This document shows, piece after piece, positions 1 through 64,000 of a stretch of DNA of 64,000 bases. The stretch lies in assembly GCF_013409065.1 (NCBI RefSeq), contig NZ_JACBZP010000001.1, forward strand, positions 3,420,518 to 3,484,517. The letters are read 5' to 3'. The notes beneath the pieces were generated by a model. That model did not search any database. It was not told where the DNA came from and saw only the letters and a list, made by a program, of their open reading frames with translations. Origin of the DNA: Spelaeicoccus albus (GTDB lineage: Bacteria; Actinomycetota; Actinomycetes; Actinomycetales; Brevibacteriaceae). The translations under genes and the position numbers were made by a program. The stretch's first letter is position 1; each line of letters starts with the position of its first letter.

Positions 1-1068
1 AGCGAAATCAATGACCTGCTGGCCGGCCGGACGTGGGACAGTCTGCAGGATCTCGACGATGCCATGCGGGCGCTCGACGGCACCCCGCAGAAGCTCCGGC
101 TGGGAGCGAATTCGATGGTTGCGGTCTCGATGGCGGCGGCACGGGCTTTCGCGCTGGTGGACGATCTGTCGCTGCACAGCTGGATTCGCCGCTCTCTGGA
201 TCGGGCCGACATCCTGCCGGTACCGCATTTCAACGTGCTCAACGGCGGCGAACATGCACGGAATCCGCTGGACTTCCAGGAATTCATGATTGCCCCGGTC
301 GGCGCGGCCGATCTGCCCGAAGCCATCGAATGGGGCGCCGCCGTGTACCACAGCCTCGGTGGCTTGCTCCGCCAGCTCGGACTGTCGACCGGTCTCGGGG
401 ACGAGGGCGGATTCGCGCCGGACATCAGTTCGCCGGAACAAGCGCTCGACTTGGTTGTGGACGCGATCAAACACGCCGGGCTCGAAGCCGGCCCGGGCGG
501 TGTGGCCATTGCGCTCGATCCCGCCGCAAACGGCTTCTTCCACGACGACGGCTATAAGGTCGCTGGAAAATACTATTCGAGCCGCGAGTTGATCGACTAT
601 TACGCGCAATTGGTGACGGATTACCCGATCCGCAGCCTCGAAGATCCGCTGGCCGAGGGCGACTTCGAAGCATGGCCGATCATCACGAACACTCTTGGCA
701 ACGCCGTGCAGATCGTTGGCGACGACGTGTTCGTCACCGACCCCGACCGCGTACTCAAGGGCGCACGCGAACACACCGCCAACGCCGTCCTGATCAAACC
801 GAACCAGATCGGCACGGTGAGTGAGACGTTCGAGACGCTCCGGGTCGCCGATTCGTGCGGCTTTGCGGCGATGGTGTCACACCGCTCGGGCGAGACGACT
901 GACAGTTTCGTGGCCGATCTTGCCGTGGGGTGCGGCTGCGGCCAGCTGAAATCCGGAGCTCCGGCACGCGGCGAGCGCGTCGCGAAATACAACAGGCTGC
1001 TCGATATCGCGGCAAGCGACCCCGAGATGCCCTACGGGCCGGCAACTCCGCGCAACGAACTGAAATAG
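1..1068 (+). CDS. eno: Enolase, 5'-truncated by window edge
   Basis: Enolase interconverts 2-phosphoglycerate and phosphoenolpyruvate in glycolysis. The window opens inside the gene: 355 codons are present, so roughly 70-80 N-terminal residues are missing compared with the usual ~430. The visible part carries the expected catalytic and metal-binding segments: QEFM, GDEGG, the Asp of IALD, LEDP, GDD, the lysine in LIKPNQ, SHRSGET and the lysine in QLKSG. The reading frame runs in from base 1. The sequence diverges from housekeeping enolases around VPHFNVLNGGEHARNP, and the next gene is a histidine phosphatase rather than a cell-division gene, so this may be a second enolase. Family assignment is firm; paralogue status is inference. 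Confidence 0.93.
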   Translation, partial: SEINDLLAGRTWDSLQDLDDAMRALDGTPQKLRLGANSMVAVSMAAARAFALVDDLSLHSWIRRSLDRADILPVPHFNVLNGGEHARNPLDFQEFMIAPVGAADLPEAIEWGAAVYHSLGGLLRQLGLSTGLGDEGGFAPDISSPEQALDLVVDAIKHAGLEAGPGGVAIALDPAANGFFHDDGYKVAGKYYSSRELIDYYAQLVTDYPIRSLEDPLAEGDFEAWPIITNTLGNAVQIVGDDVFVTDPDRVLKGAREHTANAVLIKPNQIGTVSETFETLRVADSCGFAAMVSHRSGETTDSFVADLAVGCGCGQLKSGAPARGERVAKYNRLLDIAASDPEMPYGPATPRNELK

Positions 1069-1082
1069 CGAAAGGACTCTCC

Positions 1083-1682
1083 ATGACCATCGACACGCGG
1101 GACATCTACCTGGCCAGGCACGGCGAAACCGCGTTCAATGCCGACGGCAGGCTGCGCGGACTGGCCGACCCACCGCTCAACGACACAGGCGTCGCCGAAG
1201 CCGAGCGACTGGCCGACGCGCTGGCACGCCGTCTGACCAGCGAGCCGAACAGCGCCGCGCCGCACGTCTTGTCGAGCCCGCTCGACAGAGCGGTTCACAC
1301 GGCTCGCATCATTGCGAGCGCCCTGGGTGCGACCAATGCCGTCGACGAACGGTGGAACGACCGCGATTACGGCCCGCAAACCGGCAAGATCAAATCCGAG
1401 GTCATCGAACGGTGGGGCAGCGTGGACGACGCCCCCGGTGTCGAACCGCTGTCGGCGGTCGTCGCCCGTGTCCGGCCGGCACTGGACGCCGCTCCACGGG
1501 AAATCGCGGACGGCCCGATCGTGATCGTCACCCACGATGCCGTGATCCGCGCGCTGATCCGCGATCTCGACCCACGCCGTCCGGCCCTCGAATCGCCGAC
1601 CGCCAGTTGGAACCATCTGCGGGGCCGCGCCGGCTGCTGGGAGATCGCCGCCGTCGACCGCAAGCCCGGTGCAGGGGCATAA
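1083..1682 (+). CDS. Histidine phosphatase (phosphoglycerate mutase-like)
   Basis: A 199-residue member of the histidine phosphatase superfamily. The phospho-acceptor motif LARHGET lies at residues 10-16 and the second conserved histidine is in VTHDAVIRAL near residue 150. ATG 1083 is preceded by AAAGGA and lies 14 bases after the enolase stop, so the two genes are probably co-transcribed. The substrate cannot be told from sequence: the family includes cofactor-dependent phosphoglycerate mutases and many small-molecule phosphatases. Pairing with an enolase would fit three-carbon phosphate metabolism, but that is inference. Confidence 0.85.
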   Translation: MTIDTRDIYLARHGETAFNADGRLRGLADPPLNDTGVAEAERLADALARRLTSEPNSAAPHVLSSPLDRAVHTARIIASALGATNAVDERWNDRDYGPQTGKIKSEVIERWGSVDDAPGVEPLSAVVARVRPALDAAPREIADGPIVIVTHDAVIRALIRDLDPRRPALESPTASWNHLRGRAGCWEIAAVDRKPGAGA

Positions 1683-1773
1683 TGGCGGGCATTTGCGTGT
1701 TCTACGGACACCGGATGGAGCTCCGGGACGGCGCCCACGCGGCTGATGGCTCCTCAGGACGGTGGGAGGCGTC

Positions 1774-3297
1774 ATGAGCGTGAGCGTGCTATTCGGTCCC
1801 GGAGTTCCGGACGACCCCAAGCCTCGCGAGCCGGAGAGCTTTTCCGATCTGGGCTTCGACCAGGTCGTCGAATCGATCACTTCCGAACTCGATCACTACG
1901 AGTTGGCGCCGTTTTTCTATACGCCGCTGAAGACCGTGGACGCGATCAAATACCGGCATGCCGTGCTGCGCGACTTGGCGAGGCCGGACGTGCTGGCGGT
2001 AGTGCGCGACTTCACGGCGGCCATGCGGAAATGCCGTGCGGACATCGATGAGGCGAAAGCACGGCACTACGTCTTGCAGCGGCAAGCCTGGCAGCTTGCC
2101 GGCATCCGGCGATACTGCAACGCCGTCCACCGGCTCTGCCGGTCGCTGGGCGACCTCGACACGGGCTCGGACGGTCTGAGCTCGCTGCACGCCTACCTGA
2201 CGCACTACCGCGCATCGGAGGAATTCGAGGCGTTGGACATCGGGGCACGCAATTTGCTCGAACAACTGGCTGACGTCAAGTACTCCGTGCTGATCGACGG
2301 CAACCGCGTGCGAGTCGGTCCGTACGAGGGCGAACGCGATTACGGCGCGGACGTTCAAGAGACTTTCAATAAGTTCCGGCAAGGCGATGCCCCGTCGCAC
2401 CTCGCGAAGTTCTCCGACTATGCCGATATGAACCATGTCGAGGCCCAGATCCTCGGCCTCGTCGCCAAACTCAACCCGGAGACGTTCACTACGCTCGAAA
2501 GCTACTGTCGCGAGCATCGCGAATTCACCGATCCCGTGGTCGGGCGATTCGACCGAGAAGTCCACTTCTACGTGGGATATCTCGATTACATCCGCCCGAT
2601 CGAAGCAGGCGGACTGCGTTTTTGCTTGCCCACCGTCTCGGCGCACGCCACAACGATCCATGCAACCGACACGTTCGACGTGGCGCTGGCCCACCAGCAG
2701 GCCGGGAACGGGCCAATCGTCACGAACTCGTTCACTCTCACGCCACCCGAACGCATCATCGTGGTGTCGGGACCGAACCAAGGCGGCAAGACGACGTTCG
2801 CGCGGACGTTCGGTCAGCTGCATCACCTCGCTTGTCTCGGCCTCCCCGTGCCCGGCACCGATGCGGAACTCGCGCTCTTCGATCATGTCTTCACCCATTT
2901 CGAGCGCGAAGAAGAACTCGCGAACCTGCACGGCAACCTCGAGGACGAATTGGTGCGCATCCACGACGTCCTGGCCGAAACGGGCCCGGACTCGATAGTC
3001 ATCTTGAACGAGATCTTCACGTCGACGACGCTTGCCGACGCACAGTCGCTCGGCTCCAAGATCCTGTCCCGGCTGATCGACGCGGGCGCGCTGTGCGTCT
3101 ACGTCACGTTCGTCGACGAGTTGTCCCGGATCGGCCCGGCCACTGTCAGCATGGTCAGCCAGGTCGATCCGACCGATCCGGCCCGCAGGACGTACAAGGT
3201 CGAGCGTCGCCGCGCCGACGGTCTGGCGTATGCGGCCGCCATCGCCGAGAAATACGGTCTTTCGTACAAACGACTGAGGGAACGGATCTCGCCATGA
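1774..3297 (+). CDS. MutS-like ATPase, first of a tandem pair
   Basis: A 507-residue protein with a C-terminal MutS-type ATPase domain: Walker A GPNQGGKTT near residue 333 and a Walker B region ILNEIFTST near residue 410, where typical MutS proteins have DE rather than NE. The N-terminal two thirds are helical, like the MutS core/clamp region. I see no mismatch-binding domain with its Phe-x-Glu motif, so a classical mismatch-repair role is unlikely. ATG 1774 follows GGGAGG at good spacing; an in-frame GTG/ATG at 1762 is less well placed. The stop overlaps the next start by 4 bases (ATGA), so the two ATPases are translationally coupled. Function is unknown. Confidence 0.85.
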   Translation: MSVSVLFGPGVPDDPKPREPESFSDLGFDQVVESITSELDHYELAPFFYTPLKTVDAIKYRHAVLRDLARPDVLAVVRDFTAAMRKCRADIDEAKARHYVLQRQAWQLAGIRRYCNAVHRLCRSLGDLDTGSDGLSSLHAYLTHYRASEEFEALDIGARNLLEQLADVKYSVLIDGNRVRVGPYEGERDYGADVQETFNKFRQGDAPSHLAKFSDYADMNHVEAQILGLVAKLNPETFTTLESYCREHREFTDPVVGRFDREVHFYVGYLDYIRPIEAGGLRFCLPTVSAHATTIHATDTFDVALAHQQAGNGPIVTNSFTLTPPERIIVVSGPNQGGKTTFARTFGQLHHLACLGLPVPGTDAELALFDHVFTHFEREEELANLHGNLEDELVRIHDVLAETGPDSIVILNEIFTSTTLADAQSLGSKILSRLIDAGALCVYVTFVDELSRIGPATVSMVSQVDPTDPARRTYKVERRRADGLAYAAAIAEKYGLSYKRLRERISP

Positions 3298-4856
3298 AAG
3301 CACATTTGATGTATGCCGACGCCGATTTCGACGTGTCGACTAACTTGCCCGGGCACTACGACGATCTCGATCGTGATCTGGAACTCGGCACGCTCCTGAC
3401 GGCAATGGCCGGCGGCGACGACTATGTCTACGACATTTCGCATCGCGCGCTGATGCTCGGCTTGCACCGAGCCGATCAGGTGCAATTCCGACAAGAGGTG
3501 CTGCAAGACTGCTTGCGCGATCCCGAGGCGATCCGGGAGCTCTACGCACTCGCCGGCGAGGCGATCCACCGCGAGCGGCGCATCTACGGCGGTCTGACTC
3601 GCGGGTTTCCCGACGCCGTGCTCCGGCACGCCATCGAAGTCATGCGTCTTTTCGACGAAATGCTCACGCGAGTACGCGACGTCGCGGCCGAACACGCCGG
3701 CTCGTTCACATCCACGGGAATGACGACGCTGTGCCAGTCGCTGCGCACCGAACTGGACGATGAATATCTGGACAGCATACGCGAGCATCTGAGTCAGCTG
3801 AAGTTCGACCACGGCATCCAAATGAGTGCGGAGCTCGGCCGCGGCAACAAGGCGGCCGGCTACGTGCTCAGGCTGCCGAACGACGCTCACCTGCCGTGGT
3901 GGAAGCGCATGTTCGAGCGTGATCGCACCGGGTTTTCCTTTCGCATCGCCGACCGCGACGAAAGCGGCGCGCAGGCTCTGGCCGAGCTTCGCGGCCGGGG
4001 CGTCAACCTCGCAGCAAATTCGCTTGCCCAATCAACAGACCACATTCTGAGCTTCTTCACCATGCTCAAGACCGAGCTCGCATTTTACGTCGGCGGACTG
4101 AACCTGCACGATGCGTTGGCGAATGCGGGCGCCGACGTCTGTTTTCCCGAAGTCGCCGCCGGCGACACGGATCTGGACGCGTCGGGACTATACGATCCGA
4201 GCCTGCGGCTCACCAGCTCCGACCACGTCGTGGGCAACGACATCGAGGCAAATGCGAAGCGCCTCATCGTCATCACCGGAGCGAACCGGGGCGGCAAGTC
4301 CACCCTCTTGCGCAGCGTCGGTGTCGCTCAGCTCATGTTCCAAGCCGGTCTCTATGTGCCGGCTCGAAAATTCCGCGCAAGCCTGTGCGACGGAGTCTTC
4401 ACCCACTTCAAACGCGAAGAGGACGCCGGGATGGTCAGCGGGAAGCTCGACGAGGAGATGGCGCGCATGAGCGACATCGTCGATCGTCTCACGCCGTCCG
4501 GCATGCTGCTGTGCAACGAGTCGTTTTCCGCGACCAACGAGCGCGAGGGCTCGGAAATCGCCCGGCAGATCGTAACGGCGTTGTTGGAGGCCGGCGTGCG
4601 AGTGCTGTACGTCACGCACATGTTCGACCTGGCACGCAGTCTCGAGTTCGACAACTCCGACGACGGGCTCTTTTTGCGTGCCGAGCGTCTCGACGACGGC
4701 GGGCGGACGTTCCGAGTGCGGCCCGGCAAGCCGCTACCGACGAGTTTCGGCGAAGATTTGTTCAATTCGATATTCGGGGCCGGCTCAACGCCAAATTCCG
4801 GACGTTCCGCGGCGGTGACTATCGACAAGGTGCAGGTCGACCATGCCGATGGCTGA
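3294..4856 (+). CDS. MutS-like ATPase, second of a tandem pair
   Basis: A 520-residue paralogue of the preceding gene. It has the same layout: a helical N-terminal part, Walker A GANRGGKST near residue 328 and a Walker B-like LCNESFSATNERE near residue 405, again with Asn in place of the usual Asp. Both proteins share a segment of the form VFTHFxREE between the two motifs. The 4-base ATGA overlap and paralogy suggest a heterodimeric ATPase, by analogy with the dimers of the MutS family. Its last 72 bases overlap the 3' end of the convergent glycosylase gene. Function is not recognised beyond the family. Confidence 0.85.
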   Translation: MKAHLMYADADFDVSTNLPGHYDDLDRDLELGTLLTAMAGGDDYVYDISHRALMLGLHRADQVQFRQEVLQDCLRDPEAIRELYALAGEAIHRERRIYGGLTRGFPDAVLRHAIEVMRLFDEMLTRVRDVAAEHAGSFTSTGMTTLCQSLRTELDDEYLDSIREHLSQLKFDHGIQMSAELGRGNKAAGYVLRLPNDAHLPWWKRMFERDRTGFSFRIADRDESGAQALAELRGRGVNLAANSLAQSTDHILSFFTMLKTELAFYVGGLNLHDALANAGADVCFPEVAAGDTDLDASGLYDPSLRLTSSDHVVGNDIEANAKRLIVITGANRGGKSTLLRSVGVAQLMFQAGLYVPARKFRASLCDGVFTHFKREEDAGMVSGKLDEEMARMSDIVDRLTPSGMLLCNESFSATNEREGSEIARQIVTALLEAGVRVLYVTHMFDLARSLEFDNSDDGLFLRAERLDDGGRTFRVRPGKPLPTSFGEDLFNSIFGAGSTPNSGRSAAVTIDKVQVDHADG

Positions 4857-5393
4857 CATGAGCGCGTACATGGTGGTCGGGCCGACGAACACGAATCCGC
4901 GTTTCTTCAAATCCTTTGACAAGGCGACGGATTCCGGGGACGTCGTCGGCAGCTCGTCCATCGTGCGCGGCGCCGGGGTCGTCTCGGGGCGATAGGACCA
5001 TACGAAGTCGGCAAGCCCGCCGTCCGGCCGCAAATCGATAGTCGCCTGCGCGTTGCGAATCGCTGCGCGGATCTTCAGCTTGTTCCGCACGATTGCGGCG
5101 TCGGCCATCAACCTGTCGAAATCGGCGTCGTCGAAGCGTGCGACGGCGTCCGGTTCGAAATCGGCGAACGCATGTCGGAACGCCGGCCGTTTGCGCAGGA
5201 TGGTCGCCCAGGACAGTCCGGACTGGAACGCCTCGAGGGTGAGCCGTTCGAACATGCCGCGCTCATCGGTGACCGGCATCCCCCATTCGGTGTCGTAATA
5301 GTCGCGCATCAACGGGTCGGACGCCGCCCACGCGGGCCTGGCGAGCCCGTCGTCCCCGATGATCACGCCGTCGGGCGTCTCGTCCGCGCCCAT
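4785..5393 (-). CDS. tag: DNA-3-methyladenine glycosylase I (Tag family), atypical
   Basis: A 202-residue Tag-family base-excision glycosylase, expected to remove 3-methyladenine from alkylated DNA. Recognisable family blocks are DPLMRDYYDTEWGMPV, LTLEAFQSGLSWATILRKR (with the catalytic-pocket Glu), a DAAIVRNKLKIRAAI-like block and FVGPTTMYALMSAIG. In E. coli Tag a zinc is held by Cys4, His17, His175 and Cys179. Here the Cys4 region reads ARPAW, the His17 position is Tyr (YYDTEWG), and the last Cys is not evident, so the zinc site seems lost. ATG 5393 begins one base after the stop of the upstream membrane-protein gene. The 3' end overlaps the MutS-like gene by 72 bases. Confidence 0.85.
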   Translation of the reverse strand: MGADETPDGVIIGDDGLARPAWAASDPLMRDYYDTEWGMPVTDERGMFERLTLEAFQSGLSWATILRKRPAFRHAFADFEPDAVARFDDADFDRLMADAAIVRNKLKIRAAIRNAQATIDLRPDGGLADFVWSYRPETTPAPRTMDELPTTSPESVALSKDLKKRGFVFVGPTTMYALMSAIGMVDLHLVDSHRRGTSGIWR

Positions 5394-5394
5394 A

Positions 5395-5895
5395 TCAGGG
5401 CGCCCCCGCATCGAAGTAGGCCAGCACCAGCCCGATGGGGATGCTGACCACCAGCAATACGATCACCAGCCGGTAGACGACGACCGCGGCACCGGACGGC
5501 GCGCCGCGGACTGCGACGAGCATCAGCACCAGCGCCAAAAGCACCAGGAGGCCGCCGACATCGACGATCCACGGCTGGGCGGCGAGAGTTCCGGCAATGA
5601 CGCCGACGCTGCCGACGTTCAGGCCGACGAGCTCGGCCACCGACAGTCGGCCGGACACGTTCCCGCCGGTGAAGTGGTCTTGGCCGACCCCGAGCAGCAA
5701 TTGCGCCGCCCCGGTCACCAGCACCAGATACGCGGCCGCCCACGAGCCGTGCTCCCATCCAAGGGGTGACGTCGCGGCGGCCGCAAGTCCTCCGAGGATG
5801 ATGCTCACGCCGCCGACGATGACGAATGCGAGGCCGGACGGCGTCCGGACCTGCACCGTGATCCCGGTGCCGGCCGGGCGAGGAATCTCTGCCAT
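5395..5895 (-). CDS. Small integral membrane protein
   Basis: A 166-residue protein with four predicted hydrophobic segments: LAFVIVGGVSIILGGLAAA, WAAAYLVLVTGAAQLLL, LVGLNVGSVGVIAGTLAA followed by IVDVGGLLVLLALVLMLVA, and a last one near LVIVLLVVSIPIGLVLAY. I recognise no family. It is upstream of and probably co-transcribed with the Tag gene (stop and next start one base apart), and divergent from the GAF-ANTAR gene across 34 bases. Confidence 0.7.
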   Translation of the reverse strand: MAEIPRPAGTGITVQVRTPSGLAFVIVGGVSIILGGLAAAATSPLGWEHGSWAAAYLVLVTGAAQLLLGVGQDHFTGGNVSGRLSVAELVGLNVGSVGVIAGTLAAQPWIVDVGGLLVLLALVLMLVAVRGAPSGAAVVVYRLVIVLLVVSIPIGLVLAYFDAGAP

Positions 5896-5929
5896 GCTGC
5901 TAGTTTCTCACGGCGGATAAGATGGCCGC

Positions 5930-6670
5930 ATGACAGACGCGACTCGCGAGAAGCGGCTCATCGCCGCGCTCACTACGCTGGCCGACACGCTTGTCGCGGA
6001 CTACGACGTCGTGGATCTCATGCACACGCTCGTCGAGCAGAGCGACGAGTTGCTGGACGCCTCGGCGACGGGACTGCTGCTGGCCGACCCCGAGGGAGAT
6101 CTCGAGGTGATTGCGGCAAGTAATGCCGAGTGCCTGGCCACCGAGCATGCGCAGGTCCGCCACCGCGGCGGGCCGTGCCTGGACGCCTTCAGCTCCCGAG
6201 CGCCCGTCGCGGTGACCGATATCGACGCCGACGGGTCGCGGTGGCCGGAGTTCCGCGACGAGGCTCTGGCGCACGGGTACCTCTCCGTTGACGCGTTTCC
6301 GCTGACGTTGCGCGATATGACGATCGGGGCCATGACGGTCTACCGCCCGCAGGTCGGGTGCTTGGACGAGCGGGACAGGTCGGTCGCGCAAGCCCTTGCG
6401 GACATGGCAACAATCGGCATTCTGCAAGAGCGCACCGTCCGGGAACGGGACGTCGTCAACAGCCAGTTGCAGCACGCGCTCAATAGCCGCGTCATCATCG
6501 AGCAAGCCAAGGGCATCGTCGCCCAAAGCGGCAATGTCGACGCCGAAAAGGCCTTCATCGCCATGCGCCAATACGCGCGCAGCAACAACCTCCCATTGCG
6601 CCGCGTGGCCGAGAGCGTCGCCGACCGGACTATCGACATTTGGCAGACCCAGGATGCTACGGGCGCCTAA
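5930..6670 (+). CDS. GAF and ANTAR domain regulator
   Basis: A 246-residue cytoplasmic regulator. The N-terminal part (about residues 20-165) matches a GAF sensor domain, including an RGGPCLDAF segment. The C-terminal part (about 175-235) is an ANTAR RNA-binding three-helix domain, recognised from NSRVIIEQAKGIVAQ and the following AFIAMRQYARSNNLPLRRVAESV. ANTAR proteins act by binding paired hexaloop hairpins in leader RNAs to prevent termination. This GAF-ANTAR layout is common in actinobacteria. The ligand and RNA targets are not visible here. The desaturase gene starts 69 bases downstream in the same direction. Confidence 0.9.
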   Translation: MTDATREKRLIAALTTLADTLVADYDVVDLMHTLVEQSDELLDASATGLLLADPEGDLEVIAASNAECLATEHAQVRHRGGPCLDAFSSRAPVAVTDIDADGSRWPEFRDEALAHGYLSVDAFPLTLRDMTIGAMTVYRPQVGCLDERDRSVAQALADMATIGILQERTVRERDVVNSQLQHALNSRVIIEQAKGIVAQSGNVDAEKAFIAMRQYARSNNLPLRRVAESVADRTIDIWQTQDATGA

Positions 6671-6739
6671 ACCCCGTACACTGGATAGTAGTTGCTCGAG
6701 ACCCCGGTAGCTGAAGAGACCGCTATTCGAAGGGCCATC

Positions 6740-7840
6740 ATGGATCAACAAGCAACCTACAGCGCCCCTGCTTCGGGACGGACCGCGCGCGGCGCGGGCG
6801 CAGCGGCCCGATACACCAACATTTATACGGAATTGCAGACCCGGATCAAGGATCATGATCTGCTTCGCCGCCGTTACGGCTTTTACTGGACGATGCTCAT
6901 CGGCTCGACCCTCGTACTGGCTGCCATCGGTTTTCTCGTGGTGTGGCTGGGCGATTCGTGGTTACAGCTCATCGCCGCCGGCGCCCTCGGCGCTCTGATG
7001 GCGCAATTCGGCTTCCTGGGCCATGAAGCGGCCCATCAGCAAATGTTCAAATCACGGCGCTGGAACGAGTGGATCGGCCGGATCGTTTCGGGGCTGTTCA
7101 CTGGGCTGAGCTACGGCTGGTGGATGAACAAGCACAACCTCCATCACGGGTTCCCCAACCAAGAGCAAAAGGATCCCGACATCAAGTCGAACGTGCTGGC
7201 GTTCACGCCGGCCGCCGCGGCCACGCGAACCGGGTTCCGGGCGGAAATGGCCAAACGCCAGGGGTACTTGTTCTTCCCGCTCCTGCTCCTCGAGGGCGTG
7301 AATCTGCACTTCGCCAGCATCAAGACCATCGCCGGCAAGCAAAAGCTCAAGCACCGCTGGTCGGAGGCAACGTTCGTCGGCGTCCGGCTGATCGGGTACG
7401 TGGCGATGTTGTTCATCTTGCTGCCTCCCGGCATGGCTGCGGCCTTCCTGGGCGTGCAGCTCGGGGTGTTCGGCTTCCTACTCGGCGCCGCGTTCGCACC
7501 CAATCACAAGGGCATGCCCATTGTTCCGACCGGCATGAAGGTGGACTTCTTCCGCCGTCAAACTCTCATGTCCCGCAATATCACGGGCGGCCGGTTCGTT
7601 GACTTCTTCATGGGCGGGCTCAACTACCAGATCGAGCACCACCTTTTCCCCAGCATGCCGCGGCCCAATCTGCGCGCCACGCAAAAGCTGGTCAAGGCGT
7701 TCTGCGCCGAAAAGAACGTCACGTACACCGAAAAGACTCTTGCGCAGTCCTACGCAATAGTCGTGAAGTACCTCAACCAGGTCGGGTTGAAAGAGCGCGA
7801 TCCGTTTGCGTGCCCGCTGGTGCAGCTCTACCGCGCCTGA
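6740..7840 (+). CDS. Membrane fatty-acid desaturase
   Basis: A 366-residue membrane-bound di-iron acyl desaturase. The three histidine boxes are visible: GHEAAH (about residue 94), HNLHH (about 131) and QIEHHLFP (about 296). Hydrophobic segments lie at WTMLIGSTLVLAAIGFLVV, LIAAGALGALMAQFGFLG, and two more near VGVRLIGYVAMLFILLP and FLGVQLGVFGFLLGAAF. The layout matches the DesA/linoleoyl desaturase-like family that acts on lipid-linked or CoA-linked acyl chains. ATG 6740 is preceded by AAGG; a TTG 48 bases upstream is in frame but lacks a ribosome site. Regiospecificity cannot be read from sequence. Confidence 0.9.
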   Translation: MDQQATYSAPASGRTARGAGAAARYTNIYTELQTRIKDHDLLRRRYGFYWTMLIGSTLVLAAIGFLVVWLGDSWLQLIAAGALGALMAQFGFLGHEAAHQQMFKSRRWNEWIGRIVSGLFTGLSYGWWMNKHNLHHGFPNQEQKDPDIKSNVLAFTPAAAATRTGFRAEMAKRQGYLFFPLLLLEGVNLHFASIKTIAGKQKLKHRWSEATFVGVRLIGYVAMLFILLPPGMAAAFLGVQLGVFGFLLGAAFAPNHKGMPIVPTGMKVDFFRRQTLMSRNITGGRFVDFFMGGLNYQIEHHLFPSMPRPNLRATQKLVKAFCAEKNVTYTEKTLAQSYAIVVKYLNQVGLKERDPFACPLVQLYRA

Positions 7841-7896
7841 GGCCCGCGCCTCTTCCGGAGAAAAGGCCGCAGCCCCCTCGTGGCGTCCGCCCCGCC

Positions 7897-7983
7897 GAGT
7901 GGTGGCGAATGGTCGCCTCCCCTCCGCGAGTGGTGGCGAATGGTCGTGATTTTTCCAAAATCACGACCATTCGCCACCACTCG
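7897..7983. repeat. Palindromic repeat, copy A
   Basis: A half-unit GAGTGGTGGCGAATGG (7897-7912, continuing TCG) is followed by a 12-base spacer and a perfect palindrome. The arms are 7928-7953 and 7957-7982, with loop TCC. It lies between the convergent desaturase and ABC ATPase genes. There is no T-run after the hairpin on either strand, so it is not a standard intrinsic terminator. Copies B, C, D and E are at 16110, 33088, 45142/46609 and 56965. Confidence 0.95.
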
Positions 7984-7992
7984 GCGGGCGGG

Positions 7993-9033
7993 CTAGAGCG
8001 ACGGGCGATCGATAAGGGTGTCCGCAAAGTGACAGCGGGAGACATGCGCCCCGGCAAGTTCGACGAGCTCGGGTTCTCGTTCGCGGCAAATGTCCTCGGC
8101 CATCCAGCATCGTGACCGAAAGCGGCAACCGGACGGCGGGTCGATCGGCGACGGAGGGTCGCCGGTGAGGATGATCCTTTCCCGGTCCGCGGGGCCCCCG
8201 CGAAGTTCCGGGGCCGCGGCGAGCAGAGCTTTCGTATACGGGTGACCCGTCGTGTCGTAAACGTCGGAATAATCGCCGAGCTCGACCACGCGCCCCAGAT
8301 ACATCGTTGCTACCCGATCGGCCATGTGCCGCACGATTTGGAGATCGTGAGCTATGAACACAAAACTGAGATCGAGTTCTCGCTGCAGGTCCTGGAGCAG
8401 ATTCACAATCTGAGCCCGCACCGAAACGTCCAGCGCCGACACCGCCTCGTCGCACACGAGCAGATCCGGGTTCAACGCGATGCCGCGAGCAATGCCGATA
8501 CGCTGCTGCTGTCCGCCGGAGAACTGATGCGGATAGCGATTCATGTGCTCCGGCTTGAGCCCGACCAGTTCCATCAGTTCTGCTACTTTGGCGCGCCGCC
8601 GTCCGGACGGAAGCAGATTCCGGTGGATCCGGAACGGTTCGGCGACGAGTTCCCCCACCTTCTTGCGTGGGTTCAGCGCACTGAATGGGTCTTGGAAGAT
8701 CAACTGGATGTTTCGCCGCATCTCTTTGCGTTCGGCACCGCGAAGGGCATTGATGTCCTGCCCGCGAAACAACACCCGGCCTTCCGTCGGCCGGTCGAGG
8801 CCGGCAATCACCCGGGCCAACGTCGACTTGCCGCACCCCGACTCGCCGATCACTCCCAAGGTCTCGCCGCCTCGGACGGTGAGATCGACGCCGTCCAGCG
8901 CCCGCACCGACTTTCGCGGGGCGAACGGCATCCGACGCGGCAAGGGATAATGCTGCTTGACGCCGTCCAGCTCGAGCAACGGTCCGCCCGGTCCGGCCGG
9001 CTGTTCTGAGTTCGTCACGAATTCCTCTGTCAT
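7993..9033 (-). CDS. Opp/Dpp-type ABC transporter ATPase (F subunit)
   Basis: A 346-residue ATP-binding subunit of an Opp/Dpp-family importer. It has Walker A GESGCGKST, signature FSGGQQQRIGIARGIA, Walker B LLVCDEAVSALD, and the C-terminal oligopeptide/dipeptide-family Cys motif CRFRSRCWMAEDIC (iron-sulphur-like in this family). ATG 9033 overlaps the stop of the upstream ATPase gene by 4 bases (ATGA); a longer reading from 9117 would overlap that gene by 88 bases and is less likely. It is the last gene of the transporter operon, followed by repeat copy A. Confidence 0.92.
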   Translation of the reverse strand: MTEEFVTNSEQPAGPGGPLLELDGVKQHYPLPRRMPFAPRKSVRALDGVDLTVRGGETLGVIGESGCGKSTLARVIAGLDRPTEGRVLFRGQDINALRGAERKEMRRNIQLIFQDPFSALNPRKKVGELVAEPFRIHRNLLPSGRRRAKVAELMELVGLKPEHMNRYPHQFSGGQQQRIGIARGIALNPDLLVCDEAVSALDVSVRAQIVNLLQDLQRELDLSFVFIAHDLQIVRHMADRVATMYLGRVVELGDYSDVYDTTGHPYTKALLAAAPELRGGPADRERIILTGDPPSPIDPPSGCRFRSRCWMAEDICREREPELVELAGAHVSRCHFADTLIDRPSL

Positions 9034-10037
9034 TGCCGCAATATCCGATCGCTGAAGAAGCACGCACTTCGCCGACCGGGTGCCACTTCTTCGAGCGGAG
9101 GGGCACTGATTCGACATTCGGGCTGCGCAAATTCGCAGCGCGGGGCGAACGAGCAGCCCGCCGGAAGCCGATTGAGTTCGGGCGGTTGCCCGGGGATCGC
9201 CGGCAATCGCTTGCCTTTGAGATCCTCGCTGGAAACCGATGAGGCAAGCCCTCGGCTGTACGGATGGGCCGGGTTCGTCAACAGGTCGCGCGTCGGCCCG
9301 CGTTCAACGATCCTGCCGGCGTACATGACGGCTGTCTCATCGGTGACTTCACTGACCACGCTGATGTCATGCGTAATGAGAACCAAGCCCATGTCGCGTT
9401 CGTCCTGCTGTTCTTTGAGCAGTTCGAGAATCTGAGCCTGTACCGTGACATCGAGCGCCGTCGTCGGTTCGTCGGCAATCAGCACTTTCGGGTCCAATGC
9501 CAATGCCATCGCTATGACGATGCGTTGCCGCATTCCCCCGGAAAACTGGTGGGGGTAGTCGTGCACTCGGCCGGCGGCGCCGGGGATGCGCACTCGGTCC
9601 ATCATCTCGATGGCGGCCAGTCGGGATGCCCGACGAGACATTCCACGGTGGACGCGGTACAGCTCGCCAATTTGATTGCCGACCGTGTGCACCGGATTGA
9701 GCGCGGTCAACGCGTCTTGGAACACCATGCTGATTTCGCTGCCGATGACGCGTTGGCGCTGCTTTTCCGGTAGCCCGACGAGATTCATCTCATCCAGCAG
9801 GATCTCGCCGGATGTGACGTGTGCCGGCGGCGTGTCGAGCAGTCCCATGATTGCCGAGGCCGTCACCGACTTACCCGATCCGCTTTCACCGAGAATGCCC
9901 AAGGCTTGGCCCTGCCGGACGTCCAACTCGACGTCGTTGACGGCTCGTACTCGTCCGGCCGGTGTCTCGAATTCGACCACGAGGTCGCGCACGGACAGGA
10001 TCGGCTCGGCCGGTTGCGGAATCGGTTCGGCCGTCAT
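9030..10037 (-). CDS. Opp/Dpp-type ABC transporter ATPase (D subunit)
   Basis: A 335-residue ATP-binding subunit. Walker A is GESGSGKSV, the signature [16 protein letters not shown] and Walker [12 protein letters not shown]; a C-terminal Cys cluster [14 protein letters not shown] is present. It pairs with the following ATPase to form the usual asymmetric nucleotide-binding dimer. ATG 10037 overlaps the permease stop by 4 bases and has GGGAG four bases upstream. Confidence 0.92.
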
Positions 10038-10936
10038 GATGCTCCCTTGGGGTCGAATTCATCGCGCAACGCTTCGCCGAACAGTACGAAGGCAAGCACC
10101 GTCACGCTCAAGAAGATGGCGGGGAATATCAGCAGATGTGGTGATTCGGACACGTATTGTCGCGCCGCTGCGAGTTGGAGACCCCAGGAGACCGACGGCG
10201 GAGACAATCCGACGCCGATGAATGTCAGCCCGGCTTCCGCAGCGATGACACCGCCGACGCCGAGCGTTTGCAACACGAGCAGCGGCGTCAGCGAGTTTGG
10301 CACCAGGTGGCTGAAAATCAACCGGAAGTCGCTGCCGCCCAGCACACGCGATGCTTGCACGTATTCGCGGTTCCTGACCGTCATGACCGACGATCGCATA
10401 TATCGCACGCCGCCGGGCCAGTGGAAGAGCGCGAGCGCGAAGGACACCGTCCAGATCGTGCGATGGTCAAAGAGTTGAAGCACCACGATTGCGGCGAGAA
10501 TGAACGGCAGCCCGAATGCGATATCGCACACGCGCGATATCAGCGCATCAACCCAGCGACCGTAGAATCCTGCCAAGGCGCCCAGGATCGCAGAGACGAC
10601 AAACGAGGCCGACGTGACGACGATGCCGACGACGATCGAGGCGCGAGCACCGTAGATGACGTTCGTATAGTAGTCGCAGCCTTGCGGGTCGTAGCCGAAC
10701 CAATGCGAAGCGCTCGGCGGTTTGTTGGTGTTCAAGATGTTGCAGCCCGCGTTGGGGTCGCTGCCGAATCCCGCAAAGAGCTGCGGAAATGCCGCCATGA
10801 CGATCATGATGAGGACGAGTGCGCCGGAGATCACGAACCGGGGTCGCTGCGCGAGACTTCGAATTCGATGCCACGTGTTGGGCTCGTCCGCTATGTCCTC
10901 GACGGGGCCGGACAGCACCTGCCGATCGACGCTCAT
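10034..10936 (-). CDS. Opp/Dpp-type ABC transporter permease (C subunit)
   Basis: A 300-residue inner-membrane permease. It has an N-terminal transmembrane helix (FVISGALVLIMIVMAAFPQLF), a periplasmic-type loop containing Cys and SASHWFGYDPQG as in OppC/DppC, then five further helices and the EAA-type loop ASRVLGGSDFRLIFSHLVPNS. ATG 10936 overlaps the stop of the other permease by 4 bases. It forms the translocation path with the B subunit. Confidence 0.92.
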   Translation of the reverse strand: MSVDRQVLSGPVEDIADEPNTWHRIRSLAQRPRFVISGALVLIMIVMAAFPQLFAGFGSDPNAGCNILNTNKPPSASHWFGYDPQGCDYYTNVIYGARASIVVGIVVTSASFVVSAILGALAGFYGRWVDALISRVCDIAFGLPFILAAIVVLQLFDHRTIWTVSFALALFHWPGGVRYMRSSVMTVRNREYVQASRVLGGSDFRLIFSHLVPNSLTPLLVLQTLGVGGVIAAEAGLTFIGVGLSPPSVSWGLQLAAARQYVSESPHLLIFPAIFLSVTVLAFVLFGEALRDEFDPKGAS

Positions 10937-11856
10937 ACCCGCACCCTCGGATCGATCAAGCCGTATGTGAGGTCAACGAGCAAATTGAAGACCAGGTAGA
11001 CGATGACCAGCAGCGTAGCGATGCCGACGACCACTGTGCCCTCCTTGTTGTGAATTGCCTGCACCATGAGCTGGCCGATGCCGGGAATGTTGAAAATGGC
11101 TTCGATGATGACGGCGCCCCCGAGCATTCCGGCCAGGCTCAAGCCCAGATACGTCACGACCGGGATCATGGCGTTGCGCAAGGCGTGTTTCCAGATGCTT
11201 CGCGACGGCGACAAGCCTTTGGCCCGAGCCGTGCGCATGTAATCCGTCCGCAAGACGTCCACCAGGCTTGTGCGAGTGAGTCGCGCCAGACTTGCTGAGG
11301 CTTCAAAGGCCATCACCAGCGCCGGGAGGATATATGCCATCGGCCATCCGGCGCCGATGCCCGCGGGGTCGACCCAGTTGAGCTGGACGCCGAAGAGTGT
11401 TTGGGCTCCCAGCGCGATGACGAATCCGGGAACGCCCAAAAACACGACGGTGAAGATCAACGCGAAATGGTCTCCGGCACGGTTGTGTTTCAATCCGCCG
11501 TACACGCCGATCGCCAGGCCGATGATCAGTTTGAGCACCCACGCCGTCAACGCGAGCTTGAAAGTATTGGGCCATCGCTCGGCAATCAGACCGCTGACCG
11601 GCCGACCAAAGAAATCGATACCGAGATTGCCGTGGACGAGGTTCCACATATAGTGCCCGTACTGCGCCAGAAACGGGTCATTGAGGTGGTAGGCCTCGCG
11701 GATTTGCGTCACCGTTGAGGCAGGAAGCGGACGTGAGCCGGTCAACGCTGCCACGGGATCACCGGGCATGGCGAAGGTCAGAGCGTAAATGATGAATGTC
11801 GCGCCAATAACCACGGGCACCATTTGCAGTACTCGCCGGAGCGTATACCCAAGCAT
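10933..11856 (-). CDS. Opp/Dpp-type ABC transporter permease (B subunit)
   Basis: A 307-residue permease with about six transmembrane helices. It starts MLGYTLRRVLQMVPVVIGAT, typical of OppB/DppB, and contains the conserved FAMPGDPV and the EAA loop RTARAKGLSPSRSIWKHALRN. ATG 11856 follows GGGGGA at eight bases. The gene lies 17 bases after the ROK regulator stop, in one run with the binding protein and the downstream C, D and F subunits. Confidence 0.92.
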   Translation of the reverse strand: MLGYTLRRVLQMVPVVIGATFIIYALTFAMPGDPVAALTGSRPLPASTVTQIREAYHLNDPFLAQYGHYMWNLVHGNLGIDFFGRPVSGLIAERWPNTFKLALTAWVLKLIIGLAIGVYGGLKHNRAGDHFALIFTVVFLGVPGFVIALGAQTLFGVQLNWVDPAGIGAGWPMAYILPALVMAFEASASLARLTRTSLVDVLRTDYMRTARAKGLSPSRSIWKHALRNAMIPVVTYLGLSLAGMLGGAVIIEAIFNIPGIGQLMVQAIHNKEGTVVVGIATLLVIVYLVFNLLVDLTYGLIDPRVRV

Positions 11857-11873
11857 CGTTTGTGTCCCCCTTC

Positions 11874-13103
11874 CTACCGAGCACCCGGTGCGTCATCGAC
11901 GGTGCTGAGGTGGCCGACCGGATCGTCGAGCGCTGCAGCGACGATGGTGGTGGCGGCGAATAGCGTCAGCGACATCTCGTTCGACAGCGAGGTGACGATT
12001 CGAGCGGACGCATTGCTTGCGGAGTCTGCATACAGATCCGCCTCGGCTCGCACCATGTCGAGATATTGCGGCGTTTCGGCCACGGTGCCGGCAATGACCA
12101 GATACTCCGGATCGATGATGTCCATCAAGATGGCCGCAGCACGTCCGACATATCGACTGCGACGACCAAGCACATCGGCCGCCACCGGGTCGCCGTCCGC
12201 CGCCCTAGTCACGATGTCGGCGAATTCCGGGACTTCGGCCAGGCCGGCTTCGGCTGCCATCCGTTCAACAGCGTCGTCCGTCGCCACTGCTTTCAGGCAG
12301 CCGGATCTGCCGCAATCGCAAGGGATTGCCCGTTCGGTGACTTTCAAGTGCGCGATGTTCCCGGCGCTTTGTCGATAGCCCGCCCGAATGATGCCGTCGT
12401 GAACGCTGACGGAGCCGACGTCCGCCGTCACCACCATCAGGACGAAGCTGCTGGCGGTCTTTCCGTATCCGTAGAGGAGTTCCGATTGAGCCGCCGCGCG
12501 AGCGTTCTGTTCGACAATGATCGGCTCCGGGACTCGGCCGCTGAGTTGTCCTCGTACGTCGACGTCGCGCCAGCCGGCGACCGGATTCTCCACGATAGTT
12601 CCGGCTCGGCGATCGACAATGCCGCCGCTGGCTATGCCCGTACCGACTATCGAGACGCCGGCGGGGCAGTCCGCCACGAGGTCACGGGCCGCCCCGGCAA
12701 CCATTTCCAGCGCCTCCGGGGCCGGCACCCCGGCATGCGGCACCAACACGGACACGTGCTCGGTGCCGTCGAAGCCGACAATTGCCACGCCGGTCGTCCG
12801 CGGACCCAGATGGATGCCGAGGACGGCGCGACGGCGCCCGTCAATGGCCAGCGGCACCCCGGGCCTGCCGAGGACGCCGGTCTTGGGCTCCAATTCCCGG
12901 ACGAGACCGAACTCGATCAACTCGTTGACCAAGTTCGTGCCGGTGGCGGCGGACAGCCCCAGCGCCCTGGCTGTTTCCGAACGTGTCTCGCCCGGGCTCA
13001 GCATGATTCGCCGAAGAACCATTGACATGTTGGTGCGGCGCATATCATTGCTGCGCTGCCCTCGGGCGGGCTTTCGCAAACCGGAATCGGAATAGGTTGT
13101 CAT
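11874..13103 (-). CDS. ROK-family transcriptional regulator
   Basis: A 409-residue ROK (repressor/ORF/kinase) protein. The N-terminal ~70 residues form a winged helix-turn-helix (SETARALGLSAATGTNLVNELIEFGLV). The rest is the sugar-kinase-like domain with VLGIHLGPRTTGVAIV, a histidine in GNIAHLKV and the zinc motif CDCGRSGCLK, where the consensus ends in Glu instead of Lys. ROK regulators usually sense sugars or glycosides. Its place inside the transporter operon, between binding protein and permeases, suggests it controls this operon and that the cargo is a carbohydrate; both are inference. Confidence 0.9.
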   Translation of the reverse strand: MTTYSDSGLRKPARGQRSNDMRRTNMSMVLRRIMLSPGETRSETARALGLSAATGTNLVNELIEFGLVRELEPKTGVLGRPGVPLAIDGRRRAVLGIHLGPRTTGVAIVGFDGTEHVSVLVPHAGVPAPEALEMVAGAARDLVADCPAGVSIVGTGIASGGIVDRRAGTIVENPVAGWRDVDVRGQLSGRVPEPIIVEQNARAAAQSELLYGYGKTASSFVLMVVTADVGSVSVHDGIIRAGYRQSAGNIAHLKVTERAIPCDCGRSGCLKAVATDDAVERMAAEAGLAEVPEFADIVTRAADGDPVAADVLGRRSRYVGRAAAILMDIIDPEYLVIAGTVAETPQYLDMVRAEADLYADSASNASARIVTSLSNEMSLTLFAATTIVAAALDDPVGHLSTVDDAPGAR

Positions 13104-13121
13104 CGAGAGAATCCGTTACCG

Positions 13122-14714
13122 TCAGCAGCCGTAGCCTGCACGATAAAACTGCAGGTCACCTTGCACGTCGTTCATCACGGCACACTTGGAGTGCAGACCG
13201 TAGTCTTTCGGCACGAACAACGGAATGGCCGGCATGTCCTGCAGAATCAGGTGTTCGGCTTTGGCGAACTTCGCATTGCGCTTCTTCACGTTCAGCTCGC
13301 CGCGTGCCGAACGGATCAGTTTGTCGACGGCCGGATTGCTGTATCCCGTCGCCGCATTGCCGTCTCCATTGGTTTCGTACTGGCTCAAATACTGGTCCGG
13401 GCTCTTGAACGACCAGCCCCACAGTCCAAACAATGCGCCGTCGAGCTTGCCGTTGTTGCGCTTCGACTGCAGCTCGGTGCCCAGCATCGGCTTGAGCTGG
13501 ACCTTGATGCCCAGATTGGATTTTATTTGCTTGGACACGGCTTGAACGAGTTCCTTGTCCGAGTCGCTGTTGTAATCGATATTGAGCGTGCCGGAGAATC
13601 CCCCGGACTTCTTCAGGAGCTTTTTGGCTTTGGTCGGGTTGTAGGTGCAGGCTTCGCACGAACCTTTTCGGTAGGACCCCAGCGACGGGGGCACAAGCGA
13701 GTCCGACGGCGCCGAATTGCCCTGGAGGAGTGACTTCGCAATGCTCTTTCGATCGATCGACATTGCTATGGCGTGCCGGAGCTCCGGACTGCGAAGTTTC
13801 TTCAGATACTCGGGGAACTGAAGTGTGTTCTGCTTACTTTCGGTCTTCACCTTGTACAGCGCGTCGGAACCCAGCTGTGATTTGGCCTTTGCCACCATCG
13901 CAGGTTGGATGTTGCGCATCATGTCCAGATTGTTCGCCGTCATGTCCGTGTAGGCCGCATCCGGCGAGGTGTAGATCTTCGCCACCAAGGTCGTGGCGCC
14001 GCCCGAGAAGCCGGCGCTTCCCTTGAAGCCGTCCCACTTCTTCATCGTGACCGACTGGTTGTGATCCCACGAGACGACCTTGTACGGGCCATTGCTGATC
14101 GGCTTCGACTCGTACGATTTCGGGTCGGTGAACGCGACCTTCGGGAGCGGGCACGTGGGATTCGTCGACAAGATCTTCGGGAAGTCCGAATTCGGCTCGG
14201 ACAAGGTGACTGTGATCGTGTATTTACCGGAGGTCTGCACTCCCGAGAGCTTCTTGACCTTCGGCTTGGAGCCGTCGGGAGGGTTCATGGCGTCGTACCC
14301 CTTGAAGCTCGCGAACATGCCGTTGCCCTGCCAGGCGTTCGGGCCGTATGCGGCTTTGTTCCACGCTTGTACAAACGACGATGCCGTGACCGGGGATCCG
14401 TCTTGGAAGGTCCATCCATGGCGGAGTTTGATCGTCCACGACTTGGCGTCGGTGCTCTTCACCGATTTCGCGGCCAAGGGCTCGTACTTTTGGGTCTTGG
14501 TATTCATCTCCATCAAGTTCGCGCAGGTCGCCATGGCAATCTGGCTTCCCGGATCCTTTTGCGGCAATAGCGACTTCGGTTCAGTTGTTTCGAACGTCAA
14601 GGTGCCGTCGCCGCCATCGGATCCTGCTTGGCCTCCTCCGTCGCTGCAGGCAGCTGCTCCCAACAGCAGTGATGCGGCCGCCGCAGCGGCGAGGACTGCT
14701 CGATTCTTGAACAT
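13122..14714 (-). CDS. Solute-binding lipoprotein of the ABC importer (SBP_bac_5)
   Basis: A 530-residue extracellular solute-binding lipoprotein of family 5, the class that serves Opp/Dpp importers. The lipobox is LLLGAAAC at the end of a 20-odd-residue signal peptide, so the mature protein is lipid-anchored at the Cys. The family region AMSIDRKSIAKSLLQG and the usual ~500-residue length are seen. ATG 14714 is chosen because AAAGGA precedes it and the signal peptide starts there (MFKNRAVLAAAAA); an upstream in-frame start would add 23 residues ahead of the signal peptide. It is the first gene of the operon. Confidence 0.92.
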   Translation of the reverse strand: MFKNRAVLAAAAAASLLLGAAACSDGGGQAGSDGGDGTLTFETTEPKSLLPQKDPGSQIAMATCANLMEMNTKTQKYEPLAAKSVKSTDAKSWTIKLRHGWTFQDGSPVTASSFVQAWNKAAYGPNAWQGNGMFASFKGYDAMNPPDGSKPKVKKLSGVQTSGKYTITVTLSEPNSDFPKILSTNPTCPLPKVAFTDPKSYESKPISNGPYKVVSWDHNQSVTMKKWDGFKGSAGFSGGATTLVAKIYTSPDAAYTDMTANNLDMMRNIQPAMVAKAKSQLGSDALYKVKTESKQNTLQFPEYLKKLRSPELRHAIAMSIDRKSIAKSLLQGNSAPSDSLVPPSLGSYRKGSCEACTYNPTKAKKLLKKSGGFSGTLNIDYNSDSDKELVQAVSKQIKSNLGIKVQLKPMLGTELQSKRNNGKLDGALFGLWGWSFKSPDQYLSQYETNGDGNAATGYSNPAVDKLIRSARGELNVKKRNAKFAKAEHLILQDMPAIPLFVPKDYGLHSKCAVMNDVQGDLQFYRAGYGC

Positions 14715-14781
14715 TGCGTTCCTTTCGCAAAGGTCTCCATTGATCTGCGCCGCGCCGATGAGGATGCGAGTGGCGCGTTTC

Positions 14782-14810
14782 ACTTATTTAATTCATCACA
14801 TATAATAAGT
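14782..14810. promoter_or_regulatory. AT-rich inverted repeat and -10 in the transporter/oxidoreductase divergent region
   Basis: ACTTATT (14782-14788) and AATAAGT (14804-14810) form a 7-base inverted repeat with a 15-base spacer, in an AT-rich island of a GC-rich sequence. A perfect TATAAT (14801-14806) could be the -10 of the rightward oxidoreductase gene. The position between divergent promoters suits an operator, perhaps for the ROK protein. The -35 elements are not clear. Confidence 0.4.
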
Positions 14811-14921
14811 AGAAACACGGTGCGGTGCAACCATGCGTGTAGCACGGGCTGTTTTGAACAGTGCCTCCGTCACCCCATACGCCCGAGCCGGAGCCCGGCC
14901 CTGACAGCGAGGAGAATTCAC

Positions 14922-16082
14922 GTGGATCTCAACATCGGCATCATCGGATTCGGCATGCGCGCCGGACTTTGGAAGCATGTCCACCGGCCCGGCGCCGGGT
15001 CGCAGGTCACGATGGTGTGCGACGTGAGTGAGCGCGGCCGGGCCGACGCCGCCACGAACCTGCCCGGCGCCGTCGTCACCGCCGAGCTGGACGACGTGCT
15101 CACTGCCGGGCTGGACGCCGTCCTCGTTCTCACCCCCGATGACCAGCACGCTCCGGTCGTCATGGCCACGCTGGACGCCGGCATCCCCACCTTTTGTGAG
15201 AAGCCGCTGGCAACCACCGTCGAGGATTGCGATGCTCTGCTCGAGCGGGCGTACAAGACCGGCACCAAGCTCTACGTGGGCCACAATATGCGCCATATGC
15301 CGGTGGTCGTGCAAATGCGCAAGCTGATCGATGCCGGCGCCATTGGCGAGGTCAAAGCGGTATGGTGCCGGCACTTCGTTGGTACCGGCGGCGACTTCTA
15401 CTTCAAGGACTGGCATGCCGACCGAAAGCACTCCACCGGCTTGCTCTTGCAAAAGGGCGCGCACGATATTGACGTCATCCATTTGTTGGCCGGCGGCTAC
15501 ACCGACCGGGTGTCGGCCATGGGCGCGCTCAGCGTATACGGCGATATCACCGACCGACGCGACCATTCCGACGAACGCATGTGGGATTGGTATTCCGCGG
15601 ACAATTGGCCGCCAACGGAACAAAAGGGACTGAACCCGGTCGTCGACGTCGAAGACGTCTCGATGGTGAATATGACACTGGACAATGGCGTCATGGCGTC
15701 CTACGAACAATGCCACTTCACGCCTGACTACTGGCGCAATTACACGGTCATCGGTACGGCCGGCCGGTTGGAGAACTTCGGCGACGGCCCCGGGGACGAG
15801 ATCCGCGTGTGGAACCGGCGACACGACGGGGTCGCAAAGCCCGACGCCGTCGAGGAAATTCAGGACGCCGAAGGCGGCCACGGAGGCGCCGATCCGCGGC
15901 TCATCGCCGAGTTCTTGGACTTCGTGCGCACCGGCACGAAGACCACGACCTCTCCCCTGGCCGCCCGCAATTCAGTGGCCGTCGGATGTCTGGCCACCGA
16001 ATCGATTCGAGGAGACGGATCCGCAATGCAAATTCCACGGCTCGACGACGACCTGGTGGCGTACTTCGAAGCCGGTCAGTAA
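14922..16082 (+). CDS. Gfo/Idh/MocA-family oxidoreductase
   Basis: A 386-residue NAD(P)-dependent oxidoreductase. The Rossmann fold starts at once with IGIIGFGMRAGL. The family's dinucleotide/substrate motif is seen as FCEKPLATT (about residue 90), and QKGAHDIDVIHLLAGG supplies the catalytic-type His/Asp region. GTG 14922 follows GAGGAG at good spacing and begins right at the fold; upstream in-frame codons are ignored. Substrates of the family are sugars, inositols and sugar acids. Being divergent from an ABC importer with a ROK regulator, it may act on the imported compound or a derivative (inference). Confidence 0.9.
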   Translation: MDLNIGIIGFGMRAGLWKHVHRPGAGSQVTMVCDVSERGRADAATNLPGAVVTAELDDVLTAGLDAVLVLTPDDQHAPVVMATLDAGIPTFCEKPLATTVEDCDALLERAYKTGTKLYVGHNMRHMPVVVQMRKLIDAGAIGEVKAVWCRHFVGTGGDFYFKDWHADRKHSTGLLLQKGAHDIDVIHLLAGGYTDRVSAMGALSVYGDITDRRDHSDERMWDWYSADNWPPTEQKGLNPVVDVEDVSMVNMTLDNGVMASYEQCHFTPDYWRNYTVIGTAGRLENFGDGPGDEIRVWNRRHDGVAKPDAVEEIQDAEGGHGGADPRLIAEFLDFVRTGTKTTTSPLAARNSVAVGCLATESIRGDGSAMQIPRLDDDLVAYFEAGQ

Positions 16083-16109
16083 CGCTGCCGCTTCCCTCCT
16101 GCCCTCCGC

Positions 16110-16195
16110 GAGTGGTGGCGAATGGTCGTCTCCCCTCCGCGAGTGGTGGCGAATGGTCGTGATTTTGGAAAAATCACGACCATTCGCCACCACTC
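16110..16195. repeat. Palindromic repeat, copy B
   Basis: The same composite as copy A: half-unit 16110-16128, 12-base spacer TCTCCCCTCCGC, then a perfect palindrome with arms 16141-16166 and 16170-16195. The loop is GGA, the reverse complement of copy A's TCC. It lies between the convergent oxidoreductase and SGNH-hydrolase genes. Confidence 0.95.
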
Positions 16196-16267
16196 GGCGG
16201 GGCGGGGCTGGGCTGGGTCCGGCTGGGGTCGGCTGGGGTCGGCGAGCTGCGAACCGGCAACGCGGCC

Positions 16268-17275
16268 TTAGCGTGCCCGCCGACCGTGCGAGGGCCGATG
16301 CCGCAGCCGGCCAAGCGTGCGCCGACCCATGGAAACGATCCGGACGCCGTGCTTGTGCTCCTCGGCGCTGACCTCGGTGCCGGCGTGTCGCGATGCGCGG
16401 AAGGCCAGCCACGCCAGGAATTGTCCGCGCTCTTCGTTGTAGACGCGGTGCGGGACGAACGCCCGCTTGTGGGTCCAGACTCCGGACGCCGCACAGAGGC
16501 TCGGCAAGATGACTTCCGCAGCCCGCGCATATCCTTGCGACGACGGATGCAGCCCGTCGGCCGAGAACATGGCGGACGGATCTCGTCGGAAGATCGGCCC
16601 GAGAGTATCGGCCAGCGACACGGTACGGCCGCCGGCGCGCAGGACGACGATAGTCTGAGCCGCTGCGAGCAGCCGGCTCAGCCAGTGCGCAAAGATGCGA
16701 AGCGGCTGAATAAACGGTCGAATAGTGCCCATGTCCGGGCAGGTCGCCACGACGACCTCGCAGCCGAGCATGCGAAGGGTGCGCACCGCCTCGGATAGAA
16801 ATTGCACGGCCGGGCCGGTGCGTTGCAAATGCATCAAGTCATTGCCGCCGACGACTATCACCGCGACGTCGGGCTTCACTCCGAGCGCGCCCAACGCCGA
16901 GACTTGCGCGGGGAGTCCTCGCGATTCACACCCGATGACCGCTTGATTGTAGAGGTGTACGGGCCGCCCCGACTCCTTCGACAGCCCGCGCGCCAACATC
17001 ACGGCGACGGAGCCGTCCGGGCCGTCCGCACCGACGCCGACCGCCAGCGAGTCGCCGAACATGGCAAGTTTGACGGGGTCGCCGGGCAAGTCGTCGCCGA
17101 ATGTGCCGGACGGCGCTTTGGTCGTGATGGGAGCCGCCGGATGCAAGCGTTCGCGTGCCCAGAATCCTTCCAGCACCGTCACGATCCCCACAGCCGTCAC
17201 GGCTCCGACGACGGCGCCGCCGAGTGCACCGCCGGCTTTCAGCAGCTTGTTCGCAGCCCCCACTTCCGACCTCAT
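16268..17275 (-). CDS. Membrane-anchored SGNH/GDSL hydrolase
   Basis: A 335-residue hydrolase of the SGNH fold. Block I is MFGDSLAVG (nucleophile Ser), block II Gly lies in NQAVIGCESRG, block III is VGGNDLMH and block V SADGLHPSSQG (Asp and His). A hydrophobic N-terminal stretch (GGALGGAVVGAVTAVGIVTV) looks like a membrane anchor or signal, so the enzyme probably works outside the membrane on esters of the envelope or medium. ATG 17275 is preferred; a GTG at 17329 would add 18 residues. The C-terminus is Arg/His-rich. Confidence 0.85.
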   Translation of the reverse strand: MRSEVGAANKLLKAGGALGGAVVGAVTAVGIVTVLEGFWARERLHPAAPITTKAPSGTFGDDLPGDPVKLAMFGDSLAVGVGADGPDGSVAVMLARGLSKESGRPVHLYNQAVIGCESRGLPAQVSALGALGVKPDVAVIVVGGNDLMHLQRTGPAVQFLSEAVRTLRMLGCEVVVATCPDMGTIRPFIQPLRIFAHWLSRLLAAAQTIVVLRAGGRTVSLADTLGPIFRRDPSAMFSADGLHPSSQGYARAAEVILPSLCAASGVWTHKRAFVPHRVYNEERGQFLAWLAFRASRHAGTEVSAEEHKHGVRIVSMGRRTLGRLRHRPSHGRRAR

Positions 17276-17396
17276 TTCCGCACGATCCCCACGGAAAGCT
17301 TCCGCCTTCTCATCGCAGTGTAACGCCACCGACTCATAGCGTATCTATCTACCTGCGGAAGGACGAGAATTCCCGGCAAGTCGAACGGGCGCGACG

Positions 17397-18548
17397 TCAA
17401 AGCCCGCGCATCGTGAACGCGCGTGCCATCGCCGTCCGCACCGGTGTGGCCAGCGCGGCCCGGAGCGCGAAATCCCGCATTGCCAACTGGCCGCCGGACA
17501 GTTGCCGGCCTAACGCCATGTTCAGGCGAGCTTGGCGATCGGCCACCCGTGCCGAGTGCATCCGGCGCCGCGAAAACCGTGCCAAGAGTCGCCGCGTGCG
17601 GTCCGGGTCGTCGTCGCGGGCTCGCCCGCGCCGGATGATCGACGCAAGAACCGGCGCGAGGTCGCAAGCGTCCAACCAGCCCAAATTCATGCCTTGTCCG
17701 CCGATCGGGCTGATCTCGTGGGCGGCATCCCCGATCGCGATGATGCGGCCGAACACCATTCCGGTCGCCAGTCGGCTGCGGGCGCGGAACGCGCTCAATA
17801 CGGCGACGGTTGCCGGATCAACGCTTGTTCCGGTCCGGGCACGGATCAGTTCGCTCAATTCCCCCGGCTCGGCGCGGTCGAACAATCCGGGCGTCCGCAC
17901 CACCCACCGGCGTTGCCGGCCCGGCAGCGGGAACGATTCGACGACGCCATCGGGCTCCACGTGGATGACCGCCCGCGGTCCGTCCCGCGTGGTATCGGCA
18001 AAGTCCCCCATCAGATAGGTGTCGGTGAGGTCGACGGTCCGCAGGCCGAGGCCGGACGCCGCACGTACGGTGCTCTTGGCCCCGTCGGCGGCGACGGCGA
18101 ACTGCGCACGGACAACGACACCCCCGGGCCCGCCGATTTCCACGTGATCGTCGGCCGCGGCCACCGTGCGCACCGGGAACCCGCGCGTCAACGCGCCAGG
18201 CGCTGCAGTCCTCAGCGTCCGGCCGAGCACGTCCTCGGTCACGTACTGCGGAACCGTGAGCACATACGGGAAGACGGCCGAGGCCTTTTCGAAGGTCACG
18301 GCTCCGACGTCGCGCCCGCGGCTGCGCAGGATGCCGCGGCGCACCCGCACTCCCCCGCGAATCAACTCGCCGGCGATCCCGAGACGCGACAGCGCCGCAA
18401 GCGACGGCGGGTGGATACCGATGGCCCGCGAGTGCACGGTCCGACTCGTGCGGGCCTCCAGGACCGTGATGTCGAGTCCCAGAGAGGCGAGCTGACAGCC
18501 GAGCAGCATTCCGACGGGGCCGGCACCGATGACTGCCACGTCATACAT
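17397..18548 (-). CDS. FAD-dependent monooxygenase of a type III polyketide cassette
   Basis: A 383-residue class A flavoprotein hydroxylase. It has the dinucleotide motif IGAGPVGMLLG at residues 7-17, the DG-type motif VAADGAKSTVRAASGLG and the GD motif IAIGDAAHEISPIGGQGMN. Enzymes of this class hydroxylate aromatic rings with NAD(P)H and O2. It overlaps the methyltransferase gene by 8 bases and is the last gene after a type III polyketide synthase. Oxidation of a resorcinol/phenol product towards a hydroquinone or quinone is the likely role, as for the hydroxylase of the Streptomyces srs phenolic-lipid operon (inference by gene content). Confidence 0.88.
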   Translation of the reverse strand: MYDVAVIGAGPVGMLLGCQLASLGLDITVLEARTSRTVHSRAIGIHPPSLAALSRLGIAGELIRGGVRVRRGILRSRGRDVGAVTFEKASAVFPYVLTVPQYVTEDVLGRTLRTAAPGALTRGFPVRTVAAADDHVEIGGPGGVVVRAQFAVAADGAKSTVRAASGLGLRTVDLTDTYLMGDFADTTRDGPRAVIHVEPDGVVESFPLPGRQRRWVVRTPGLFDRAEPGELSELIRARTGTSVDPATVAVLSAFRARSRLATGMVFGRIIAIGDAAHEISPIGGQGMNLGWLDACDLAPVLASIIRRGRARDDDPDRTRRLLARFSRRRMHSARVADRQARLNMALGRQLSGGQLAMRDFALRAALATPVRTAMARAFTMRGL

Positions 18549-19260
18549 GCGCGCCGCCTTGATCGAAGACGAGCAGATTGCGTGCCGGAAACTGTGTCAT
18601 CAGCCGCCAGCCCGGCGGGACGACGGCGCGGAGCTCTGCTGTCGTGTAGCTGCGCCGGATCGAGATCAGGCCGTCCGCGCGGATATACGACCCGCGAAAG
18701 AACGGCAACGTGGCGGCGCCAAAGGCCAGATACGCCGGCAGCGAGCGCGCGATGTCGCTGTGGACGGCGCGAATCCGGGTCAGCGCGCGGGAATCGGCGA
18801 TCAGCCCGTCGAACTCGTCGCCGGAGAGATGGTGGAGCAGATGGTTCGAAACCACGAAGTCGAACGACAGGCCTTCGGCGACCAGGTCCGCCGTGACCGC
18901 ACACCGGAATTCAACGCCGGACGTCGGCGGCAACCGGCTGACGAATCGGTGAGCCCGCTCGTCCGGGTCGATGGCGGTGATGCGAAGCCGGCTCCCGTCA
19001 CGGGCCGACCAGCGCGCCAATGCCCGGGGCAGATCCCCGCCGCCGAAGCCGATATCGAGAACCGTCGGATTCAGCCCCCGTACGACCGCGGGCCGCAGGA
19101 GCGTGCGGTACAGCTGGTGCCAGCCGGCCACTACCGCGTTGACCGCCCGGAATCCGGCATACGTGCGGTCGAGGCGAACCGGATCGCAGTTGGGCGAATC
19201 CATGAATTCGACTGCCTGGGTGTCCCGTTCGGCGAGGTTCACGGCGACGGCCTCAAGCAC
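18541..19260 (-). CDS. Class I SAM-dependent methyltransferase of the polyketide cassette
   Basis: A 239-residue methyltransferase. Motif I is VLDIGFGGGDLP, followed by ITAIDPDERA (acidic residue after strand 2) and FDFVVSNHLLHHL (motif IV). GTG 19260 overlaps the synthase stop by 8 bases, and the gene overlaps the monooxygenase start by 8 bases, so the three are translated together. It may O- or C-methylate the aromatic polyketide. To my knowledge some phenolic-lipid operons use an unrelated integral-membrane methyltransferase at this step, so the soluble class I enzyme here is a difference worth noting. Confidence 0.87.
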   Translation of the reverse strand: MLEAVAVNLAERDTQAVEFMDSPNCDPVRLDRTYAGFRAVNAVVAGWHQLYRTLLRPAVVRGLNPTVLDIGFGGGDLPRALARWSARDGSRLRITAIDPDERAHRFVSRLPPTSGVEFRCAVTADLVAEGLSFDFVVSNHLLHHLSGDEFDGLIADSRALTRIRAVHSDIARSLPAYLAFGAATLPFFRGSYIRADGLISIRRSYTTAELRAVVPPGWRLMTQFPARNLLVFDQGGAHV

Positions 19261-20383
19261 CCGGCTCTTTGGTCAGCAGAGCGCTTTCGACGGTCAGCCC
19301 GGGACCGAATGCCATTGCGCACACGCGTTCCGGTGCGGACGCGGGTTGCCGGAGGATGTGCGCCAGGATGTACAGCACCGTCGCGCTGCTCATGTTCCCG
19401 TAGTCACGCAATACCTGCCGCGACGGCGCAAGCTGGTCGGCGCTGAGGTTCAACGTCGATTCGACCTTGTCCAGGATGCTGCGCCCGCCCGGATGGATCG
19501 CCCAGCGGTCGACGTCGCTGTACGGACGCGATGCCAGCACGGAATCGGAGGCGAAGAGCGGCGCCATGGCGGCCGCAATGTTCTCGTCGATGATATGGGG
19601 CACGTACGTGCTGAGCACCATGTCGAAGCCGTGGTCGCCGATCGTCCACGCCATGTCGTCCTCACCGGTCGGCGTCAAAACGGTTTCGAAGTGGTCCAGG
19701 CTCAATGCCGGCTGCCGGGTCGATGGCCGCCGTCCGCTGACGACCGCGGCGGCCGCGCCGTCCGAAAAGACCGACGACGCCACTATCTGGTCCGGGTCGT
19801 TCGACGTGCGCACGTGCAATGTGCACAATTCGGCGCTGACGACCAGGACGACCGCTTCGGGCTCGGCCGCGCAAATCGTGGCGGCGGCCCGCAGGGCGGG
19901 GAACGACGCATAGCATCCCATGAAGCCGATGTGGTAGCGCTGCACGGAGGGTGTGAGGCCCAGCCGGCGGACGAGCAAATAATCCGGCCCCGGCGCAAAG
20001 AATCCGGTGCACGACACGGTAATGACGTGCGTGACGTCGGACGCCGCGAATCCGCCACTCGCTTTCAGGGCCAGTTCGGCGGCTTCGCAGTACAGGCCGG
20101 GCGCGGCCCGGATGTACAGATCGTTGCGAACCTGCGTACCCGGGTTCAGCAATTCACCGGATTCGCGGTCGTAGAAGACCGGGGGCTCCTTCGTGTCCTC
20201 GGCGGAGAGCTCCGCGATGACCGTGTGGCGGGTGTCGATGCCCGATGCATTGAAGCACGCACCGATCAGCCGTTCGCCGAGACGCGAGATGTCGGGCTGA
20301 GCGGCGAATCGATCCCGCGTGACCTCCTGGTCGAGCACGGTGGAGGGCGTGGCCGTCTCGATTGCACTCACATACGCTGACAT
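19253..20383 (-). CDS. Type III polyketide synthase
   Basis: A 376-residue chalcone/stilbene-synthase-like enzyme that builds aromatic or pyrone rings from a CoA starter and malonyl-CoA. The thiolase-fold triad is visible: Cys in VSCTGFFAPGPDYLL, His in WAIHPGGRSIL and Asn in YGNMSSATVLYIL. GFMGCYASFPALRAA is also typical. Starter specificity is not readable, but bacterial enzymes with methyltransferase and flavin hydroxylase partners often make long-chain alkylresorcinols or alkylpyrones that enter membranes. First gene of a three-gene operon. Confidence 0.93.
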   Translation of the reverse strand: MSAYVSAIETATPSTVLDQEVTRDRFAAQPDISRLGERLIGACFNASGIDTRHTVIAELSAEDTKEPPVFYDRESGELLNPGTQVRNDLYIRAAPGLYCEAAELALKASGGFAASDVTHVITVSCTGFFAPGPDYLLVRRLGLTPSVQRYHIGFMGCYASFPALRAAATICAAEPEAVVLVVSAELCTLHVRTSNDPDQIVASSVFSDGAAAAVVSGRRPSTRQPALSLDHFETVLTPTGEDDMAWTIGDHGFDMVLSTYVPHIIDENIAAAMAPLFASDSVLASRPYSDVDRWAIHPGGRSILDKVESTLNLSADQLAPSRQVLRDYGNMSSATVLYILAHILRQPASAPERVCAMAFGPGLTVESALLTKEPGA

Positions 20384-20475
20384 ACTTCACCCTAACGCCG
20401 CCGGGCGTGCCGTGGACGGGTGAATGGGCATCGGTCGGACTTGCCGGACGCCGGACGGCGCGGCGCGCACGACGG

Positions 20476-21552
20476 TCAGCGGCTCATCGAGTCCGAACGC
20501 GCGTCATGCCGCTCATCGCTGCGCGCGAGAGACGCCAGGTACTCGTTGTACGCCATGCGGTCGGCGTCGCCGTCCCGGGCGGCTTGCCTGTCCTGTCGCG
20601 TGGCGCGGCGGGCGTCGGATTTCTGCCATTCCCAAATGAGCGCACCGATCACGATGAGTGTGGGTAGTTCGGTGAACGCCCAGGCAATGCCGCCGCCGAC
20701 CGATTGGTCGTGCATCGGGTCGATGCCGAACATGCTGACGTGGTAGTAGTTCACGATCAGCTTGGTCGACATCATGACGACGACGCCGAAGAACGCGTGG
20801 AACGGCACTGTGACGAAGATTTCGATCAAGCGCAGCATCGTCGGGTCGATCTTGGCCAGCGATTTCGACTTTTCACGCGGCGACGGGTCGACGCCCATGA
20901 CGTTCCAGAAGTACAGCATGCCGATCAGCACGAAGTGGATCAGCATGAGGTTGTGACCCCACATGCGGCCCATCAGGAAGTCGAACGCCGGCGTGAAGTA
21001 CAGGCCGTACAAGCTCATCAGGAACAACACGACCGTCACTGCCGGATGAGTGAAGAATCGCGCGACACCGCTGTGGACAAGGCGCAACAGAAGCCGTCGG
21101 GCGTTCCATCGTCCGCGTCCGGCCGGCAGCACGCGAAGCATCAGGGTGATGGGCGCGCCGAGAACGAGGAACACCGGCGAGAGCATGCTGAGCATCATGT
21201 GCTGGATCATGTGGATGCTGAACAGCTCCATGCCGTAGCCGTCGACCCCGTTGGCCGTGACGCCAAGCACCGTGACAATGCCGAGTGCCCACCAAATCGT
21301 ACGGGAAACCGGCCATTTGTCCCCACGACGGTGCAGAATGCCGACGCCTACCGCATAGGCAAGCAAGGCGGCCACCGTCAAAGTCGGCACGACGGGAATG
21401 GGCTGCAAATGGATCCCGATGACGCGCGCAAACGTCGGCGGATCCATCGGCATCCACATGTCGCCGGTCATGGGCGGCATCTGCATGCCGCCGGTATGCC
21501 CGCCGGAGTTGCTCCCGGCGGCGGCCAGCAGCACGACTCCCCCAACGCTCAC
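20476..21552 (-). CDS. CtaG/Caa3-type cytochrome c oxidase assembly protein
   Basis: A 358-residue polytopic membrane protein of the caa3_CtaG family, linked to copper delivery or assembly of cytochrome c oxidase. It has about seven hydrophobic helices and the characteristic IHMIQHMMLSMLSPVFLVLGAP block with clustered Met and His. An N-terminal Met/His-rich stretch (GGHTGGMQMPPMTGDMWMPM) could bind copper. GTG 21552 follows AAAGGTG. The C-terminal ~55 residues are charged and cytoplasmic. Confidence 0.88.
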   Translation of the reverse strand: MSVGGVVLLAAAGSNSGGHTGGMQMPPMTGDMWMPMDPPTFARVIGIHLQPIPVVPTLTVAALLAYAVGVGILHRRGDKWPVSRTIWWALGIVTVLGVTANGVDGYGMELFSIHMIQHMMLSMLSPVFLVLGAPITLMLRVLPAGRGRWNARRLLLRLVHSGVARFFTHPAVTVVLFLMSLYGLYFTPAFDFLMGRMWGHNLMLIHFVLIGMLYFWNVMGVDPSPREKSKSLAKIDPTMLRLIEIFVTVPFHAFFGVVVMMSTKLIVNYYHVSMFGIDPMHDQSVGGGIAWAFTELPTLIVIGALIWEWQKSDARRATRQDRQAARDGDADRMAYNEYLASLARSDERHDARSDSMSR

Positions 21553-21687
21553 GTCGATTCACCTTTCAGCAGATCCTGGAGACCGGCCCGTGTGCAAACG
21601 AGTCGGCCCATCCAGGATATCGCGCGGCGCACGGGCGGTTGATGTGTCACCGGACACTCGAGAAATTTGGCGGCCGGCCCGCGCCGC

Positions 21688-22242
21688 TCACGCGAATGCG
21701 GTCAGCGCCCCGTCGACGAAAGCATCCAGATCGCCGGGATTGCGACTTGTCACGAGCGTCCAACCGTTTGCCGTGCACGTCTTCACCTCGGCATCGATCC
21801 AGTTGCCGCCGGCGTTGCGGATGTCCGTTTGCAGGCTTGCCCAGCTCGTCAACGTCTTGCCGCGCAGGACATCGGCCTCGACGAGAGTCCACGGTCCGTG
21901 GCAGATCGCGGCAATCGGCTTGCCGGCAGTCGTGAAACCCTTCACGAAGTCGACGGCGTCGGCGTTCAGCCGCAGTTGGTCCGGATTGGTCGTGCCGCCC
22001 GGCAGTACGAGGCCGTCGTAGTCCGATACGGACGCCGACTGGACGAGCGTGTCGACCGCGAACGTATCGGCCGGATTCACGTCACCGGTGAACGCCTGCA
22101 CGGTGCCGGCTTCGGTCGACAGCAGCTCGGGCGTGCCGCCGGCGTCCTTCACAGCTTGCCACGGCGTCGTCAATTCGACCTGTTCGACACCGGACGGCGC
22201 CATCAGAAATGCAATTCGTTTGCCATTCAATGCGTGTGCCAT
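21688..22242 (-). CDS. DJ-1/PfpI-family protein
   Basis: A 184-residue type 1 glutamine amidotransferase-like protein. The nucleophile-elbow Cys is in AAICHGPW and a conserved Glu lies in EQVELTTPW. This matches PfpI/YhbO-type proteins, proposed to be proteases, chaperones or glyoxal/deglycase stress enzymes; the true activity is disputed in the literature. ATG 22242 follows AGGAGG. Confidence 0.9.
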   Translation of the reverse strand: MAHALNGKRIAFLMAPSGVEQVELTTPWQAVKDAGGTPELLSTEAGTVQAFTGDVNPADTFAVDTLVQSASVSDYDGLVLPGGTTNPDQLRLNADAVDFVKGFTTAGKPIAAICHGPWTLVEADVLRGKTLTSWASLQTDIRNAGGNWIDAEVKTCTANGWTLVTSRNPGDLDAFVDGALTAFA

Positions 22243-22267
22243 TGTGAGCCTCCTATGTTGTGCGGTA

Positions 22268-23077
22268 TCAGGGATTCGTGGACAGTCGTTCGCGGATGAA
22301 GCGCACGACGCGCCGTCTCGCTTCGTAAGCCGGGTGCCCGTCGTATTCGCGTACCTCTCCGGTCAGCACAGAGTGCGCCGAGCGCGAGAAACCAGCCGCG
22401 TTACCGGGAGACGAGTCGAGTTCGATCACTTCGAACGCGTCTCCGAGCCGTGCCGTCAAGGTGGCGAAACGCTCGGCCGGAACCGACGAGTCCCGGCTGA
22501 ATCGTAGCCCCAGAACGCACAGGCCGTCATCGGTGCGCTCGGCCACCCGGTCGAGCTCGCCCGCTGACACGCCCGGTGATCGGCGGTGTTCGCGGCCGAT
22601 CGGTCCGGGTATGGCGGGCTGGCTCATCACCGGCGCGAGAACTGCGTCGTCGACCGCCAACGCCAATGCGAAGTTGCCGGTGAAGCACATGCCGATGACC
22701 GCGACTCCTCTTCCCGGCGTCCGCCCCGCCAAGTCCCGCGCCACAGCCCGCAGGAACTCGGTCAGCGGGCGGGCGGCGTTGACCGCGAATGCGCGTATTT
22801 CGCGCGAGATGCACAGTCGTGCTGCGACGCCGGCCGCGTAGCCGGCGGATACTGGGCGTCCCGGGGTGCCGAACGGCGACGGAATTGTGACGGTGAAGCC
22901 CTCGTCCACCAGATGCTGTGCGAGACCGAGTACCTCCGGGGTGATGCCCGGGAACTCGGGAATCAGCAGAACGCCGGGGCCGGCGCCCTTTTCAAAGATG
23001 TCATAGGACATGCCGGCGGCGTCGAACACCGTCGCCGTCCAGCCGGATAAGTCGGACGTCGGTGCCGTATCGGCCAT
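22268..23077 (-). CDS. Dienelactone hydrolase-family protein
   Basis: A 269-residue alpha/beta hydrolase of the dienelactone hydrolase family. The nucleophile is Cys in VIGMCFTGNFALAL, as in true dienelactone hydrolases, with an acidic residue near LRFSRDSSVPAERF and a His in YDGHPAYEARRRV. The substrate is unknown. ATG 23077 is chosen because homology begins there; an open frame reaches 23227 but is less protein-like. It ends 25 bases before the PfpI-family start, so the two may be co-transcribed. Confidence 0.82.
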   Translation of the reverse strand: MADTAPTSDLSGWTATVFDAAGMSYDIFEKGAGPGVLLIPEFPGITPEVLGLAQHLVDEGFTVTIPSPFGTPGRPVSAGYAAGVAARLCISREIRAFAVNAARPLTEFLRAVARDLAGRTPGRGVAVIGMCFTGNFALALAVDDAVLAPVMSQPAIPGPIGREHRRSPGVSAGELDRVAERTDDGLCVLGLRFSRDSSVPAERFATLTARLGDAFEVIELDSSPGNAAGFSRSAHSVLTGEVREYDGHPAYEARRRVVRFIRERLSTNP

Positions 23078-23138
23078 GCGACCACCCGCGATTCTTCGAG
23101 AGGACTCCAGTTTAGGTGACGCCTCGGACACGTGCCCA

Positions 23139-23804
23139 TCAGGCGACGGTAAAGCTGCCGCGGACAGTGATTGTCGTACGGCTGACTCCACCGAATCCGT
23201 AATCCGTGAGGAATTTGAGCGAGTCACGGTATTTCCCCGTGCTGCCCGGGCCGGCCGGCGAGAATTTGCCGTCGAAATAGTGGCTCTTCGACGCGGTATG
23301 AGCAGTCCCGGATTTCGACGATCCCGCGTGCGTGTACTTCATGCCGGTCTCGTGGACTTTGCCGACAACAAGTTTTTGCAGACTCGTGTTGATGCGGTAC
23401 CCCCACTTCACTGTTGAGCCGTCGCACGGGTGCAGCAGGTGGAGCGAGCCCTTGTCGGTGGAGCGGACTTCGGGTTGCCCGCAATGCAGGACCGTCGTCG
23501 AGCCGCTCATGCGCGACAGCCGCGCCGGCGCCCCGGCGCGGCGGCCGGCTTCCTTCAGCGCCTTTTTGCGCGGTACCGGTTTGTCGAATTCGATGTGCAC
23601 AGTCACCGTCGTACCGCCCGTGACCTGCCGGACGTCGACCGATTTCGTGGTCTCGGACGTCGGGGCCTGCGCTGCATGCGCGGGCACGCCGACTCCAAAG
23701 CTCGCCGCGGCTGCCGCCAGGACGACTGCGACAACGACCCCGAGACGGTTCGTCAGTGAGAGCACCGTCGAACGGGAGCCTGTATGACACTGTTTCGAAT
23801 TCAT
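23139..23804 (-). CDS. Exported protein of unknown function
   Basis: A 221-residue protein with a Sec-type signal peptide: basic N-terminus, hydrophobic GVVVAVVLAAAAASFGVGV and a cleavage site after AHA (about residue 44). The mature part is Ser/Thr/Lys-rich with two Cys (HCGQP and HPCDG) that could form a disulphide. Its first domain resembles a small beta-rich ligand domain, but I recognise no family. The start is uncertain; an in-frame GTG 39 bases downstream would still precede the signal peptide. Confidence 0.7.
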   Translation of the reverse strand: MNSKQCHTGSRSTVLSLTNRLGVVVAVVLAAAAASFGVGVPAHAAQAPTSETTKSVDVRQVTGGTTVTVHIEFDKPVPRKKALKEAGRRAGAPARLSRMSGSTTVLHCGQPEVRSTDKGSLHLLHPCDGSTVKWGYRINTSLQKLVVGKVHETGMKYTHAGSSKSGTAHTASKSHYFDGKFSPAGPGSTGKYRDSLKFLTDYGFGGVSRTTITVRGSFTVA

Positions 23805-23878
23805 CAGGTCCAGGGTGACAAAACTCCGGCCGGTTGGCTAATCCATGCCGCGCCGGCGGGCCCGACGAGTCACGTCGG

Positions 23879-24706
23879 TCAGTGACCTCGGTAGTGCGGT
23901 TTGCGCTTCTCGCTGAACGCCGTGATGGCCTCGAGCAGGTCGTCGCTGGGCAGGAATGCAGCATTCCAGGTGGCGACCTCGCGCAGTTCGGAGGCGATTC
24001 TCGCCTCGCGTTCGGCGGTGAGGGTCCGCTTTGTCCCATAGACGGCGGCGGGCGGGTTGGCCGCGATCTCTTCCGCCATCGCCCGCGCCGCATCCAGGAC
24101 GGCGTCGTGCGCGGAGTTGACCAGGCCGATCCGCTCGGCCTCGTCGGCGGCAATGTCCTTGCCGGTCAATGCCAATTCGCGCAGTCGTCCTTGCTCGATG
24201 ATTCCCTCCAGCCGCTGCAGACTGCCCAGATCGGCGACGATGGCGACCTTGACCTCGCGCACGCTGAATTTGGCATCGCGGCCGGCCAAACGGACGTCCG
24301 CTGCTGCAATCAAGTCGACTCCCCCGCCGACGCACCATCCCGACACGGCCGCGATGACCGGTTTGCGGCATGTGGCCACCGAGGTGATGGCCGCCTGCTT
24401 GCCCCGGATATCGGCAAGTAATTCGGCACGTGCGGTCGCGCCGGCGTCCGGCCTCACATGCTCGCCCCATGAAGCCAACAGATCGTTCAAATCGAGACCG
24501 ACGCTGAAATTGCGCCCCGCGCCGGTCAGAACGACGGCCCGCACGTCCTCGTCGGCGTCGAGAGCATTGAACACGAGCGGCAATTCGTGCCAGAACGCCG
24601 AGCCCATGGCGTTGCCGTGCCCGGTCCCGGTGAGCGTGACTGTGGCGATATGCCCGGCGACGTCCACCGCCAGGGTCGTCAGATCGCTTGGCAGGGTCGA
24701 TGTCAT
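23879..24706 (-). CDS. Enoyl-CoA hydratase/isomerase (dienoyl-CoA isomerase-like)
   Basis: A 275-residue crotonase-fold enzyme. The oxyanion-hole segments are GAGRNFSVGLDL and SGWCVGGGVDLIAAADVRLA. The active-site region reads FSVREVKVAIVADLGSLQRL: the Glu and the Asp match the acidic pair of delta3,5-delta2,4-dienoyl-CoA isomerase, so isomerisation of dienoyl-CoA during unsaturated fatty-acid breakdown is plausible. ATG 24706 follows GAAGGAG. It lies 16 bases downstream of the LysR gene and may share its transcript. Confidence 0.88.
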   Translation of the reverse strand: MTSTLPSDLTTLAVDVAGHIATVTLTGTGHGNAMGSAFWHELPLVFNALDADEDVRAVVLTGAGRNFSVGLDLNDLLASWGEHVRPDAGATARAELLADIRGKQAAITSVATCRKPVIAAVSGWCVGGGVDLIAAADVRLAGRDAKFSVREVKVAIVADLGSLQRLEGIIEQGRLRELALTGKDIAADEAERIGLVNSAHDAVLDAARAMAEEIAANPPAAVYGTKRTLTAEREARIASELREVATWNAAFLPSDDLLEAITAFSEKRKPHYRGH

Positions 24707-24722
24707 TGCTGCGGCTCCTTCG

Positions 24723-25646
24723 TCATCGCGTGCACACGGCTAGCAGCGTACCGGCCGGCCCCGACGGCGTCCGGCCGTTGGCCCAAATGGCGCGGACGTC
24801 GCGCGAGAGTTCGAGATCCGCCAATGCCACCTCGACCAGCGTGCCGGCAGCCAATTCCGCTTCGACGCTCAACCGACCGAGCACCGTCGCGGCGTGGCCG
24901 GCCGAGATGGCTTCCTTGATGGACGTGGTGGACCCAAGCTCCATTGACGGTTTGATGGTCAGGCCGTGCACGTCGAGTGCCCGGTCGAGCACTTGCCTGG
25001 TACCGGATCCCGGCTCACGCAGAACGACCGGCGCTTTGGCCAGCTTGGCTGCCGTGACCGGTGCTCCGGACTTCGCCCACGGGTGCGTCGGCGCGACAAC
25101 CAGCACGAGGTCGTCGTGGCTGACGATGATGGAGTGGACCTCCCGCGGGGCGGCCGGGCCCTCGACGAAGCCGAGTTCCGCGTCGCCCGCGGACACGAGA
25201 GCGACAACGCGTTCGCTGTTCGCCGGTTGCAGCGAGACACTCACATCGGGCAGGACGGCGTTCAGCTTCATCAGCCACATCGGCATCAGATAGTCGGCAA
25301 CCGTGAGCGACGCAGCGACCTGCAAACGGGATTGTCCGGCCTGCGACAACGTGAGCACGTTTTTGCTGAACTCCGCACCGGAGCGGACAAGATCCCCGGC
25401 CCACCCGACGACGACTCGGCCGGCGTCGGTCAGCGTCGAGCCCGACGTCCGGCGATCCAGCAACACGATGCCCATGTGGCGCTCCAGTGCGCTCAAGCGC
25501 TGACTGGCTGCCGGCTGGCTGATGGCGAACCGCCTGGCGGCTGCGCCCACGCTTCCGGTCTCGTCGACGGCAATGAACAACGCGAGCGCTTCGAGGTCCG
25601 GCAGTCGGCTAGTTGGCGGTGACATCGACGTTTTAGCCATAGGCAC
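24723..25646 (-). CDS. LysR-family transcriptional regulator
   Basis: A 307-residue LysR regulator: N-terminal helix-turn-helix (GSVGAAARRFAISQPAASQRLSALE, about residues 30-55) and a periplasmic-binding-protein-like effector domain. GTG 25646 has GAGGAGG nine bases upstream; ATG 25640 is an alternative. It is divergent from a YeiH-type exporter gene, the same pairing as E. coli yeiE/yeiH, so it probably controls that exporter in response to a sulphur compound such as sulphite (inference). Confidence 0.9.
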   Translation of the reverse strand: MPMAKTSMSPPTSRLPDLEALALFIAVDETGSVGAAARRFAISQPAASQRLSALERHMGIVLLDRRTSGSTLTDAGRVVVGWAGDLVRSGAEFSKNVLTLSQAGQSRLQVAASLTVADYLMPMWLMKLNAVLPDVSVSLQPANSERVVALVSAGDAELGFVEGPAAPREVHSIIVSHDDLVLVVAPTHPWAKSGAPVTAAKLAKAPVVLREPGSGTRQVLDRALDVHGLTIKPSMELGSTTSIKEAISAGHAATVLGRLSVEAELAAGTLVEVALADLELSRDVRAIWANGRTPSGPAGTLLAVCTR

Positions 25647-25756
25647 AGCTTATGACCTCCTCGAAAATCTGCGTCTACCGGCTCGCACTCTCGCGCGGCA
25701 CAGTGGAATTGACCATGCGATTTCGGCAATTTTCCGAAGCAATTCTAAGGACCCGA

Positions 25757-26866
25757 GTGACAAACGACCGCACCACCGCCATGACCGACTCTTCGCCCGC
25801 GGCGCCGCCCGCGCCGTCGCGACCACGTACGCTGCTGCGTCTCCTTCCGGGACTCGCGTTGACCTTTGCCATCGCCGTGGTCGCCACGATTTTGGGTACG
25901 TTCGTCCCGGTCGTCGGCGGACCGGTATTCGGCATCGTGATCGGGGTGCTCCTGGCCGCGTTCCTTCGCCCCGGCACCGTTCTCGATTCGGGAACGAAAT
26001 TCTCGAGCAAGCGGATTCTGCAGGCCAGCATCGTCGTCCTGGGCAGCGGCCTGTCACTGACGCAGGTCGTCTCGGTCGGCGCCGCATCGCTGCCCGTCAT
26101 GCTCGGCACGCTCGCTGTCGCGTTACTCGGCGGCTGGCTCCTGGGGAAGGCGCTTCGAGTCGACGGCGAAATCGGCACGTTGATCAGCGTGGGCACCGGA
26201 ATTTGCGGCGCGTCGGCAATTGCCGCGGTGACTGCCGTCATCGACGCCGCAGAGTCGAAGGTTGCGTACGCCATCGGCACCATTTTCACGTTCAATGTGG
26301 CCGCCGTGCTGGTGTATCCGACGCTTGGACATCTGCTCGGCCTGTCTCAGCACGCTTTCGGCTTGTGGGCGGGCACGGCCATCAACGACACGTCGTCAGT
26401 CGTTGCAGCTGCGTACACGTACGGATCGTCGGCCGGCGCGTACGGTGTCGTGGTCAAGCTGACCCGCACCCTCATGATCATTCCGATTTCCGTCGTGCTG
26501 GCGTTGTTCGTTGCCCGGCGGCGGTCTCGCGCGTTGGAACTTGCTCCGGACGGCGGCGCGGCTGCGGCGGACGGCGGCACGACTCGCCGGCGCGTGCCAT
26601 GGAAGAAGATCGTTCCGCTGTTCATCGTCGGATTCCTCGTCGCCAGCGCGCTGGATTCAGTGGGCGCCATCCCGGACTCGTGGCATGCGCCGCTGAGCTT
26701 TGCCGGCGTATTCATGATCACGATGGCCCTCAGCGGTATCGGATTGTCGACGCGGCTGGCCACGTTGAAATCGGCCGGGCATCGTCCCTTGCTGCTCGGC
26801 GGGATCCTGTTCGTGCTCGTCGGCGCCAGCAGCCTGTTGTTGCAGGCCGCGACCGGCACGCTGTAG
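25757..26866 (+). CDS. YeiH-family putative sulphate/sulphur-compound exporter
   Basis: A 369-residue integral membrane protein of the UPF0324/YeiH family with about ten transmembrane helices. Family blocks include GTGICGASAIAAV, FNVAAVLVYPTLGH and WAGTAINDTSSVVAAAYTYG. GTG 25757 is preceded by AAGGA at five bases; ATG 25781 is a second choice, while the frame further upstream overlaps the LysR promoter. Proposed substrates in the family are sulphate and related anions. Divergent from the LysR gene. Confidence 0.88.
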   Translation: MTNDRTTAMTDSSPAAPPAPSRPRTLLRLLPGLALTFAIAVVATILGTFVPVVGGPVFGIVIGVLLAAFLRPGTVLDSGTKFSSKRILQASIVVLGSGLSLTQVVSVGAASLPVMLGTLAVALLGGWLLGKALRVDGEIGTLISVGTGICGASAIAAVTAVIDAAESKVAYAIGTIFTFNVAAVLVYPTLGHLLGLSQHAFGLWAGTAINDTSSVVAAAYTYGSSAGAYGVVVKLTRTLMIIPISVVLALFVARRRSRALELAPDGGAAAADGGTTRRRVPWKKIVPLFIVGFLVASALDSVGAIPDSWHAPLSFAGVFMITMALSGIGLSTRLATLKSAGHRPLLLGGILFVLVGASSLLLQAATGTL

Positions 26867-26889
26867 CGGGCCGGGAGATCGAATTCGAG

Positions 26890-27921
26890 CTAGAAATTCT
26901 CCCGAATGAATTCCTCCACTGTCCCTTTTCGATCGTGCGCGTCCGCTCGGCCGAAAGCTTCGACGGCCTTATCCAGGTTGTCGAGTGACTCGGCACGGCG
27001 TCCGGCTCTGAATAACGCACGGCCGTAGAGATAGAACGCCTCGGCGGCATTTTGCGAGGCGATGCTGGCCGAGAGCTCGCAAACGGGCTCAAGCACGCCG
27101 ATCGCCTCTTCGTATTCGCCGGCAAGATAATTCCAATGCGCTCGAGTCACGGCGAGCAAAAGATGGTCCTCAGTGCTGCCGCCGACGATTTCGGCAGACA
27201 TTTCAGCACGTTCAATGCAGCGCAGAGTTGCCGCGTCGGCGATACCGGCCGCGAGGCGCATCGCCGCCGAGCCCTTGTTGAACTTGCCCCACAACTCGAG
27301 GTCCTTGCTCGGAGAAAAAAGCAGGAATGCCCGTTCATGATATTCGAGCCCGTTCTCGATGTCGTCGCGCAAAAACGCCACGTTGCCGATAGCCCAATAG
27401 GCTTTGGCCGCCAATTGATCGTCCGGCAACTCGGGGTCCATATCGCGAATCAGAGACTCGCAGGCGAACCATGCCGCGTCGAGATCGCCGCGCTCGGCGT
27501 TGACGGCAATTGCCGTGCATTGGCACTTGACCCAAAGAACCGGATCCTCCTCCGACCCGCACGCAAGTTGCACCGCACGCTTAACCGCATTATTGGCCTC
27601 GCGGAGCCGGCCAAGTCCTTGCAAAACGATTGCCTCGAGGTTCAAGGCCCGTCCCTCGCGGCCAGGGTCTTGCCGCGCCAGCTTTCCAGTAACGAGTTCT
27701 TGAATAATTTCAAGGGCCTCAGGCAATTCTCCGTCGGCACAGAGGCAGTCAGCCTGAAGGAACCTCATTTCCCACCAAGATTCGCTATCGTTGCTCTTCG
27801 CCGCGTAATCAGCAGCAGTGACAGCTTCCCTCGCGGCTGCGGCGTAATCGTGATCCCACTGGGATTGCCGAGCCCTGAGCTCGGCCAAGAGGTACGTACT
27901 TGACGTCGTAGACGGCGGCAT
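26890..27921 (-). CDS. TPR-repeat cytoplasmic protein
   Basis: A 343-residue all-helical protein built of TPR-like hairpins across its length, for example ADGELPEALEIIQEL, GDLDAAWFACESLI, DDIENGLEYHERAF, GEYEEAIGVLEPV and AGRRAESLDNLDKAVEAF. No signal peptide, membrane segment or clear helix-turn-helix is visible. Length and architecture resemble the peptide-receptor domains of Rap-type regulators but also many unrelated TPR proteins. It is divergent from a small exported-peptide gene across 152 AT-rich bases, which invites a receptor/peptide hypothesis. GC content looks lower than in the flanking core genes. Confidence 0.8.
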   Translation of the reverse strand: MPPSTTSSTYLLAELRARQSQWDHDYAAAAREAVTAADYAAKSNDSESWWEMRFLQADCLCADGELPEALEIIQELVTGKLARQDPGREGRALNLEAIVLQGLGRLREANNAVKRAVQLACGSEEDPVLWVKCQCTAIAVNAERGDLDAAWFACESLIRDMDPELPDDQLAAKAYWAIGNVAFLRDDIENGLEYHERAFLLFSPSKDLELWGKFNKGSAAMRLAAGIADAATLRCIERAEMSAEIVGGSTEDHLLLAVTRAHWNYLAGEYEEAIGVLEPVCELSASIASQNAAEAFYLYGRALFRAGRRAESLDNLDKAVEAFGRADAHDRKGTVEEFIRENF

Positions 27922-27927
27922 CCCTCT

Positions 27928-27958
27928 ATTATCCCTTATTAACTGATAAATGCATCAA
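27928..27958 (-). promoter_or_regulatory. Possible promoter of the TPR gene
   Basis: On the minus strand TTGATG (27958-27953) and GATAAT (27933-27928) are spaced by 19 bases. The -10 ends six bases before the ATG at 27921, so the transcript could be leaderless or nearly so, as is common in actinobacteria. Confidence 0.35.
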
Positions 27959-28073
27959 TTAGCGATACTCGAAAAGATTGAAAAACGAAGTAGCGCTAAC
28001 TCTCAAGTTTTCGCGATATACTCAGTCTGCTCCACGAGCTTTTGCCCGCGCACACATTGAATAGAGGTCCATC

Positions 28074-28238
28074 ATGAAAAAATTCGCCGCTTCGCTCTTA
28101 CTGGCCGGCGCACTCTCGCTTGCTGCTGTCGGTGTGGGGTCCGCGGTCAGCGCGACCAGCCCTGACTCGACTCAAGGCAGCATCGCAATCGGATGGTGGC
28201 CAACCACCAGCGCCGTCGGACAAGGAATCGGCCTCTAA
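28074..28238 (+). CDS. Small exported peptide, 54 residues
   Basis: A short gene with strong coding signs: AGAGG six bases before ATG 28074, an upstream TATACT -10-like box (28017-28022), and a textbook signal peptide (MKKF, hydrophobic core LLLAGALSLAAVGVG, cleavage after VSA at residue 27). The mature peptide would be 27 residues, starting TSPD, with a central IGWWPTT and a Gly-rich C-terminus ending GIGL. It has one basic stretch only in the signal and no Cys. It is divergent from the TPR gene and convergent with the tetR gene, with a hairpin after its stop. Candidate pheromone, bacteriocin-like or envelope peptide; function unknown. Confidence 0.72.
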   Translation: MKKFAASLLLAGALSLAAVGVGSAVSATSPDSTQGSIAIGWWPTTSAVGQGIGL

Positions 28239-28256
28239 ACCAGCAACAGCGACGCG

Positions 28257-28323
28257 TGCCCGCCGGGCTTGCGGCAGGATTTCTCAGATTTTCTGCCGCG
28301 GATCCGGCGGGCATACGTGTTTT
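28257..28323 (+). terminator. Nested hairpin after the peptide gene
   Basis: Outer arms TGCCCGCCGG (28257-28266) and CCGGCGGGCA (28304-28313) enclose a second pair, GCGGCA and TGCCGC. TGTTTT follows at 28319-28323. It probably ends the peptide transcript and separates it from the convergent tetR gene. Confidence 0.6.
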
Positions 28324-28340
28324 GTCGGACTGTGAAGTAA

Positions 28341-28946
28341 TCACTTTTTAGTCACCAGTGGTAAGAACACTTCATCGATAATGGACACCGCCACCTCGTC
28401 GGGTACCTCTTTGAGCGTCATCATCAGCTCCTGCCGATAAAGGTCGAACGGTACCGCGATCACTCGCGGGGTGAGCTTCGCGGGGTCCGCCTCTCCGCGC
28501 TGGATGGCGCGGTCAAGAACTCCCTCCATGGCACTGGTGCGCTCCGAGAGAAAAGCGCTGCGCAGCTCGGCGATCCCCGTACCCGTCTCGGCGTAATGGC
28601 CCCCCAACTGTTGCATCAGCTGGAGCCCGATCCGTGACCGTGAGCGGTTCGCTTGGCGAAGCAGCTCGATCATGTCGCCTCGCAACGTTCCCGTGTCCGG
28701 CACGGCAGTCTTCTGCTGGGCCCCCGCCCGCGCAGCGGCCGCGAGGAGTAATTCAGCTTTGCCGGGCCACCGACGATAGACGACGGCGCGGCTCGTTCTG
28801 GCACGGTCGGCCACCGACTCAATAGTGAAGTGGTCGTACCCCTTTTCGATGAGTTCTTCCCATGCGGCGTCCAGCAGCGCAGCCTCCAGCGCGGCGCCGC
28901 GGCGACGTTTCGGTGTGTGATCCCGAGAATCATCAATAAGAGACAT
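28341..28946 (-). CDS. TetR-family repressor
   Basis: A 201-residue TetR regulator. The N-terminal DNA-binding domain shows YDHFTIESVADRARTSRAVVYRRWPGKAELL; the rest is the helical ligand/dimer domain. ATG 28946 has GAGGAG ten bases upstream; an earlier in-frame start would fall inside that ribosome site. It is divergent from an MFS exporter, and two identical-pattern palindromes lie in the shared region, one over its own start codon. Autorepression and control of the exporter are expected. Confidence 0.92.
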   Translation of the reverse strand: MSLIDDSRDHTPKRRRGAALEAALLDAAWEELIEKGYDHFTIESVADRARTSRAVVYRRWPGKAELLLAAAARAGAQQKTAVPDTGTLRGDMIELLRQANRSRSRIGLQLMQQLGGHYAETGTGIAELRSAFLSERTSAMEGVLDRAIQRGEADPAKLTPRVIAVPFDLYRQELMMTLKEVPDEVAVSIIDEVFLPLVTKK

Positions 28947-28955
28947 TGTGTTTCT
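28939..28955. promoter_or_regulatory. TetR operator candidate 1
   Basis: AGAGACATTGTGTTTCT fits the palindrome AGA-N-ACA-N3-TGT-N-TCT. It covers the tetR start codon (28946-28944). Confidence 0.7.
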
Positions 28956-28974
28956 TCTCCTCAAGTTCTATTTT

Positions 28975-28991
28975 AGATACATAATGTGTCT
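28975..28991. promoter_or_regulatory. TetR operator candidate 2
   Basis: AGATACATAATGTGTCT fits the same AGA-N-ACA-N3-TGT-N-TCT palindrome, centred 36 bases from the first site. It overlaps a CATAAT -10-like box (28980-28985) and ends 13 bases before the exporter start, so binding would block the exporter promoter. Confidence 0.75.
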
Positions 28992-29004
28992 TAAGGAGCG
29001 GCAG

Positions 29005-30417
29005 ATGTCCAATACGAAGACCGAATCAGCCAAAGTCGACCCCGCGGTATGGCGTGCGGTATGGACAGTGCTCGTCGGCGGGTTGGCGGTGCTATTCGAC
29101 ACGACAATCGTCGCCGTTGGGCTGCACACGCTTGCCGGCGACTTGCACACGTCCGTCGCCACAATCCAGTGGGTCACGACCGCCTATCTCCTAGCTCTCG
29201 GCATCACCATTCCGATTACCGGCTGGGCACAACGAGTATTGGGCAGCAAGCGGCTATGGATCACGGCACTCACCCTGTTCCTGATCGGTTCGGTACTCTC
29301 CAGCCTAGCGTGGAGCGCCGGCAGCCTGATTGCATTTCGCGTCGTCCAAGGAGTCGGCGGCGGCGTGATGCTGCCGCTCACGGCTGCCCTCGTCGTCCAA
29401 GCCGCAGGCGGAAAGAACCTCGGCAAGATCATGTCCGTCGTAAGCCTGCCCGCGGTGCTCGGGCCGATCCTCGGCCCCGTCGTCGGCGGACTCATCCTGC
29501 AGCATCTGCATTGGTCGTGGATGTTCTGGGTGAACGTGCCGTTCTGCGTAGCGGGGATCGTGCTCGCCGCGCTCATGCTACCGAAGGATGGTCCGATCCG
29601 CCGGATGCCGCTCGACGTCCTCGGCTTCGTGCTCATGTCTGCCGGGTTGGTCGGAGTGTTGTGGGGCATTTCAAACTCCAGCAGGACCGGTGGTTTCAGC
29701 AGGACCGATGTCGCCACGCCACTCATTGCCGGCCTTGTACTACTCATCGCCTTCGCGGCGTGGGCGCTACGACGGAAAGCAAGCGCGCTAGTGGACGTGC
29801 GGCTGCTGAAGCACTGGCCGCTCGCATCGTCGTCGATCCTGCTGTTCCTGTCCGGTATTACCTTGTACGGCGCGATGCTCTTGTTGCCCTTGTACTTTCA
29901 GGAGTTGCGCGGGACGACGGTGCTGATAGCCGGCCTGCTACTCATCCCGCAGGGCCTTGGCACGCTGGCAAGTCGGTCAATTGCGGGCAAGTTATCCGAC
30001 GCCATGGGCGCACGCTGGTTGGTCGTGGCCGGATTTCTCATCGCGCTGCTGGGCACGCTGCCGTTCGCCTATGCTAACGCGCACACCAATGAGTGGTGGC
30101 TCATGGCGGCGCTGTTCATACGCGGCATAGGCCTCGGTGTCGTGACGATTCCGCTGATGGCGCTTGGTTTCCGCGGAATGGAACGCGCCGACGTACCCGA
30201 CGCGAGCATCATCACCCGAATCGCCACGCAGGTAGGTGGTTCGTTCGGCGCCGCCGTCCTCGTGGTGATCCTTGCCGGCGCGGCCGTCGGCGCATCCTCG
30301 ACAGCTTCCCTGACGGACGCGTTCCAGCAGGCGTTTTGGTGGGCCACCGGGTTCGCCGGCGCCGGGGTGTTGATCTCGTTGGTCCTACCTGGACGGCTTC
30401 CGGAACAGGATGAGTGA
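29005..30417 (+). CDS. MFS multidrug exporter (DHA2/EmrB-QacA type)
   Basis: A 470-residue proton-coupled drug exporter. Around 14 hydrophobic helices are seen. Family marks include the DTTIVAVGLHTLAGDLHTS segment in helix 1, WVTTAYLLALGITIPITGW, and the antiporter motif C-like GVGGGVMLPLTAALVVQAAG to VLGPILGPVVGGLI. ATG 29005 follows AAGGAG at six bases. Divergent from its likely repressor. The drug is unknown. Confidence 0.92.
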   Translation: MSNTKTESAKVDPAVWRAVWTVLVGGLAVLFDTTIVAVGLHTLAGDLHTSVATIQWVTTAYLLALGITIPITGWAQRVLGSKRLWITALTLFLIGSVLSSLAWSAGSLIAFRVVQGVGGGVMLPLTAALVVQAAGGKNLGKIMSVVSLPAVLGPILGPVVGGLILQHLHWSWMFWVNVPFCVAGIVLAALMLPKDGPIRRMPLDVLGFVLMSAGLVGVLWGISNSSRTGGFSRTDVATPLIAGLVLLIAFAAWALRRKASALVDVRLLKHWPLASSSILLFLSGITLYGAMLLLPLYFQELRGTTVLIAGLLLIPQGLGTLASRSIAGKLSDAMGARWLVVAGFLIALLGTLPFAYANAHTNEWWLMAALFIRGIGLGVVTIPLMALGFRGMERADVPDASIITRIATQVGGSFGAAVLVVILAGAAVGASSTASLTDAFQQAFWWATGFAGAGVLISLVLPGRLPEQDE

Positions 30418-30508
30418 TGATGACGCCGCGGGAGATTTCCACTTCTTGTCACCCCTGGCCGATATCCTTTCATCGATAGGAGAACAGGAATCGAGGTCGG
30501 AGATCGCA

Positions 30509-31501
30509 ATGGTTGAATCGTTCAAGATGGACAGGACGAAAGCGAGCCTCGGCAAGGCAGTCGACGGTATCGGCATGTTCGCGCGGAGCACCTCAGCGCA
30601 GTTGCTCGGGCAGGCCGGCGGTCTCAAGGACGCTGCCACGGACACCGTTGAGAAACTCACCGCGAAGAAGCCTGACCCCTACGATGCGGCTATAACCAAG
30701 TACAACGGCGCGTTCACCGCGATGAATGACAGGGGCCTCTCACTCCTGGGTCAGCGCGAGCGATCGGCGGACTTGATCGAGCTCGTTGAGCTGCTGGTGA
30801 ATAGCATTGCTAACACCCCGAAGTCGTTCGAGACCGTCTTCGACGAGATTGACGTCCACAAAGCCCAATTCCTGGAGGCGGAGGAGTTCGCCCGGAAGGA
30901 CCTTGAGGCTGCGCGAAAGTCGGCTGCTGGAGCCGGAACCGGGTTCACCGCGGGCGCAGCGATCGCGAGCATGGCTCCGACAGCGGCGATGTGGGCCGCC
31001 ACCACATTCGGTAGTGCATCGACCGGCGCCGCGATCTCCACCCTCTCCGGGGCTGCGGCAACCAATGCCGCTCTGGCCTGGCTCGGAGGAGGGGCTATCG
31101 CAGCTGGAGGCGGGGGGACTGCTGCGGGCACCGCACTGCTCGCCCTCGCCGGCCCCATTGGTTGGACGGTTGCTGGAGCTACGCTCCTCGCGTCGATTGC
31201 ACTGTTCGCCAAGAAGAAGTTCGAGAACCGCGAGGCGAAGCAGAAGGCACTGACCGCAGTGAGGCAGAACGCCGCGCTCGTCGAAGGCATGGACGCCCAG
31301 ATCGCCGATCTCCTCCAGCGCAGCGCCTTCCTACGCGAGCTGCTCATAAAGAGCTATGGCGAAGCACTGGAATTATTTGGCGCCGACTTCGCCGCGCTGA
31401 CTACGCCGCAACAGTCCCGGCTCGCCGCATTGGTAAACAACACGAAGGCCTGCGCCGTACTGTTGAGCAAGCGGATCAAGCAGGACACCGATAATGAGTG
31501 A
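30509..31501 (+). CDS. Unrecognised helical protein with Gly/Ala-rich hydrophobic core, first gene of a cassette
   Basis: A 330-residue protein I cannot assign. It has an amphipathic/coiled N-terminal part (to about residue 145), a long Gly/Ala/Thr-rich hydrophobic region (about 145-235, including GPIGWTVAGATLLASIALFA) and a charged C-terminal helical part starting KKKFENREAKQKAL. No signal peptide or catalytic motif is seen. The layout would suit a protein that inserts a hydrophobic hairpin into a membrane. ATG 30509 has GGAG six bases upstream; an ATG at 30410 overlapping the exporter stop is an alternative. It overlaps the next gene by 8 bases, so the two work together. Confidence 0.75.
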   Translation: MVESFKMDRTKASLGKAVDGIGMFARSTSAQLLGQAGGLKDAATDTVEKLTAKKPDPYDAAITKYNGAFTAMNDRGLSLLGQRERSADLIELVELLVNSIANTPKSFETVFDEIDVHKAQFLEAEEFARKDLEAARKSAAGAGTGFTAGAAIASMAPTAAMWAATTFGSASTGAAISTLSGAAATNAALAWLGGGAIAAGGGGTAAGTALLALAGPIGWTVAGATLLASIALFAKKKFENREAKQKALTAVRQNAALVEGMDAQIADLLQRSAFLRELLIKSYGEALELFGADFAALTTPQQSRLAALVNNTKACAVLLSKRIKQDTDNE

Positions 31502-32954
31502 TGCAGCAAAACTCATGAAGAGCAACCAGGAGCAGGCTGTTGCTTCTTGGGTGGGCTATCTTAACCAGCTCCGGCTGGACAATCTGCTGAGTTCTCTCAG
31601 CCGACTGGACGTAAACCTCCAGGATGCGCTTACCAGCATCGACGAGGCGATCAGGAAGATCGATCTCGAAGTAGTCGCTGCCAATCGCGGCGGTGTGAAG
31701 GGCATGCACGGCTTTATCGCCGAGGTCGCCGAGGTGGGCGTCGGCAATGCTCGGAGCCAAATTTTAGCGGAGGGCACCGTCTACCAGTGGGTGAACGATA
31801 ACGGCCCCGTGGATCTGATGCGCAGCGGTATGGAGATTCAGCAGAAGTTTGTCGCGGCTGGCGGTCGCTTCGGTCTCGGCGCGATCGCAGAGCACTTATC
31901 GAAATACCCCGAGTTCGTTAAGAACGGCGGAAAATACCAGATCCCCGGCAACCACTTCGCGGTAATCCAGCATTTGCACGCCATGCCACCGGAGGAGGCG
32001 AGTAAATCCCTGACGCGTAGTGGCGACGGACCGTCGCTCAAAGACTGGGAGCGAATCCATTCCTTCTTCCACGATGGCTCTGTCAGCATTGAATCGCTCG
32101 AACCTTCGAAATTGGATTACCACGAAGTGCAAAGAGGCGCGTACAGCTCAACATTAAAGGCAGAAAAGAAGTCCCTTCATTCCACCGACCAAGCCCTACG
32201 AGACAACGCCTATAAGAAGAGCCAGCCATCGCTTCAGGAGGGCGCAAAGGCCACGCTGGCGTCCACCGCGGTCGAAGGCGGAGCCGCTTTCGTTCTGGCC
32301 GTGGCAAAAAAGCGCCGTGAGGGCAAGAAGCTCACGATGTTCACGAGCGAAGACTGGATCGACATAGCGGACGACACCGGCTTCGGATTTTTCGAAGGCG
32401 GTGTCCGAAGCCTCAGCGTTTACTCGCTCACGAACTTCACCGCTACGTCCGCAGCCGTCGCCAGCTCGATCGTCACCGCTGCCGTCGGCGTCGCGGAGCA
32501 GGCAAACAAGCTTCGCCGCGGCGAGATCGACGAGCTAGAGTTCATCGAAACCGCAGAGCTTGTCTCCCTGGAAGCCGCCGTAAGTGCGCTGTCCTCCTTC
32601 GTCGGACAGGCACTCTTCCCAGTGCCCCTACTCGGAGCCGTGATCGGCAACACCGTCGGCACCATCATGTACAAGACCGTCTCATCTTCCCTCTCCGAGC
32701 GGGAGGCGAGGCTGATCGAGCGCTACCGTAGCGAGCAGCGCGCGCTCGACGAACATCTCGCCACCGAGCACCAGGAGCTCATCGAGAAGCTCGATGTAAG
32801 CATGTCTGACTACCTCGCGGTGCTCGAACGGGCCTTCTCGCCCGACGTGGAGGCTACCCTCCTCGGATCGGTTGACCTCGCACTGGCCCTCGGCGTGGCC
32901 TCGGAAGACGTCCTGGATTCCGACGAGAAGGTCTTCGCGTACTTTCTCGAGTAG
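31494..32954 (+). CDS. Unrecognised protein, second gene of the cassette
   Basis: A 486-residue protein of no family I can name. The N-terminal ~60 residues are helical; then comes a distinctive block (KGMHGFIAEVAEVGVGNARS, then GTVYQWVNDNGPVDLMRSG and KYPEFVKNGGKYQIPGNHF) that looks like a conserved domain. From about residue 245 there are hydrophobic, small-residue helices (ATLASTAVEGGAAFVLAVA, LTNFTATSAAVASSIVTAAVG, LFPVPLLGAVIGNTVGTIM), and the end is acidic and helical. No signal peptide. ATG 31494 overlaps the previous stop by 8 bases. A toxin, defence effector or envelope-stress role would be speculation. Confidence 0.78.
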   Translation: MSDAAKLMKSNQEQAVASWVGYLNQLRLDNLLSSLSRLDVNLQDALTSIDEAIRKIDLEVVAANRGGVKGMHGFIAEVAEVGVGNARSQILAEGTVYQWVNDNGPVDLMRSGMEIQQKFVAAGGRFGLGAIAEHLSKYPEFVKNGGKYQIPGNHFAVIQHLHAMPPEEASKSLTRSGDGPSLKDWERIHSFFHDGSVSIESLEPSKLDYHEVQRGAYSSTLKAEKKSLHSTDQALRDNAYKKSQPSLQEGAKATLASTAVEGGAAFVLAVAKKRREGKKLTMFTSEDWIDIADDTGFGFFEGGVRSLSVYSLTNFTATSAAVASSIVTAAVGVAEQANKLRRGEIDELEFIETAELVSLEAAVSALSSFVGQALFPVPLLGAVIGNTVGTIMYKTVSSSLSEREARLIERYRSEQRALDEHLATEHQELIEKLDVSMSDYLAVLERAFSPDVEATLLGSVDLALALGVASEDVLDSDEKVFAYFLE

Positions 32955-33087
32955 CGACATCGCCCTCATATGACGATGCACGGATACTTCGGGGACGTGT
33001 AAGTACCGTCGATATGCCATTCAGGTTGATATCGCGTTCGACAAGCGCAATGCGAGGAATGACCAGAAGTTCGAGGCAGTCCGCATT

Positions 33088-33173
33088 GAGTGGTGACGAG
33101 CGGCTCCCGGCCCGCATCGAGTGGTAGCGAGTGGCTGAAAAATCTCTGATTTTTCAGCCACTCGCCACCACTC
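33088..33173. repeat. Palindromic repeat, copy C
   Basis: A degenerate half-unit (33088-33105) precedes a palindrome with arms 33119-33144 and 33148-33173 and loop TCT. There is one mismatch (GGTAGC against GGTGGC). The inner stem is CTGAAAAATC, differing from copies A/B and D/E, yet its partner arm changes to match. It lies between the two-gene cassette and the 3' end of tRNA-Ala; I see no gene in 32955-33235. Confidence 0.93.
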
Positions 33174-33235
33174 GGCGAAAAATGGACAGCGCCCGCGCAA
33201 CGGACGATGGAGAGTATACGAATAGTCACACAATT

Positions 33236-33311
33236 TGGTGGAGCTGAGGGGACTCGAACCCCTGACCCCCTGCATGCCATGCAGGTGCGCTACCAGCTGC
33301 GCCACAGCCCC
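33236..33311 (-). tRNA. tRNA-Ala (anticodon GGC)
   Basis: The minus strand folds as a full cloverleaf: acceptor GGGGCTG with CAGCTCC (one G-U pair), D arm GCGCAGCTGGTAGCGC, anticodon stem CCTGC/GCAGG with loop ATGGCAT giving anticodon GGC, and T arm AGGGGTTCGAGTCCCCT. The discriminator is A (33239) and CCA is encoded (33238-33236). Confidence 0.97.
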
Positions 33312-33432
33312 AAAATCGCCCGTACGGGGCAACTCGATCAATACTAATATGCTGCGACCTTGAGGCCAAATCGAGGGGCACCCGGGCGCTGTCCTTCCCT
33401 GAGTTCACAGTCGAATCGGCTAGGCTGACAGC

Positions 33433-34296
33433 GTGCCACGCCATGACCAGATGCAGCTGACCTCGGGCGCCGGCGATGTGTCAATCCATTACTGGACATA
33501 CGGGGTCGAAGCGGGCGACGCTCCTGCGTCGACGATCGTCATGATCCACGGATTCCGCGGCGACCATCACGGCATGCAACTCATCGCCGAGGCGCTGCCG
33601 GGCCACCGCGTGATAGTTCCCGATCTGCCGGGCTTCGGCCTCAGCGGCCTCTGGCCGGCCGGCCACGGCCTCGATGGGTTCACCGACTTCCTTTCGGCAT
33701 TCATCGATCACCTGAAGCTGCCGGAGCCGCCGGTCCTTCTCGGGCATTCTTTCGGCTCGATCATCTGCGCCGAATTCGCCGCCACTTTTCACGACGCCAC
33801 CAGTCATCTCGTCCTGATCAACCCGATCTCCTCCCCCGCGCTCCAAGGGCCGCGGGCCGCCGCCACCAAACTCACTATCGGGTATTACCGCGCCTCCGCC
33901 GCCCTTCCCGAGCCACTCGGGTTGCGTCTCTTACGAAACCGCGCCGTCGTCCGGCTCATGAGCGTCGCCATGGCGAAGACTCGCAATCCCGAACTCCGCC
34001 AATACATTCACGCCCAACACGACGCCCACTTTTCGTCGTTTGCCGACCGCACCGCGCTACTCGATGCGTTCCGGACGTCGGTTTCCCACACCGCCGCCGA
34101 CCGTGCGGACGAAATCCGCACGCCGACTCTCGTCCTTGCCGCCGATCGCGACGACATCTCGCCGTTGACCGACCAGCAACGACTGCACGACCGCATCCAC
34201 GGCTCCGAGTTCGTCGTCGTGGCGGGCGTCGGTCACCTCATCCATTACGAAGCACCGGCCCTGGCCGCCACAATCATCGAGGAGTTTCTCGCGTGA
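33433..34296 (+). CDS. Alpha/beta hydrolase
   Basis: A 287-residue alpha/beta-hydrolase-fold protein. The oxyanion region is MIHGFRGDHHG, the nucleophile elbow LLGHSFGS (about residue 104), the acid probably in LVLAADRDDISPL and the His in VAGVGHLIHYEAP. Substrate unknown. GTG 33433 is taken as start; ATG 33451 is possible. The stop overlaps the glycosyltransferase start by 4 bases (GTGA), so the two are coupled, perhaps in making or trimming a glycolipid or envelope glycan. Confidence 0.87.
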   Translation: MPRHDQMQLTSGAGDVSIHYWTYGVEAGDAPASTIVMIHGFRGDHHGMQLIAEALPGHRVIVPDLPGFGLSGLWPAGHGLDGFTDFLSAFIDHLKLPEPPVLLGHSFGSIICAEFAATFHDATSHLVLINPISSPALQGPRAAATKLTIGYYRASAALPEPLGLRLLRNRAVVRLMSVAMAKTRNPELRQYIHAQHDAHFSSFADRTALLDAFRTSVSHTAADRADEIRTPTLVLAADRDDISPLTDQQRLHDRIHGSEFVVVAGVGHLIHYEAPALAATIIEEFLA

Positions 34297-35387
34297 AGAT
34301 CTTTTTCGACGCCCGATTCACCCGCACTCGCCATCACGACGGGATCAGCCGTTACGGCTCCAACTTGTTGGCCGCTTTGTCGGAGCTGGCCCCGGTGACC
34401 GGAATCATCCACGACGACGCGCAGCGTGCCTTGCTGCCCACCGGCGTCCCGTACGTCAAACTCATCTCCCCGATGTCGCCGGGCGAGCCGGCGCTGCCGG
34501 CTGCGCTCAACAGGTTGGGGGCGGACGTCGTGTTCTCACCCATGCAGGTGATGAGCTCTTTCGGGCGCAAATACAAGCTGATTCTGACCCTGCATGACCT
34601 GATCTATTATCGCCACCCCGAGCCGCCGCACGACCTTCCGGTCGCGGTGCGCGCCGCCTGGCGGCTGTATCACAAGGCGTACTGGCCACAGCGCCGTCTC
34701 CTCAATCGCGCGGATGCCATCGCGGCAGTCAGTGAAACCACGGCGGGCATGATCGCCGACCATAAGCTCACCAAACGACCGGTGCACGTGATCGGCAATG
34801 CCGCGGACCCGCCCACCGACCTGCCTCCCCTGACCAACCGTCACGATGCGAAAAGCCTTGTCTACATGGGTGCGTATCTGCCCTACAAGAACGTGGAAAC
34901 GCTTATCCGTTCCCTCGAGTTCTTACCCGGATACACGCTGCATCTCTCCAGCCGGATCGAGCCGTATCGCGAGGCGCAATTACGCGAGCTCGTGCCGAAC
35001 GGCGCCACCGTACAGTTCCATCACGGTGTCACCGACGACGAATACCACGACCTGCTCGATCATGCGACGGCGCTCGTGTCCGCATCGCTCGACGAGGGCT
35101 TCGGGCTACCGCTCGTCGAAGCCATGAGCCGGCGCACGCCGATAGTGGTCAGCGACTTGCCCATTTTTCACGAGATCGGCGACGAGAAGGCGCTGTATTT
35201 TCCGCCGACGGACGCCGCGGCACTGGCCCGGCAGGTCCGTTCTCTGGAAGATCCCGGTGACTGGGAGGCCCGTGCCACGGCCGGTCCGTCGCGCGCAGCC
35301 ACTTTCAGCTGGTCCCGTTCCGCTCGCACCTTGCTCACCGTGATGGAAGACCTGTGCGGCGAATCGGCCGGATCTCCTCGACTCTAA
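34293..35387 (+). CDS. GT-B glycosyltransferase (family 4-like)
   Basis: A 364-residue glycosyltransferase. The N-terminal half shows the acceptor-side Rossmann fold (DARFTRTRHHDGISRYG, LTLHDLIYYRHPEPP). The C-terminal half has the nucleotide-sugar site LVYMGAYLPYKNVETLI and the E-x7-E motif in SASLDEGFGLPLVEAMSRRTPIV. Retaining family 4 enzymes transfer hexoses to lipids, proteins or glycans. Its end overlaps the convergent phosphatase gene by 4 bases. Confidence 0.9.
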   Translation: MKIFFDARFTRTRHHDGISRYGSNLLAALSELAPVTGIIHDDAQRALLPTGVPYVKLISPMSPGEPALPAALNRLGADVVFSPMQVMSSFGRKYKLILTLHDLIYYRHPEPPHDLPVAVRAAWRLYHKAYWPQRRLLNRADAIAAVSETTAGMIADHKLTKRPVHVIGNAADPPTDLPPLTNRHDAKSLVYMGAYLPYKNVETLIRSLEFLPGYTLHLSSRIEPYREAQLRELVPNGATVQFHHGVTDDEYHDLLDHATALVSASLDEGFGLPLVEAMSRRTPIVVSDLPIFHEIGDEKALYFPPTDAAALARQVRSLEDPGDWEARATAGPSRAATFSWSRSARTLLTVMEDLCGESAGSPRL

Positions 35388-36001
35388 TCAGCGACGACGC
35401 CCGGGCCGAGGTTGAATTGCGTCAAGGTCAACCCTTGACGGCGTTGTTCCAAGACCGCCCAATACGAATTCTGCGGCACGGCGAAACGATCCCATGAGCT
35501 GAGCGGAAGCTCCAAGAGCTGGCCGACGGCGCCGCGCAGCGAGCCGCCGTGGCCCACGACGACGAGAGTCCCGCCGGCTGTCGAAGCGATGTATTCCTTG
35601 ATGGCATCCGCCACCCGTGTCGCGGACGAGCGCCTGGACTCGCCGCCGTGGGTGGGGTCGTCATTGCCTCCGGTCCAGCTGGTCAACTCGTCCGGCCATC
35701 TCTGCTGGACCTCCGCCCGGGTGAGCCCTTCCCATTTGCCGTACGCGGTCTCACGGAGTCTGCTGTCGCTTTCGGGCTCGATATGCACCAGCTCGGCGAG
35801 CGCAGCAGCCGTTTGCGTGGCCCGGCGAAGGTCGGAGGTGACTATGCGCACCGGCCTGGCCGACGCGATCACCGGCGCGGACCTGCGCACCTGAGCACGC
35901 CCGCTATCGTCGAGTTCGGTATCGATATGTCCTTGGAATTTGCCCGTGTTATTGAACGTGGTTTGACCGTGACGCCACAGAATGACGGTTTGCGCGGTCA
36001 T
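35384..36001 (-). CDS. Histidine phosphatase (phosphoglycerate mutase-like)
   Basis: A 205-residue histidine phosphatase: LWRHGQTTFN near residue 10, RATQTAAALAE, the Glu in RLRETAYGKWEGL and the second His in VVGHGGSLRGA. ATG 36001 overlaps the rsfS stop by 4 bases. Co-occurrence with rsfS and nadD is common in actinobacteria; the gene is often labelled a glucosyl-3-phosphoglycerate phosphatase-like or phosphoglycerate mutase-like protein there, but substrate cannot be read from sequence. Confidence 0.88.
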   Translation of the reverse strand: MTAQTVILWRHGQTTFNNTGKFQGHIDTELDDSGRAQVRRSAPVIASARPVRIVTSDLRRATQTAAALAELVHIEPESDSRLRETAYGKWEGLTRAEVQQRWPDELTSWTGGNDDPTHGGESRRSSATRVADAIKEYIASTAGGTLVVVGHGGSLRGAVGQLLELPLSSWDRFAVPQNSYWAVLEQRRQGLTLTQFNLGPGVVAD

Positions 36002-36387
36002 ACTGTGCCGTCTCCGCGGCCGGACGACGCCGACACGCTCACGTCGAGCACCGGGCAGTCTTTCCACAAGCGTTCCAGGCCGTAGAATTCACGGTCTTCC
36101 TGGTGCATGACGTGCACGACGATGTCGCCGTAATCAATCAGCACCCAGCGAGCGTCGCGATAGCCTTCGCGCCGTAGCGCTTTGAAACCATTGTCGCGCA
36201 GCTTGTCCTCGACTTCGTCGACGACGGCCAGTACCTGCCGTTCGTTGGCAGCCGACGCAATCACGAACACGTCACTGAGCGCCAACCGATCGCTGACGTC
36301 GATGGCCACGATATTGTCCGCAAGTTTCTCGGCCGCCGCGCGAGCGGCGATTTCCGTCAGCTCACGGGCCTCGGTGGTTGCGCTCAC
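35998..36387 (-). CDS. rsfS: Ribosome silencing factor RsfS
   Basis: A 129-residue RsfS/Iojap protein, which binds ribosomal protein L14 and blocks subunit joining when nutrients are low. Family blocks are AIDVSDRLALSDVFVIASAANERQV, EGYRDARWVLIDYGDIVVHVM and REFYGLERLW. GTG 36387 follows GAGGAC. It is encoded with nadD and a phosphatase, the usual neighbourhood. Confidence 0.95.
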   Translation of the reverse strand: MSATTEARELTEIAARAAAEKLADNIVAIDVSDRLALSDVFVIASAANERQVLAVVDEVEDKLRDNGFKALRREGYRDARWVLIDYGDIVVHVMHQEDREFYGLERLWKDCPVLDVSVSASSGRGDGTV

Positions 36388-36413
36388 AAATCAGTCCTCA
36401 CGTCGGGTCAACC

Positions 36414-38183
36414 TCACAACATCACCACGCCGATGATCGCCAGCGCAATACCGACCACGACGATTGCGCCCAGCACTATCAACAAAGTCGTCGACGGGCC
36501 GCGGCGGCCGAGAACCGGCTCGTCGGTGTTGACGGCTCGGCTGGCGCGCAACGGCGGCGCCGGTGGATCGTCCACTTCGGAGCCGTCGTCGAAATCGGAC
36601 CCGCTCGGCGACCCGGATTTCGAGACCGGCGCCGTCACCGGCCGAAGAGAGCCGGTGGTTCCGGCCTCGGACAACGGCATGGCACCTGTCACGACCGACA
36701 CCTGAGCCGTTGCCGGCGGCTTGATGACCGGCATCTTTCTCGGCTTGTCCTGCGCGGATCCGCCCGCGGCCGAATGCTTGTCGGTGGAATGCTTGTGCGA
36801 TCCGTGCCCTATCTCGGTCTCGGTCGCTGTCGCCCAGGCGGACGCCGGGAAGCGCGTTGCGCCCGGAGGCAACGGAACCTGCCGGTCGCCCGTCGATTCG
36901 GGTTCCGGGCCGGTCGGCTCGCCGAACGTCCCCTTCCCGGTTGACGTCTGCCGGGTTTCCGATCCGGCGGCCGGCGGCTGAGCGACAGGAGGCGTCTCGG
37001 ACCCGGCGTCGAGATTTTGATTGGCCGGCTTTTGATCGGCCTGCTTTTGGCTGGCCGGCTTTTGGCTGGCCGGCTCATTCCCGCCCGGAGTTTTGCCGCC
37101 GAGCTTCTTGGCACCGGATTTCTTACCGCCGGCCTTGGCTTGCTTGTTTCCGCCTTGCTTGTTTCCGGCCTGCTTGTTTCCGCCTTGCTTGTTTCCGGCC
37201 TGCTTGTTTCCGCCTTGCTTGTTCCCGGCCTGCTTGTTGCCGGCCTGCTTGTTGCCGATGGAGGTTTTGCCTGGCGAAGCCGCAGCGCCGGATTTGCCGT
37301 CGCCCGGAGCATCGACCGCGGTCTCGGAAAGCCCTGATTCTTTCGTCTGCGATGAATCCGCATCGACGGCGTCGGGAGCAGCCTCTTGATCGACAAGCGC
37401 CTCGTCGGGCTTGTCGGCTTTGCCGGGCTCGTCGAGCGTCGGTGAATCCGCCGGCGTCTCGCGGATCGATGCTGCACCGGTCGACTGCTCGCTTGCCGCG
37501 GCCGCCGGCGCACCGGCGGATGCCTCGGAAGTTCCGTCCGCCGGGCCGTCGTCGGCCGGCTGGTCCAGACCGTGCTCGCGCAGGTAGCGTTTCAAGGCCG
37601 CTCGCGACGAGAACGTCGGTTCGCCGGCAAGTTCGGTGGCGGACTTCGCCGCAGCCCCGTCGTTGCCGAGTTCGGCGGCCGAATCGGCCCGGGCATCCGG
37701 TTTCGCGGTGTCATCGGGACCGTCGGCAACTGCCGGGGCGGCGCGCTGTCGGCGCGGGCGCTTCCACGGATCCTTGCGACCGCCGGACGGCGACGCAGCG
37801 ACGGACGGCTCGGAGTCATCCCGACCGTTCCCATCGCCGTGACGGCTCGAAGCGGCAGCGCGCCGAGGCGGGACCGGACCGACTTGGTTCGCGTTCTCGT
37901 CGTCCTCGTCCAAATCGTCATCGCCGTCCGGAACCGGCGTGCCGCGAGTGAAAGTCGGCACCGGCGCCGTATGCGCGCCGTGGTGATGTTCGGCAACGTC
38001 GGGCTCGGCGGTGGCCCCGTCCGAGGCTGCGTCCGGTTCGGCGGGCGCGTCGGACTTCGCGGCTTCGGACGGCTTCGCCTCGGTCGGCCCGCTGGATTGC
38101 GCGGCCTCCCTCGCTGCCCTCTCGGCTTCGCGGCGGGCACGGCGCGATAAGAACTGGCCGTCAGCATTCGTACTATCAGGCAT
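36414..38183 (-). CDS. Repeat-rich single-pass membrane protein
   Basis: A 589-residue low-complexity protein. The N-terminus is basic ([16 protein letters not shown]). A very long Ala/Pro/Asp/Glu-rich disordered region follows, with eight tandem NKQ(A/G)G units at about residues 309-348 and then KPASQ-like units. One C-terminal transmembrane helix ([21 protein letters not shown]) ends the chain. ATG 38183 follows GGAG at five bases and overlaps nadD by 8 bases. No known domain. Proteins with this layout between nadD and rsfS occur in related actinobacteria as hypothetical proteins. Confidence 0.8.
37138..37257 (-). repeat. 15-base minisatellite in the membrane-protein gene
   Basis: Eight in-frame 15-base units encode NKQAG or NKQGG. 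Units are nearly identical at DNA level (GGCCTGCTTGTTTCC and CGCCTTGCTTGTTTC forms on the plus strand), so copy number could change by slippage without a frameshift. Confidence 0.9.
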
Positions 38184-38778
38184 TATCACTCCGATACAGC
38201 GCGTACTTGGAAATGTACTGGACGACGCCGTCCGGCACCAGGTACCAGACCGGTTGCCCGTCGGCCACCCGGGAACGGCAGTCGGTCGACGAGATCGCCA
38301 ACGCCGGGATCTCCAATAGGCTCAAATGGTGGTCGTCGATTCCCGAACTTTCCAAGTCGTGTCCCGGCCGCGTCACCCCGACGAAATGGGCGAGGTCGAA
38401 TAGTTCGTTCGAGTCCTTCCACGAAATGATTTGCTCCACGGCGTCCGCACCCGTAATGAAGAACAGCTCCGCGTCCCGGTAATACCCGCGCAGATCGCGC
38501 AGCGTGTCGATCGTGTAAGTCGGGCCGGGCCTGTCGACGTCGACGCGGCTGACCGTGAATTGCGGGTTGGACGCCGTCGCGATAACCGTCATGAGGTACC
38601 GGTGTTCCGCGCCGGTGACGGTGCGGGATGCTTTTTGCCACGGTTTCCCGGTCGGCACGAACACGACCTCGTCAAGTGCGTACTTGGCGGCGACTTCACT
38701 GGCAGCAACGAGGTGGCCGTTATGGATGGGATCGAAAGTGCCGCCCATGACACCGACCCGGCGGTTTTTGATCACCAT
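38176..38778 (-). CDS. nadD: Nicotinate-nucleotide adenylyltransferase
   Basis: A 200-residue NadD, which makes nicotinate adenine dinucleotide in NAD synthesis. The nucleotidyltransferase motif is [12 protein letters not shown] (residues 12-23) and the ISSTDCRSR motif is near the C-terminus. ATG 38778 directly follows the stop of the upstream 49-residue gene. Part of the proA-to-rsfS run. Confidence 0.96.
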
Positions 38779-38928
38779 TCAGTGGCGGTGCGAAATACCG
38801 CGCCAGCTCAGGGTGATCCCCAACAAGACCAGGAAAACAATAAACGCGATGACGCCGAACGCCCAACTCGGCATCGGCAACTGCCGCTCAGCCTCTTCTG
38901 CGGCCTGCAAAAGCAGTGAGCTCTTCAT
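38779..38928 (-). CDS. 49-residue single-pass membrane protein
   Basis: A short gene between proA and nadD. ATG 38928 is preceded by AAAGG at six bases; the stop abuts the nadD start (TGA then ATG), a clear sign of translational coupling. The product starts MKSSLLLQAAEEAERQLPMP and has one helix (FGVIAFIVFLVLLGITLSW) followed by a basic tail RGISHRH. I recall similar small proteins in this position in other actinobacteria, all of unknown function. Confidence 0.8.
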   Translation of the reverse strand: MKSSLLLQAAEEAERQLPMPSWAFGVIAFIVFLVLLGITLSWRGISHRH

Positions 38929-39005
38929 GTCCAACCTTTCATCCGCACCTCGGCACGGGATTATTCTTAAGATATGTGTGACCTTATTGTGTCATGACCG
39001 GCCCG

Positions 39006-40343
39006 TCACGAGCATGCGGCCCCGCCGCCCGCATCGCCGCGGATCTGCCCGTTGCCAAGCACTATCCACTTCGTCGTCGTCAGCTCCGACAATCCCATCG
39101 GGCCGCGCGCATGCAACTTTTGCGTTGAAATGCCCACTTCGGCACCCAAACCGAACTGCCCGCCGTCCGTGAACCGCGTCGACACGTTGACCCCGACCGC
39201 TGCCGCGTCCACGGCTGCAGTGAATTTGTTCGCCGATCGAAGGTCGTTCGTCACAATGACCTCGGTGTGACCGGACGAGTACGCGTCGATATGCGCGATG
39301 GCCTCGTCGAGGCCCGGGACGACGGCGACGGCCATCTCCAGCCCCAAGTACTCGCGCACCCAGTCGCGGCGCGTGGCGCGCCGCACCTTCACGCCGTCCG
39401 GCGCAAGTTCGCCGGTCGCCGCATCACCGTGAATCACCACGCCCGCCGCATCGAGCGCGGACAGCAGCTTCGGGAGCAGCCGTTTGGCGGCCTTTTCGTG
39501 CACCAGCAGCGTCTCGGCGGCATTGCACACGCTGGGACGTTGGGTTTTCGAATTGAGCACGATCTCGGTGGACGACTTCAAATCGGCGCTCGAATCCAAG
39601 AACACGTGCACATTGCCGACGCCCGTTTCGATCACGGGGACGAGTGACTCCTGCACAACTGTTCGGATCAGGTCGGCGCCGCCGCGGGGAATCAGCAGGT
39701 CGACGAAATCGCGGGCCCGCATCAGTGCCCGGGCCCCGTCGCGACCGTAATCGTCGATCCCCGTGAAGACGTCTGCCGGCAGCCCTACCGATTCGACCGC
39801 CCACCGCAGCACGTCGATCAGCACTTCGTTGCTGTGGATCGCGGCACTGCCGCCGCGCAACATGACGGCGTTGCCGCTCTTCAACCCAAGAGCCGCAATG
39901 TCGACCGTGACATTGGGCCTGGCCTCGTAAATGACGCCGATGACGCCCATGGGCACGCGGATCTGCGTGAGTTGGATGCCGTTGGGCAACGTCGAGCCGC
40001 GGACGACGTCGCCGACCGGGTCGGGCAAGGCCGCGACGTCCCGCAAGGCCCCTGCGATGTCGCCCAGCCGTTCGTCCGTCAGCGTGAGCCGGTCGAGCAT
40101 TGTCGTACTCATCCCCGACTCGCGTGCAGCTGCCACGTCGCGCGCGTTGGCGCCGAGGATGCGGGGGCTCTCGGCAATGACCGCCTCCGCCATGGACAGC
40201 AGTGCCTTGTTCTTGGTGGCGGTGTCGGTGACGGCTAGTGCCTTTGCGGCCTTGACCGATCGCCGGGCAGCGCGCTCGACGCCGCGGACGGCGCGCTTGT
40301 CCAGTTCATCGCCGGGGGCGGCGGCAGCGTGGGAGGTCGTCAT
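39006..40343 (-). CDS. proA: Gamma-glutamyl phosphate reductase
   Basis: A 445-residue ProA, the second enzyme of proline synthesis (glutamyl-5-phosphate to glutamate semialdehyde, NADPH). The aldehyde-dehydrogenase fold has the catalytic Cys in RPSVCNAAETLL, the family block MGVIGVIYEARPNVT and the C-terminal DGGQFGLGAEVGISTQKLHARGPMG (split here for length: DGGQFGLGAEVG, HARGPMG). ATG 40343. Lies 16 bases after proB in the same direction. Confidence 0.96.
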   Translation of the reverse strand: MTTSHAAAAPGDELDKRAVRGVERAARRSVKAAKALAVTDTATKNKALLSMAEAVIAESPRILGANARDVAAARESGMSTTMLDRLTLTDERLGDIAGALRDVAALPDPVGDVVRGSTLPNGIQLTQIRVPMGVIGVIYEARPNVTVDIAALGLKSGNAVMLRGGSAAIHSNEVLIDVLRWAVESVGLPADVFTGIDDYGRDGARALMRARDFVDLLIPRGGADLIRTVVQESLVPVIETGVGNVHVFLDSSADLKSSTEIVLNSKTQRPSVCNAAETLLVHEKAAKRLLPKLLSALDAAGVVIHGDAATGELAPDGVKVRRATRRDWVREYLGLEMAVAVVPGLDEAIAHIDAYSSGHTEVIVTNDLRSANKFTAAVDAAAVGVNVSTRFTDGGQFGLGAEVGISTQKLHARGPMGLSELTTTKWIVLGNGQIRGDAGGGAACS

Positions 40344-40359
40344 GGCTCTAGCCTAATTG

Positions 40360-41520
40360 CTACCGGGGTTCGGTCATGATCAGGTCGTCACGATGCACGA
40401 CCTCGCGGTCGTGGTCGGGGCCGAACAGCTCCACGAGCTCTTTCGTCGACTTGCCGTACATGCCGGGCAGCTCCTCGGACGAATAATTGACCAGCCCGCG
40501 TGCCACGACCGCGTCGGGCCCGACGATTTCGATCGGATCCCCGGCATCGAACTCGCCCGACACCCCGACGATGCCGGCGGCCAGCAACGACTTGTGGCCG
40601 TCCCGCAGCGCACGGACGGCGCCGGCGTCGACATGCACGCTGCCGTGCACGTCGGCAAGATGGGCAAGCCACAACAGCCGGGTGCTGCGCCTTCGGTGCG
40701 TGATGGTGAAGCACGTGCCGACGTCGCCGCCCGACATGATGTCGCCGACGTGCGCTGCCGACCCGACGACGCTGGGGATGCCCGACTCGGCGGCGATCTG
40801 CGCGGCCCGCACTTTGGTGGCCATACCGCCGGTACCGACGCCGGACTCCCCCACGCCGCCGACGGCGACCTCCGCCAGATCGGCCGGTCCCCGGACCAGT
40901 TCGACCCGTTCCGACCCGGGTCGACCCGGAGGCTCGGTGTAAATGGCGTCGACGTCCGAGAGCAGCACGAGCGCGTCGGCATGCACCAGGTGCGCCACCA
41001 GCGCGGCCAGCCGATCGTTGTCGCCAAAGCGGATCTCGTGCGTGGCAACCGTGTCGTTCTCGTTCACGATCGGAAGCACGTGCATGCCCAGCAGCTTTTC
41101 CAGCGCGCGCTGAGCATTGCGGTAATGCGTGCGGCGGATCAGGTCGTCCGCGCTGAGCAACACCTGGCCGGCCAGGACGTCGTGACTCATCAAGGCTTCG
41201 TTGTAGCGGGCCATCAGCAGGCCCTGGCCCACGCTTGCCGCGGCCTGCTGCGCCGCCAGATTCTTCGGCCGTTTGGCCATGCTGAGCGGTGACAGACCGG
41301 ATGCGATGGCACCCGAGGACACCAGGATCACCTCGCGACCGGCCCGGTGTTCGCGCGACAGGGCGTTCGTCAGTGCGAAAAGTCGTCCCAGGTCCAGGCC
41401 GCCGGACATGGACGTCAACGACGACGATCCGATCTTCACGACTATCCGTTTGGCGTCGGCGATCCCGGCGCGGGCATGCCGCACCAGGGCGCCCGGAAGC
41501 TCTGACGCGGACGTGTTCAC
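40360..41520 (-). CDS. proB: Glutamate 5-kinase
   Basis: A 386-residue ProB, the first enzyme of proline synthesis. The amino-acid-kinase domain shows [28 protein letters not shown] and [11 protein letters not shown]; the C-terminal part (from about residue 290) is a PUA domain. ProB is usually inhibited by proline. GTG 41520 overlaps the obgE stop by 4 bases. Confidence 0.96.
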
Positions 41521-43151
41521 GAGCCGGCACCGCCGGAGTCGGTTCCGCCCGCGTCGTCCCGGCCGGCGTGTTCGTCGTCCGACTCGTGCGCGTCGGACGA
41601 CGTCCCCGTCCGGCTTTCCGCCGGGCCGGGAGAGCCGGTCCAGATGCCCGATCGCCGTTGTTCTTCGTGTTCGGCACGGGCCTCGGCCTTGGCGTCCATC
41701 CGTTCGTGGAATTCGCGACGCTTTTCTTCACGGGTGGGCCGATGGTGGTCACCGAGCCGCAGATCCGTTCCGCGCGGGCCGCTCAACATCTCGGCGCCGC
41801 CGACCAGTGTGGGCTCCCAGTCGAAAATCACGCCGTCGCCGGGACCGATCACCACCGTCGACCCGGGGACGGCTCCGGTGCGGAACAGCTCGTCCTCGAC
41901 GCCGGCACGCGCGAGCCTGTCGCCCAAATATCCCACCGCCTCGTCGTTGGCGAAGTCGGTCTGATGCACCCACCGTTCCGGCTTGTCCCCCAGAACGCGG
42001 AAAATCGGCCCGTCGGACGTGTTCTCGCGGCGGACCGTGAATCCGGCGTCGCCGCGAGGCTTCGGCCGGACGACGACTCGCGGCGCGTCCGCCCGCGCCC
42101 GAGCCGCCCTCTCCCGGTCCGCCTTGACGATGTCGGCCATGGCGAAGGACAACTGCCGCAAGCCTTCGTGGCTGGCTGCCGACACGTCGAATACTCGGTA
42201 TCCGGCGGCCTCGAGGTCGGGGCGCACTATGTCGGCCAGGTCGCGGCCGTCCGGCACGTCGATCTTGTTGAGCACGACGAGTTTGGGTCGTTCATTGAGC
42301 GGCGGCAGGCCTTCCTCGCCGCCGAGCGCCTCGTCGACCGAATAAGCGGCAAGTTCGTCTTCGATCTGCTGCAGATCGCTGGCCGGATCCCTGTCGGTTT
42401 CCAGCGCAGCGCAGTCGAGAACGTGCACCAACGCTGCGCAGCGTTCAACGTGACGGAGGAATTCCAGTCCGAGACCCTTGCCCTGGCTGGCTCCGGGAAT
42501 CAGGCCCGGCACATCGGCGATCGTGTACCGGACGTCGCCGGCCTGCACGACGCCGAGGTTCGGCACCAGGGTGGTGAAAGGGTATTCGGCGATCTTCGGC
42601 CGCGCCGCCGACATGGCGGCGATCAGGCTCGACTTGCCGGCCGACGGGAACCCGACGAGCGCGATATCCGCGACGGTCTTGATCTCGAGAAGCACTTCGC
42701 CCTCGAATCCCGGCTCGCCCAGCAATGCGAAACCGGGAGCCTTGCGCCGCGGCGATGCCAGTGCAGCGTTCCCCAGGCCGCCGCGGCCTCCCGCGGCCGC
42801 GACGAAGCGGGTGCCGGCGCCGATCATGTCCATGAGGATCTCGCCGTCCGGACTCTTCACCACCGTGCCGTCGGGTACCTGCAGCACGAGGTCGTCGCCG
42901 TCGGCTCCGTGGCGCATATCGCCCTTGCCCGGACCGCCGTTTTGAGCGTGCCGGTGCGGCGAATGATGATACGGCAGCAGCGTCGTGGTCTGCGGGTCGA
43001 CCTCGAAGATGACGCTTCCGCCGCGGCCGCCGTTCGCGCCGTCCGGCCCGCCCAGCGGCTTGAACTTCTCCCGGTGCACCGAGGCACATCCGTGCCCGCC
43101 GTCACCGCCGGAGACGAACAGCTTGACGCTGTCGACGAACTGGGTGGCCAT
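41517..43151 (-). CDS. obgE: GTPase Obg/CgtA
   Basis: A 544-residue Obg GTPase, involved in large-subunit ribosome assembly and stress signalling. The glycine-rich Obg fold is at residues 1-160 ([20 protein letters not shown] and similar), the G domain follows with G1 [11 protein letters not shown]3 DVPGLI and G4 NKID, then an OCT domain and an acidic/charged tail rich in Glu, Ser and Asp. ATG 43151 follows AAGGAG. Encoded after rplU-rpmA, the typical order. Confidence 0.96.
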
Positions 43152-43217
43152 GAGGCTCCTTCCGGCCGGCCGGGCCGGTCGTGGTTGCCGGGCACCCGGG
43201 GGCGCCCGATACGCGAA

Positions 43218-43246
43218 GAGGGCGAGTCCGTACCGGACCCGCCCTC
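43218..43246 (-). terminator. Strong hairpin between rpmA and obgE
   Basis: Arms 43218-43230 and 43234-43246 pair over 13 bases with one mismatch and a 3-base loop. There is no clear T-run after it on the minus strand, so it may slow or partly end transcription between ribosomal-protein genes and obgE, or protect the upstream mRNA end. Confidence 0.5.
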
Positions 43247-43270
43247 AATCGTGAGTTGTGAATGCTCTGG

Positions 43271-43528
43271 TTACAGGGCCGCTTCGACAATGTTAACGAC
43301 CTTGCGTCCGCCTTTGGTGCCGAACTCGACGGCTCCGGCCGACAACGCGAACAGCGTGTCGTCGCCGCCGCGGCCGACGCCCTGGCCGGGATGGAAATGC
43401 GTGCCGCGCTGGCGCACGATGATTTCCCCGGCGTTGACAACCTGGCCGCCGAAGCGCTTCACGCCGAGACGCTGCGCGTTCGAGTCGCGGCCGTTACGTG
43501 TTGAACTCGCACCCTTTTTGTGTGCCAT
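43271..43528 (-). CDS. rpmA: 50S ribosomal protein L27
   Basis: An 85-residue L27. The N-terminus [20 protein letters not shown] is typical and needs no cleavage. [24 protein letters not shown] is the family core. 34 bases after rplU. Confidence 0.98.
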
Positions 43529-43562
43529 GAGGAGTGTTCCCGCCTTCTTAAGAAATTGCAGC

Positions 43563-43883
43563 TTACTTGATGCCGGTGACCTTGAGCTTCGTCAGCTCTT
43601 GGCGATGACCCTGGCGCTTTTTATAACCGGTCTTATTCTTGAACTTCTGAATGACGATCTTCTCGCCGCGCAGGTCCTCGATGACCTCGGCGGTCACTGT
43701 GACCTTGGCCAGATCGGCAGCGGTCGACGTCACCGTCTCGCCATCCACCAATAGAACGGGAGCGAGGTTGACGGTTTCACCGGCCCCGGCCTGAACACGG
43801 TCAACGGTCAGCACGTCACCAACGGCCACCTTTTCCTGCCGGCCGCCGGCACGAACAATCGCGTACACCACGTCTGTACTCAC
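43563..43883 (-). CDS. rplU: 50S ribosomal protein L21
   Basis: About 102-106 residues. [23 protein letters not shown] and the C-terminal [23 protein letters not shown] are characteristic. The start is uncertain: GTG codons at 43883, 43871 and 43868 are all in frame, and most family members begin just before YAIV. The 241 bases upstream to 44124 show no gene; an AT-rich patch near 44024-44040 may hold the promoter. Confidence 0.96.
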
Positions 43884-44124
43884 TCTCTACATCGATCTTG
43901 GAACAGGCGCTCAGACACCGAACGCGAGTCTTCAAACTTTCTCAAGGCTGCGACCGGCCGGCCCATGCCGTCTACGGTCGCGAATGCCGCGTGCACATGA
44001 ATGATGCGCACCGACATACAAGATTACGTAATTATTACCGTCCGGGTCAAACCGAACTGGCGCAGGCGACGCGCCCGCACCGCGCGCTCACGGCTCGCGC
44101 ATCGCCGCGGATCAGTCGCCGCGG

Positions 44125-44511
44125 TCAGTCGCCGCCCGGCGCAGACGGCCACGGCTCTCCCCCGCGACCGATGCGCTCATGGTGATGGATGACTTCGGCC
44201 ACGATGAAGTTCAGGAACTTCTCGGCGAACTCGGGATCCAGGTGCGACTCTTCGGCCAATTCGCGCAACCGGGCCACCTGCTTCACTTCGCGCCCCGGAT
44301 CGGCCGGCGGAACGTGGTTTTCGGCTTTGAGCCGGCCCACTGCTTGCGTGCACTTGAACCGTTCGGCAAGCATGTGAACGAGAGCCGCATCGATGTTGTC
44401 GATGCTCGAGCGCATCCGAATGAGTTTTTCGCGGACTTCGCCGTCGACGGACGCCACGGCGTCGCCGGCGACCGGAACGTCGTTATCGTTTTCGGCAGCT
44501 GAATCAGTCAC
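44125..44511 (-). CDS. AroQ-type chorismate mutase
   Basis: A 128-residue chorismate mutase, converting chorismate to prephenate for Phe/Tyr synthesis. The AroQ helices show REKLIRMRSSIDNIDAALVHMLAERFKCTQAVGRLK (in two parts: the Arg of MRSSIDNID, then RFKCTQAVGRLK), and REVKQVARLRELA. GTG 44511 lies 4 bases after the GNAT stop, so the two genes are co-transcribed. In actinobacteria such short enzymes often work in complex with DAHP synthase. Confidence 0.9.
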   Translation of the reverse strand: MTDSAAENDNDVPVAGDAVASVDGEVREKLIRMRSSIDNIDAALVHMLAERFKCTQAVGRLKAENHVPPADPGREVKQVARLRELAEESHLDPEFAEKFLNFIVAEVIHHHERIGRGGEPWPSAPGGD

Positions 44512-44515
44512 GGCC

Positions 44516-45103
44516 CTAGTCTAATCGGTGCTGCCATTCCGACCGCAAAACGCCCATGACCACGGAGTCGTAGAACGCGCCGTCGACTATGCGCGCCTGC
44601 CGGAACCGTGCCTCCTCGGTGAATCCGAGTTTGCGCCCGACCGCGACCATCGGTTCATTACCCGACCAGGTGGCATAGTCCAGCCGGACGGCGCCGCGCA
44701 TCGACGCGTTCGGATGGCCGAACAAAAACGTGGTCCAGAGTCTCAACGCCGACGTGCCGATCCCGTGCCCCCGGACGTCCGGGTCGTACACGGCAATCCC
44801 CATGCGCGGCCAGTTCGTCTCTTCGGACTCCCAATACCAGGTGACGACGCCCAGCAGCTCGTCCGGATTATCGGCGCCCGCAATGACAAGGCGATCGGGA
44901 AGTCCGGCAGGTTGCGGGGCCGGCGCCGCGCGGTGCATCTGCGTGCGCATCGCTTCGACCTCCGCGACGCTTGGTTTTGGATAGTACGGGGCATCCCACC
45001 GGTGCCATTCCTGGTGCGGCAGCAGCCAGTTGCACCACGGATCGATGTCACCGTCCTCCATGTCGCGAAGGATCACGCGATCGTCGCCGGCCCGAACCGC
45101 CAT
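44516..45103 (-). CDS. GNAT-family N-acetyltransferase
   Basis: A 195-residue GNAT protein, RimJ/RimL-like. The acetyl-CoA site is the VRGHGIGTSALRLW segment (Q/RxxGxG/A type) and the C-terminal VGRKLGFTEEARFRQARIVDGAFYDSV is typical (seen as RKLGFTEEARFRQ and FYDSVVMG). Substrate unknown. The stop is 4 bases before the chorismate mutase start. Confidence 0.88.
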   Translation of the reverse strand: MAVRAGDDRVILRDMEDGDIDPWCNWLLPHQEWHRWDAPYYPKPSVAEVEAMRTQMHRAAPAPQPAGLPDRLVIAGADNPDELLGVVTWYWESEETNWPRMGIAVYDPDVRGHGIGTSALRLWTTFLFGHPNASMRGAVRLDYATWSGNEPMVAVGRKLGFTEEARFRQARIVDGAFYDSVVMGVLRSEWQHRLD

Positions 45104-45141
45104 TGCCGTCCCGCCTCCCTTTTACCGCCCGTCCCCGAGCC

Positions 45142-45202
45142 GAGTGGTGGCGAATGGCGCTTTGCCTTTGCCGAGTGGTGGCGAATGGCTGCGAAATCAG
45201 CG
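45142..45202. repeat. Palindromic repeat copy D, left part
   Basis: Half-unit GAGTGGTGGCGAATGG at 45142-45157, then the left arm of a palindrome from 45173 to 45198 plus the loop. The IS481-like element interrupts it after 45202. Without the insertion the left arm would meet the right arm at 46623. Confidence 0.93.
45188..45202 (+). repeat. Target-site duplication, left copy
   Basis: GCTGCGAAATCAGCG, identical to 46609-46623, directly flanks the insertion element. Confidence 0.9.
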
Positions 45203-46608
45203 TGTTATGTCGCAGGACACCGGTGACAGTTGTGTATCAGGACATCGGTGACAGTCCCTGCGGGTTTGGTGGTGACACTTCTCGGGTCGGATTGACGGGT
45301 GACGAAAAATGAGCCTGTTGATCCTGCTGTCCGTCTTGCAATTTCTCAGTGGCCTCGCGATGCCCCACGCGGTGCGGTCACGACGTTCTGTACTGAACAC
45401 CAGATCTCACGCAAAACGTTCTACCAACTACGCGCTCGGGCACGCCGGGAAGGCCCCGCGGCCGTGCTGGAACCGAAGTCCCGTCGGCCAAAGACAAGTC
45501 CTTCCCAACTCGACGAACAGACGAAACAGCAAGCCGTGGACGTGCGTGGCGCGCTCGAACGCTCGGGCCTGGACCACGGACCGATCAGCGTGTTCGAGAA
45601 AATGAAAATGATGGGCCTGAAACCCCCGTCGGTAGCGTCCCTGGCCCGGCTCTTCCGGGAAAAGAACATCGCACGATCCGAACCGAAGAAAAAGCCACGC
45701 GCGGCCTACCGCAGATTTGTCTACCCCGCACCGAACGCGTGCTGGCAACTCGACGCGACCGCGTACGTCCTTACCGGCGGACGCACCTGCGTGATCTTCC
45801 AACTGCAAGATGATCACTCCCGACTCGCAGTCGCCACACATGTCGCCGACGGGGAAACGTCCGCCGCGGCTATCGCCGTGGTGACAAAGGGCATCACCGC
45901 GCACGGGGTCCCGCAACGACTCCTAACCGATAACGGGCTCGCCTTGAACCCGGCCCGCCGGGGCATCACCGGGCAACTCATCACGCACGTGAGCCGGCTA
46001 GGTATCGAGGCGATTACCGGCAAACCGTACAAGCCGACCACGCAAGGGAAGAATGAACGCTTCCACCAGACCCTTTTCCGATGGCTGGACAAGCAGCCAC
46101 TGGCCGACTCGATCGAACAATTGCAAGAACTCGTCGATCAGTTCGACATCATCTACAACACCGAACGCTCCCATCAAGGCCTACCGGGCCGGATCACCCC
46201 GCAACAAGCCTGGGACGCGACCGACAAAGCCGTCGCACCACGGCCACGACCACGCGAAAACACCAGCAGCGGTGAAGCCACCCGCACTGTCTACGGCAAA
46301 GGCCAAGTCCACATCGATGGCGTCCGCTATCAGCTCGGCAAGCAATACATCGGACAACAAGCCCACGCGATCTGGGACCTCAACACGATCACGTTCTTCG
46401 ACCGGCACGGAACCGAAATCATCAGCCACCCCAGACCCGACCCAGGAACGAATTACGTCGGCAACGGCAAGCCCCGCGGCTTCCTCAACAAGAACAACGA
46501 AAAACCGTGACCCTACCCCTGACACGCCGACTGTCACCGATGTCCTGAGACATCAACTGTCACCGATGTCCTGATACAAAACTGTCACCGATGTCCTGAG
46601 ACAAGACA
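45203..46608 (+). mobile_element. IS481-like insertion sequence, 1406 bp
   Basis: A complete insertion sequence bounded by TGT...ACA. The ends are imperfect terminal inverted repeats of about 54 bases built from repeated 18-mers CAGGACA(T/C)CGGTGACAGT: two at the left end (45213-45230, 45238-45255) and three inverted at the right end (46530-46547, 46556-46573, 46581-46598), phased at 25-26 bases. A 15-base direct repeat flanks it. One transposase gene fills it. It appears intact and probably arrived recently. Confidence 0.93.
45299..46510 (+). CDS. IS481-family transposase
   Basis: A 403-residue DDE transposase. An N-terminal helix-turn-helix region (ISRKTFYQLRARARREGPAA) is followed by the integrase core: Asp in CWQLDATAY, Asp in LLTDNGLALN and Glu in TQGKNERFHQTLFRWL. 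A C-terminal beta-rich DNA-binding region follows (VYGKGQVHIDGVRYQLG). The start is GTG 45299. All three catalytic residues are present, so the enzyme may be active. Confidence 0.93.
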   Translation: MTKNEPVDPAVRLAISQWPRDAPRGAVTTFCTEHQISRKTFYQLRARARREGPAAVLEPKSRRPKTSPSQLDEQTKQQAVDVRGALERSGLDHGPISVFEKMKMMGLKPPSVASLARLFREKNIARSEPKKKPRAAYRRFVYPAPNACWQLDATAYVLTGGRTCVIFQLQDDHSRLAVATHVADGETSAAAIAVVTKGITAHGVPQRLLTDNGLALNPARRGITGQLITHVSRLGIEAITGKPYKPTTQGKNERFHQTLFRWLDKQPLADSIEQLQELVDQFDIIYNTERSHQGLPGRITPQQAWDATDKAVAPRPRPRENTSSGEATRTVYGKGQVHIDGVRYQLGKQYIGQQAHAIWDLNTITFFDRHGTEIISHPRPDPGTNYVGNGKPRGFLNKNNEKP

Positions 46609-46623
46609 GCTGCGAAATCAGCG
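46609..46623 (+). repeat. Target-site duplication, right copy
   Basis: GCTGCGAAATCAGCG, matching 45188-45202. Confidence 0.9.
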
Positions 46624-46679
46624 ATTTCGCAGCCATTCGCCACCACTCGAGGACGGTGGTCAGCCATTCGCCACCACTT
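46609..46679. repeat. Palindromic repeat copy D, right part
   Basis: The right arm (46623-46648) of the interrupted palindrome, then an inverted half-unit (46661-46679). It ends ten bases before the rne/rng stop. The reconstructed palindrome has loop AGC and inner stem CTGCGAAATC. Confidence 0.92.
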
Positions 46680-46688
46680 GGCGACGCG

Positions 46689-49600
46689 TTAGTCGGACTT
46701 CTCGGTTGATTCCATCCCCAGCATGATGACGGGCCCGGCCGGCTCGACCGGCTCCGCCTGCTTCTTCGGCGTATCCGCTTTCGGCGCACGCCGCGGACGA
46801 CGTTTCGGCTCGGACTTGGTCATCACAACCGGCTTCGCACCGACGCCGAGCATCATTGGCGCATTGGGGTCGTCGGCCTGCGGCTCGCTGGGCGGCTCCG
46901 GCGCTCCGGCCACCGCAGCGGGCTCGGCGGGCTTATCGGCCTGCGGCTCGCTGGGCGGCTCCGGCGCTCCGGCCGGCGCAGCGGGCTCGGCGGGCTTATC
47001 GGCCTGCGGCTCGCTGGCCTTGCCGGAGCGGTTCTTGCCACTGCGCCGGCGGGACGACGATCCGGGCGTGCTCGCATTCGTTTCGGTGGCCGGCGTGTCG
47101 TCAGCTGTCGCCTCCGCCGATTCCCCATGGTGTTCGGAATGCGACTTCTTGGCGGCGGCCGCGACCTTTGCCAACGCTTCGCGGTTCGCTGCCGCCGCCT
47201 TTTCGGCTTCTTCGTCGCGTTCCTTCTCAGCCTTGTCGGCCTTCTCGTCCTTCTTGGATGTATCGGGCTGCTGGTCCTTGCGGCCGCGACGGCGGTTCGA
47301 CTTCGAGTTGTTCGCGAAGATCGGGCTGACGTTCGCGCCGGGGCGCTTTTCGCTGGCCTCACCGGTCAAGATGATTCCGCGGCCGCCGCAATGCTCGCAT
47401 GGCTCGCTGTAGGCTTCGACCAGCCCGGTGCCGATGCGCTTGCGCGTCATTTGCACGAGGCCGAGCGACGTCACCTCGGCAACCTGGTGCTTAGTGCGAT
47501 CCCTGCCGAGGCACTCGATGAGCCGGCGCAGCACGAGGTCGCGGTTCGACTCGAGCACCATGTCGATGAAGTCGATCACGATGATGCCGCCGATGTCGCG
47601 CAGTCGCAGCTGACGGATGACTTCTTCGGCCGCTTCAAGGTTGTTCTTGGTGACGGTCTCCTCGAGGTTGCCCCCCGAGCCGGTGAACTTACCGGTATTG
47701 ACGTCGACAACTGTCATGGCCTCGGTCCGATCGATGACCAGCGATCCGCCGGACGGCAGGTTGACCTTTCGGTCCAGCGCCTTCGTGATTTGTTCATCGA
47801 TGCGATAGCTGGCAAAGATGTCCTCGTCGCTCTCCCAACGCTCCAAGCGCTCGGCCAGATCGGGCGCGACGGACTCGACGTATTCGGAGATCGTCGTCCA
47901 CGCTTCGTCGCCGGAGATCGACAGTTTCTTGAAGTCTTCGTTGAACACGTCGCGGATCACGCGCACGGTCAGATCCGGTTCGCTGTACAGCAGTTCCGGA
48001 GCCAGCGTCGAATTCGCCGTCGACTTCTTCTGGATCTTTTCCCACCGCGAGGACAAACGTTCGACGTCGCGGGTCAACTCGTCCTCGCTGGCGCCCTCTG
48101 CGGCAGTGCGCACAATGACGCCGGCCTCGCTGGGCAAGGCCGAGCGGAGGATCTTCTTCAACCTCGAGCGCTCGGTGTCCGGCAGCTTACGCGAGATTCC
48201 GGTCATCGAGTTACCGGGGACGTAGACCAGGAAGCGTCCGGGCATCGAGATCTGCGACGTCAGCCGGGCCCCCTTGTGCCCGATCGGGTCCTTGGTCACC
48301 TGTACCAGAACCGGATCTCCCGGTTTCAGCGCTTGTTCGATGCGACGCGTCTTGCCCTGCATCGATACCGCGTCCCAATTGACCTCGCCGGCGTAGAGGA
48401 CGGCGTTGCGGCCGCGGCCGATGTCGACGAACGCGGCTTCCATGCTCGGCAGCACGTTCTGCACCTTGCCCAGGTACACGTTGCCGATGAGCGACGCCTG
48501 CTGGTGCTGCGACACGTAATGTTCGACGACGAGTTTGTCTTCGAGCACGGCGATCTGGGTCAGGTCGCCGTGCTGGCGCACCACCATGTGACGGTCCACC
48601 GACTCGCGGCGCGCCAGGAACTCGGCTTCGGTGATGACTGGACGACGCCGTCCGGCTTCGCGACCCTCGCGCCTGCGCTGACGTTTGGCCTCGAGCCGGG
48701 TCGACCCCTTGACGCCCGACACCTCGTCGCTCTTGCCGGAGCGCCGCCCGCCGTCTTCGCCATCGCCGGAACGACGACGCCGACGTCGACGCTTACGCGA
48801 TCCGCCGTCCGAATCGTCGTCGGAGTCGCTCGATTCGTCGGGCGAACTCTTGCCCGAGTCCTTGGAGGAGTCTTTCGAGGAGTCCTTCGACGAGTTCTGG
48901 TCGTCGGAATCCTTGTCCTTGTCGGATTTCTTCGAGGATTCCTTTGACGATTCCGACTCGTCGCCGGACTGCTCATTCGACTCGTTCTCGTCGTCTTTCG
49001 ACTTGCCGCGCCGTCCGCGTCCGCCGCGACGACGGCGCGGACGCTTCTCGCCCGACTCGTCGTCCGATTCGTCAGTCGAGTCGTCCTGAGATTGCTCCTG
49101 CGGGGCCTGCTCGTCGCTGTTCTCGTCCGTGCCGTGATCGTCGTCGGCGTCGGTGTCATCCCGGCGCCGCTCTCGCACCGGCTGGGCGAATTCGACGGCG
49201 GGTGCCTGAAAGAGCAGGCCGGCCGGCGCATTTGCCGTGTTCAATCGCGTGGCCGGCTGGTCGGTGTCGTCCTCGGCCGGATCGACGTGCGCGTCGTCGT
49301 GCTGCGCGGCCGTACCGGCATCGTTCGACGACCGGTGTGAGGCAGCGAATTCCTCGGGAATGGCGAACGGATCGATCGCGGCCCTGCGGGCGCGTCGAGC
49401 GGACGGCTCGGTATCGTCCGATTCGGTGTGCTTGCCCTTCGCATGGGCCCGGGCGCCGGACGGCGTGTCCGCGGCGTGGGACTCGGCGGCGCCTTCGCCT
49501 GCGACATTCCCCGCGCTCTCGGCGCTCTCGGAATCGGCCGACGCCGGCTTCTTGGCGGATGACGACGGCTTCTTGGCAGTGCTCTTGCGCCGGGATGTCG

Positions 49601-49982
49601 TTGCCGGCTGCGAGGCACCCGAATCGGCCGACTCGGTTGCCTTCGCGGATGCCGCGCTCGGGGCTGCGTGCTCGGCTGCAAAGCTCTGCAGGTCGGCGAG
49701 AATGTCCGCTTGGACGTTCGAGTCTTTGATCTCCGGGTTTGCGACGTCGCTTGCGCCGGAGTCGGCCGACGCGGCTGCCGGTGCTCGGTCCGACGAGTTC
49801 GGCGTAGTTTCGGTGGTTTTGGGCTTACGCGACGTCCGTCGTTTTGGTGCGGACTGGCCGGTGGCGGCCGGCGTACCGGCGGTCTCGGTGTTGTTTTGCT
49901 GCTCGGTCGAGGTGGTCTGTTCGCTGTTGTCGGTATTATCGCCGGATTTCGCTCCGGCTGCTGAAACATCCCTGTCAGACAT
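46689..49982 (-). CDS. rne: Ribonuclease E/G
   Basis: About 1097 residues. An actinobacterial RNase E/G, the main mRNA-decay and rRNA-processing endonuclease. The catalytic core sits centrally: S1 domain GNVYLGKVQNVLPSMEAAF, the DNase I-like active site with DIGGIIVIDFIDM, and the Zn-link CEHCGGRG. The core is flanked by long Asp/Ser/Lys-rich N-terminal and Arg/Pro/Ala-rich C-terminal disordered arms that in this family bind partners and RNA. ATG 49982 or GTG 49994 could be the start; a GGGAG lies just ahead. The C-terminal arm has a 63-base tandem repeat. Confidence 0.95.
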   Translation of the reverse strand: MSDRDVSAAGAKSGDNTDNSEQTTSTEQQNNTETAGTPAATGQSAPKRRTSRKPKTTETTPNSSDRAPAAASADSGASDVANPEIKDSNVQADILADLQSFAAEHAAPSAASAKATESADSGASQPATTSRRKSTAKKPSSSAKKPASADSESAESAGNVAGEGAAESHAADTPSGARAHAKGKHTESDDTEPSARRARRAAIDPFAIPEEFAASHRSSNDAGTAAQHDDAHVDPAEDDTDQPATRLNTANAPAGLLFQAPAVEFAQPVRERRRDDTDADDDHGTDENSDEQAPQEQSQDDSTDESDDESGEKRPRRRRGGRGRRGKSKDDENESNEQSGDESESSKESSKKSDKDKDSDDQNSSKDSSKDSSKDSGKSSPDESSDSDDDSDGGSRKRRRRRRRSGDGEDGGRRSGKSDEVSGVKGSTRLEAKRQRRREGREAGRRRPVITEAEFLARRESVDRHMVVRQHGDLTQIAVLEDKLVVEHYVSQHQQASLIGNVYLGKVQNVLPSMEAAFVDIGRGRNAVLYAGEVNWDAVSMQGKTRRIEQALKPGDPVLVQVTKDPIGHKGARLTSQISMPGRFLVYVPGNSMTGISRKLPDTERSRLKKILRSALPSEAGVIVRTAAEGASEDELTRDVERLSSRWEKIQKKSTANSTLAPELLYSEPDLTVRVIRDVFNEDFKKLSISGDEAWTTISEYVESVAPDLAERLERWESDEDIFASYRIDEQITKALDRKVNLPSGGSLVIDRTEAMTVVDVNTGKFTGSGGNLEETVTKNNLEAAEEVIRQLRLRDIGGIIVIDFIDMVLESNRDLVLRRLIECLGRDRTKHQVAEVTSLGLVQMTRKRIGTGLVEAYSEPCEHCGGRGIILTGEASEKRPGANVSPIFANNSKSNRRRGRKDQQPDTSKKDEKADKAEKERDEEAEKAAAANREALAKVAAAAKKSHSEHHGESAEATADDTPATETNASTPGSSSRRRSGKNRSGKASEPQADKPAEPAAPAGAPEPPSEPQADKPAEPAAVAGAPEPPSEPQADDPNAPMMLGVGAKPVVMTKSEPKRRPRRAPKADTPKKQAEPVEPAGPVIMLGMESTEKSD
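46873..47014 (-). repeat. 63-base tandem repeat in the RNase E C-terminal arm
   Basis: Two full 63-base units (46873-46935, 46936-46998) and a partial third encode Pro/Ala/Glu-rich 21-residue repeats containing GAPEPPSEPQADKPAEPA. The units are almost identical, so the array is recent. Confidence 0.88.
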
Positions 49983-50294
49983 GTTCGGGTGCACTCCCGT
50001 CGCCCGGGGTCGCCGTCCACACTTCTCCCGGCGGCCCGCTGGGCCTTGTGGTGCCGGTGCCCGCAGACACCGACAAGAAGTCGATGAGTACAGGTGCGCT
50101 CGCGCTCAAATTTTCGCAGCGGTGGCGCGTTCCTGCCGGTGAGCGCTCGGTCCTGCGCCGTGGTCGGCTGTCAGTCGAAGCGTTCGTCACCGGGTCGTCG
50201 CGGCGAGTGTGGTGCGCCGTGCGACCACTGCCATTATGGCATAGCCCGGACGCCGTCCCCGACATTCACGCTTCTCGCAGCCGCATTCGTTACA
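49983..50294. other. Divergent intergenic region of rne and VKOR
   Basis: 312 bases without a convincing gene. On the minus strand CATAAT (50238-50233) could be a -10, which would give rne a 5' leader of about 240 bases. Long leaders are typical of autoregulated RNase E genes. I see no clear -35 or hairpin family. Confidence 0.4.
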
Positions 50295-50990
50295 GTGAGT
50301 GATGAATTTTCACTTGAATGGCGGCGGATGCTGCCGGGACGGATCACCAGGGTGGCAGCACGAGCGATAGACGAGTCCGACCGCAGCGATCTGCACATTC
50401 CCCGCACGTTGCGGCCGCGTGTGCTCGCGATCTTGATGATCGTCACGGGTGTCGTCGGCTGGTATTCGTCGTTCGCGCTGGTGATGGACAAGATCACTTT
50501 GTTGGAAAACCCCAAAGCGGCGCTGGGGTGCGATTTGAATCCGTTCATCTCGTGCGGCGACGTTCTCGGGCAGTGGCAGGCGTCGCTGTTCGGATTCCCC
50601 AACCCGATCATCGGCCTGGGCGCGTACATAGTGCCGATCATCATCGGCACGGCGGTGCTGGCCGGCGTCGAGTTTCCGCGCTGGATCTGGCTCGGGCTGA
50701 ACATCGGCGTGTTGCTCGGGGCGGCCTTCATCACCTGGCTTTTCACGCAAAGCGTGTTCGCCATCGCCGTCCTGTGCCCGTGGTGCATGCTCGTGTGGTC
50801 GATGCAAATACCGCTGTTCGTCACCGTGACGTTGCACAATTCCGCCTACGGGCGGTTTGGCCGGGCTTCGACCAACGCGGCGGTCCGGGCGGTCACCTCG
50901 GCCCCGTGGACGATAGTTGCCCTATGGTATGCGGTGATCGTACTGAGCATCCTGTTCAAGTTCTGGGGCTACTGGTCGCGCTACCTGTAA
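50295..50990 (+). CDS. Vitamin K epoxide reductase (VKOR) family protein
   Basis: About 231 residues (GTG 50295; ATG 50328 is an alternative). A membrane thiol oxidase that re-oxidises DsbA-like partners using quinone. Four to five helices are seen. The active-site CxxC is in VLCPWCMLVW and the loop Cys pair in CDLNPFISCGDV. Such proteins replace DsbB in actinobacteria. No DsbA-like gene is next to it. Confidence 0.92.
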   Translation: MSDEFSLEWRRMLPGRITRVAARAIDESDRSDLHIPRTLRPRVLAILMIVTGVVGWYSSFALVMDKITLLENPKAALGCDLNPFISCGDVLGQWQASLFGFPNPIIGLGAYIVPIIIGTAVLAGVEFPRWIWLGLNIGVLLGAAFITWLFTQSVFAIAVLCPWCMLVWSMQIPLFVTVTLHNSAYGRFGRASTNAAVRAVTSAPWTIVALWYAVIVLSILFKFWGYWSRYL

Positions 50991-51024
50991 ACCGCCTCGG
51001 CGGTTTGCGAAGGCAACCGGCCGA

Positions 51025-51447
51025 TCAGAGGTTGGGGAACCAGATGCCGATCTCACGGGTCGCCGATTCGGGCGAGTCCGATCCGTGCACGAGGTTTTGC
51101 TGCACTTTCACGCCCCAGTCTCGGCCCATGTCCCCGCGGATCGTACCGGGAGCGGCCTGAGTCGGATCGGTGGCTCCGGCCAGTGACCGGAATCCCGGAA
51201 TGACGCCCTGGCCCTCGGCCACGATGGCCAGCACCGGCCCGGACTTCATGAAGTCGACAAGCGGCGCGTAAAACGGCTTGCCCTCATGCTCGGCATAGTG
51301 AGCGGCCAGCTCGGCGTCGGTCGCCGTTCGCAACTCCACGGCCACCAACTCGTAGCCCTTGGCTTCGATGCGGGCCAGGATCGCACCGGCCAGACCGCGC
51401 CGGACGCCGTCCGGCTTTACCAGGATCAAACTACGCTCGGGGTTCAC
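51025..51447 (-). CDS. ndk: Nucleoside diphosphate kinase
   Basis: A 140-residue Ndk, balancing NTP pools through a phosphohistidine in NLVHGSDSPESA. VKPDGVRRGLAG and GPVLAIVAEG are family blocks. GTG 51447 follows AAAGGAG. Last gene of the ileS-folC-DUF4233-ndk run. Confidence 0.97.
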   Translation of the reverse strand: MNPERSLILVKPDGVRRGLAGAILARIEAKGYELVAVELRTATDAELAAHYAEHEGKPFYAPLVDFMKSGPVLAIVAEGQGVIPGFRSLAGATDPTQAAPGTIRGDMGRDWGVKVQQNLVHGSDSPESATREIGIWFPNL

Positions 51448-51491
51448 AATTCTCCTTTGGGTTCAGTGGTGGGCATCGGCGCGCCGCCGGT

Positions 51492-51962
51492 TCACCTTAT
51501 CCGGTCGTTCAAGGCGCGCGCATACGCAGCCTTCTCGCGATCAACACGGGCCCCGGACACGATGCCGAACACCCACGCCGCAGCAAAAAGAGCGCCGACC
51601 AGGAACATCATCGGGACGACGAAGCCGGCCGCGATCAAGCATAATTGCACGAGGTGGCCGAGGACGTAGCCGACCCGGCTCCGCAACAGCGCCGCGGCGA
51701 TGATCGCCAGCAGCACGACCGCACCGCCGCCGATCGCGATATCGGCCACCGACGCCAGCTTGAGACCGAACGCCACAAGAGCGCCGAAGAAGACGACGAA
51801 GATCTCGAACGTCAATGTCGCAGCGGCGAACATCCGCTTCGTCGATTTCGTACGTACCTGCGGTTCGGCACCCCGCGCGCCTGCGCCGTCCGCGCCTGTG
51901 CCGTCAGTGCCTGTGCCGTCCGCGCCTGCACCGTCCGGCCGGCTCTGCTCGTCGGTCATCAT
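51492..51962 (-). CDS. DUF4233 membrane protein
   Basis: A 156-residue protein. The first ~40 residues are a Gly/Ala/Asp repeat tract (GADGTGTDGTGADGAGA). Four hydrophobic segments follow, with the family-like TFEIFVVFFGALVAFGL. This domain sits between folC and ndk in many actinobacteria; its role is unknown. ATG 51962 overlaps the folC stop (ATGA); ATG 51959 is equally possible. Confidence 0.87.
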   Translation of the reverse strand: MMTDEQSRPDGAGADGTGTDGTGADGAGARGAEPQVRTKSTKRMFAAATLTFEIFVVFFGALVAFGLKLASVADIAIGGGAVVLLAIIAAALLRSRVGYVLGHLVQLCLIAAGFVVPMMFLVGALFAAAWVFGIVSGARVDREKAAYARALNDRIR

Positions 51963-53395
51963 GCGCCTCTCCCGAACAGGATGCGCGCATCCGCGACAGT
52001 CGTGATCGACCCGGTCACGACGACGCCGGCGCCGAGGTCCTCGCCGCGGTCGACCTCCTCGACCGCCCGCAACAGCGCATCGTCCAGCGTTGACACCTCG
52101 ATCACTCGCGACTCGCCGAAGATCTCGATGGCGATCTCGGCCAAATCTGCGGGGTCGAGCGATCGCGGGGACGACGAACGCGTCACCACGACGGTGTCGA
52201 GGACCGGTTCGATGGCCGCCAAGAACTCCTCGGCGTTCTTGTCGGCGAGCATACCGACCACGCCGACGACGCGAGAGAACGCGAACGCTTCCTCGAGAGC
52301 GTCGGCTAGCACCGCCGCGCCGGCCGGATTGTGCGCGGCGTCGACGAGTACGGCGGGCGAACTGCGCACCAGTTCGAGCCGTCCGGGCGAGGTGACTGCC
52401 GCGAAACCCTCGGCCACGACGTCCGGGTCCAGATCGCGGTCACCACCGGTGAGAAACGCGTCCACGGCGGCCAGCGCCGAGGCGGCGTTGACCGATTGAT
52501 GCGCGCCGTGCAGCGGTAAGAACACGTCCTCGAACTCGCGCGACAGGCCCTTGAGCGTCAGCAACTGTCCTCCGACGGCCGGGTCCCGGCGGACGAGCCC
52601 GTAGTCGGCGCCCTCGTGCACGCCGCGGGCTCCGACGGCTCCGATGCGGGCGTTCAACACGGCCGCGGCCTCCTCCGGTTGCGCCGCGACCACGACGGTC
52701 GGCGGCGCCGCAAGGACGGGCGACGAGCCGGCGTCCTTGATGATGCCGGCCTTCTCGCCGGCGATGAGCGTCAACGTGTCGCCCAAATACTGCTGGTGAT
52801 CGTACGAGATCGGCATCACGACGTCGACTTGGCCGTCGGCGACGTTCGTCGCGTCCCACAGGCCGCCCATCCCGACTTCGAGCACTGCGACTTCGACAGG
52901 GGCATCGGCGAATGCCGCAAATGCCAATGCGGCAAGAACCTCGAAATACGTGAGCTTGTTCTCGCCGGCCGCGCTCAGATCGGCGTCCGTGAGTTCCAGG
53001 AACGGTTTGACCTCGCTGTAGACGCGCACGAAGTCGTCGGCGCCGATCGGCTCGCCATCGATACTGATGCGTTCGGTCACCGAGCTCAAATGCGGACTCG
53101 TGAACCGGCCGACGCGCAATTCGTGCGCACCGAGCAGCGCATCGATCATCCGCGCCGTCGACGTCTTGCCGTTCGTACCGGTGACGTGGATGACCGGATA
53201 GGCCCGCTCCGGATTGCCGAGCATGTCGAGCAGCCGCGCCATCGGCTCGATACGCGGCTCCACCTTGTTTTCCGGCGCGCGGGCCAGCAGTTCCCGGTAG
53301 ACCTCGTCGACTTTCTTCTTATCGGCGGCGGCCTGCCGCGCTGCGTCCTCACGCTTTCCCGGGGGCACGTACCCGTGCCCGGTCTCTCGGGCCAT
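51959..53395 (-). CDS. folC: Folylpolyglutamate/dihydrofolate synthase
   Basis: A 478-residue FolC, adding glutamates to folates (and perhaps dihydrofolate synthesis). The Mur-ligase-type ATP site is VTGTNGKTSTARMI; FTSPHLSSVTERI and MPISYDHQQYLGDTL follow. ATG 53395 comes 3 bases after the ileS stop, with GGGAG ahead. Confidence 0.96.
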   Translation of the reverse strand: MARETGHGYVPPGKREDAARQAAADKKKVDEVYRELLARAPENKVEPRIEPMARLLDMLGNPERAYPVIHVTGTNGKTSTARMIDALLGAHELRVGRFTSPHLSSVTERISIDGEPIGADDFVRVYSEVKPFLELTDADLSAAGENKLTYFEVLAALAFAAFADAPVEVAVLEVGMGGLWDATNVADGQVDVVMPISYDHQQYLGDTLTLIAGEKAGIIKDAGSSPVLAAPPTVVVAAQPEEAAAVLNARIGAVGARGVHEGADYGLVRRDPAVGGQLLTLKGLSREFEDVFLPLHGAHQSVNAASALAAVDAFLTGGDRDLDPDVVAEGFAAVTSPGRLELVRSSPAVLVDAAHNPAGAAVLADALEEAFAFSRVVGVVGMLADKNAEEFLAAIEPVLDTVVVTRSSSPRSLDPADLAEIAIEIFGESRVIEVSTLDDALLRAVEEVDRGEDLGAGVVVTGSITTVADARILFGRGA

Positions 53396-53398
53396 CAG

Positions 53399-56300
53399 TC
53401 AGACTCCCGTCCGTTCGGTTTTTGTCACTGCGATCCATACCCGGCTGCCGTCGCCCACTTCGACGCCCTTGCCGTCGCCCGACCCGGTCTCGACGGCCAG
53501 GTCGGCGGTGAGCGTCTCGGCAGTGACCAAATCCGTGTGTCGGGTCACTGCCGTCGTCACGGCGTCATCTGCCGTGAGAGTCAAATCAATTCTGTCGCTC
53601 ACGTCGAGTCCCGCGTCGCGACGAGCTTGCTGGATGGCGCGGACGACATCGCGTGCGATGCCCTCGGCGGCCAAGTCGTCGTTCACGGAGGTGTCGAGCG
53701 CGACGAACCCGCCCGACGACAACAGCGCAACGGCCCGGTCATCGTCGCCGGCAGCCTGGTCGACAACTGTTTCGAGCGTGTATTCGCCCTCGTGCAACTC
53801 GATCCCGCCGGACGTGACCGATCCGCCGGACGACGTCCAGTCACCGGTTTTCGATCCTTTGATGGCTTGTTGCACGCTCTTGCCCAACCGCGGTCCGGCT
53901 GCCCGGGCGTTGACCGTGAGCTTGTCGGTCAAGGTGAATCCGGCAGCCTCTCTATCCGCCAGCCCGAGAACCTCGACCTGACGCACGTTGAGCTCGTCCG
54001 CGATGACCGAAGTGAACTCGCCGGTCAGACCTTCGGGCTCGGGCACGACGACCGTCAGCTTCGCCAGCGGCAGCCGGACGCGCAAATTCTCGGCCTTGCG
54101 CAAGCTGGACGCGACCGAGCAGATCTCGCGAGTGGCGTCCATCCGGTCGACGAGTTCGAAGTCCGTGCCGAATTGCTCGCCCGTCGGATAATCGGTCAAG
54201 TGCACGCTTCGGGCGCCGGTCAGCCCGCGGTAGATCTCTTCCGTAGTCATCGGCAGCAGCGGTGCCGCGACTCGGCAAAACGCCTCGAGGCAGGTGAACA
54301 GGGTGTCGAACGACGGCCGGGTGTCCGCGCCGCCGTCCCAAAACCTGCGTCGGGAGCGACGCACGTACCAATTGGTGAGCATGTCGAGGTAGTCACGCAC
54401 CGATTCGCACGCGCCCGAGATGTCGTACTTGTCCTGCTGGCTTTGCACTGTCTCGACGAGCGTCTGCGTCTTCGTCAGCAGGTACCTGTCGAGCACTTCG
54501 GTCGACTCGGCACCGAGCTTCGCCAGATACCCGGACGTCGCGCCGTCCGCCGCGTCCGCAGCATTGGCATAGGTGGCGAAGAAGTGCCACGTGTTCCACA
54601 GCGGCAACAGCACCTGCCGGACGCCGTCCCGGATGCCCTGTTCGGTCACGATCAGGTTGCCGCCGCGCAAGATGGGCGAAGACATCAAGAACCATCGCAT
54701 GGCATCGGAGCCGTCACGATCGAACACTTCGTTCACGTCCGGGTAGTTGCGCAACGACTTCGACATCTTCAGCCCGTCGCTGCCCAGCACCGTGCCGTGG
54801 CAAATGACCGACCGGAACGCCGGCTTGTCGAAGATCGCGGTGGCCAGCACGTGCAGCATGTAGAACCAGCCGCGTGTCTGGCCGATGTATTCGACGATGA
54901 AGTCGCCCGGATAGTGGTGTTCGAACCAGTCGGCCGATTCGAACGGATAGTGCACTTGGGCGTACGGCATGGATCCGGAATCGAACCATACGTCGAACAC
55001 GTCGGTGACGCGCCGCATTGTGGACTTACCCGTAGGATCGTCCGGGTTCGGCCGGGTCAGCTCGTCGATGAACGGCCTGTGCAAGTCGGTCGGCCGCACG
55101 CCGAAATCGGCTTCGATCTCGTCGAGCGACCCGTATACGTCGGTCCGCGGATATTCGGGATCGTCCGAAACCCAGATCGGGATCGGCGTGCCCCAAAAAC
55201 GGTTCCGCGAGATCGACCAGTCCCGGGCGTTCGCCAGCCAGTTGCCGAACTGTCCGTCCTTCACGTTTTCCGGCACCCAGGTGATGTCCTGGTTCAATTC
55301 GACCATCCGGTCACGGAACTTCGTCACCGAGACGAACCAGCTCTCGACGGCCCGGTAGATGAGCGGGTTGCGGCAACGCCAGCAGTGCGGATACGAGTGC
55401 TCGTACGTCTCATGCCGCACCAGGACGGTGCCGCGGCCCTCGACCGGGCCCGTGTGGTTCTTTAAATCGCGAATGATCGCCGCGTTGGCGTCGAACACCA
55501 GTTGCCCGGCGTAATCGGGCACGCGGGAATCGAACTCGCCGCGTTCGTCGACCGGTCGTACCGCAGTGATGCCGTATCGGTCGGTCAGGGCCTTGTCTTC
55601 TTCACCAAAGGCCGGCGACTGGTGCACGATTCCGGTGCCGTCGTCCACAGTGACGAAATCAGCGGCCAAGATGGTGTGCATCTTCTCGCCGAACTCGGCT
55701 TGCCGGTCTTCGAAATAGCCGAACGGCGGGGCGTAGCGACGGCCGACCAACTCGGTGCCCTTGAATGATTCGGTGACTATCGCGTTCGGCCCGAGTTCCT
55801 TTTCATAGGCGTGCATGCGCGCTTCGGCCAGGATGACCTTTTCGCCGGACAGCGGCGAATCGGTACCCGGCTCGATCAGGACGTAATCGACGTCCGGATT
55901 CACCGCCATGGCCTGGTTGCTCGGCACCGTCCAGGGCGTCGTCGTCCAGATGAGGGCGAGTTCACCGGTGCTCAGGCGATAGCCGATCGTCACGGCGGGA
56001 TCCTGGCGCGATTGGTACACGTCGTCGTCCATGCGCAATTCGTGGTTGGACAGCGGCGTTTGATCGCGCCAGCAATACGGAAGTACTCGATAGCCTTCGT
56101 AAACCAGCCCTTTGTCCCAGAGCTGTTTGAAGCCCCAGATGACCGACTCCATGTACTCGATGTTGAGAGTCTTGTAGTCGTTCTCGAAGTCGACCCAGCG
56201 CCCTTGCCGGGTGACGTACTCCTGCCATTCGTCGGTATAGCGCAACACCGATTCGCGGCAGGCCGCATTGAACGCAGCGATACCCATGGTGTCGATCTGC

Positions 56301-56656
56301 GATTTGTCGGTGATGCCGAGCTGCCGTTCGGCCTCCAGTTCGGCCGGGAGCCCGTGGGTGTCCCAGCCAAAGCGACGTTCCACCCGCCGTCCGCGCATCG
56401 TTTGGTAGCGCGGGACGACGTCCTTGGCGTATCCGGTGAGCAGGTGGCCATAGTGCGGCAGTCCGTTGGCAAAGGGAGGGCCGTCGTAAAAGACGAATTC
56501 GTTGCTGCCGTCGTTCCCGGCATCGCGCGCTTCGACGCTTGCCCGGAACGTGCCGTCGGCATCCCAGTACTTCAGGATGCGCGCCTCGATCTCCGGAAAG
56601 CGCGGGCTCGCCGCTACTGCGCCGGTTTCACCGGTGGTGGCCATCGGGTAGTTCAT
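53399..56656 (-). CDS. ileS: Isoleucyl-tRNA synthetase
   Basis: A 1085-residue class I synthetase of the long, eukaryote-like IleRS type. The HIGH motif is [10 protein letters not shown] (about residue 67) and KMSKS is [12 protein letters not shown]. The CP1 editing domain and [11 protein letters not shown] are present, as is a long C-terminal anticodon-binding extension. It starts ATG 56656, three bases after a GAGGA ribosome site. That site can pair with an upstream leader segment, and the leader is a T-box riboswitch. Confidence 0.97.
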
Positions 56657-56919
56657 TCGTCCTCGCTATTGTCCGCAGTAAACTGTCCGCCGCGCGTGCG
56701 ACGATCGGTGCAAGGACGACGCGCCGGCCTCTCGGCAGTGCGCCGCGGTACCACCCCGCTTGCCCGGTTCGCCGCTTGGACGGTTTCGGGCCGCTCATCA
56801 GTGCGCGTTGACGGGCGCTCCCGTCCGGTTCTACCGGGCATGGTCGGCGGGGCCGGCCGTGCCGTTCTTCCGGAGGCTCCCCGGTGATGGCCGGATCGAT
56901 GCCTGTAGGCACAATTCTA
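56657..56919 (-). promoter_or_regulatory. Translational T-box riboswitch of ileS
   Basis: The ileS leader carries all the marks of an actinobacterial ileS T-box. A -10 TAGAAT lies at 56919-56914. A short Stem I presents specifier ATC (56888-56886, an Ile codon) in a CCGG/CCGG hairpin, followed by GGGAGCCTCCGGAAGAAC (stem II region). The T-box proper is GGGGTGGTACCGCGG (56757-56743) with UGGU (56753-56750) to read the tRNA acceptor end. The stretch 56719-56710 is complementary over ten bases (one G-U) to 56666-56657, which contains the ribosome site, so uncharged tRNA-Ile would relieve sequestration of translation. Confidence 0.9.
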
Positions 56920-56964
56920 TCCCGGCATGTCCAATCGGTATCGCGGGCGGCTTCCCCCTCCGCC

Positions 56965-57081
56965 GAGTGGTGGTGAATGGCTGCGAAATCAACGATTTCG
57001 CAGCCATTCACCACCACTCGGCGCGGGCGGCCAGCCATTCACCACCACTCGGCGCGGGCGGCCAGCCATTCACCACCACTC
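56965..57081. repeat. Palindromic repeat, copy E with tandem arms
   Basis: The palindrome has arms 56965-56990 and 56994-57019 and loop AAC. It is followed by two exact 31-base direct repeats (57020-57050 and 57051-57081), each ending in another right-hand arm. All arms carry GTGGTGAATGG in place of GTGGCGAATGG, changed together. It lies between the SDR stop and the ileS leader. Confidence 0.94.
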
Positions 57082-57099
57082 GGCGCGGGTAGGTTCGAG

Positions 57100-57876
57100 C
57101 TAGAGCCCGACCCCGCGTGCCACTTTGTGCTGAGCGGCCTGGGCGATGGGCCGCATCACCATGAGGTCGATGTTCACGTGGTGCGGACGGGTGAGGGTCC
57201 ACACGATGGCGTCGGCGATGTCGTCGGCGGTCAACGGCTTCTCGACGCCCTCGTACACCTTGGCCGCCTTGGCCGTGTCGCCGCCGAACCGGTTGAGGGA
57301 AAACTCATCGGTGGCCACCATGCCCGGCGCGATCTCGATGACGCGGATCGGCTCGCCGGCCAGCTCGAGACGCAGGGTCTCGGCAATCACCGTGGCACCG
57401 TGTTTGGCTGCCACGTACCCGCCGCCGCCCTCGTAGGACACGCGACCGGCCGTCGAGGACAGGATGAGCACATCGCCTTGCCCGGATTCGCGCAACGCCG
57501 GCAGCAATCCCTGCGTCACGCGAAGCACGCCGAGCACGTTCACGTCGTACATCGCCTGCCAGTCATCGATGCTGCCGGTTTCCACGGGGTCCGAACCGAT
57601 GGCGCCGCCGGCGATATTCAGCACGGCATGCACCGGGCCGCCCGCAGTGACATCGGCAATCAACCGCTCGACGTCGCCGTCCTTGGTCACGTCCGCCACG
57701 ATCGCCTGCGCGCCGGTCTCGGCCGCAAGCGACTCGAGTTTGTCGGCACGGCGAGCGACAGCCACGACCTCCCAACCCGCAGCGCGCAGTTTGCGGACGC
57801 TCGACGCGCCCATTCCCGAGCTCGCGCCCGTGACGACTGCGCGCCGGGTTCCCGTCGTCGACTCGTTCTCGGTCAT
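57100..57876 (-). CDS. SDR-family oxidoreductase
   Basis: A 258-residue short-chain dehydrogenase. The cofactor site is TGASSGMGASS, NIAGG follows, and the catalytic Ser in LSSTAGRV and YVAAK complete the triad. Close in style to NADP-dependent serine/3-hydroxy acid dehydrogenases (YdfG-like). ATG 57876 follows AAGGGA. Divergent from valS. Confidence 0.9.
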   Translation of the reverse strand: MTENESTTGTRRAVVTGASSGMGASSVRKLRAAGWEVVAVARRADKLESLAAETGAQAIVADVTKDGDVERLIADVTAGGPVHAVLNIAGGAIGSDPVETGSIDDWQAMYDVNVLGVLRVTQGLLPALRESGQGDVLILSSTAGRVSYEGGGGYVAAKHGATVIAETLRLELAGEPIRVIEIAPGMVATDEFSLNRFGGDTAKAAKVYEGVEKPLTADDIADAIVWTLTRPHHVNIDLMVMRPIAQAAQHKVARGVGL

Positions 57877-58004
57877 GGATAAGTCCCTTCTCATCGGCTC
57901 TTTGTCGGCCCTGGCCCTTCGAGTCTGCCACGCCGTGCGCGTCGACGGTAGCGGTCATTGCGGGCTGGTTTTCGCCTTCCACGACGTCATGGGAAGATTT
58001 AGCC

Positions 58005-60704
58005 ATGACAATTCCCGATCCGAATTCCGCTGCCGCTCCGAGTCCGACCACCGACCCGGCCGTCGTCCCCGCCGCCGGCCGGGCAGTCGACCAGGCTGCG
58101 CCGACGGTGACGGTTCCGGACAAGCCCAGCGTCGAGGGACTTGCCGCGAAATGGGACGCGGTTTGGCATCAGCAGCACACGTACGCATTCGACCGCACAG
58201 CTCCTCGCGAGAAGATCTATTCGATCGACACTCCCCCGCCGACGGCGTCCGGCTCGCTGCACGTCGGGCACATTTTCTCGTACACGCAGACCGACGTGAT
58301 CGCCCGCTTCCAGCGAATGCGCGGCAAAGAGGTCTTTTACCCGCTGGGCTGGGACGACAACGGTCTGCCGACCGAGCGGCGCGTGCAAAACTATTTCGGC
58401 GTCCGGTGCGATCCGACGCTTGCCTACGACGAGTCTTTCGAGCCGCCCGAGAAGCCGGCAAAGAACTCTCGCGATTTTGTCGCCGTCTCGCGTCGCAACT
58501 TCATCGAATTGTGCGAGCGACTGGCAGTGACGGACGAGAAGGTGTTCGAGGACCTGTTCCGGAAGGTCGGCGTCTCCGTCGATTGGTCGCTGACGTACCG
58601 CACCATCGACGACGTGTCGCGAGCGGTCAGCCAGCGGGCGTTCTTGGCGAATCTGGCTTCGGGCGACGCGTATTCGGCCGATGCGCCGACCATGTGGGAC
58701 GTGAGCTTCCGCACGGCGGTGGCGCAGGCCGAGCTCGAAGACCGCGAACGCCCCGGCGCCTACCATCGCGTGGCATTCGCCTCGCCGGACGGCGGCAAGC
58801 CGGTCCACATCGAAACGACCCGCCCCGAACTCATCCCGGCAGTCGTCGCGCTGGTGGCTCACCCGGACGACGAGCGCTATCAGCCGCTATTCGGTACGAC
58901 GGTGAAATCGCCGATCTTCGGCGTCGAAGTGCCGGTGGTGGCGCATGAACTCGCCAAGGCCGACAAGGGATCCGGTATCGCGATGATCTGCACGTTCGGC
59001 GATATGACCGACGTGACCTGGTGGCGCGAATTGAACCTGCCCACCCGGCCCGTGGTCGGTCGCGATGGGCGGATCATTGCCGACGTGCCCGCGTGGATCT
59101 CCGACGGCGCGGACGGCGGCGCGGACGCTTACTCGCAGTTGGCCGGGAAGACGACGTTCACGGCCCGCGAGATCATGGTCGACCTGTTGCGCGAAAGCGG
59201 CGACCTGGACGGCGACCCCAAGCCCGTCACCCACCCCGTGCCGTTCTATGAAAAGGGCGACAAGCCGCTCGAAGTCGTCACCTCGCGACAGTGGTACATC
59301 CGCAACGGCGGACGCGATGCCGACCGGCGAGAAACGCTTGTGGGGCGCGGCCGCGAAATGAACTGGCATCCGGAATTCATGCGGTCCCGGTACGAGAACT
59401 GGGTGGACGGTCTGAACGGCGATTGGCTGGTGTCCCGGCAGCGTTTCTTCGGCGTTCCGATGCCGTTGTGGTACCGGCTGGACGCCGAGGGCCGACCCGA
59501 TTATGCCGATCCGATTGTGCCGGACGACGCTGCACTGCCGGTCGACCCGGCCGCCGACCCGGCCCCCGGGTTCACCGGTGACCAACGCGACCAGCCGGGA
59601 GGGTTCATCGCCGACCCGGACGTGCTGGACACGTGGGCCACCTCGTCGCTGACCCCGCAAATCCTCGGTGGGTGGAGCCGCGACGAAGAGTTGTTCGCCA
59701 AGGTCTTCCCGTTCGACCTGCGTCCGCAAGCACACGACATCATCCGTACCTGGCTGTTCTCGACGGTGGTGCGGGCCAACGCCTTGCAGTCGAGCGTGCC
59801 GTGGACGAACACGGCAATTTCCGGATGGATCCTGGACCCCGACCGGAAGAAGATGTCGAAGTCCAAGGGCAACGTCGTCGTCCCGAGTGACATCCTTGTC
59901 GAGGAAAAGCCGGGCTTCGGACCGGACGCCGTCCGCTATTGGGCGGCCTCGGCGCGCCTCGGAGCCGACACGGCCTACAACACCGACCAGATGAAGATCG
60001 GCCGACGACTGGCCATGAAGCTGTTGAACGCCTCGAAGTTCGCTCTCAACCTGGGAGCAGATTCGTCGGCGATTCTCGGCACCGAGGGCATGACGACGGT
60101 GCCGAATTCGCTCGACAGGTCGGTCCTGACCCGGCTGGCTACAGTGACCAAGGACGCCACCGCGGCGATGGAGGCCTACGACTACGCCAAGGCGTTGAAC
60201 CTGACCGAATCGTTCTTTTGGACGTTCACCGACGATTACGTCGAACTCATCAAAGATCGCGCATACGGCGCCGCCGGCGACGAGCAAAAGCAGTCGGCGC
60301 TCACCACGTTGGCGACCTCCTTGGATACGCTCTTGCGGTTGTTCGCCCCGTTCTTGCCGTTTGCAACGGAAGAGGTGTGGTCGTGGTGGCGTCGCGGCTC
60401 GGTGCACCGAGCCGCGTGGCCGGTGGCTGCCGACGTCGACGGCGATTCCGAGGTTCTCACGGCGCTCGGCGCGGCTCTTGGCGAAGTGCGCCGCGCCAAA
60501 TCGGAAGCCAAGGTGTCCCAGCGTACCGAGGTCAAGCGTGCGGTCATCTCGGCGACGCAGGGCGACATCGACCGCATCGAGTCGGGAGCCGGCGATTTGC
60601 GGGCAGCAGGGCGGGTCGCAGATTTGGAGCTGACGGCCGCCGCGGACGCGTCCGACGCCGACATCACGGTCTCGGACGTGGAACTGGTTCCGGCCGACGG
60701 CTGA
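58005..60704 (+). CDS. valS: Valyl-tRNA synthetase
   Basis: An 899-residue class I synthetase. The HIGH motif is SGSLHVGHIFSYTQTD and KMSKS is RKKMSKSKGN. WDDNGLPTERRVQ and the CP1 editing region with ETTRPELIPA are present. The first ~45 residues are an Ala/Pro-rich extension. It lacks a long C-terminal coiled coil, matching the short ValS type of many actinobacteria. Convergent with clpX. Confidence 0.95.
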   Translation: MTIPDPNSAAAPSPTTDPAVVPAAGRAVDQAAPTVTVPDKPSVEGLAAKWDAVWHQQHTYAFDRTAPREKIYSIDTPPPTASGSLHVGHIFSYTQTDVIARFQRMRGKEVFYPLGWDDNGLPTERRVQNYFGVRCDPTLAYDESFEPPEKPAKNSRDFVAVSRRNFIELCERLAVTDEKVFEDLFRKVGVSVDWSLTYRTIDDVSRAVSQRAFLANLASGDAYSADAPTMWDVSFRTAVAQAELEDRERPGAYHRVAFASPDGGKPVHIETTRPELIPAVVALVAHPDDERYQPLFGTTVKSPIFGVEVPVVAHELAKADKGSGIAMICTFGDMTDVTWWRELNLPTRPVVGRDGRIIADVPAWISDGADGGADAYSQLAGKTTFTAREIMVDLLRESGDLDGDPKPVTHPVPFYEKGDKPLEVVTSRQWYIRNGGRDADRRETLVGRGREMNWHPEFMRSRYENWVDGLNGDWLVSRQRFFGVPMPLWYRLDAEGRPDYADPIVPDDAALPVDPAADPAPGFTGDQRDQPGGFIADPDVLDTWATSSLTPQILGGWSRDEELFAKVFPFDLRPQAHDIIRTWLFSTVVRANALQSSVPWTNTAISGWILDPDRKKMSKSKGNVVVPSDILVEEKPGFGPDAVRYWAASARLGADTAYNTDQMKIGRRLAMKLLNASKFALNLGADSSAILGTEGMTTVPNSLDRSVLTRLATVTKDATAAMEAYDYAKALNLTESFFWTFTDDYVELIKDRAYGAAGDEQKQSALTTLATSLDTLLRLFAPFLPFATEEVWSWWRRGSVHRAAWPVAADVDGDSEVLTALGAALGEVRRAKSEAKVSQRTEVKRAVISATQGDIDRIESGAGDLRAAGRVADLELTAAADASDADITVSDVELVPADG

Positions 60705-60778
60705 GCGAGCTCGCCGTCAGCGCCGGTTCGAGCACCGCTGAGCGGAACGGAACGCGGCAAAGCCGATAAACGGACTCG

Positions 60779-62062
60779 CTAAGCGGACTTCTCGTCTCGC
60801 TGCCGCGACGAATTCGCTTTGCCCTGCGGCACCAGTGTCGGCGCCACGTTTTCCAGCACGACGTCCCGCGTGATGACGACCCGGGCGATGTCCTCACGGC
60901 TCGGCACGTCGAACATGACCGGCTGCAGAACCTCTTCCATGATCGAGCGCAGGCCGCGGGCGCCCGTTCCCCGCAACAGTGCCTGGTCCGCTATCGCTTC
61001 AAGTGCGTCTTGTTCGAAGACAAGTTCCACATTGTCCAGGTCGAACATCCGCTCGTACTGCTTGACCAGCGCGTTCTTTGGCGTGCACAGGATCTCCATC
61101 AACGCGGGCCGGTCGAGGTTCGACACGGTGGTGAGCACCGGCAGGCGTCCGATGAATTCCGGGATCAGCCCGAACTTCAGCAAGTCCTCGGGCATCACTT
61201 CGCTGAAGATGTCGACCTCGTCGGACTTGGTGTGCAACGGCGAGCCGAACCCGATACCGTGCTTGCCCTTGCGACCGGCGATAATGTCGTCGAGTCCGGC
61301 GAAAGCGCCGGCCACGATGAACAGCACGTTCGTCGTATCGATCTGAATGAAGTCTTGATGCGGATGTTTACGCCCGCCCTGCGGCGGAACCGAGGCCTGA
61401 GTACCTTCAAGAATCTTCAGCAGGGCTTGTTGCACGCCCTCACCGGAAACATCGCGGGTGATCGATGGATTCTCGGACTTGCGGGCGATCTTGTCGATCT
61501 CGTCGATGTAGATGATGCCGGTCTGGGCTTTGGCGACGTCGTAGTCGGCAGCCTGGATCAGCTTCAACAAGATGTTCTCGACGTCTTCGCCGACGTATCC
61601 GGCTTCGGTCAGCGCCGTCGCGTCCGCCACGGCGAACGGGACATTAAGCCGGCGGGCCAGAGTTTGCGCCAAGTACGTCTTGCCGCAGCCGGTCGGGCCG
61701 ATCAGCAGAATGTTGGATTTGGCGAGCTCGACCTCGTCGTTATGCGCGCCGGTCTCGGATTCCTGGCCGGCCTTGACCCGCTTGTAATGGTTGTACACAG
61801 CCACCGAGAGAGCCTTCTTCGCAGGCTCCTGACCGACGACGTATTCCTGCAGGAAGTCGTAGATCTCACGCGGCTTGGGCAATTCGCCCAGGCCGAGTTC
61901 GGTCGTTTCGCCCAGCTCTTCTTCAATGATCTCGTTGCACAGATCGATGCACTCATTGCAGATGTACACGCCGGGTCCGGCGATCAACTTGATGACCTGC
62001 TTTTGGCTCTTTCCGCAGAACGAGCACTTCAGCAGATCAGCGCTCTCTCCCAAACGAGGCAT
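60779..62062 (-). CDS. clpX: ATP-dependent protease ATP-binding subunit ClpX
   Basis: A 427-residue AAA+ unfoldase feeding ClpP. The N-terminal C4 zinc finger is CSFCGKSQ and [10 protein letters not shown], Walker A is [11 protein letters not shown], Walker [10 protein letters not shown] and the ClpP-docking loop [12 protein letters not shown] 62062 follows GGAAGGGA; an open frame extends to 62083. Downstream of clpP1-clpP2. Confidence 0.97.
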
Positions 62063-62204
62063 CGAGTCCCTTCCAATCCTCACCGCCGACTTGCATCAAC
62101 GATATCGCTTACCTCCCACCCTAAAGGAAGCGGCCGGGTCCGGCGCCCCTGAATGTCAGGTGTGTCGAACCCGGCCGGATGGGCCCAGCCGTACCGGCGG
62201 CCGA

Positions 62205-62876
62205 TCAGCCCCGGCTGATCTGTCCGGCGGCCTTGCGCGAGCCGAGCACCTGGTCGACCAGTCCGTATTCCTTGGCCTGATCGGCGGTGAGGAACAGATC
62301 GCGTTCGATGTCGTTGTTGACTTCCTCCGGCGACTTGTTCGAGTGCGCCGACAGCGTCTCCTCGAGCCAGGTGCGCATGCGCAGCACCTCGGCGGCCTGG
62401 ATTTCGATATCCGACGCCTGTCCTTGGCCCTGGCCCTGCATGGCGGGCTGATGGATGAGGATCCGCGCGTTCGGCAACGCCAAGCGCTTCCCCGGCGCTC
62501 CCGCGGCAAGCAGGACGGCGGCGGCGGACGCTGCCTGCCCCAGGCAGACCGTCTGGATATCGGGCTTCACATACTGCATCGTGTCGTAAATGGCGGTCAG
62601 CGCCGTGAACGATCCGCCCGGGGAGTTGATGTACAGCGTGATGTCGCGGTCGGGATCCTGGCTCTCGAGCACGAGCAGCTGCGCCATGATGTCGTCGGCC
62701 GATACGTCATCGACCTGCACGCCCAGGAAGATCACGCGATCTTCGAACAGTTTGGTGTACGGATCCTGTCGTTTGAACCCGTACGGCGTGCGCTCTTCGA
62801 ACTGCGGCATCACGTACCGGTCGTTGGGCATATACGCGGGGTTCACGGCCATTGACTGGGAAAAGTTTGAATTCAT
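62205..62876 (-). CDS. clpP2: ClpP protease subunit, second paralogue (ClpP2)
   Basis: A 223-residue serine protease subunit. Catalytic Ser is in [13 protein letters not shown], His in [12 protein letters not shown] and Asp in [11 protein letters not shown]. It lies 36 bases after clpP1, and in actinobacteria the two subunits form a mixed ClpP1P2 barrel. ATG 62876, with ATG 62852 an alternative. A 142-base gap separates it from clpX. Confidence 0.95.
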
Positions 62877-62912
62877 GATTCCTCTAACGATGTAGAACAG
62901 TTGATGATCGGG

Positions 62913-63551
62913 TCAGTTGGAGTTTCCGGTGCCGCCGCCTCCGCGGACGTCCCCGGCGGACGAGACCACCTGATCGATGAATCCGTATTCGAGTGCTTCC
63001 GGTGCCGTGAACCAGTGATCGCGGTCGTTGTCCTTCAGGATCTGCTCAACGGACTTGCCGGTCTGTTCGGCAGTCAGCTCGGCCATCTGTCGTTTCATGT
63101 GCAAGATCAGCTGGGCCTGGATCTTGATATCGGTCGCAGTGCCGCCGATTCCGCCAAGCGGCTGATGCATCAGGATGCGCGTGTGGGGCGTGGCGAAGCG
63201 CTTGCCCTGGGCCCCGGACGACAGCAGGAACTGTCCCATCGAAGCCGCCATGCCCATGCCGACGGTCGCGACGTCCGGCTGCACGTATTGCATGGTGTCG
63301 TAGATCGCCATGCCGGCCGTGACCGATCCGCCCGGCGAATTGATATAGAGCCAGATGTCCTTTTCCGGATCTTCGGCGGCCAACAGCATCATCTGTGCGC
63401 AGATGGCGTTGGCGTTCTCGTCACGCACTTCGGCGCCCAGCCAAATGATGCGTTCTTTCAGCAGACGATTGTAGATGTGATCGTCCAGGCCTAATCCCTG
63501 CCCGCCGGTCTGGGCGGTAGGGGTAGCGGTCTCGGTTGAATTCTGACTCAC
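62913..63551 (-). CDS. clpP1: ClpP protease subunit, first paralogue (ClpP1)
   Basis: A 212-residue subunit. Catalytic Ser is in [13 protein letters not shown], His in [10 protein letters not shown] and Asp in [15 protein letters not shown] 63551 follows GGGAG at seven bases; longer readings upstream lack a ribosome site. A ClgR-like site lies about 100 bases upstream. Confidence 0.95.
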
Positions 63552-63643
63552 GTGACAACTCCCGCGTTCGTGGTGGATCTTTACTATGCCTGTCATCGGA
63601 CAATAACCCGACTGGCGCCTCGATTACTCCCCAAAAGAGCCCT

Positions 63644-63660
63644 GTTCGCCAACAGCGCAC
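63644..63660. promoter_or_regulatory. ClgR-type operator upstream of clpP1
   Basis: GTTCGCCAACAGCGCAC has the CGC-N5-GCG core and flanks of the ClgR motif I recall for actinobacterial clp genes, with a pyrimidine after the first CGC and a purine before GCG. One flanking base deviates. Its position about 100 bases ahead of clpP1 fits ClgR activation of clpP1P2. Confidence 0.55.
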
Positions 63661-63712
63661 GAGCTCGATTTTCGTGCCGGCCGGGCGCTTTGCTGCAACA
63701 ACGACGTACCGA

Positions 63713-63743
63713 AACCAAAAGCGGCCCGATTTCTCGGGCCGCT
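63713..63743 (-). terminator. Intrinsic terminator of tig
   Basis: A perfect 10-base hairpin, AGCGGCCCGA (63720-63729) and TCGGGCCGCT (63734-63743), followed on the minus strand by TTTTGGTTT. It lies 25 bases after the trigger-factor stop and separates tig from the clp operon. Confidence 0.85.
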
Positions 63744-63767
63744 CAAGGTGGAGTGGTGGTAGACGGA

Positions 63768-64000
63768 TCAGATCCGAACGGCACCCGGATCATCTGCAGC
63801 GGGCCCGTCGTCCGGCTCGCCGGCGTCGTCCGCTTCAGAGTCGTCGGCCTCGTCATCGGCCCCGCCGGCTTCCTCCGCCGGCGTGACGAAATTCGTCAGG
63901 TCGACGGCGTTGCCGGCCGTGTCGACGACGGACACCTGGGCCAGGACGGCGGCCAGAGCCTTGCGGCGTCCGACTTCCGAGACCATTGCGGGAACCTGGC
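63768..64000 (-). CDS. tig: Trigger factor, C-terminal fragment (cut by window edge)
   Basis: The last ~77 codons of trigger factor, a ribosome-bound chaperone. The segment MVSEVGRRKALAAVLAQVSVVDTAGNAVDLT matches the end of the family's helical domain (recognised from VGRRKALAAVLAQ and DTAGNAVDL). The tail is Asp/Ala-rich and acidic. The frame continues past base 64000. Its place upstream of clpP1-clpP2-clpX is usual. Confidence 0.9.
   Translation of the reverse strand, partial: QVPAMVSEVGRRKALAAVLAQVSVVDTAGNAVDLTNFVTPAEEAGGADDEADDSEADDAGEPDDGPAADDPGAVRI

Follow-up and report, generated by a model that had tools for sequence, protein, structure and literature searches.

Gene organization

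The window, a 64,000-nucleotide stretch of DNA from Spelaeicoccus albus, contains two divergent genes placed 152 bp apart. The gene on the minus strand (26890..27921) encodes a 343-residue TPR protein without an HTH (Pfam TPR_12, E 1.1e-11), which is the proposed peptide receptor, and the gene on the plus strand (28074..28238, 54 codons and a stop) encodes a propeptide, the proposed pheromone precursor. The preliminary description of the locus had reported this pair, and both frames lie at the positions it gave. It also credited the peptide gene with a ribosome site, a -10 box, a signal peptide and a terminator. The first three hold as readings of the sequence, and the hairpin of the fourth is supported by fold energy and not by a scan for T-runs.

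The peptide gene is preceded by TATACT (28017..28022, plus strand), its probable -10 element, and by the ribosome site AGAGGT (28063..28068, plus strand), 5 nt before the ATG, both read from the sequence. TATACT or TATAAT is similarly placed in several relatives, such as those at loci L003, L037 and L038. Residues 1-27 (28074..28154, plus strand) form the signal-peptide part, with a KK n-region, a hydrophobic stretch (best 12-residue hydropathy 2.43) and the A-x-A site SAVSA before TS; this Sec signal is read from the sequence only. The inferred cleavage would leave a secreted part of 27 residues, TSPDSTQGSIAIGWWPTTSAVGQGIGL (28155..28235, plus strand), which includes the core IGWWP (residues 39-43; 28188..28202, plus strand), proposed as the central part of the mature signal. 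The peptides of most HTH-less relatives end at the last core or shortly after it. The core of the window peptide is followed by 11 residues, so an extra cut would be needed. An HMM of 14 relatives' propeptides ranks the window propeptide first among the 757 window ORFs (E 3.4e-10; next best 0.024). The window row was removed from this model, but the remaining rows were kept from an alignment made with it.

A strong hairpin 3' of the peptide gene (28256..28314, plus strand) is the probable terminator. For the segment 28239-28330 the predicted folding energy is -56.2 kcal/mol, and 200 shuffled versions give -32.3 +/- 3.35 (z -7.1). A simple promoter and terminator scan of 27880-28360 listed nothing, with no full promoter match and a hairpin that fails the T-run rule. 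The neighbouring window genes encode a PF03601 membrane protein, a TetR regulator and an MFS transporter. A short ORF with two adjacent Trp codons ahead of a strong hairpin could also be the leader of a tryptophan-sensing attenuator. This explanation is virtually ruled out: the next plausible plus-strand gene is the MFS transporter from 28948, beyond the minus-strand TetR gene, a signal-peptide start is present, and only the W-P of the core is conserved.

The proposed receptor and its predicted fold

No Pfam HTH family matches the 343-residue window receptor, in which only TPR-type repeats were identified, and RNPP_C reaches only E 0.27. No N-terminal domain is hidden upstream in the same reading frame, since from stop to stop it amounts to only 354 residues, and a concealed HTH was rejected on this ground. 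The hexamer GATAAT (27928..27933, minus strand), 6 nt before the ATG, is read from the sequence as a possible -10 of the receptor gene; the same hexamer recurs 6-7 nt upstream of the start codon in L003 and L038-L041. Its position supports the choice of start, and the transcript might be leaderless, an inference from sequence alone. The protein is 43% identical to a TPR protein of Arthrobacter ipis (L003) and is the single receptor of this TPR family found in the window genome.

AlphaFold2 predicts for the window receptor an all-helical TPR superhelix (pLDDT 90.2, pTM 0.80). The VIA Z scores of this model are 27.0 for LGN, 21.9 for Rap with its peptide (313 residues, 5.1 A) and 21.7 for NprR, and the Foldseek and VIA lists are headed by eukaryotic or designed TPR proteins. 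The model of an Arthrobacter HTH-TPR protein (pLDDT 80.3, with the HTH part poorly modelled) gives Z scores of 26.8 for APPBP2, 23.9 for MalT, 23.9 for Rap, 22.4 for NprR and 19.3 for AimR. The predicted fold is compatible with peptide binding, for which there are no binding data, and it does not show descent from the RRNPP receptors. The only sequence link to RRNPP is the HTH of the family profile, present in the sister group, which matches PlcR at E 9.7e-11. The higher rank of the eukaryotic LGN TPR domains over Rap and NprR in the structure match is an observation against the pheromone reading.

Relatives and co-conservation

A receptor-only search of 59 related genomes, that of the window included, yielded three genuine relatives, from two other genomes, and a single false one. 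The latter, L005, was rejected as a LuxR-like regulator by sequence. Each of the three genuine relatives is divergent from a small ORF that begins like a signal peptide; this ORF ends in YASVGWWPH in L003 and in VAGIGSWPNGGGGGNR in L004, and carries three copies of IGNWPDPM in L006. The receptors of L004 and L006 have an N-terminal HTH (HTH-TPR receptors), which is absent from those of the window and L003 (HTH-less receptors). Across 396 genomes of the order, a receptor profile matched in 30 at E <= 1e-20. The genome searches scored few candidates per genome (4 in the order and class profile searches), and receptors may have been missed. Many Micrococcaceae genomes, of a group assigned to this family by inference because A. 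ipis belongs to it, contain both receptor types. In the family of the window genome, a receptor (E <= 1e-20) is present in 2 of 60 genomes, the other one being HTH-TPR.

A divergent propeptide with a short [G/N/D]-x-W-P core accompanies each of the 17 intact HTH-less receptors (that of the window among them), which come from 16 of the 396 genomes. A script found 16 of these pairs, and L028 was added by its motif VNWWPH. The count excludes the fragments L050 and L053, from split genes in which an HTH part is also present, and the distant relative L233, which has no WP peptide. For two of the 17 (in G142 and G194) the match from the genome search contains a single stop codon, which lies either before the frame used begins or at its end. 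The script tested 137 dereplicated receptor rows for a divergent signal-peptide-like ORF. Among its 21 HTH-less rows a WP core was present in 17, or 16 distinct ones, as one gene was counted twice (L020b/L042b).

The 116 HTH-TPR rows, from the order and the class, comprise 26 with a WP peptide (loose W..P rule), 42 with a CC-ending one, 12 with another signal-peptide-like ORF and 36 with none. Thus 68 rows have a divergent ORF for a secreted peptide of WP or CC type, and in 48 the script found none. Inspection by eye gave candidates for six of the 48, divergent in L044, L050 and L193 and on the same strand in L035, L198 and L222. Some Micrococcaceae (L024, L047-L049) are among the 48, and of the CC rows L051, at least, seems to be spurious. 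At the Arthrobacter-type HTH-TPR loci, an (I/V/T)GNWPDP propeptide was found in 79 of 80, the sole exception being L078. These are the best 80 of 279 relatives, 84-100% identical to the query, and not 80 independent cases.

As a control, 471 long ORFs were taken from the window, from the flanks of L054-L133 (receptors left out) and from L236-L251 (receptors kept). Any divergent signal-peptide-like ORF was present at 74, a strict [GNDS]xWP core at 14 and a CC end at none, and all 14 strict cases are HTH-less receptors. The control script's rules failed to pick up the receptors of L245 and L248, and genes that flank close orthologues do not count as independent cases. In a separate control, 38 of 319 had a divergent signal-peptide-like ORF of any kind, a loose W..P was present in 8 and a CC end in none.

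In the reverse direction, an HMM of 15 HTH-less propeptides gave 18 matches at E < 1e-10 in the 396 genomes, 15 of which are rows of the model itself. Seventeen lie beside the 17 HTH-less receptors and one is an orphan. This orphan, L301 of A. ipis, has the core YASVGWWPH, the same as the pair in its own genome, and no receptor was found within 9 kb around it. Among the weaker matches (E 1.5e-6 to 0.01) six are beside HTH-TPR receptors, and most others are parts of much longer frames.

These results bear on an alternative in which no signal passes between cells and the receptor acts within the cell, binding the propeptide or nascent protein as its chaperone or antitoxin. TPR proteins are often chaperones or adaptors, and the best fold matches are adaptor TPR domains. 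On the other hand, a signal-peptide-like start is present in nearly all relatives with a found propeptide (exceptions L044 and L050), and the orphan, whose core is that of the pair in its genome, looks like an additional pheromone gene. The chaperone explanation is considered very improbable.

The peptide core and its evolution

M1, K2, W42 and P43 do not vary among the 15 aligned HTH-less propeptides, and W42-P43 are the only invariant residues of the core. The first W of the window's WW is N, Y, I or D in other propeptides. In the HTH-TPR sisters (Arthrobacter and kin) the propeptides contain 1-4 tandem copies of (I/V)GNWPDPM. GNWPDP units number 231 in 88 of the 89 loci given, 1-4 in each, in 58 distinct DNA versions. 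Some of these loci are redundant, and the units were chosen by amino-acid motif, which builds in synonymous change and makes the count no test of selection. The octamer is taken as the functional unit because near-identical octamers repeat with changing spacers. Multi-copy pheromone propeptides are documented in Bacillota (PMC9765709, PMC11343458), and these precursors have the same layout as the tandem propeptides of the HTH-TPR sisters. At L302, four IGNWPDPM copies lie in an ORF without an evident signal peptide.

Evolution of the propeptide is constrained at the protein level. Over whole genes, and with pairs retained only at pS 0.05-0.6, pN/pS was 0.076/0.365 (4 pairs), 0.156/0.515 (2 pairs), 0.04/0.159 (1 pair) and 0.182/0.491 (1102 pairs from 79 related genes), a ratio range of 0.21-0.37.

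The peptide could instead be a bacteriocin or other secreted effector, regulated by the TPR protein or from which that protein protects the cell. A small exported-type peptide with its own hairpin fits this view, as does export without proven re-import. Against it, the relatives' tandem cores of 5-8 residues with free spacers are easier to reconcile with a trimmed signal than with a toxin, no peptide-modifying enzyme is encoded by the adjacent window genes, and the HTH-TPR sisters carry a PlcR-like DNA-binding domain. This alternative is held to be very unlikely.

The remaining claims of the preliminary description fare unevenly. Its reading of the locus as a signalling pair is strongly supported by the comparative evidence, with binding and density dependence inferred. 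The absence of a visible DNA-binding domain held, and so did co-conservation for the HTH-less receptors (17 of 17). It had named two observations that would refute the pair. The first, one gene kept without the other, does occur among HTH-TPR relatives (48 of 116 rows by script, and L078 of 80); the second, a peptide frame not conserved at the protein level, did not occur. The suggestion that WW marks a ComS-like pheromone failed. This signature was rejected, as W-P is the conserved element and the first W is variable. A mode of action more like that of Rap is plausible by analogy; the targets of Rap were not probed.

Receptor tree and distribution

A tree of 52 chosen receptors was built by a quick method with the HTH part removed, and included 16 of the 17 HTH-less receptors (the near relative L041 was left out). 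The HTH-less receptors, the window's among them, form one clade of 16 rows (SH-aLRT 97), and the HTH state changes once on the tree. The window receptor groups with L043 (core NWWPD) and L046 (core GWWPN) with support 88. The CC or WP type of the peptide likewise changes once, against a shuffled mean of 8.3 and minimum of 4. The residue preceding W-P tracks the receptor phylogeny: it changes 10 times, against a mean of 18.0 and minimum of 14 in 500 shuffles. When only the HTH-less clade is considered, this association does not reach significance (4 changes against 5.8, minimum 4).

In a class-wide sample, a receptor was found at E <= 1e-30 in 81 of 394 genomes; 13 of the 107 class-search matches were not included in the locus set. 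The divergent secreted-type ORFs of this sample end, for example, in PDWPGMCC, SPVDMCC, NWPKCC or GPTWCC, or repeat DISWP/DIGWP 2-3 times. Mixed forms such as DWPGMCC, together with the homology of the receptors, suggest that the CC and WP peptides may share an ancestor, a possibility that is not proven. A phage- or plasmid-borne system resembling arbitrium was rejected, as no relatives appeared in phage, plasmid or viral records. A tblastn search with an Arthrobacter HTH-TPR protein gave no match in 50,697 phage records (E <= 1e-6) or 72,556 plasmid records (E <= 1e-10), and none of 159 pattern-matching stretches of viral contigs encodes a relative.

Gene neighbourhoods and possible output

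Genes were called in 16 Micrococcaceae receptor neighbourhoods and around the window pair. One of the 16, L251, is an HTH-TPR locus, which leaves 15 HTH-less ones. A GGDEF-EAL protein (47-100% identical to one protein) is near the receptor in all 15, downstream on the same strand in 13 and beyond the propeptide gene in L249 and L250. Pfam searches of four of these proteins found GGDEF and EAL in each, with HAMP above cut-off in one and weak in three. A DUF7793 protein is encoded in 10 of the 15, in six between the receptor and GGDEF-EAL genes, in one just past GGDEF-EAL and in three elsewhere nearby. No GGDEF-EAL relative (E <= 1e-10) was found in 80 HTH-TPR neighbourhoods (close orthologues, flanks up to 4 kb). 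As inferred from the neighbourhood, the HTH-less receptor of Micrococcaceae probably controls c-di-GMP turnover. In eight Arthrobacter-group genomes the inverted repeat CTTGACA-N26-30-ATGTCAA lies beside the receptor in seven (not G181), with one palindrome elsewhere in G385, and it revealed no larger HTH-TPR regulon.

In the window genome no GGDEF domain was found by a search that was positive in 8 of 14 control genomes, nor was the relatives' GGDEF-EAL protein, by a single-protein search without a positive control. Because neither was found, a c-di-GMP output is unlikely in the window's own organism and was rejected there. With a single receptor and no GGDEF found, the one output to which the gene context points is lacking and the pair could be a relic, an observation that also counts against the pheromone reading.

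The family could be real and the window copy inert, a decaying or output-less remnant from a Micrococcaceae-like donor. In favour of this are the presence of a receptor in only 2 of 60 genomes of the bacterial family to which the window genome belongs, the other being HTH-TPR, the failure to find a GGDEF partner and the extended C-terminus of the peptide. Against it, both frames are intact, the signal peptide, core, ribosome site, -10 boxes and hairpin are kept, and the receptor retains the conserved positions and models well. The remnant explanation is considered unlikely.

Proposed mechanism and significance

The preferred interpretation, likely and resting on computational evidence only, is that the window pair forms a peptide-pheromone system whose TPR receptor is intracellular. 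Computation shows the gene pair, its co-conservation, the core motif, the protein-level constraint, a predicted fold and the neighbour association; export, trimming, import, binding and output are inferred. The 54-residue propeptide would be exported by Sec and cleaved after VSA. Subsequently, extracellular proteases would cut the 27-residue product down to a short signal around IGWWP, which would re-enter the cell via an Opp/Dpp transporter. Candidates are present: the window genome encodes 15 family-5 solute-binding (oligopeptide-type) proteins, one of them within an Opp-type gene group (window 9030-14783), and these transporters make re-import possible. The signal would then bind the groove of the TPR superhelix and alter the receptor's hold on a partner protein. 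As the receptor lacks an HTH, it would act by protein contact, Rap-style, and not by DNA binding. In Micrococcaceae relatives the most likely partner would be the neighbouring GGDEF-EAL protein, so that the signal would set the level of c-di-GMP.

A bolder reading, held to be slightly more likely than not, is that Actinomycetia own a large undescribed peptide-pheromone superfamily, made up of an XRE-type HTH-TPR receptor and a divergent propeptide with a core of WP type (xGxWP/DIxWP) or a CC end. One branch would have lost the HTH once and been rewired to a diguanylate cyclase/phosphodiesterase, such that a quorum peptide sets c-di-GMP by direct contact; the window pair would belong to this branch with another partner. 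Related pairs are widespread across actinobacteria, where peptide signalling of this kind appears undescribed. In the literature examined, quorum sensing by peptides that act on TPR receptors within the cell is described from Bacillota; the published RRNPP screen (PMC10075063) covered Firmicutes and viruses and calls the signals of Actinobacteria typically small molecules. The open-access literature searched describes no such system for actinobacteria, which does not prove its absence from print; GNWPDPM, NWPDPM and GWWPN occur in none of its papers, and the letters IGNWP only in four unrelated ones. If the interpretation is true, actinobacteria have a widespread counterpart with predictable cores of 5-8 residues, signalling in soil actinobacteria can be tested with synthetic peptides, and the GGDEF-EAL link is a route from pheromone to c-di-GMP.

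Relation to known systems

A five-point signature of RRNPP quorum sensing has been published (PMC10075063), and the window pair meets most of its points. The propeptide is within 10-100 residues (54), the receptor is within 250-500 residues and has TPRs (343, TPR_12, superhelix), and the two genes are adjacent (152 bp; divergent at all 17 HTH-less loci). Secretion by Sec, as stated above, is only a reading. The RRNPP/RRNPPA systems of Bacillota (PlcR-PapR, NprR-NprX) also place a small propeptide, of Sec type there and putatively so here, beside a TPR receptor of 250-500 residues, and share tandem pheromone copies and PlcR-like HTH-TPR receptors with the sister group described here. The actinobacterial pairs differ in their occurrence in Actinomycetia, in the divergent gene order, in the [G/N/D]xWP or CC cores and in a TPR part without a sequence link (RNPP_C, E 0.27). 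By its layout the window system would work like RRNPP; least certain is what its receptor controls.

The likeness to Rap-Phr consists of a TPR receptor that has no HTH and would be expected to work through contacts with other proteins, an adjacent propeptide of exported type and, in one relative, an orphan extra peptide gene. Residues 1-328 of the window model align with Rap 42-369, and in this test of the N-terminal 3-helix bundle, through which Rap phosphatases contact a response regulator, the part of Rap before 42 is uncovered. Unlike in Rap-Phr, the receptor's neighbour in the relatives is a GGDEF-EAL protein and not a response regulator. ComRS (ComS/XIP) shares the Trp-containing core, the short peptide and the TPR receptor. 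The XIP pheromone carries a WW motif, whereas here W-P is conserved and WW is not, the window receptor has no HTH and the peptide has a signal peptide.

None of five receptors scanned against NCBIfam reaches a cut-off. The NsdA family comprises TPR regulators of actinomycetes. The window receptor has no match to the NsdA model, and a distant HTH-TPR relative, L143, matches this Streptomyces family at E 1e-6 with 28.6 bits, far below the 75-bit cut-off.

Inverted repeat at the propeptide promoters

The intergenic regions between receptor and propeptide genes in Arthrobacter loci of the L006 type (an A. ipis locus whose receptor carries an N-terminal HTH) contain a conserved TTGACA ... TGTCAA inverted repeat that flanks the propeptide promoter. 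This repeat adjoins the receptor in seven of eight genomes and is nearly absent elsewhere in them, which makes self-regulation of these loci likely.

Atypical and additional propeptide ORFs

Among the 80 Arthrobacter-type HTH-TPR loci, L078 (Arthrobacter sp. SO5) is the only one where a propeptide was not found. At two HTH-TPR loci, L044 and L050, the divergent ORF terminates in VGDWPD and has no evident signal peptide; in L050 the receptor frame is also split.

The A. ipis genome encodes an orphan GWWPH propeptide (L301, G041:C15:51500-60500, about 4157-4300, + strand), with a core identical to that of the genome's own pair and no receptor found in the 9 kb searched. A second ORF (L302, G041:C12:294000-301500, about 3534-3725, - strand) carries four IGNWPDPM copies and no evident signal peptide.

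Across the class, many HTH-TPR loci (L140-L163, L176-L235) have a divergent secreted-type ORF, with CC at the C-terminus or a DIxWP motif.

Other genes in the window

An Opp/Dpp-type peptide ABC transporter (9030-14783, - strand; ORF calls, with Pfam run on three ORFs) comprises a binding protein, permeases and an ATPase. The group lies about 12 kb from the receptor/propeptide pair and is a possible importer of the peptide. Pfam also identified a type III polyketide synthase with an adjoining methyltransferase and FAD-binding oxidoreductase (17403-20383, - strand). Two overlapping genes (30410-32951, + strand) match the PADLOC models of the candidate defence system PDC-M09A/B, with E-values of 2.3e-152 and 2.2e-248.
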